DNA of 26,071 nucleotides from positions 1 to 26,071 of the IMG/VR virus record IMGVR_UViG_3300027754_002993; one strand, 5' to 3'. A program made the translations under genes and the position numbers. Source of the stretch: a virus. Of the stretch, positions 1 to 26,071 are shown piece by piece (within the stretch, counting starts at the first letter, position 1; each line of letters opens with the position of its first letter). The notes below the pieces were generated by a model. It had not been told where the DNA came from, searched no databases, and worked only from the letters and a program-made list of their open reading frames with translations.

Positions 1-583
1 CAGTCGCAGTAGGAGTTAACCCAACAGATGCTGTCGGAGAAGGTGTAAGTGTTGCAGTTGTAGTTACCGTTGGAGTTTGGGTTTGAGTTGGAGTTTGGGT
101 TTGAGTAGATGTTTGAGTTTGAGTTGGAGTTTGGGTTTGAGTAGATGTTTGAGTTTGAGTTGGTGTTTGAGTGTTTGTTGGAGTTTGCGTATTTGTTGGA
201 GTTATTGTTGGTGTTTGAGTCTGAGTTGCAGTGTTTGTCGGTGTTTGAGTCTGAGTTGTAGTATTTGTTGGAGTTACTGTTGGAGTTTGTGTATTTGTTG
301 GTGTAGTCGTTGGGGTTGTACTAATTGAAGTTACTGATGGTGTAGGTGTTGGAGTTGGTGTTGCACATTCAAGAGTTACAACCACACCATTAAACATTTC
401 ATTTCTTGTCTGTGCAGAATAATAAATTACGCTATCAACATAAACATTAAATGGCCCCAAAGCATTTGAATTAGACGCTAATCTAACAATATAAGAAGTA
501 CAACCTGTAACCGTTAATTGTTGTTCGATTTCAGTTGCACATCCTGGGGCGTTATTTGTTACTAATATAGAATATGTGGACAT
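1..583 (-). CDS. Thr/Pro-rich repeat tail protein, N-terminal part (C-terminus outside window)
   Basis: The gene opens with ATG at 583 and stays open to the window edge (194 codons), so its C-terminus is missing. Residues 1 to about 75 form a small, probably beta-rich domain with three cysteines and a segment reading GPFNVYVD, which loosely recalls the module in the gene just upstream. From about residue 76 the protein becomes almost entirely Thr, Pro, Gln, Asn and Ser in a TPTQTQ/TPTNTQ pattern with almost no charged residues, typical of an extended stalk or linker. It is the last visible gene of the tail-tip cluster, 70 bases after the preceding stop, and has its own promoter-like AT-rich element. 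No enzymatic motif is visible. An adhesin or decoration protein with a stalk is my inference from composition and position. The reading frame is certain; the function is not recognised. Confidence 0.8.
   Translation of the reverse strand, partial: MSTYSILVTNNAPGCATEIEQQLTVTGCTSYIVRLASNSNALGPFNVYVDSVIYYSAQTRNEMFNGVVVTLECATPTPTPTPSVTSISTTPTTTPTNTQTPTVTPTNTTTQTQTPTNTATQTQTPTITPTNTQTPTNTQTPTQTQTSTQTQTPTQTQTSTQTQTPTQTQTPTVTTTATLTPSPTASVGLTPTAT
60..360. repeat. Degenerate coding repeat with a perfect 36-base tandem duplication
   Basis: The DNA encoding the Thr/Pro/Gln tract is built from short degenerate units of the gttggagtttg/gtttgagt type. Within it, bases 85-120 and 121-156 are identical 36-base copies, and 70-84 repeats part of the same unit. 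The unit is a multiple of three, so copy changes keep the frame of the minus-strand gene. There are no spacers, so this is not a CRISPR array. Confidence 0.85.
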
Positions 584-591
584 CCGATGTT

Positions 592-606
592 TTTATTTAA
601 TAAATA
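592..606 (-). promoter_or_regulatory. Promoter-like or leader AT-rich element before the Thr/Pro-rich gene
   Basis: On the minus strand this reads TATTTATTAAATAAA and lies 8 bases before the ATG at 583. It differs by one base from the element at 15641-15655, which lies 7 bases before another structural gene. Repetition at matching spacing supports a signal, but whether it acts as a phage late promoter or a translation leader cannot be decided from sequence. Confidence 0.4.
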
Positions 607-653
607 CCACAACAATACTATTTCAGTAAAACTTATTTAAAATAATGGAAAGT

Positions 654-980
654 TTATGCAAGAGTAAAAGTACAATTTGAATCTTGGATATTAATATTAA
701 CAACACAAGACGCTAATTCGATTGTGATTTGGAACGTACAACCAAAAGTACATTGTAATAATTTAAAAATACTACATCCATTGTTATCCGTTAAGGTTAA
801 CATTATTTCAGGAGCAGTATTAAATATTGAAGGTATTGTGTTATTATATTCAACTGTAGGTGGAACGGGTCCTGTATTTATGGTTCCAAGTAAAGTTTGA
901 TAATTACCATATACATCTGATATGTAAACATCAATTGGGAATGTACCTCCCGATATTTCCGTTATCCTTACCTGTATCAT
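654..980 (-). CDS. Small tail-tip protein with one SprB-like beta module
   Basis: A 108-residue protein starting at ATG 980. The A of this ATG is the last base of the upstream TGA (ATGA overlap), so translation is probably coupled to the SprB-repeat gene. A TTG three codons further upstream keeps the frame, but the ATG is favoured because of the overlap. The N-terminal half contains ISGGTFPIDVYISD, and further on LTLTDNNGCS appears. Both echo the GGTPPYT and VTDxxGC landmarks of the seven repeats in the preceding gene, so this looks like a single divergent module. The C-terminal part has several cysteines. No signal peptide, membrane segment or catalytic motif is seen. A structural or adhesion accessory role is inferred from context only. 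Confidence 0.8.
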   Translation of the reverse strand: MIQVRITEISGGTFPIDVYISDVYGNYQTLLGTINTGPVPPTVEYNNTIPSIFNTAPEIMLTLTDNNGCSIFKLLQCTFGCTFQITIELASCVVNINIQDSNCTFTLA

Positions 981-3112
981 GTTAAACAAATTGTATCATA
1001 AACGATTATCAATTCAATAATAATTTCTTGACCATCCAAACTATTATTTGTTGTACTTGTTTCAATTGTTATTTGATTATTGGCGGAATCAACAGTAATA
1101 AGACCAATGCCAGGAATTGTTTGTAATAATGCAACCACAGTATCATAATATAAGTTGTCACTTGGAGCATCAATTAAAGAAGTTGAAGTGTAGAAACTTT
1201 GGCTTGTTGTCAACCCTAATGGATTTACAGAAACTTTCACACTAAAGTCCGCGGATATTAAATTACAACTTGTATTACCTGAAGTTAAATCATCAAAACC
1301 AACATTTAACATTTGTAATAAACCATACTTTGTTTGAGATTGAATATTAAATGTTTGAGAACCCATAACATATGTTTGATATGACACATATGTTGCATCA
1401 CAAGTAATATCGGTAAATCTTGTAACCGAACAACCATCATCATCAATAATCGTAACACTATATGTACCACCTGTTAATCCTGTAACCGTAATTTCTTGTG
1501 GATTACCATAAACATTATCAGACCAATCAAAAGTAAACGGTGGATTTCCTGAAGAAATAAATGTGGTAATACTACCATTTGAACCTGTACCACAAGAAGT
1601 GTTATATAAACTATAATCTAATTGTGAACTTGACGCAACATAAACTTGAGTAGTTTGAGTACATCCCGTGTTATCTGTAACTGTAATAGTGTGTTGTCCC
1701 GTTGAAACATTATTAAATGTTACGGCAGATTGTGCACTATTATTAATATTAACTAAACCATCCAATGAATAATCATATGGAGCCTCACCACCATCAGTTT
1801 TAGTTACCGTAATATACCCATTACTTTGATTACAAGTTGTTCCTGTAGTTTCAGTTGAAATGGTAAATGTGTTAGTAGAATATAATGTAACTTCGTCCAT
1901 AAAATAACACCCTGAGGCATCTTGAACGGAAACAGTATAAGTTCCCGAATATAAATTAGGGAAAAGTTGGTTTGTTTGATTGTTGGCAATATTCAATACA
2001 TTCCCATCAGGATATATTAAACCATATATGTATGGTGAAGTTCCCCCATTAACCGCAACCGTAATTGAACCACCATTACCAGAACACGTAGAACCCTGAG
2101 TACTAATATTCACCGAAGTAATACCGTTTGGTGACGTTAATGTTGTTCCCGCAACAAATGTACATAACGCAGCATCTGTAACTTGGATACTATAAACACC
2201 TGGTGATAAACCAGATAATGACCATGTTGTACCATATTGTACCGAAATGTCACCTGTCGAAGCCGAATAATAATACGGAGCAGTACCTCCTGTAATTTGA
2301 ATAGTTAAAACTCCGTCTGCTGAAAAACATGTCGGTTGTGTTGCAGTGAATGTACCAAGTCCAACAGGTGAAACATTAGTCACCGTGGCGCTTTTAGTTG
2401 TCACACATCCATAAAAATCTGTGACATCAACAGAATAAATTCCAGCAGTTAAACCCGTAACCGTAGAGCCAGTCGCACTTGTGTTCCAAAGATATGTATA
2501 TGGTGGTGTACCCGTTAAACCTGTAATCATGATTTTACCCATAGCAGTACCACCACAAGATGAATTAGGTACAACATACAAACCATAATCTAAGGTATCC
2601 GAATCTTCAACAATAAAACTTGGTGATTGACCTGTACATCCACCCAAGTCAATAACTGTCATATAATATGTTCCAGCGGTTAAACCATTAAAAACAAATG
2701 TAGATTGATTTGTTATTGCTGATTGTGAAAAGGTACCATCACCACTATATAATAAAAAACTTGTAGATGAATAATCCGATGTTGAAGTTCCTGTTACAGA
2801 ACCGTTGTTAAAGGAACATGTTGTCCCCATAACCCCAAGAATACTTGCACACACCCCACTCGATATTGGGATGTTAATATAGAATTCATTATTTGTTGGT
2901 ATTGTACTATCGTTAACTCTAACAGAATAGGTTGTAGCACTTAAACCTGTTTTTACTGCAGGTTGTGTGGTAATAATATTAGGAGATAATACAGGACTTA
3001 ACCATTGTACCGTATACGGTGGAGTACCACCATTCAGACTCAAACTAATTGACCCTGAATTTGTATTTGAACAATCCCCTGTTACCGTTATATTATAATT
3101 AAAATTTGACAT
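977..3112 (-). CDS. Tail-tip adhesin-like protein with seven SprB-like repeats
   Basis: A 711-residue protein made of about seven tandem immunoglobulin-like modules of 75 to 85 residues (roughly 1-82, 88-170, 172-247, 250-328, 330-412, 413-494, 496-571), followed by a different C-terminal domain (572-711). The landmarks are an N-terminal cysteine, GSI, GGTPPYTYxW, GLTAGxYSVxVTD and a terminal GC; module 3 is the clearest. This is the pattern of the SprB repeat, known from Bacteroidota gliding adhesins. The modules have diverged, so they are an old expansion. The ATG at 3112 overlaps the upstream stop (TAATG). No secretion signal is present, as expected for a virion protein. The C-terminal 90 residues resemble the end of the 994-residue neighbour. 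A receptor-binding or tail-fibre role is inferred; the repeat identification is fairly sure. Confidence 0.85.
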   Translation of the reverse strand: MSNFNYNITVTGDCSNTNSGSISLSLNGGTPPYTVQWLSPVLSPNIITTQPAVKTGLSATTYSVRVNDSTIPTNNEFYINIPISSGVCASILGVMGTTCSFNNGSVTGTSTSDYSSTSFLLYSGDGTFSQSAITNQSTFVFNGLTAGTYYMTVIDLGGCTGQSPSFIVEDSDTLDYGLYVVPNSSCGGTAMGKIMITGLTGTPPYTYLWNTSATGSTVTGLTAGIYSVDVTDFYGCVTTKSATVTNVSPVGLGTFTATQPTCFSADGVLTIQITGGTAPYYYSASTGDISVQYGTTWSLSGLSPGVYSIQVTDAALCTFVAGTTLTSPNGITSVNISTQGSTCSGNGGSITVAVNGGTSPYIYGLIYPDGNVLNIANNQTNQLFPNLYSGTYTVSVQDASGCYFMDEVTLYSTNTFTISTETTGTTCNQSNGYITVTKTDGGEAPYDYSLDGLVNINNSAQSAVTFNNVSTGQHTITVTDNTGCTQTTQVYVASSSQLDYSLYNTSCGTGSNGSITTFISSGNPPFTFDWSDNVYGNPQEITVTGLTGGTYSVTIIDDDGCSVTRFTDITCDATYVSYQTYVMGSQTFNIQSQTKYGLLQMLNVGFDDLTSGNTSCNLISADFSVKVSVNPLGLTTSQSFYTSTSLIDAPSDNLYYDTVVALLQTIPGIGLITVDSANNQITIETSTTNNSLDGQEIIIELIIVYDTICLT

Positions 3113-6096
3113 TAACTAGTGCAATTTATATTAATATTTATCCCAACATTTAAAACTACCGTTTCTTGTAAATTTTGAGAGACACAACCTAAATTAGTTA
3201 TGGTTAATTTATTACCATTTAAGAAATATGTGTAGCCATAATCATATAAAGTTGGTAGATAATCTATTAAAGCATTTCTCCATTGTGAATCTGTTGGTAC
3301 ATCAGTATATCCATAACCATTATAGAAACTATCTTGAATTAATATTTCATTATTAATTCTTAAATCAACATACCATTCCGTTAAAACCGAATTTTGACTA
3401 CATTGATTTAATGTTAATCCACTTGATGACAACATGTTATTAATTCTATTAGATAAAATACTATTAAAATTAGAAACATTAATATCACCATTTAACCACG
3501 GGTAGATATAAAAATCAACATACTCTGTTGTACATGTGTAATCAAAAATACTTGATATGATATAACATGGGTCAACAGGAACTGGTATAAACTGACAACC
3601 TCTTTGTCTTCTATAAACAAATTTTTGTTTGTGGAAGATTGAATTCTCTAATCTAACCCCTCCATTCCAAATGGTTGTTGCGGGAACCATCTGTTCCACT
3701 AACTTAGTCCAATAAGGACCTATACCGTTCACGTAATCAATTAACTTTTGATAAGTGTACTTGTTGTTAGGTAACCCGACAGTTTGTTCTGATTCGATGT
3801 ATTTCCACCAAATAGATTGTAGTGTAGGATAACCACCTGTCTTACCATCAGAGATGTATTGTCTGTTTCGAGTGTTAATCATATTCTGCCAAAAAGTTTG
3901 AGAAAATTCAAAGAACGTTTTTTTCTTAGGTTTTGGGTCAATATAAGTCCAATCAACCCCACCTGGCACAGGGTAACCAACCGTTAGCCCTGACTCAGGT
4001 ATCGGATAATCATATCTTCTTGATTGGTCCCACACATCATAAACAAGACCTTGGGCAGGATTTAAGAATATATCTACATTCTTAACATTTAATACTAATT
4101 TTTCATTATCAACAAAGTAGTAGGCATTGTAATCTCCTTGAGTCGAAACTCTAACTTTATCATCATCCGACAACCAAGATTTATTATTATCGACAATTTT
4201 TTGAAGTTTAAATCCTTCATTCATATACGGAAAATCTCTAAACCTATTTAAATAGGTCTGTCCATATGTGAATGGTTGTAATTGTGTTTGAATGTTAAAG
4301 TTCTGTCCTGTAAAAACATTACCTGTTAAAGTAACTGCATCGGGACTTCTATGTGATGGTGTAGTTTCGTACCAACCCGCACCAATTTGGAAGAAGTAAG
4401 TTTCCGTATTAACAGGAGCATTTGGATAACCTTCAAAATCCATAGGGTAAGCTGCCAATGTAATATTGGTATCGGTGTATGTTGCGTTTGTGGTAAAGGC
4501 AGTATACAAATTACCGTATATACTATAAGTTTGTCCTTGAGCATACGTTGGTGTTTGTTGAACATAAGTTCCACCTGATATTTGAGCCCATTGATAATAA
4601 AATTGGTCAAGATTAATTTTTTGGTCTGCCAAATAAATGTGTTCATTATATTCAATTAATGAATCTGGTGCACCAATCAATCTTAATAAAAATTCAATAG
4701 ACCTTCTTGTACCTTTTGATTTAAAAAGATAAGAAGCATTAAGAATTAAGTTTCTATAATAAGCATAGTTTAATTCTGTTGGCGTTAAAGCTCTGGCATA
4801 ACCAGGATATGTTGGTGTTGCGGTATTACCAAAAACAGACGATAAGAAATCTTCATTTGTAATCGGTGAGAAATTAGATGACCATCCAAGTGTTGAGGAT
4901 AAGTTAACCAACAATTGTGATGGTATGTCATTTGATGGGTTATAGTTCACGGAATTCATGTAAGCCAACCCTTCAACGAATTGTTTTATTTGGTCAAAAC
5001 TTCTACCATAAATTTGGAATATCTTTTCAACTTTTCTACCCAAAGTATCAAATTCTTTTAATGAATCTGAAACCAAAAATCTTGAAATCAAATTGGTTTT
5101 AAATGAATCTAAGTTAACCGCAATTGCTTGGATTTGTTCCAAATAAGAATCAAATAAAAATGAACGAATATCCAAATTCCAAGGTCCGTCTTTTGGCCAA
5201 GTAACTTGTTGGTAATCGGTATATGTTTGACCAAACTCATTTTGTTGTGGTACTTGAAATACCGCAGTATATTCAGGTCTAACCAATCTATTAACTAAGA
5301 ATTTTTCAACCTCATCAAAACTTTCTTGGAATACCTTATCAACAATATAATCATTTGGTCTAACTTGAAATTCTTGTTGTAGTGTTGTTGCTGTTGTACC
5401 AAATGGTGCACCTGAAACATAAAATGTTAGGTTCCCTGATGATAATGTATCTGATGGAACAAATGCTAAAATTTTATAAATGTTATCGTCAATACTAATA
5501 CAATAATCTAAATAAGTTTCATTGATATTTCTATATGCTGAAACATCTAATTCTCTAAGAGTTAAGTTAGTTGAGGCGCTAACCGAATAATCAATATCAA
5601 ATGGATTACGAATCCTATCTACATTTACTTTAAAATAAGTTTCATCGGCTTGAACATCATAAACAATGTCATAGGCGGTATCACCTGTGATATAATCACC
5701 ATTACTAAATTGGACATCTAATGACCCTGGAAAATAATTAATAATTCGAGTAATCGAGACCCTAAATCTTTCAGATAGAGAACCATACATTGAAAAGTTA
5801 AGAACCTGAGTAATATCAAAGTTTGGATAAACTCTAAATTGGGTTGCTAATATTCTTCGACTCTCTTCAACACTATCAATATTCATCATATCCAAAGTCA
5901 TTGGTTCTGAGAACGCTCCGACATTGAATGTGCGATTAACTTTTTCTGTTACTCCTGTTGTAAACTCAAAATTACCTTGCGTAAGTCCTCCCCCCTCGAC
6001 AGTTTGTAATCCTACAATGTTGTCAGAGAAAGTACCCGCACCACTACCTGGCCTTGGTGGATAAAAGTATTTAGTATTTGTTGTGTTTACCGCCAT
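3112..6096 (-). CDS. Large baseplate protein with tail-protein-I-like motif
   Basis: A 994-residue protein whose ATG at 6096 overlaps the upstream stop (TAATG). Around residues 445-480 it has a helical stretch of the form YRNLILNASYLFKSKGTRR followed by SIEFLLRLIG. A KGT followed by a hydrophobic helix is a landmark of the phage tail protein I family (P2 gpI and related), whose members follow the gp25-like and gp6/J-like wedge proteins in contractile tails and correspond to part of T4 gp7. Residues 250-420 also look mainly helical; the N-terminal 240 and the region 480-640 look beta-rich and aromatic. The last 90 residues resemble the end of the 711-residue neighbour. A gp7/gpI-type wedge role linking the baseplate to the receptor-binding proteins is an inference that needs profile searching. 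Confidence 0.75.
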   Translation of the reverse strand: MAVNTTNTKYFYPPRPGSGAGTFSDNIVGLQTVEGGGLTQGNFEFTTGVTEKVNRTFNVGAFSEPMTLDMMNIDSVEESRRILATQFRVYPNFDITQVLNFSMYGSLSERFRVSITRIINYFPGSLDVQFSNGDYITGDTAYDIVYDVQADETYFKVNVDRIRNPFDIDYSVSASTNLTLRELDVSAYRNINETYLDYCISIDDNIYKILAFVPSDTLSSGNLTFYVSGAPFGTTATTLQQEFQVRPNDYIVDKVFQESFDEVEKFLVNRLVRPEYTAVFQVPQQNEFGQTYTDYQQVTWPKDGPWNLDIRSFLFDSYLEQIQAIAVNLDSFKTNLISRFLVSDSLKEFDTLGRKVEKIFQIYGRSFDQIKQFVEGLAYMNSVNYNPSNDIPSQLLVNLSSTLGWSSNFSPITNEDFLSSVFGNTATPTYPGYARALTPTELNYAYYRNLILNASYLFKSKGTRRSIEFLLRLIGAPDSLIEYNEHIYLADQKINLDQFYYQWAQISGGTYVQQTPTYAQGQTYSIYGNLYTAFTTNATYTDTNITLAAYPMDFEGYPNAPVNTETYFFQIGAGWYETTPSHRSPDAVTLTGNVFTGQNFNIQTQLQPFTYGQTYLNRFRDFPYMNEGFKLQKIVDNNKSWLSDDDKVRVSTQGDYNAYYFVDNEKLVLNVKNVDIFLNPAQGLVYDVWDQSRRYDYPIPESGLTVGYPVPGGVDWTYIDPKPKKKTFFEFSQTFWQNMINTRNRQYISDGKTGGYPTLQSIWWKYIESEQTVGLPNNKYTYQKLIDYVNGIGPYWTKLVEQMVPATTIWNGGVRLENSIFHKQKFVYRRQRGCQFIPVPVDPCYIISSIFDYTCTTEYVDFYIYPWLNGDINVSNFNSILSNRINNMLSSSGLTLNQCSQNSVLTEWYVDLRINNEILIQDSFYNGYGYTDVPTDSQWRNALIDYLPTLYDYGYTYFLNGNKLTITNLGCVSQNLQETVVLNVGINININCTS

Positions 6097-7004
6097 TAAC
6101 TAGTTATGTTTGTAAAGTTTTTACTGAAATCAATATTATTACCTCTACTTTGTCTAACCTCATATAACAACGCATTAAATTGGTCTCTAATTTCATATAA
6201 GTTGTATTGTCTATATATGTTATTTTGAGTGTCATAGATTGTGTAAATACCATCATCAATTGATTTGGTTTGATTACCATAAAGAGCAATTGCAAGAGAT
6301 GATATGTCGTATTCAACCATTTCAACTTCCAAAGTAATCGGATTGAAATATGTGTTTGAAATTATAATGTTTTGATTTGGTTGTCCAATGAACGGTGTTG
6401 CATTTGGATTGTTGGTTGGTGATGAAGATGGAGATAATGTTAGGAAAATCAAATTTGAATTCCCTTCAACATATCTATATCTAATAGTTTTTTGTGTTGT
6501 GTTTGTTTCGTTTGTCACAACAGGTTCACAAAAGAACGATGAGGTAACAACTCTAAAGAAATTTGGTATCTTTGACCCATCAGCGTTTAAGTATTCAATT
6601 CTAAACCCAACCAATCCTTGTGGAACAAATTTGTTTTGGTATTGTGTTGGAACATTTGTTACATCAACAATAATTCCTTTTACGTTTGGCAAAGCATTTA
6701 ACACACCACAATCAGTAATCTTTGTTCTGATTTGCGCTGGTCTTATATATAATGTGTAAATTCCAAGAGCGTTGAACTGCTCAGCTGGTAGTGTTAAGTT
6801 ATATAACCCACCTAAAACTTCAACACCTGCGTTTCCACCTGTTTCACTATTGTTAAAGTAAGGTTTAAGAATTGTTTGTGCGTCAAGTTGTGTTAGAATA
6901 AAATTATCCGTAACATCCCTTGATGGAGTGTAATTCATTATTATCTGTACGTCCTCAGGTGAAACATCTGAAGGTCTAATTGTGCCGTATGAACCGATTG
7001 CCAT
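6096..7004 (-). CDS. Unrecognised tail/baseplate structural protein (302 aa)
   Basis: I do not recognise the family. The protein is 302 residues, acidic to neutral, rich in Asn, Thr, Ile and Tyr, with no signal peptide, membrane segment or catalytic motif. Its C-terminal 40 residues look helical (a YNLYEIRDQFNALLYEVRQ stretch), which could be an assembly segment, and the middle looks like beta structure. The ATG at 7004 follows a 24-base gap holding a promoter-like AT-rich element, and its stop overlaps the next start (TAATG), so it is probably coupled to the 994-residue baseplate protein. Position inside the baseplate cluster makes a virion structural role likely, for example a wedge or connector subunit, but this is contextual only. 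Confidence 0.75.
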   Translation of the reverse strand: MAIGSYGTIRPSDVSPEDVQIIMNYTPSRDVTDNFILTQLDAQTILKPYFNNSETGGNAGVEVLGGLYNLTLPAEQFNALGIYTLYIRPAQIRTKITDCGVLNALPNVKGIIVDVTNVPTQYQNKFVPQGLVGFRIEYLNADGSKIPNFFRVVTSSFFCEPVVTNETNTTQKTIRYRYVEGNSNLIFLTLSPSSSPTNNPNATPFIGQPNQNIIISNTYFNPITLEVEMVEYDISSLAIALYGNQTKSIDDGIYTIYDTQNNIYRQYNLYEIRDQFNALLYEVRQSRGNNIDFSKNFTNITS

Positions 7005-7011
7005 ATCTTAT

Positions 7012-7031
7012 TTTATCTTATAAATAGTTTA
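7012..7031 (-). promoter_or_regulatory. Promoter-like AT-rich element before the 302-residue gene
   Basis: On the minus strand this reads TAAACTATTTATAAGATAAA and ends 7 bases before the ATG at 7004. It shares TAAACTATTTAT with the element before the 1669-residue gene at the same spacing. The match also runs into the last codons of the upstream gene, so the coding constraint is not independent. Promoter versus translation-leader function is unresolved. Confidence 0.4.
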
Positions 7032-8138
7032 GTTCTTTTTTTCAACGTTAAAAAATCCATATCCGTAGTTAATCATGTCACCTAAATTATCAACCTCCCC
7101 CATTCTTTGAATTCTTTCGTATGCAGAATTCTTTCCTCTCTCAACAAAAACATTTGTTTGTATCTGTGGTTGGTCAATAACCTTAAGTAAAACCTCTTCT
7201 TTCGTTATTGGTCTTTGCGTTAAATTATTATCTGTAAATCCTGATGATTGTTCAAAAAATATTGTTGTCCCATCTATGTAATCATAGTAATCAACCAAAT
7301 TAATTGTATATGCTGTGAATGTTGTTGCCGTATTAGTTATTGCCCCCCATATCTGACCATTCTTAATAACAGGAACTCCAACTTGGAATTTGTAAGGACC
7401 ATACATTGACAACTCATTAAGTTTTGATTTCGTTAATCCTGAAACCGTATATGGAACCGTCGTGAAATTATTTGAGGTTTGAGCAGAAACAACATTGACC
7501 GCATCACCCGAAAATATGTAGTTATAACTGATTGGGGTTTCAAACCAATTACCACCTGCGGGAATAAAAAATGCCTCCCCATTTGGATTATTAATAACCA
7601 CATTTGAATATGGTGTTGTGATTGTTTTTGAAACTCTCGTAACCCCCCAAGGATTTGTTTGTTCTAATGTAATGATATATTGAGAGTTTGCCATCGGATA
7701 AGTATGACTTATTGAATTGGGCACATATGATGTAATTGATTGGATTGGTGTTCCGTCTCCCCAATTTATTTTATATGCAGACAAATCAAGGAATTTTTGG
7801 AACTCACTTGATGTGTTATACACATTATAAACATATGGGTCAGCGGTAGTCGATGAAAATATGAAATTGGCAACCACATCCTTTTGTAAAACAGCTCCAT
7901 CAAATGGACTATAATATCCAAAATCAACCGCAGTTTGTCTAAACAAAATTGGAACTGTTAACCCCGATAATAACGAACCTCCATTAAGTCCTCCCGTTAA
8001 AACTTGAGTCATACCCGAATAAACACCAGTTGTTTCACCAGAATAACCCGAATTAACATCCTGTCCTTGCATGTTAACCGTAAAGATATCTCCCTTAATT
8101 GTTTCAGGGGAAATTATAATATTATAAAAATCTTCCAT
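7029..8138 (-). CDS. Tail/baseplate protein with PKD-like domain
   Basis: A 369-residue protein starting at an ATG (8138) that overlaps the upstream stop (TAATG). Residues about 85-178 look like a PKD/Ig-like beta-sandwich: an FxF strand near 92, INWGDGTP at 124-131, SHTYP at 144-148, then an alternating YIITLEQTN strand. WGDG and HTYP at this spacing are the usual landmarks of the PKD fold, which serves as a spacer or binding module in surface and tail proteins. The N-terminal 60 residues are rich in Gly, Ser and Thr. The C-terminal end (about 300-369) is more charged. No enzyme motif is visible. It sits among baseplate genes, so a peripheral tail-tip structural part is likely; the exact counterpart in T4 is not recognised. 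Confidence 0.75.
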   Translation of the reverse strand: MEDFYNIIISPETIKGDIFTVNMQGQDVNSGYSGETTGVYSGMTQVLTGGLNGGSLLSGLTVPILFRQTAVDFGYYSPFDGAVLQKDVVANFIFSSTTADPYVYNVYNTSSEFQKFLDLSAYKINWGDGTPIQSITSYVPNSISHTYPMANSQYIITLEQTNPWGVTRVSKTITTPYSNVVINNPNGEAFFIPAGGNWFETPISYNYIFSGDAVNVVSAQTSNNFTTVPYTVSGLTKSKLNELSMYGPYKFQVGVPVIKNGQIWGAITNTATTFTAYTINLVDYYDYIDGTTIFFEQSSGFTDNNLTQRPITKEEVLLKVIDQPQIQTNVFVERGKNSAYERIQRMGEVDNLGDMINYGYGFFNVEKKN

Positions 8139-8956
8139 TATGGATTAACATATTCATACCATTTTATGGGTATTGCCGTACCCGCTCTTTGACCATCATT
8201 TAAATATAATGTTTGGTTTGGATTCATACTGAATACCTGATAGTCATGTTTTTCATAGTCCAACTCAACTCGATAATAAAAATATTTTGTGTTATCAAAC
8301 GAGTATTTGTTTCCCGATAATGATGATTGTGGCATATTTATCATCTTAACAAAATATCCTTTCTTTGCATCATAGAATTTTGCACTCATGAAGAAGGTAC
8401 TAATGTCCAAGAATGTTCGTTTCTTTAACCAATAAATGAAAAACCCTTCTTTATCCCCAACATAATCCAAAACAAAATATGGTTGTTTAATACTAACAGG
8501 AGTCGTCTGCATCAAAGCATCCATCTTTAATCCTTGTTGGGTTGGGATAATAATTGTCACATAGTTTTTTTGTCTTTTATTATCGACAGTATCGTATAAG
8601 TCCAATTTAAAAAATGAATTTGTAAAATTGTTTGTATAATAAAAAATCTCTTGAGTTGTAAATCCTTCCATCAAATAATCGGACCTCCAATTGGCACTAT
8701 CGTCTAATGACCCACCCGAATAAAAATTAAACTCGTATTTGATGTCAGTTGCGTCAGTTGTACCTGTTTGTGGCGCATGTGCAAATCGAGTAACCTCAAA
8801 GTCCCTACCAACACCAATAACCTCAGTAATGATTTCAGATTCATACTCATCAATACTTTGGTCCAATCCAGTATAATCCCAAGTCAATTGAATTGGGATT
8901 GTAAGTTGTCTGTCGACAAAACCGTCTTTACGAATTGTTAATTTATTCACACTCAT
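8138..8956 (-). CDS. Unrecognised tail/baseplate structural protein (272 aa)
   Basis: The family is not recognised. I place the start at ATG 8956, giving 272 residues; a TTG codon immediately before it in frame is less likely. The start lies inside the end of the upstream gene (14-base overlap), and the stop overlaps the next ATG, so both junctions suggest coupled translation. The sequence is rich in Tyr, Phe, Asp and Asn with alternating beta-type patterns (for example KNYVTIIIPT and YFYYRVELDY). No signal peptide, membrane helix or catalytic motif is seen. Placement between two other structural genes in the baseplate cluster makes it a likely virion component, possibly a small beta-domain connector. 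Confidence 0.75.
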   Translation of the reverse strand: MSVNKLTIRKDGFVDRQLTIPIQLTWDYTGLDQSIDEYESEIITEVIGVGRDFEVTRFAHAPQTGTTDATDIKYEFNFYSGGSLDDSANWRSDYLMEGFTTQEIFYYTNNFTNSFFKLDLYDTVDNKRQKNYVTIIIPTQQGLKMDALMQTTPVSIKQPYFVLDYVGDKEGFFIYWLKKRTFLDISTFFMSAKFYDAKKGYFVKMINMPQSSLSGNKYSFDNTKYFYYRVELDYEKHDYQVFSMNPNQTLYLNDGQRAGTAIPIKWYEYVNP

Positions 8957-10631
8957 CAAATAATGGTTTTATTGGGTATTGAACTCCAAGTGTATTATAG
9001 TTTATTCCTTCAGGAACTAATCTGAAAATTGATTCTTTAAAAGGATATTGAGCGCTATTCAAAAACGGATAGTTAACACCTCTTTCAAGATTATCCTTAA
9101 ACCCATAAGTATATAGGTCTCTCCATCTAAACGATTGGTCGGATGAAGAATAAAAAGAATAGAAAGGAACATTTTCAACTTGCCCCGCAATCGCAGTTTC
9201 AACATAATCAGAAAAAACCCTGATGGTCATCGATGTGTGGGGTTTGTAATAGAATCCAGGAGTATTTGTCGAATATGTGTTAGTAGTTTGAAACACATTT
9301 TGATTGTAATTTATTTTTTGATAATATGGTGAAACAACTCTTTCACTTTGAGCATAATCGTTCCACTCACAAAAATCACCATCAACAGTATCTCCTGACA
9401 TTAAATCTTGGTTATAATAAAATGTTTTAGTAACACCACTAGTTAACGTATAATTATTGGTTTGTATTTTAGTATCAGACGCATTGTTGGTTAACTCCCA
9501 CCAACTACTTGTTGGCGTTGTTAAATTAAACTCCCAACCTTGTTTTAGTCCAATCCCATTATTTGGTTGGTTAAAATATCCTGTATAACCCTTGTTAATT
9601 ATTGTTAAGAATAATTCACTAACAGGTCGTTTTTGATTGTCTAAAACCCCACGTAAATTTATATCATAATTAACCGTAACACTATACGAATTACTACTTG
9701 TTTTTTGTGAAATCCTTGAGATTTGATTTGGTGTAATTGAACTGTATTCAAATTTCTTTTCTTCACTGAACACATTTTTTTCAAAACCATTTTTGGTCAT
9801 GACGCAGTCATTGACATTTGTTAAAATCTTATGTTCTCTAATATAATATTTTGACCTTGTTTCTAATAGATTGTCAGGGTCAATAATTCTTTTAAAGGTA
9901 CCTGTCACACCATTAGCGAAAGTTACTCCCGTATATCCATAGTTATATAGGTTGTATATGTATTCCTCACTACCCAACTGATTGTTCCCCAAAGAATAAA
10001 CTTGGAACAAATTTGTTTGGTTATAGAAAAATGATAACTCAACATACTCTCCAACGGTTAATCCATGTGGCGCAATACATTGGAATCTAATTACATTACT
10101 ACCATTTTGAGTTCCATTATTAATTGAAAATGGTATTCCTTCCGAAGCAATCCAATTATACGAACTATTATTTAAATTATAGGATAATATTTTGTCGTAA
10201 TTATTGTTATACCCATAACTAATATAATAGGTCCAATTATATGTGTAAGCACTTTTGGCCTTGTATGCAACATGTTGGTCATCAATAAATGGTCGATAAA
10301 AATCAAACTCATAATATTGAGGATATCCTTTCCAAATACCACTAACCGAAGATTGTTCAGGTTCGACATAATATAAAGTATTCCTAAATGGAACATATTG
10401 AGTAGTACCTGTATATGTGTTAGCATATAGGTAATTGATTTTAAATGTTGGTCTGAAAATGCCGCTACCTTGTCTTTCGTCATCATAAACTTGCGCAAGA
10501 CTAATACTTTGACTTCGGTCATATTCAACCATTTGTTGACTCTGTTGTTCTAAGGAAATACTAATCTCTTGGTCGACAAAAGGTGCTGACTTATATTTCT
10601 GACTACTTGGTATAATTGTATACTTATTCAC
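8943..10631 (-). CDS. Unrecognised tail/baseplate structural protein (562 aa), GTG start
   Basis: A 562-residue protein beginning at GTG 10631. The start lies in the 8-base GTGAATAA overlap with the end of the 1669-residue gene, and the next in-frame methionine is residue 34, so the GTG is preferred. The sequence is very rich in Tyr, Asn, Ser, Thr and Phe (for example YYISYGYNNNYDKI) with a beta-type alternating pattern. A segment reading APHGLTVGEYVELSF (about 189-203) resembles a small beta-barrel turn often found in phage structural proteins. There are no membrane helices and no catalytic motif. It follows the gp25-gp6-giant gene series, so a baseplate wedge or tail-tip subunit is likely, but no T4 counterpart can be named. 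Confidence 0.75.
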   Translation of the reverse strand: MNKYTIIPSSQKYKSAPFVDQEISISLEQQSQQMVEYDRSQSISLAQVYDDERQGSGIFRPTFKINYLYANTYTGTTQYVPFRNTLYYVEPEQSSVSGIWKGYPQYYEFDFYRPFIDDQHVAYKAKSAYTYNWTYYISYGYNNNYDKILSYNLNNSSYNWIASEGIPFSINNGTQNGSNVIRFQCIAPHGLTVGEYVELSFFYNQTNLFQVYSLGNNQLGSEEYIYNLYNYGYTGVTFANGVTGTFKRIIDPDNLLETRSKYYIREHKILTNVNDCVMTKNGFEKNVFSEEKKFEYSSITPNQISRISQKTSSNSYSVTVNYDINLRGVLDNQKRPVSELFLTIINKGYTGYFNQPNNGIGLKQGWEFNLTTPTSSWWELTNNASDTKIQTNNYTLTSGVTKTFYYNQDLMSGDTVDGDFCEWNDYAQSERVVSPYYQKINYNQNVFQTTNTYSTNTPGFYYKPHTSMTIRVFSDYVETAIAGQVENVPFYSFYSSSDQSFRWRDLYTYGFKDNLERGVNYPFLNSAQYPFKESIFRLVPEGINYNTLGVQYPIKPLFDECE

Positions 10632-13600
10632 CTACAGAATATTTTGTTTTAAATTTATCCAAAGCGCTATTACCTTTCATAATACCAAAATAAAAATGGA
10701 ATGGAGCCCCAACTAAGAATCTACTTAATGGTACTCCCGCCATACTATAGGCATACTTACCATTAGAGTCCACATTAAAGATATACGCTCTTTGGTTTAA
10801 ATCCGTTGTGTTGTTTGACCCTACAAAATATGTTGGTGGGTCAATATTTCTCCTATCTAATGATTGGTAATTATATCCAAAAATACCTGAAAAATCACTA
10901 ATTGAAGATTGGGTCGTTAACCAATTATTATTTTGTGAGCCAAAAATATTTTGAATTGATTGTTGTTCTAATCCCCATTGATAAAATGGAACATATTGTG
11001 ATTTTATACCATAAGGATATGTTATTGCATTTGCATTATTTGATGGTCTAAAATCAATAACTCCTGGCGTTAAGAAATCTTTGTTCTGTAAATCAACCGT
11101 TGTTGATGAAAAGAAAATACCCATTGTTGGATTATCTAACCCCCCTAAAATAACTACAGGGTCATCACTCGTACCGTAAACACTATAATATTCTGGTGAG
11201 AATGGAATTACACCGTATTCAGAGTTAATTGACATGCTTTGAGCCAAGTCACCATCAATCCTTCTTTCAGGTCGAGTAAATAATTGGTTTAATCCATTAT
11301 TTCCCGCAGTAACAATTTGAGCCAAAAATCCTTCATCGGTAATTCTGGATATCACAAATAAGTTAACCAAGTCAGATGTATCTGAATAACTTGTAGAATT
11401 TAAAGTGTTCATGATATATCCTTTTGCTGAAGGGTCAAAAATTATTTCATCATAAAAATCATCTTTAATACCTAAATTGATAATTGTTGTTGGAAACAAT
11501 AAATTTCTTTTATTAACAGGTCTAGATAAAGGAGCTCCATTTTGGTTAGTATTAGGTCTACCAATGAATCTTTGACTTGTACTCCCCGAAAAATATGGTG
11601 AACTTCGATAATAAAAATTATTTGTTTTATCGTCAAAATAAACTAATTCTTTTGCAAAATTTGGTGGTAGTGGTTTATTATTACTATCAAAAAAAGTGTC
11701 CACTTGTATTGGAAATGTATATAAAGAACCGTTAACCCAATTATTTGTAAAAGTTTGAGATAGTACTCCACGACATAGTCCATAAAAAAATCTAAATCTG
11801 TATCCCCACTCACCAAACGCTAGTAAATCTTTCTGTAAATCTTTAATTGGTTCAACCAAAAATACATAACAACCATTTTCAACTGAGTCACTATTTTGAC
11901 AATTTGTTGATACTCCGAAGTTAACACTATTACCCGTATAACAATTAAGTCCAACCATTTTCTCACATACACTCAGGGTCTCAACAACATTAACACTTCC
12001 AAGTTGACCCTCAATATCGGTTGTGGCTTGAGATGCTCCCGTAGAATACCCATTAGTAGTAATATTTTGACCAAGACTATTATAACGATATACCGTAAAT
12101 CCAAGATTTTGTTGTAATAATGATGCGTTATTATTCAAATCAGCACTATCAATATAATCTGATGAAGGTAATCTATCACTTCTCATAATATTTTTAGAAT
12201 AATTTGAAATAGTGAATATACTAGTACCTGTTAATGTTGGGTATAATATAGGACTAAAATACCACTCGTATCCAATAGTAAGATTAGTTGTTGGTAAATA
12301 ACTCGTGAGAATTGCTCCACCCGATAAATCTTCTGCCAAATCATAAAATTTGTTATCTGAGGTTGAATTGTAATAATCGTTACCCGTGGCAGTTGTGAAT
12401 CCTCTCTTATTATTTATATTAGGTTCTCTATTACCAAACTGATTAGAAGAATATATGTATGGTGGACTAGTTTGATTGGTATTTGTTGTAGGTGGATTAG
12501 GTGAGTAAATTACTCTATTTGATGCAATTCCATCTAACGCTCCGTAATACCCAACATTACTTGTGGTAAATGATGAATATTGAAATCCAGATGTTGTTGA
12601 GCCAAGAATTCCTGGAGTATAAAAATATGATTGGAAATAAATATTATCCTGAACATTATGTTGAGCAATTAACGTTGTTGAGGTTGCAGGAACTTTTTGT
12701 ATTGGAATATTAAGTCTTGTTGATGCGGTAAATGTCCAATTTGGGTCATTTTCATTAGTACCAAATAATGTACCAATACCGTATTTATTTGTAAATAATG
12801 GTGAATAAGGGTCAACACCTTTTTGTAATATCAATATTGTTTGTTGTTTAATATCTGGAAACGAATCGACAAAATTACTATCAATTGTATTCTCTAAAGT
12901 AAATGGGTCGCTACTATTAGGACTATAATATTGTAGAATACTATTGGTTTGGTCTATAGCTCCACCCCAAAAACCACTAGTTGTTGATGAATTTGGCACA
13001 TAATATTGTGTAACTCCATTGACTATTGTTGAAGTAATTGTAACTGCGGTTAATACTTGATAATATTCAATATCCGATGGAAATATATATCTTTGACAAG
13101 TATCACCACTACTAATTAAATCAAATTCTGCACTACCATCTAAACTTGTAATATTAATACAATTATTATCGGTAATTGTTTGTGTCCCTAATGTTGTAGC
13201 ACTGTACGCAACCAAAAGTGAATTACAATCATAATAAGTGATAACACCTAAACCAGTAACGTCAACCGTTACATTATTAGCACACACTAATGTGTTGTTA
13301 CTAGGTATTGTATAATATTGTTGTAAATTTTCTAATTGATTACTTGGATTTGCATAATCAACTGTAAGTTGAAATTGATTAGTTTTTATAGTACCATTAA
13401 TACCCTTTAGAGTTGTAGCACCATTTGATGTAAGTCCTGTCCATAAATAATTAGAGTCTTTTGATTGATTAGAATTAACAAAAGATAATAAAGTTCCTGG
13501 CTCTAAAATTTCGGTTGCCAATACAGCTAAAGTATTATCATAATGATATGTTAAATTTGTATCAGCGGCAAAACTTACTTTGATTCTATTAACATTTTGA

Positions 13601-15633
13601 AAATATTTATTTCTTGTATTAAAAACATTAATTCTTTCACCGATAGGTAATGAAGTTGAAACAGCAAATCTTCTTGAATTATCCGAGAATGTAATAATAT
13701 CACTAATAGCGGTTTTAAATACTTGAGGATTTGAGGGTTGACTATTTCTAGTCGCTGTTGCTTGTGAAATTATTAATGCCAATTTTGAGGCGTAGTCGTA
13801 CTCATAATTAAATGTTTGTTGATAATAATCAATGTAGTGTTCAATATATAGTGATGAATTAGAAACTTGAGTTAAAAGTCCTGGATTTGGCGTGTCTGGA
13901 TTTGTTTGAGTAATCTCTGTTGGTCCACAATCACAAGCCTGACAATCAGGATATGTAATCATTGGTAATTTAAATGAGAATCTTGTTTTATCACAATTAA
14001 AGTTTTTCAAAAACCTTGGGTTAAAAGTATCTTTAACCCAACATAGTAAATCTATTACTAAACCATATAAGTACAATAAAAGGTGGGCAACAATTAATAA
14101 TATCAAACCAACAATTTGTAATACTTGTAATATAATTGCAAATAGAAAATAAATTAAATCAAAATTTCTAAATCCATCATTTACAGGAAATTTATTAATA
14201 CTACTCTCACAATCTTGACTATCAATTTCTTTAATACCTATAAATCTACCTCTACCACCATTTTTAAATTCATCAATTAATCCTGAAACAGTATAAACTT
14301 TATTAAATTCAAATTGGTAAAATGTGTCATTACAATTTATTGCAGCTTCGGTATTTGTATAACCTGTCCAATCTAATCCAAAATAATATGAACCCGCTAA
14401 TTTTGAATTTAAGGATGGCGTTGTAACCAAATTTGGGTCTTGAAGTGTGTTTGTCCACCCATACTCTTTAATATTAGGAACTAAAAAATATGGTCTTCTA
14501 ACTTGTTCTGTTAGTGCGGTAGGTTGTTGCCATTTAATTTTAAATCTATATTTTCCCTTTGTTGGTATACCGATTGATGGGTCATTTGAAATAACTTTTT
14601 CACCAAACTCATTTGTTATATAATAATCCAAATTCATTGGTAACTCTGTTAACCAAACTCCATCACCATCAATTATATTACCCGATTGTTCTAACTCATA
14701 TTCTTCTAATATTGGATTACCTGTGGTATCTTGTTGTATTGTTTGTCGTATTGCAAGTATCTGTCCTGGCCCTGTAGTTAAACTACACAAGTTACCCATA
14801 TCATCCTTTGGTTTTGCATTTTTTCTAACTCTAAAATTGTCTGGCGTAGAGTATATTGACCCCATATATACCGACGTTGGCTGAATATTAACATTTGCAT
14901 CATCTCGTAAATCAAAATCAAGTCGATTAATCGCTATATCACAAATATCAGGTTCACCCCAAAGTGGCGAAATTTCTAAACTTTTAACTAAATTAATAAT
15001 TTGAGGTAATGAATTTATATCGTTTGACGTTCTAAATCTATTCCCCGCAACTTGACCTTCAGTTGCTAACCCCATTCTAATTAAATCTTGAGGTGTTAAT
15101 GAGAACTCTCCAATATCAGATAAGTCAACATCCATCACAACAGTTTGAAACCCTAAAGGTACCCCCATTATCATGTAATCTCCACTCTCGTTTGTTTTGG
15201 CAGTAAACTTATAATATTTGTCGTATATTTCAACGGCAGTTGTTCCTGTTAAGGCATCTAATCTTGATGGTAGTGTACCTGTTGCTGCATGTACAGAATA
15301 AGATTTTTCGTAAGGTAATAAATTATATCGGTATCCATCTTCATTTTTATCTGTTGGGGATTTGTATGGGTAAATACTTGATATAACTGGGTTTGATTCG
15401 TCAACATTAGTTATTGATATGAATATTGACACTCTAGCATTTGGTATTCCAAATCCATTATTAGCTGTAACTCTACCAACAATAACACCATAATCCGCAC
15501 AACTCCTGTCATACACATCCTCCTGTTGTATTTTTAAAGATAAAATCTCTAACTGTTCAAACTCTTGGTCTAATTGTACGTTGATTGTTTTGTTAACCCC
15601 TAATTCGGTCCTTATTCTATATGATTGACTCAT
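10624..15633 (-). CDS. Giant baseplate-region protein with beta-sandwich domain and internal hydrophobic segment
   Basis: A 1669-residue protein, ATG at 15633, directly after the gp6-like gene. Residues about 47-155 resemble a carboxypeptidase regulatory-like beta-sandwich (YGVIVGRVTANNGFGIPNAR, later SGDYMIMGVPLGFQTV). Residues about 491-532 form an almost uninterrupted hydrophobic stretch (LIYFLFAIILQVLQ continuing to LYLYGLVIDLLCW), long enough for two membrane helices, followed near 560-570 by a cysteine cluster DCQACDCG. The rest is Asn, Thr, Ser and Tyr-rich and probably beta-structured; around 780-830 is a small domain with YYDCN and DNNC. It occupies the place of gp7 in the T4 wedge order but I see no clear similarity to gp7. 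A virion structural role is likely; the hydrophobic stretch is odd for a baseplate protein and might contact the cell envelope. Confidence 0.8.
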   Translation of the reverse strand: MSQSYRIRTELGVNKTINVQLDQEFEQLEILSLKIQQEDVYDRSCADYGVIVGRVTANNGFGIPNARVSIFISITNVDESNPVISSIYPYKSPTDKNEDGYRYNLLPYEKSYSVHAATGTLPSRLDALTGTTAVEIYDKYYKFTAKTNESGDYMIMGVPLGFQTVVMDVDLSDIGEFSLTPQDLIRMGLATEGQVAGNRFRTSNDINSLPQIINLVKSLEISPLWGEPDICDIAINRLDFDLRDDANVNIQPTSVYMGSIYSTPDNFRVRKNAKPKDDMGNLCSLTTGPGQILAIRQTIQQDTTGNPILEEYELEQSGNIIDGDGVWLTELPMNLDYYITNEFGEKVISNDPSIGIPTKGKYRFKIKWQQPTALTEQVRRPYFLVPNIKEYGWTNTLQDPNLVTTPSLNSKLAGSYYFGLDWTGYTNTEAAINCNDTFYQFEFNKVYTVSGLIDEFKNGGRGRFIGIKEIDSQDCESSINKFPVNDGFRNFDLIYFLFAIILQVLQIVGLILLIVAHLLLYLYGLVIDLLCWVKDTFNPRFLKNFNCDKTRFSFKLPMITYPDCQACDCGPTEITQTNPDTPNPGLLTQVSNSSLYIEHYIDYYQQTFNYEYDYASKLALIISQATATRNSQPSNPQVFKTAISDIITFSDNSRRFAVSTSLPIGERINVFNTRNKYFQNVNRIKVSFAADTNLTYHYDNTLAVLATEILEPGTLLSFVNSNQSKDSNYLWTGLTSNGATTLKGINGTIKTNQFQLTVDYANPSNQLENLQQYYTIPSNNTLVCANNVTVDVTGLGVITYYDCNSLLVAYSATTLGTQTITDNNCINITSLDGSAEFDLISSGDTCQRYIFPSDIEYYQVLTAVTITSTIVNGVTQYYVPNSSTTSGFWGGAIDQTNSILQYYSPNSSDPFTLENTIDSNFVDSFPDIKQQTILILQKGVDPYSPLFTNKYGIGTLFGTNENDPNWTFTASTRLNIPIQKVPATSTTLIAQHNVQDNIYFQSYFYTPGILGSTTSGFQYSSFTTSNVGYYGALDGIASNRVIYSPNPPTTNTNQTSPPYIYSSNQFGNREPNINNKRGFTTATGNDYYNSTSDNKFYDLAEDLSGGAILTSYLPTTNLTIGYEWYFSPILYPTLTGTSIFTISNYSKNIMRSDRLPSSDYIDSADLNNNASLLQQNLGFTVYRYNSLGQNITTNGYSTGASQATTDIEGQLGSVNVVETLSVCEKMVGLNCYTGNSVNFGVSTNCQNSDSVENGCYVFLVEPIKDLQKDLLAFGEWGYRFRFFYGLCRGVLSQTFTNNWVNGSLYTFPIQVDTFFDSNNKPLPPNFAKELVYFDDKTNNFYYRSSPYFSGSTSQRFIGRPNTNQNGAPLSRPVNKRNLLFPTTIINLGIKDDFYDEIIFDPSAKGYIMNTLNSTSYSDTSDLVNLFVISRITDEGFLAQIVTAGNNGLNQLFTRPERRIDGDLAQSMSINSEYGVIPFSPEYYSVYGTSDDPVVILGGLDNPTMGIFFSSTTVDLQNKDFLTPGVIDFRPSNNANAITYPYGIKSQYVPFYQWGLEQQSIQNIFGSQNNNWLTTQSSISDFSGIFGYNYQSLDRRNIDPPTYFVGSNNTTDLNQRAYIFNVDSNGKYAYSMAGVPLSRFLVGAPFHFYFGIMKGNSALDKFKTKYSVGE

Positions 15634-15640
15634 TAATGTC

Positions 15641-15660
15641 TTTAATTAATAAATAGTTTA
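15641..15660 (-). promoter_or_regulatory. Promoter-like AT-rich element before the 1669-residue gene
   Basis: On the minus strand this reads TAAACTATTTATTAATTAAA and ends 7 bases before ATG 15633, inside the 92-base gap after the gp6-like gene. The 15-base core differs by one base from that at 592-606. Being in a true intergenic gap, it is the best-supported member of the motif set. The remainder of the gap (15661-15725) is AT-rich with a short GTGGGTTCAC partial inverted repeat and no convincing terminator. Confidence 0.45.
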
Positions 15661-15725
15661 TGCGGGATTTTTAAAGTGAACCCACACAATTAAATAATAA
15701 TCTAAAGAAAAAATAAATAAACTTG

Positions 15726-17564
15726 TTAAGAGAAAGTAATTGATTGGAAGTTCTTAACTGAAACTCTGATATCTTTACCTGGATATCTAATCTGATAAAC
15801 TTGTGATGGTTGTGCAAATATGGTATCATCAATAGGTCCAATAAGTTTTAATGCTGGGTCTGAATATTCCATAGATGTTTCTGCAGATGAATACTGCCCT
15901 CCAACTTCATTGAAAACATCTAACGTTGAAACGGTTAATACTCCGTTTGTGTTTTGAATAATACTTCTAAGTTCTGATAGATAAACATTTTCACCTAATT
16001 GTCTTGTCTGAGGGTTAAAGTACGTTGATACTTTATCAATAACACTTGAAATAACTTGTCCTGAATTTTGAGCAGAATCTAAAACAATTGCAACATCTAC
16101 ACTCAAGTCAATAACCTCAGCACTAAATATTGAAATGTAATCATTCATCATTCGGTAATTTGATAAATAATTTGCAACATTTTGTCTCAAAGTATTTGAA
16201 ACAATATTGGTTAATTTACCTGATGTATCATAAGATAACATTTGAATTAATATCTTATTATCATTTTCAGTAATGGATACTTTTGCAGGTGCTCCAAACT
16301 GAGCTGGCATGTTTCTAATAATTGATTCGTAATCCTGTACCGTAACAGCTCTTTTTTGTGCTGAGAAGTTAAACGATACATAGTTTCTAATTTCTTCTAA
16401 TGAAGGAATTCCTGCACCACCAACCGCCGCAGTTACGTTAACACATCTTAATGAATTAATCACCGCTGAGTTTGTTGTTTCAGATGGTCCATTAACAAAG
16501 AATGAAACCGTACCAATTTGATTAATTACATTAGTACCTAAATTACTTCCTAATCCACCACCAACTCTATATTGTATAAACAATGTTGAATTTGGCGTTA
16601 ATGTCGCTCCTAATGAGAAATTGTTAGAATATTTTTGAAGGTCTAACGTTGTACCTAAAGTTGTAAATTGGTTCAATTGGTCTTGAGCAGTATTGGTACC
16701 ACCACCAAATGTCATTTTCTTAAATCCTTCAGGAGTGTATTCAGTAATAAATCTGGTTTGTGTTTGAATGTATCGTCCTACTTTAATACCAGGTTGGTCA
16801 GAAACTTTTGTTGGGTCTTCAATAAAAACTCGGTCTTCAGCCAAGGCATCAACTTCATACCATCTATTGTCCACACCTAAGAACTCCGCAGTTGTTGGTG
16901 TATTTGTATATTGGGTACCGTTCTTTAATAATACACTTGTAATTCCTAACACGTTTTTTTCAGGTAAAAACAATTCAAAGAATGGTTTAACATCATTTGC
17001 ACCAATAACTCGTTTGAATACTTTAGTCACACCATTCACAACAACTTCTCGTTTTGTGATTGTATAATTCACTAATACATTATTAGCATTAAAGTTTGGT
17101 ATCTTTAATCTGTTTGGAGCCCCTTGGGAATTGTATGGTGATGCAAAATCAATATCGTAAACATTTTCAAAAACAACTCCAGCACCAACAACTTGTGAAC
17201 CCCTTAATAGTGTTCCAAGATATCTTTCATCTTCTTTATCACCAAAAGCGGGAACCGTAATTGAGAAGTCAACCAACGCAACCGATGGTCTTTGACCTGG
17301 TAATTTTAACCCATAAGTTCTGGCGATATTATAAATTGACGACCTTTGTTGTGCATATTGTAATACAGTTTCCTGAATACTCCTATCGATATTGTAATGT
17401 AAGTTATCGGCAATCGCAGCGTTTAAGTCAATAAATACGGAGAATACCGAAGCGTCATTAAAGTCTTGAATTAAGTCAGGATAGTAAGTTTTCGCATAAT
17501 TTAAAAGTTCTGTCCTGATTGACTGATAATCTCTAGTTGCGTAGGATATTTTATTATTTGCCAT
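15726..17564 (-). CDS. 6: Baseplate wedge protein, gp6/J-like
   Basis: A 612-residue protein close in length to T4 gp6 (660). The start resembles gp6-type proteins: a YATRDYQSIRTELLNYAK segment, then DFNDASVFSVFIDLNAAIADNLHYNIDRS. A baseplate-J-like core lies around 400-500, with QKRAVTVQDYESIIRNMP, typical of the J/gp6 family in which RAVTxxDYE is well conserved. In T4-like tails gp6 dimers form the ring of the baseplate wedge together with gp25 and gp7. Here it follows the gp25-like gene by only 5 bases, the same gp25-gp6 (W-J) order found in many contractile tails. The ATG at 17564 is preceded by an A/T-rich leader without Shine-Dalgarno. Identification is strong from motifs, length and neighbours. 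Confidence 0.9.
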   Translation of the reverse strand: MANNKISYATRDYQSIRTELLNYAKTYYPDLIQDFNDASVFSVFIDLNAAIADNLHYNIDRSIQETVLQYAQQRSSIYNIARTYGLKLPGQRPSVALVDFSITVPAFGDKEDERYLGTLLRGSQVVGAGVVFENVYDIDFASPYNSQGAPNRLKIPNFNANNVLVNYTITKREVVVNGVTKVFKRVIGANDVKPFFELFLPEKNVLGITSVLLKNGTQYTNTPTTAEFLGVDNRWYEVDALAEDRVFIEDPTKVSDQPGIKVGRYIQTQTRFITEYTPEGFKKMTFGGGTNTAQDQLNQFTTLGTTLDLQKYSNNFSLGATLTPNSTLFIQYRVGGGLGSNLGTNVINQIGTVSFFVNGPSETTNSAVINSLRCVNVTAAVGGAGIPSLEEIRNYVSFNFSAQKRAVTVQDYESIIRNMPAQFGAPAKVSITENDNKILIQMLSYDTSGKLTNIVSNTLRQNVANYLSNYRMMNDYISIFSAEVIDLSVDVAIVLDSAQNSGQVISSVIDKVSTYFNPQTRQLGENVYLSELRSIIQNTNGVLTVSTLDVFNEVGGQYSSAETSMEYSDPALKLIGPIDDTIFAQPSQVYQIRYPGKDIRVSVKNFQSITFS

Positions 17565-17569
17565 TTCTA

Positions 17570-18040
17570 TTAAATATTGATAATAACAAAATCACTCTGA
17601 GCATATGTTGAGCCGTTTGTGGAGTAATCTAATCTTATTTTTGCGGTGTATTCTGCGGTTCCCTTGCCAGGAAATCTATAAATTGAAGATTCACTTGTTC
17701 CTGCAAAGTTTTGTCCTGTTGCGATATCTACCTCTTCTTGTACGTCAGCTGGTGTAATACTCAAACTATTAACCAAAAGGTTTGGCATAAAATTCTCAAT
17801 CGCATCTCTAATGTCAGACTCAATCGCGGTAAATGTAATACCATCGAATGGTTCAAAAAGAAATTCATATAATCTTGTACCAAATTCAGGTAAAAAGTAT
17901 CTTGACCCTTTTCTCGTTAATAACAAATGTATTAGGTCAGCCTTAATTTCTTGTGACTCTAATTCAGTAAGCTCTAAGTAATTTCCCTTTCTCGAATCAC
18001 GAAAAGGAAAATTAATACCATAAGTAAAACCATTTGCCAT
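17570..18040 (-). CDS. 25: Baseplate wedge protein, gp25/W-like
   Basis: A 156-residue protein slightly longer than T4 gp25 (132). It carries the family's central pattern: a helix IKADLIHLLLTRKGSRYFLP, then EFGTRLYEFLFEP, then a helix DIRDAIENFMP and a strand pair. The gp25 family is a lysozyme-like fold without lysozyme activity and is part of the conserved wedge core that nucleates sheath assembly. It is the first gene of the structural module, preceded by the terminator of nrdA and by a possible promoter (18071-18082), and followed 5 bases later by the gp6-like gene. The insertion near residues 100-125 (TGQNFAGTSESSIYRFPG) explains the additional length. Identification is confident. Confidence 0.92.
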   Translation of the reverse strand: MANGFTYGINFPFRDSRKGNYLELTELESQEIKADLIHLLLTRKGSRYFLPEFGTRLYEFLFEPFDGITFTAIESDIRDAIENFMPNLLVNSLSITPADVQEEVDIATGQNFAGTSESSIYRFPGKGTAEYTAKIRLDYSTNGSTYAQSDFVIINI

Positions 18041-18066
18041 AACAATAAATATAATGCTATCTATTT

Positions 18067-18082
18067 TTCTTTAAATAGATTA
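18067..18082 (-). promoter_or_regulatory. Possible promoter element before the gp25-like gene
   Basis: On the minus strand this reads TAATCTATTTAAAGAA, sharing TAAnCTATTTA with the elements before the 1669- and 302-residue genes, but it is about 26 bases from the ATG at 18040. It sits just beyond the nrdA terminator, where a new transcript for the structural module would be expected to start. The 78-base gap 18041-18118 holds only this and the terminator. Confidence 0.35.
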
Positions 18083-18088
18083 AAAATG

Positions 18089-18118
18089 AAAAATCCCGAT
18101 TGTGTCGGGATTTTCAAA
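18089..18118 (-). terminator. Rho-independent terminator after nrdA
   Basis: A 10-base-pair stem (18090-18099 with 18105-18114, core TCCCGA/TCGGGA) with a 5-base loop directly follows the nrdA stop codon and is followed on the minus strand by a T-rich tract. It separates the nucleotide-metabolism genes from the baseplate module. The A/T flanks make it nearly symmetrical, but no plus-strand gene needs it. Confidence 0.85.
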
Positions 18119-20545
18119 TTAGGAACTACATCCAAAACATTCAAAAGGACTATCCTCAGGTTTTGTTGTTAATTCAGTTATTTCAACTTTTGGTATTTCA
18201 ACTTTAACCTTAGGTTGTGATATCTTTGAAACATCAACCGCTAAGTGTTTCGCTCCTGTTGAAATCGCTTTAGTTCTAACGTAATAACATAAAGTTTTCA
18301 ATCCTTTTTCCCATGAGTGAAAATGTGATGAGGTAATCTTAGACAATGTTGGGTTAGCCATATAGATGTTCATTGATTGTGATTGGTCGATAAATGGTGC
18401 TCTATCTGCCGCCATGTTAATCAATTCTCTTTGTGAAATCTCCCAAATTGTTTTGTACTTACTAATCAAGTGTTCAATACGTTTAACTTTCTTGGTATAG
18501 TTTTTATCCTCAGTATCAAGGTGATTATTGAAGTTAATATTTTGAACTGAACCTTCATTTATAATGATTTCGTTTTTCAATTCTTCACTCCAAATACCAA
18601 TCTTTTCAAAATCATTAATCAAGTACTTGTTCACAATCATAATTTCACCACCAACAACTCTTCTGTTAAATAACGCTGAGTGAGCTGGTTCCGTCATTTC
18701 AAATGAACCTGTAATCTTAGCTGAAGATGCCACAGGCATCTGAGCCGTGAATAATGAATTACACACTCCATGATTAGAAACTTCTAATTTAAGACTATCC
18801 CAATCCCATAAACCACCTAATCCTTCATAATCTAATCCCCACATATCAAATTGGAATATTCCTTTTGACATTGGTGAACCTTCAAAGTGTGCGTATGGTT
18901 TGTGTTGACCTGTCTTACATAACTCCATACTCTCAGTAATTGCTGCGAAGTAGATAGTTTCAAAAATCATTTTATTTAATTTCTTAGCTTCTTCAGATGT
19001 GAAAATATAATCCATTAAATAGAATACGTCAGCCAATCCTTGTGTTCCAATTGCAATTGCTCTTTGGTCTAATCCACCTTTTCTACCTTTTTCAGTTGAA
19101 TAACTATTGATGTCGATAACTTTGTTAAGAGCTCTAACAACTTTTCTTACTTCACTATAAAGTAAGTTAAAATCAAACTCACCTTTTTCAATAAAGTTTT
19201 TCAATACCATTGAAGATAATGTACAGATTGCTGTAGTCTTCTCGTCAGTATATTGGTAAATCTCATTACAAAGGTTCGATTGTTTAATCACACCAATGTT
19301 TTGGTGGTTTGTTTTCTTGTTAGCATTATCTTTAGAACATAAGTAAGGAACACCAGTTTCAACTTGTGATTCAATAATCTTAGTCCAAACATCTTGAGCC
19401 TTAACTTTTTTACCAAGACCTAAGTAAACTGCTTTGTTGTAGTTTGCTTCGTACTCATCACCATAACATTCTTGAAGTGGTTTAATACCCGCCTTAAGAA
19501 TATCGTTAGGACAGAACAAATACCAATCAGTACTTTCCTTTACCGCTCTCATGAAGTTGTCAGGAAGCCAAAGAGCTGTAAACAAATCTCTTGCTCTTAA
19601 TTCTTCAGCACCTGTGTTCTTCTTGATATCTAACAAGTCCATAACATCTTTGTGCCATGGTTCGATGTAGATAGCAGCACTACCAGGTCTTCTTCCTTGT
19701 TGGTTAAAGAATCTTAATGACTCGTTAACAATTTTCAAATACTTCAACAATCCACCCGCAAATCCACCTGATGAATTGATACGACTTTCTTTACTTCTGA
19801 TGTTAGACATTGATAAACCAATACCCGCTGCGTCTGAAGAATAAGTTGAGATATCATTCAAGGTTTCTAATAAACCATTACGTGAATCTGAGTTGTTATA
19901 ATGTAATACACACGATGCTAATTGAGGAACTTTGGTTCCTGAATTAATAATGATTGGTGTTGCTGGTGAGATAAGTTGATTAGATAATGAATGGTAATAT
20001 TCAACCGCTTCTTCAAATGAGTTTGTTACCCATAGAGCAACTCTCATATACATGTGTTGTGGTCTTTCAACTACTTTACCTTGTGGTGTCTTTAACAAGT
20101 ACATCTCTTGTAATGAACGCCAAGCAAAGTAATCAAAGTTATAATCATTCTCGTGATTAATAATTTCATCAATTTTGTCGTGACCATATTCATCCATAGT
20201 TTGAATTAACTTGTCGTTAATAACACCACTCTCATGTAACTCTTTAATTGTCTCACAAAAACTTTCATTAGTTTCTTTGTGGTACGCAGAAATTGCAACC
20301 GATGAAGCTAATCTTGAATAGTCATGGTGACTACCAGTATAAGCTGCAGCGATTTCATAAACCAACTTATCCAACTCTTTAGTTGTAATAATCCCTTCAG
20401 TTGGTACCGATGTGATAACCTTGATGAATATTTCATCAGAGTTAACGTTTAATCCTTTAGCGGCACGTTTAACTCGATTATAGATTTTTTGAGGATTGAA
20501 TGATGCGTCCTCGCCGTTTCTTTTTTTAATTTTTAATGACATCAT
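18119..20545 (-). CDS. nrdA: Class Ia ribonucleoside-diphosphate reductase, alpha subunit
   Basis: Reduces ribonucleoside diphosphates to deoxy forms together with NrdB, supplying DNA precursors for phage replication. At 808 residues it is full length for the eukaryote-like group. An ATP-cone regulatory domain occupies about 1-95. Catalytic landmarks are all present: C212 in LASCVLHYNNSDS, N424/C426/E428 in SNLCNEI, partner C441 in AICTLSS, and the radical-transfer pair Y754-Y755 in LCYYVRTKA. The tail ends in CFGCSS (C803, C806), the mobile thiol pair that re-reduces the active site. There is no intein or intron interruption. Two adjacent ATGs begin the gene; I use the first. It lies 12 bases after nrdB and is closed by a clear terminator. 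Identification is essentially certain. Confidence 0.97.
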   Translation of the reverse strand: MMSLKIKKRNGEDASFNPQKIYNRVKRAAKGLNVNSDEIFIKVITSVPTEGIITTKELDKLVYEIAAAYTGSHHDYSRLASSVAISAYHKETNESFCETIKELHESGVINDKLIQTMDEYGHDKIDEIINHENDYNFDYFAWRSLQEMYLLKTPQGKVVERPQHMYMRVALWVTNSFEEAVEYYHSLSNQLISPATPIIINSGTKVPQLASCVLHYNNSDSRNGLLETLNDISTYSSDAAGIGLSMSNIRSKESRINSSGGFAGGLLKYLKIVNESLRFFNQQGRRPGSAAIYIEPWHKDVMDLLDIKKNTGAEELRARDLFTALWLPDNFMRAVKESTDWYLFCPNDILKAGIKPLQECYGDEYEANYNKAVYLGLGKKVKAQDVWTKIIESQVETGVPYLCSKDNANKKTNHQNIGVIKQSNLCNEIYQYTDEKTTAICTLSSMVLKNFIEKGEFDFNLLYSEVRKVVRALNKVIDINSYSTEKGRKGGLDQRAIAIGTQGLADVFYLMDYIFTSEEAKKLNKMIFETIYFAAITESMELCKTGQHKPYAHFEGSPMSKGIFQFDMWGLDYEGLGGLWDWDSLKLEVSNHGVCNSLFTAQMPVASSAKITGSFEMTEPAHSALFNRRVVGGEIMIVNKYLINDFEKIGIWSEELKNEIIINEGSVQNINFNNHLDTEDKNYTKKVKRIEHLISKYKTIWEISQRELINMAADRAPFIDQSQSMNIYMANPTLSKITSSHFHSWEKGLKTLCYYVRTKAISTGAKHLAVDVSKISQPKVKVEIPKVEITELTTKPEDSPFECFGCSS

Positions 20546-20557
20546 ATTGTTTTATAA

Positions 20558-21505
20558 TTAGAAATCTTCCTCGAAAGAAATGGTTTCATTTAATTTTGCT
20601 TTTTGATACTCAACAGTTCTTGACTCAAAGAAATTTCCTTTTGTCTCAACCGCAATTTGTTCCATGAATTTGAATGGTTGTTCAACATTGAACTCTTTTT
20701 TACATCCCAACTTAACTAATAACCCATCAACAACAAACTCAAGATATTGTTTCATCAAGTTTGAATTCATACCAATTAAAGATACTGGTAATGATTCAGT
20801 AATAAATTCTTTTTCAATCTCTAATGCTGATAATAAAATCTCTCTAATTTTTTTCTCACTTGGTTTGTTTTCAATGTGATTGTTCAATAAGTGAATTGCA
20901 AAGTCACAATGTAAGTTCTCATCTTTAAAGATTAAAGAATTAGCGTTACATAAACCTTGCATAATACCTCTTGATTTTAACCAAAAAATTGAACAGAATG
21001 AACCTGAAAAGAAAATACCTTCAACCGCAGCAAACGCAACTAATCTTTCTTGGAAAGATGATTTGTCAATCCAATCAAAAGCCCATTTAGCTTTCTTTTG
21101 AACTGCAGGTAAATTGTCCAAAGCGGTGAAACATAAATTCTTTTCTTCTTCATTTGAAATGTATGTGTCAATAAGAAGTGAATACATCAAACTATGAATA
21201 TTCTCCATCATAAGTTGGAACCCGTAGAAGAATTTTGCTTCAGGGTATTGTACCTCACGATAAAAGTTTTCCGCCAAGTTTTCATTAACAATACCATCAG
21301 AAGCTGCAAAGAACGATAGAATGTTCTTAACAAAATATTGCTCATTCTCAGAAAGATTATTCCAATCTCTGATGTCATTAGTTAAATCCACTTCTTCAGC
21401 CGTCCACAAAGCCGCTTGGTGCATTTTGTAGTATTCCCAGATATCATTGTGCTGGATTGGGAAGATAACAAACCTGTTAGGGTTCTCCATTAATATTTTT
21501 TCCAT
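20558..21505 (-). CDS. nrdB: Class Ia ribonucleoside-diphosphate reductase, beta subunit
   Basis: Provides the tyrosyl radical for NrdA. The 315 residues include every diiron ligand of the class Ia pattern: D40 in WTAEEVD, E101 and H104 in MENIHS, E162 in [10 protein letters not shown], and E196 and H199 in DENLHCDF. The radical tyrosine is Y108, four residues after H104. MENIHS followed by MYSLLIDTY and the C-terminal FEEDF are close to the eukaryotic R2 pattern, rather than the E. coli/T4 one, which suggests acquisition from a Bacteroidota-like source. The C-terminal peptide is the expected docking tail for NrdA. The ATG at 21505 has an A-rich leader (two runs of eight A separated by C) that overlaps the helicase stop; a second ATG at codon 6 is possible. 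Confidence 0.97.
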
Positions 21506-21525
21506 AATTGTTTTTTTTGTTTTTT

Positions 21526-22905
21526 TTACGATTTTTGTTCTTGTTCTCTTTGTTTTCTTTTTTCCAACAGTTCTTTAACTCTATCTCTTTTTCTTTCTTC
21601 TTGTTGTTCCTCGAAACCTAAGAACGTTACAGATGACTCTGTATCGATTTCAAGTAGTTCGTTGTTGAACTTACAGTTCTCAAACACTACCCCATCTTTA
21701 CCAATACGTGATTTGGTAATAGCGATTGTCGCTAAGTTCATTTCTTTTTGTTGTAAACTTTTAGCCACGGAAATGATAACGTGTCCAACTTGTGCTTTCT
21801 TAATAGAACCACCCATTTGGTCGGTGGTAACAACCTCAGAAGATATAGAGCTTCTGTTACCCTGTGTTGCGGTCCATCCAACTAATGATAGTTCGTGACA
21901 CATTGCCTCGAAACCTCTCATTACTGAACCCTCAGCTTTCCATTCATCTTTACTTGAGCTTTCAGGAACCACACAATCAATATAGTCCAAAAGAACCAAG
22001 TCAATCTTTGTCCCATCAGCAATCATTTTTCTGATTTGGTTTTTAATTTGATTCATAGTCATAGAATCTGAAGGAAGTTTTTTCATAATTAACTCGTTCT
22101 TCATTGTTTCTTTGATTTCTGTAAGTTTAGCCATAACTTCTTCTTTGTGTTTTACCAAGTTGTCGGGTTCAATACCTGTCCAAAGTGTGAAGTGCTTACG
22201 TTGTACAATCTTTGGGTTGTCCTCAAAAAATATTTGAAGGACATTATATCCAAGATTAAACGCAGTGTTCGCAATCTTTGTTAAGATGGTAGTTTTACCA
22301 ACACCTGTGGGCGCTAAGATAACACCAATTTCTCCTCTTGCCAAACCACCTTTAAGTAATCTGTCAATACCTGGTATTCCTAATGGAATTGGGTGTCTAA
22401 AATCCTCGTCAAGTACTGTGTCAAGGTTAGAAAAGACATCAGTTGTACCTGTGTCTTTTTCCCCAACCTGTAATGCTTCACGAACCAAACTCTCAACCTT
22501 GTCATAAGATTCAAAGTCTCCTTCGGTAATAATTTTTTGGGCTTTGTCCATCGCCTTTTGTAGTTCTTGTTGTTTACAGAACTTCAATGCTTTTTCTTGA
22601 ACGAACTGAGTTCCTTCAAATGGAGCGTCTTTTACTTGTTTGATGGTGTCAAGGACAATTTTTGCAACTAATTCTTGTGAAATTTCAGATTTTACAATCT
22701 GTTCAAGAGTATCAAAGTTAGGGGTAGATTGGTATTTAGCGTGGTACTCCTTGGTCATTTGCAAGATAATCTTGAAGTATTTGTTATCAAAATAAGAACT
22801 CTCAATCACATCCATAATTGATGTTGAAAAGTCTTTATCCACGATAAGTTGGTTTAAAAGTTGTATTTGGAATGTATTCCCTAAGTAATCAAAGTTCTTG
22901 TTCAT
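21526..22905 (-). CDS. 41: Replicative DnaB-like helicase (T4 gp41-like)
   Basis: A 459-residue RecA-fold hexameric helicase that would unwind the replication fork. Residues 1-110 form a small helical N-terminal domain, 110-170 a helical linker, and 175-430 the ATPase: Walker A at 198-206 (APTGVGKTT), Walker B at 303-310 (LVLLDYID), and TQGNRSS at 348-354, matching the sensor/arginine region of DnaB-type motif H3-H4. The C-terminal 30 residues are strongly charged (Glu, Arg, Lys, Gln), possibly a coiled coil or partner-binding tail. The length is close to T4 gp41 (475). It lies between a recombination gene group and nrdBA. No primase gene (gp61-like) is visible in the window. The ATG at 22905 follows a 34-base gap with a TATTTAATTAAA sequence. 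Confidence 0.92.
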
Positions 22906-22939
22906 ATTGTATTTTGCGTTCGTCTGTTTAATTAAATAT

Positions 22940-23392
22940 TCACTTGTTTAGGTCAAAGTTCATATATTCCAAACTTAATTTTGGTTCGGAAAAAATGTCA
23001 GTTAATTCTCTCAAAACGTTTTTCAAAAATGGTCGTACGTCAACGGTATAACGAACTTTTGGTGGGAACACTTTTCCATCAAAATATCTATGACAAATTG
23101 TCTGTTCTCCAATTCTGACATAAAGGTTAAATTGCTCACTACCTTCAGTGAACGATGTGTCCATAATAGACGGGTCGGAAACAATGGCATCTCTATTGTC
23201 CATCATGTAAATAACAGTTTTCATCTTTAAATTGTACTCAAGTTCATCTTTAAGTCGTTTGATAAAGTCGTATAACTCCAACGAGTTTTTCGCCTTTGGG
23301 TTGTACCCACGAACATTAAAGAATCTTTGAACTACGATGTTGTCATTCAATGTCAATAAGAATTCCATTTTGGTGCTGTCTTGTTCTTTCAT
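22940..23392 (-). CDS. Unrecognised 150-residue protein with internal duplication
   Basis: I do not recognise this family. The start is placed at ATG 23392, two bases after the stop of the 5' nuclease gene; a longer frame to 23464 would overlap the nuclease coding region by 70 bases and adds a Lys-rich, unlikely N-terminus. The protein seems to be two copies of a fold of about 41 residues: residues 11-51 align without gaps to 90-130. Shared landmarks are RFFNVRGYNPK versus RYFDGKVFPPK, then L-E-L versus V-D-V, F-I-K versus F-L-K, and a terminal EL. It has no cysteine-metal motif, nucleotide-binding loop or membrane segment. Position between a 5' nuclease and the replicative helicase suggests a replication or recombination accessory role, inferred only from context. 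Confidence 0.8.
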   Translation of the reverse strand: MKEQDSTKMEFLLTLNDNIVVQRFFNVRGYNPKAKNSLELYDFIKRLKDELEYNLKMKTVIYMMDNRDAIVSDPSIMDTSFTEGSEQFNLYVRIGEQTICHRYFDGKVFPPKVRYTVDVRPFLKNVLRELTDIFSEPKLSLEYMNFDLNK

Positions 23393-23394
23393 AA

Positions 23395-24399
23395 TTAATT
23401 TTTGTTTGTATTTCTTTTTTCTTTTCTTGTTAATTTCATAAATGGTGTGAGGAAGTTGACCCAAGCGTCATCGTTCTTGGGTAGATACTTAAAGAGACCA
23501 TCTTCCATCATCATTCTCATTAAGTTTTTATATCCCCTATCTGTGGGGTCTATAGTGTCTGTTAAAATTTGTTCAACTAATTCTTTTCCATCGGCAGTGA
23601 TTAAAGGGTTTGTAAGGTCGACTATCTTTTTGTTTGTTGTATAAAACTCTTCACCAAGTATAGTTGTTTTTGTTTTACCAGTCAAAAGATTTGTAAATGT
23701 TTTCGAGGGTTTGTCTTGCGGGAGATTTCGTGCATAATCCAAGATTTCTTCCATAGTGCATGGTTTCTCCTGCACCTGAGGAAAAAACTTAACTAATGTT
23801 TTTTCTCCAAGTCCCTGAATTCCGTCTATATTATCCGATTTGTCTCCCGTGAATATCTTTGTCAACAATACGTTGTAGTGAGGTATATCTACTTTGTTCA
23901 GAGATATCATATCTCCGTTTTTAAAGTACTGTTTTGTGATAGGTGAATAGATTGTCACATGTTCGGAGATAAGTTGTGTAAGGTCCTTATCTGCAGAAAA
24001 AATAATAATCTTCTCGTCTTTAGATATCTTACAATAATAAGCGATGAGGTCATCAGCTTCATTGTCGTGCATCTCGACTTGTCTTACAAATATCTCCTCA
24101 AGATATTGTTTGATTCGAGACTTCTGATACAAATACGATTCGTGCTTGTATTCGTTCATATCGTCTTGTCGTCTGTTTGCCTTATACTGTGGGTATATAG
24201 ATTTTCTGATGGATGAATTTGAATCTCCATCCCAAAACACAACAACTTTATCATGGTTGTGTTCGTCAAGGAATTTGCGGAGTACGCTCACAAAGTGAAA
24301 TACTCCGCCCACATGAGCTCCGTCGTTAAACACGTCTTTTGCTCCGTGAAATCCTATCTTAAATAAATTATCTCCGTCTACTAATAATGTCTTAATCAC
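23395..24399 (-). CDS. 5'-3' exonuclease / RNase H-type flap nuclease
   Basis: A 334-residue FEN-superfamily nuclease, comparable to T4 RNase H (305), which removes RNA primers and flaps behind the fork. The acidic metal ligands are visible: D8 and D10 in LLVDGDNLFK, the FWDGDS segment near 55-60, an NEADDL motif near 113-118, and SADKD near 135-139. YPQYKANR near 69-76 is the arch-region motif shared with the Pol I 5' nuclease domain. TGDKSDNIDGIQGLGEKT near 189-206 is the helix-three-turn-helix DNA-binding segment. The start is GTG 24399: an ATG one base out of frame reads straight into TGA, and no in-frame ATG precedes it. The GTG lies in a 16-base inverted repeat. The gene lies 29 bases after uvsX. 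Confidence 0.92.
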   Translation of the reverse strand: MIKTLLVDGDNLFKIGFHGAKDVFNDGAHVGGVFHFVSVLRKFLDEHNHDKVVVFWDGDSNSSIRKSIYPQYKANRRQDDMNEYKHESYLYQKSRIKQYLEEIFVRQVEMHDNEADDLIAYYCKISKDEKIIIFSADKDLTQLISEHVTIYSPITKQYFKNGDMISLNKVDIPHYNVLLTKIFTGDKSDNIDGIQGLGEKTLVKFFPQVQEKPCTMEEILDYARNLPQDKPSKTFTNLLTGKTKTTILGEEFYTTNKKIVDLTNPLITADGKELVEQILTDTIDPTDRGYKNLMRMMMEDGLFKYLPKNDDAWVNFLTPFMKLTRKEKRNTNKN

Positions 24400-24409
24400 A
24401 TTTGTGATT
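24394..24409. promoter_or_regulatory. Inverted repeat over the nuclease start codon
   Basis: AATCACA-TT-TGTGATT is a perfect pair of 7-base arms around a 2-base centre, and it includes the GTG start at 24397-24399. It could be an operator for a dimeric protein or a small RNA hairpin that limits initiation. It is short and in AT-rich DNA, so chance remains possible. Confidence 0.3.
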
Positions 24410-24428
24410 TAAATTGTGAAACAATAAC

Positions 24429-25433
24429 TCAATCTTCCTTTTCTTCTTTCAGTTCAAAATCAATTGAACTAATCCCAAGAATATCTTTCCAATATTCTGC
24501 ATATTCTTTCTTGTAGTTTTCAATCGAAACCTTCTCTTCAGCCGCTTCTTTACCTGCCAAGAATCCGTGTGGTGTCACAATAATTTTTCCGTCTTCATAA
24601 CCCAAGCCATTGATGTGATTTTTCATTACGGATACTTTTGTTCTGATTGCAAACTTAACACTTCTTTTGTCTTTTGTTGCAGTAATCTTGTTTGTTCCCG
24701 CACCTTTTTGATTACCGAATAAGAATACCAAAGATGAGTTCAACCAAATAGCTTCACCACCTTTTGCTTTAATCTTTGGTTGACCAAATGGATTGTCGGG
24801 TAATTCAACCCAAGGCTGATTAACAATAACCAATGTGTTTTCGTATTTTGAATCCGATTTACGTGAACCTGAAATACGTTGGTTAATACCCATTCCAATC
24901 TTATCTGCCAATACAGATGCGTTGTGTTGTTTACCACCTTTACCATCAAAAGTCATTTTACAAGGAACTGAACCAACAGAATCCCACAAGAATAATAAAC
25001 TATAATCTAATTCACCTTTTTCTTGTGCATCTAACAAACTATTAATGTAGTCAGTAATTTGTTCAATGTAGTTGAAGTTATTGTTAAAGATGTAAAATCC
25101 GTCCCAATCAACTTCTCCTGTTTCAGTATCAACCACTTCCTCACATTCAAAACCCATAAGTTTTGCATGTTCAAAAGACCATTTTTGTTCTGTAATAATG
25201 AATACAGGTAGAATATTTTTCTTTTGAGCATCAACGGCAGCTTTAACTAACGCAGTTGTTTTTCCTGTGTCAGAGTGACCCAAGAACATATTTAAGTGTC
25301 CAATTGCAGGACCTGGTAGTCCAACCGCATCCAAGAAGTCAGGACCTAAGTCAAAAAATCTTTGTGGTTTGTATTTAGCCGAGGTAGAGAATTTTTTCTT
25401 TACCGAACTAAAATCGTTCTTTTTAATTGCCAT
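24429..25433 (-). CDS. uvsX: UvsX/RecA-like recombinase
   Basis: A 334-residue RecA-fold ATPase expected to form filaments on single-stranded DNA and drive strand exchange and recombination-dependent replication. Walker A is at 52-60 (GHSDTGKTT) following the strand NMFL; Walker B is near 144-150 (LLFLWDSVGS). A conserved NQPW segment lies near 205 and a KAKGGEAIWLNSS segment near 221-233, matching the L2/core region in RecA-UvsX proteins. The N-terminal domain is short (about 30 residues) and the C-terminus ends in an acidic tail (FELKEEKED), common in recombinases. The ATG at 25433 overlaps the end of the small upstream gene by 11 bases, so translation is likely coupled. Sequence detail differs from T4 UvsX, so it could equally be called a phage RecA-like protein. 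Confidence 0.88.
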   Translation of the reverse strand: MAIKKNDFSSVKKKFSTSAKYKPQRFFDLGPDFLDAVGLPGPAIGHLNMFLGHSDTGKTTALVKAAVDAQKKNILPVFIITEQKWSFEHAKLMGFECEEVVDTETGEVDWDGFYIFNNNFNYIEQITDYINSLLDAQEKGELDYSLLFLWDSVGSVPCKMTFDGKGGKQHNASVLADKIGMGINQRISGSRKSDSKYENTLVIVNQPWVELPDNPFGQPKIKAKGGEAIWLNSSLVFLFGNQKGAGTNKITATKDKRSVKFAIRTKVSVMKNHINGLGYEDGKIIVTPHGFLAGKEAAEEKVSIENYKKEYAEYWKDILGISSIDFELKEEKED

Positions 25434-25650
25434 AATGATTTGAGTAAAATTCTTTTAGGGTTACAAGTTTATCTGAAGCGTTTGCAAGTTTTTCGACAAA
25501 ATTATCCATCTCTTCCAAATGCTGTGGGTGTTCCCCAATTCCCACTGCGTTCTCCATATAAACCATTAATGTTGCCTCTGCTTCAGCAACTTCACTCTCG
25601 TATTTTAATACAAGAGATTCGAACATTCTTTTTCCTATTCTGTTTTCCAT
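25423..25650 (-). CDS. Small acidic helical protein upstream of uvsX
   Basis: A 75-residue protein of unknown family, ATG at 25650, rich in Glu, Ala, Leu and Met. Most of it should be two helices around a short turn (VGIGEHPQH near 36-44): one helix about 8-34 and another about 45-70, each with heptad-like hydrophobic spacing, so a helical hairpin or coiled-coil dimer is likely. It begins just after the terminator of the gp32-like gene, and its stop lies inside the start of the recombinase gene, which suggests matched expression with uvsX. A recombinase accessory or mediator role is a guess from position only; it is too short to be a full UvsY (137 residues in T4). Confidence 0.7.
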   Translation of the reverse strand: MENRIGKRMFESLVLKYESEVAEAEATLMVYMENAVGIGEHPQHLEEMDNFVEKLANASDKLVTLKEFYSNHYGN

Positions 25651-25665
25651 GTGTTATTTTTTTAT

Positions 25666-25711
25666 AAAAGAAAAGAGCTTGGACACTATGTCTAAGTAAG
25701 TGTCCAAGCTC
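25666..25711 (-). terminator. Rho-independent terminator after the gp32-like gene
   Basis: A perfect 12-base-pair stem (GAGCTTGGACAC at 25675-25686 with its complement at 25700-25711) around a 13-base loop is followed on the minus strand by a T-rich tract (25674-25666). It begins 8 bases after the stop codon at 25719. It should end most transcripts of the abundant DNA-binding protein before the recombinase genes. Confidence 0.92.
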
Positions 25712-25718
25712 AGTTAAA

Positions 25719-26071
25719 TTAGAATGGTAATTCAGAGTCAACCTCGTCGTTTGCCTGTGGGTCAACGATTGGTGTATTTTTACCACCTATTGATGTAGTT
25801 GATTCAACATCATTTAAATATACATATCCACCTTTATCACTATCCCATTTTGGAGTTTCTCCACGAGCGATTGCCTCAAGATAATCAACAGGTTTTTTAG
25901 AATATACATCCAACCAAGTCATCTCATCATTAATCCAAGCATCAGCTTGAGCTTTGTCTTCATGAACAGGTGCTGGGTCATCGTACATGATTGTAGAGAT
26001 ACTTGTGTACTCTTTACCTGCAGGTGTTTTAGATTTACTTAATTCGATAACAAGGTCACGTCCTTTTTCAG
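25719..26071 (-). CDS. 32: Single-stranded DNA-binding protein, gp32-like, C-terminal part
   Basis: The frame is open to the window edge, so the N-terminus is missing; 117 codons are visible. The visible part begins EKGRDLVIELSKSKTPAGKEYTSI, a beta-strand pattern of an OB-like core, then DDPAPVHEDKAQADAW and a WLDVYSKKPVDYLEAIARGE segment, which resembles the end of the DNA-binding core in gp32 proteins of T4-like phages. The last 30 residues are acidic and unstructured and end DSELPF, the acidic hydrophobic tip through which SSB proteins recruit helicase, polymerase and recombination partners. It is closed by a strong terminator and precedes recombinase and nuclease genes. Identification rests on the tail, the WxDVY region and context, so it is likely but not certain. 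No zinc site is visible in this part. Confidence 0.72.
   Translation of the reverse strand, partial: EKGRDLVIELSKSKTPAGKEYTSISTIMYDDPAPVHEDKAQADAWINDEMTWLDVYSKKPVDYLEAIARGETPKWDSDKGGYVYLNDVESTTSIGGKNTPIVDPQANDEVDSELPF

Follow-up and report, generated by a model that had tools for sequence, protein, structure and literature searches.

Short- and flexible-tailed phages are the main source of what is known about membrane-active segments; for contractile-tailed phages, how DNA passes the last membrane is, to our knowledge, little understood. In gp9, the tail knob protein of phi29 (Salasvirus), loops form a helix bundle in the virion and a helix barrel after ejection (PMC6542822), while outer-membrane insertion has been proposed for about 46 hydrophobic residues of T5 pb2, the tape measure and pore-forming protein (PMC10038345). 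An outer-membrane pore has also been proposed for helices of the baseplate protein megatron of R4C and RcGTA, a siphophage/GTA protein (PMC10276861). In T4 the most membrane-like among the baseplate proteins computed was gp7 (KD19 2.07 at 886), whose membrane-like stretch lies between its Pfam domains V and VI. The protein bears the annotation 'predicted integral membrane domain', although baseplate-wedge structures of it have been solved.

The protein described here, of 1669 residues and referred to as the giant protein, is encoded in a stretch of DNA of 26,071 nucleotides (positions 1 to 26,071 of IMG/VR record IMGVR_UViG_3300027754_002993), the whole of which is called the window (Table 1). 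Using the same computation throughout, the 36-residue hydrophobicity (KD36) was 2.44 for the window segment, 1.62 for T5 pb2, 1.17 for T4 gp7 and 1.06 for phi29 gp9. The best 36 residues of the window segment include one charged residue and those of gp9 include none. As with the L-loop of gp9, the segment is long, hydrophobic and charge-poor and lies inside a tail-tip protein, the tail location of the giant protein being given by gene context only. However, the gp9 loop is Gly/Ala-rich and less hydrophobic, the phi29 tail is short and non-contractile, and no profile similarity was found between the two proteins (hhalign probability 0.2%). The helix of the giant protein differs from T5 pb2 in being flanked by beta-rich domains, and the protein as a whole is beta-rich apart from this one long helix rather than mostly helical and coiled-coil like a tape measure. 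The megatron is likened to it by description only. Similarities with T4 gp7 are the large multidomain architecture, the gene position directly after gp6, one membrane-like stretch and also the eight Cys of gp7, although the hydrophobicity of gp7 is much milder. The identification of the giant protein as gp7 itself was rejected at the level of profiles (hhalign probability 0.2%, with a YLFKSKGT-type motif found instead in another window protein, p994), and no homology with T4 gp10 was found.

Gene neighbourhood and phage type

The giant gene directly follows those of the gp25-like and gp6 (Baseplate_J) proteins, which sit upstream, and it was found directly after gp6 in the loci covering both genes. 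The gene order gp25-gp6-giant-p562-p273-p369-p302-p994 was kept in relatives with long enough contigs, with p562 downstream of the giant gene in three of four far genome-contig relatives. The earlier note had placed the protein among baseplate wedge proteins; its gene does belong to the baseplate cluster, but a strict wedge identity is doubtful because the gp7/gpI-like motif sits in p994. This latter protein has no Pfam match, and a region of it, SYLFKSKGTRRS-EFLLRLIGAPD, recurs in large proteins of Mel-JY01, immuto and LR756508. We take its KGT motif to mark gp7/gpI-like proteins, and p994 is probably the true gp7/gpI-like wedge protein. The same three entries (Flavobacterium immuto, Microcystis Mel-JY01 and LR756508) hold the nearest GenBank gp6 proteins at approximately 27% identity, and no homolog of the giant protein was detected in their corresponding region.

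Relatives of the giant protein at 49–77% identity are referred to as the window clade. Contractile-sheath matches (PF04984, E<2e-6, ORFs of approximately 1070 aa, below the Pfam cut-off) were present in 8 of 8 contigs of this clade that were tested, the match being absent from the window itself, and two of these eight contigs encode bS21 or a bS21-like protein. Freshwater Bacteroidetes phages described earlier also encode bS21 (PMC9723584). Given the presence of bS21 in the clade and of SprB repeats (PF13573, five stretches) in the neighbouring ORF 977–3112, Bacteroidota hosts are likely, and we infer from these genes that the window clade probably infects freshwater Bacteroidota. In one relative, a protein with SprB repeats that is encoded in the corresponding region matches Hoc-like decoration PHROGs.

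Elsewhere in the window, nrdA and nrdB (18119–21505) lie between the helicase and gp25 genes. This pair looks like an optional insertion, as in several relatives (e.g., L003, L025, L026, L130, and L131) the helicase gene adjoins gp25 directly. A low-complexity Pro/Thr-repeat ORF (PTPTPT/TQTQT) occupies 2–583 and remains open at the edge of the window, and another repeat ORF lies antisense to it at 77–328.

Table 1. Coordinates of the giant protein, its neighbours and its features in the window
Feature	Position	Strand	Basis
p994, likely gp7/gpI-like wedge protein, SYLFKSKGTRRSIEFLLRLIGAPD region	3112..6096	-	HMM match to Mel-JY01, immuto, LR756508 proteins
p562, next after giant gene in window clade	8943..10631	-	synteny
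Giant tail-cluster protein, 1669 aa	10624..15633	-	ORF, relatives, synteny
Beta-rich C-terminal region, aa 593–1180, mostly pLDDT above 85	12094..13857	-	AlphaFold2
Trailing conserved motif, aa 556–569, LPMITYPDCQACDC, with Cys564/567/569	13927..13968	-	
Length-hypervariable stretch, aa 529–553, extra hydrophobic segments in relatives	13975..14049	-	
Hydrophobic helix, aa 493–537, predicted single and continuous	14023..14157	-	AlphaFold2, periodicity, substitution pattern
Leading flank, aa 480–492, NKFPVNDGFRNFD, near-invariant	14158..14196	-	
Cys475, invariant in window clade only	14209..14211	-	
Second transthyretin-like beta-sandwich (predicted), aa 254–453	14275..14874	-	AlphaFold2, VIA-align
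First transthyretin/carboxypeptidase-regulatory-like beta-sandwich (predicted), aa 46–250	14884..15498	-	AlphaFold2, VIA-align, sub-threshold PF13620
gp6/Baseplate_J wedge protein	15726..17564	-	PF04865, phrog_219
gp25-like wedge protein	17570..18040	-	PF04965, phrog_261

The hydrophobic segment and its predicted shape

The segment, at 14035–14165 on the minus strand, corresponds to residues 490–533 of the giant protein. The strongly hydrophobic stretch of about 40 residues that the earlier note had pointed out was confirmed at aa 491–532 (FDLIYFLFAIILQVLQIVGLILLIVAHLLLYLYGLVIDLLCW), with a best 40-mer Kyte-Doolittle mean of 2.36 as against 1.73 for the maximum of 1000 shuffles of the protein. 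Its best 19-mer mean was 2.90. Among the 15 ORFs tested, KD exceeded 1.8 in 27 windows, of which 26 belong to this one protein, and no other part of the window is strongly hydrophobic. The shuffles, along with the conservation in relatives, rule out chance or artefact as the origin of the segment. Its composition had been given as only one His and one Asp, where there are in fact Asp at 492 and 528, Gln at 503 and 506, and a single His at 517; residues 493–527 contain no D, E, K or R. The net charge is approximately +3 after the segment and -1 before it. The Cys cluster DCQACDCG, expected near 560–570, was found at aa 563–570 (CQACDC at 564–569) and is conserved in relatives. It falls in a low-confidence region of the structural model and could bind metal or form disulfides.

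An AlphaFold2 model of aa 1–620, built with 106 diverse sequences (mean pLDDT 81), predicted beta-sandwiches at approximately 46–250 and 254–453 followed by one helix at 493–537, which had a pLDDT of 83–87 over most of its length in this better model and low-confidence linkers on both sides. In a second model, built with 100 closer sequences, the region 580–1180 was well predicted and beta-rich. With VIA-align, the first domain matched carboxypeptidase N/D C-terminal domains in both models, with Z as high as 10.3 in one (79 residues) and 6.5 in the other (80 residues), and rows 254..453 matched transthyretin with Z of about 5. The modelled N-terminal beta domains may resemble carboxypeptidase-regulatory/transthyretin folds. 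The corresponding Pfam entry, CarboxypepD_reg (PF13620), scored 15.1 bits for the window protein and 25.4 bits for the best relative, below the gathering score of 32.3 bits. A Foldseek search of the PDB gave one match only, to a pilin (E 9.9e-4, low TM-score), and no clear phage match.

Hydropathy over residues 493–528 peaks at 100 degrees (p 0.001 for the window sequence, p below 2e-4 for both clades, of which the second is described below), and the polar face in the family-averaged hydropathy is nearly identical in the two. This periodicity with its nearly constant polar face points to one continuous helix, hydrophobic nearly all round, with a polar stripe at 499/503/506/510/513–514/517/521/524/528. 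A helical hairpin, as suggested in the earlier note, was therefore rejected for the window version, which was predicted as a single helix of about 45 residues in both models and has this one continuous periodicity; relatives with long inserts may form one. As for burial of the segment in a core helix bundle, the AlphaFold2 monomer has no such bundle and no other long helix in aa 1–580, but the helix may be buried between subunits or against a partner.

Conservation in two clades and in far relatives

Approximately 120 distinct window-clade sequences were gathered from IMG/VR. Absence from close relatives, which had been raised as a ground against the membrane reading, was not observed: every relative of at least about 49% identity with a complete segment has it, the remaining relatives being cut by contig ends or differing slightly from the search expression. 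The segment is flanked by NKFPVN[DE]GF[RK]NF before and a YP-x-C-x2-C-x-C-type motif after, and the insert between these flanks measures 50–150 aa in discrete classes of 50–85, 106–117, and 136–150 aa. Relatives carry approximately 30–80 extra hydrophobic residues at 529–553, giving up to four or five TM-like windows, some of them Gly/Ala-rich. The longest inserts (~136–150 aa), with Ala/Gly-rich hydrophobic stretches, are those of L146, L161, L102, and L158.

Within the window clade, sequence identity drops to 44% in the segment from 77% N-terminally, while substitutions to D/E/K/R in 493–524 (16 of 811, 2%) are tenfold rarer than in the N-terminal 470 aa (1052 of 5228, 20%). As charged residues are suppressed while identity drops, selection acts on hydrophobicity and not on sequence. 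Cys475 and Cys569 are specific to this clade, and Cys45, 231, 283, and 434 (codons 15499, 14941, 14785, and 14332) are almost invariant in it and mostly absent in the second clade.

The second clade was reached through the relative L201, from a genome-collection contig, and comprises 80 loci on contigs of up to 412 kb, several of which are presumably from rumen samples, judging by contig identifiers. Its proteins share approximately 35% identity with the window protein. All 80 loci have the hydrophobic helix at the same position, mostly with KD19 above 1.8, and a YxPGC-like Cys motif follows the helix in 32 of the 53 sequences aligned. Here the segment is more amphipathic, with a mean of 2.3 charged residues in 493–524 and with invariant Asn513 (54/54) and Cys499 (53/53). 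In three far relatives (L200, L202, and L203; 26–37% identity) the N-terminal region is retained but the helix is missing. In the tree, L203 and L202 fall outside, while L200 joins the second clade weakly (0.81). A search of these loci for a small ORF encoding the helix separately yielded only short frames, indistinguishable from noise, and a scan seeded with the L202 protein gave no relatives.

No tblastn match in GenBank phages was obtained for the window protein, for two proteins of the second clade or for one far relative. The family as a whole appears to be undescribed, since the giant protein had no significant PHROG match, no Pfam family reached its cut-off and the PDB gave no match by sequence profile. 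One protein of Myoviridae sp. ctPuP5 (A0A8S5LA66) is a family member by Foldseek (E 8.8e-49, with 38% identity across 451 columns) and is listed only as uncharacterized, without an assigned function.

Proposed role of the helix

The best explanation, to which we give about an even chance, is that the giant protein is a baseplate or tail-tip component of contractile-tailed phages, placed there by its gene neighbourhood only, whose shielded helix would enter the host envelope during infection and serve there as a channel or an anchor. In the virion, the helix would probably be shielded by neighbouring copies or partners. Infection and contraction would then expose it for insertion, with its hydrophobic faces in contact with lipid and the thin polar stripe facing a channel or a sister helix, and a ring of copies would anchor the tail or line the DNA channel. 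We infer virion presence, the oligomer, exposure on contraction, membrane insertion, the target membrane and the channel or anchor role by analogy with phi29 gp9, T5 pb2 and the R4C megatron.

Membrane insertion is favoured by a hydrophobicity far above chance and above that of known membrane-active tail segments, by the want of another long helix in aa 1–580 against which the segment could be buried, by its retention in both clades along with tolerated hydrophobic inserts and the charge asymmetry, and by the rarity of charged substitutions and the 100-degree periodicity with its shared polar face. In addition, among the large tail-cluster ORFs in an 80-kb region surrounding the tail genes of one relative, several membrane-like windows occurred in the giant protein alone, which makes it the leading candidate for the membrane step; a weak tape-measure candidate in the same relative (sub-threshold PF10145) had none. 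Against membrane insertion, the three far relatives keep the N-terminal region without the helix.

The amphipathic segment of the second clade, with its invariant Asn and Cys, would also suit a protein–protein bundle, and T4 gp7, likewise encoded directly after gp6, is a solved wedge protein despite its membrane-like stretch. Both speak for a possible, though distinctly less probable, alternative in which the helix never meets lipid and is a buried structural helix that, once the baseplate is assembled, packs against gp6, p562 or sister copies. The 36-residue hydrophobicity of the giant protein is however about twice that of gp7, relatives accommodate additional hydrophobic inserts tens of residues long, and the two proteins have no profile match, the gp7/gpI-like motif being that of p994.

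The charge asymmetry resembles that of membrane proteins and could belong to a helix whose task lies in virion morphogenesis and not in entry, where it would fix the assembling baseplate to the inner membrane of the host. Thylakoid tail-like systems, anchored via a tail-fibre transmembrane helix and a baseplate extension, offer a precedent (PMC8894136), but a free virion would have to extract or shield the helix and no chaperone-like partner was identified; such an anchor is unlikely. Most improbable is a narrower form of the best explanation, in which the helix only tethers the tail to the outer membrane, as hairpins of T5 pb3 are reported to do alongside pb2 (PMC10038345), and DNA passes by another route; given its length and polar stripe, the helix is no less suited to a channel.

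Of what the earlier note proposed, the conserved membrane-like segment, the baseplate-cluster gene and the Cys cluster stand and the hairpin, for the window version, does not. That the segment is real and deeply conserved is confirmed, and insertion into a membrane is its most likely, though not proven, role. Tentatively, and with considerable doubt, the contractile-tailed large phages of the two clades might be said to possess a protein dedicated to membrane penetration and distinct from the tape measure, hub and wedge proteins. Its ultra-hydrophobic amphiphilic helices, hung from the baseplate as a ring, would be the channel through the envelope, and lineages would differ in how many membrane segments they have. 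In any case, a large and apparently undescribed family in large phages carries a more extreme, conserved version of the membrane-active segment in a baseplate-cluster protein, and this gives a concrete prediction of which protein would touch the membrane, narrowed to one helix.
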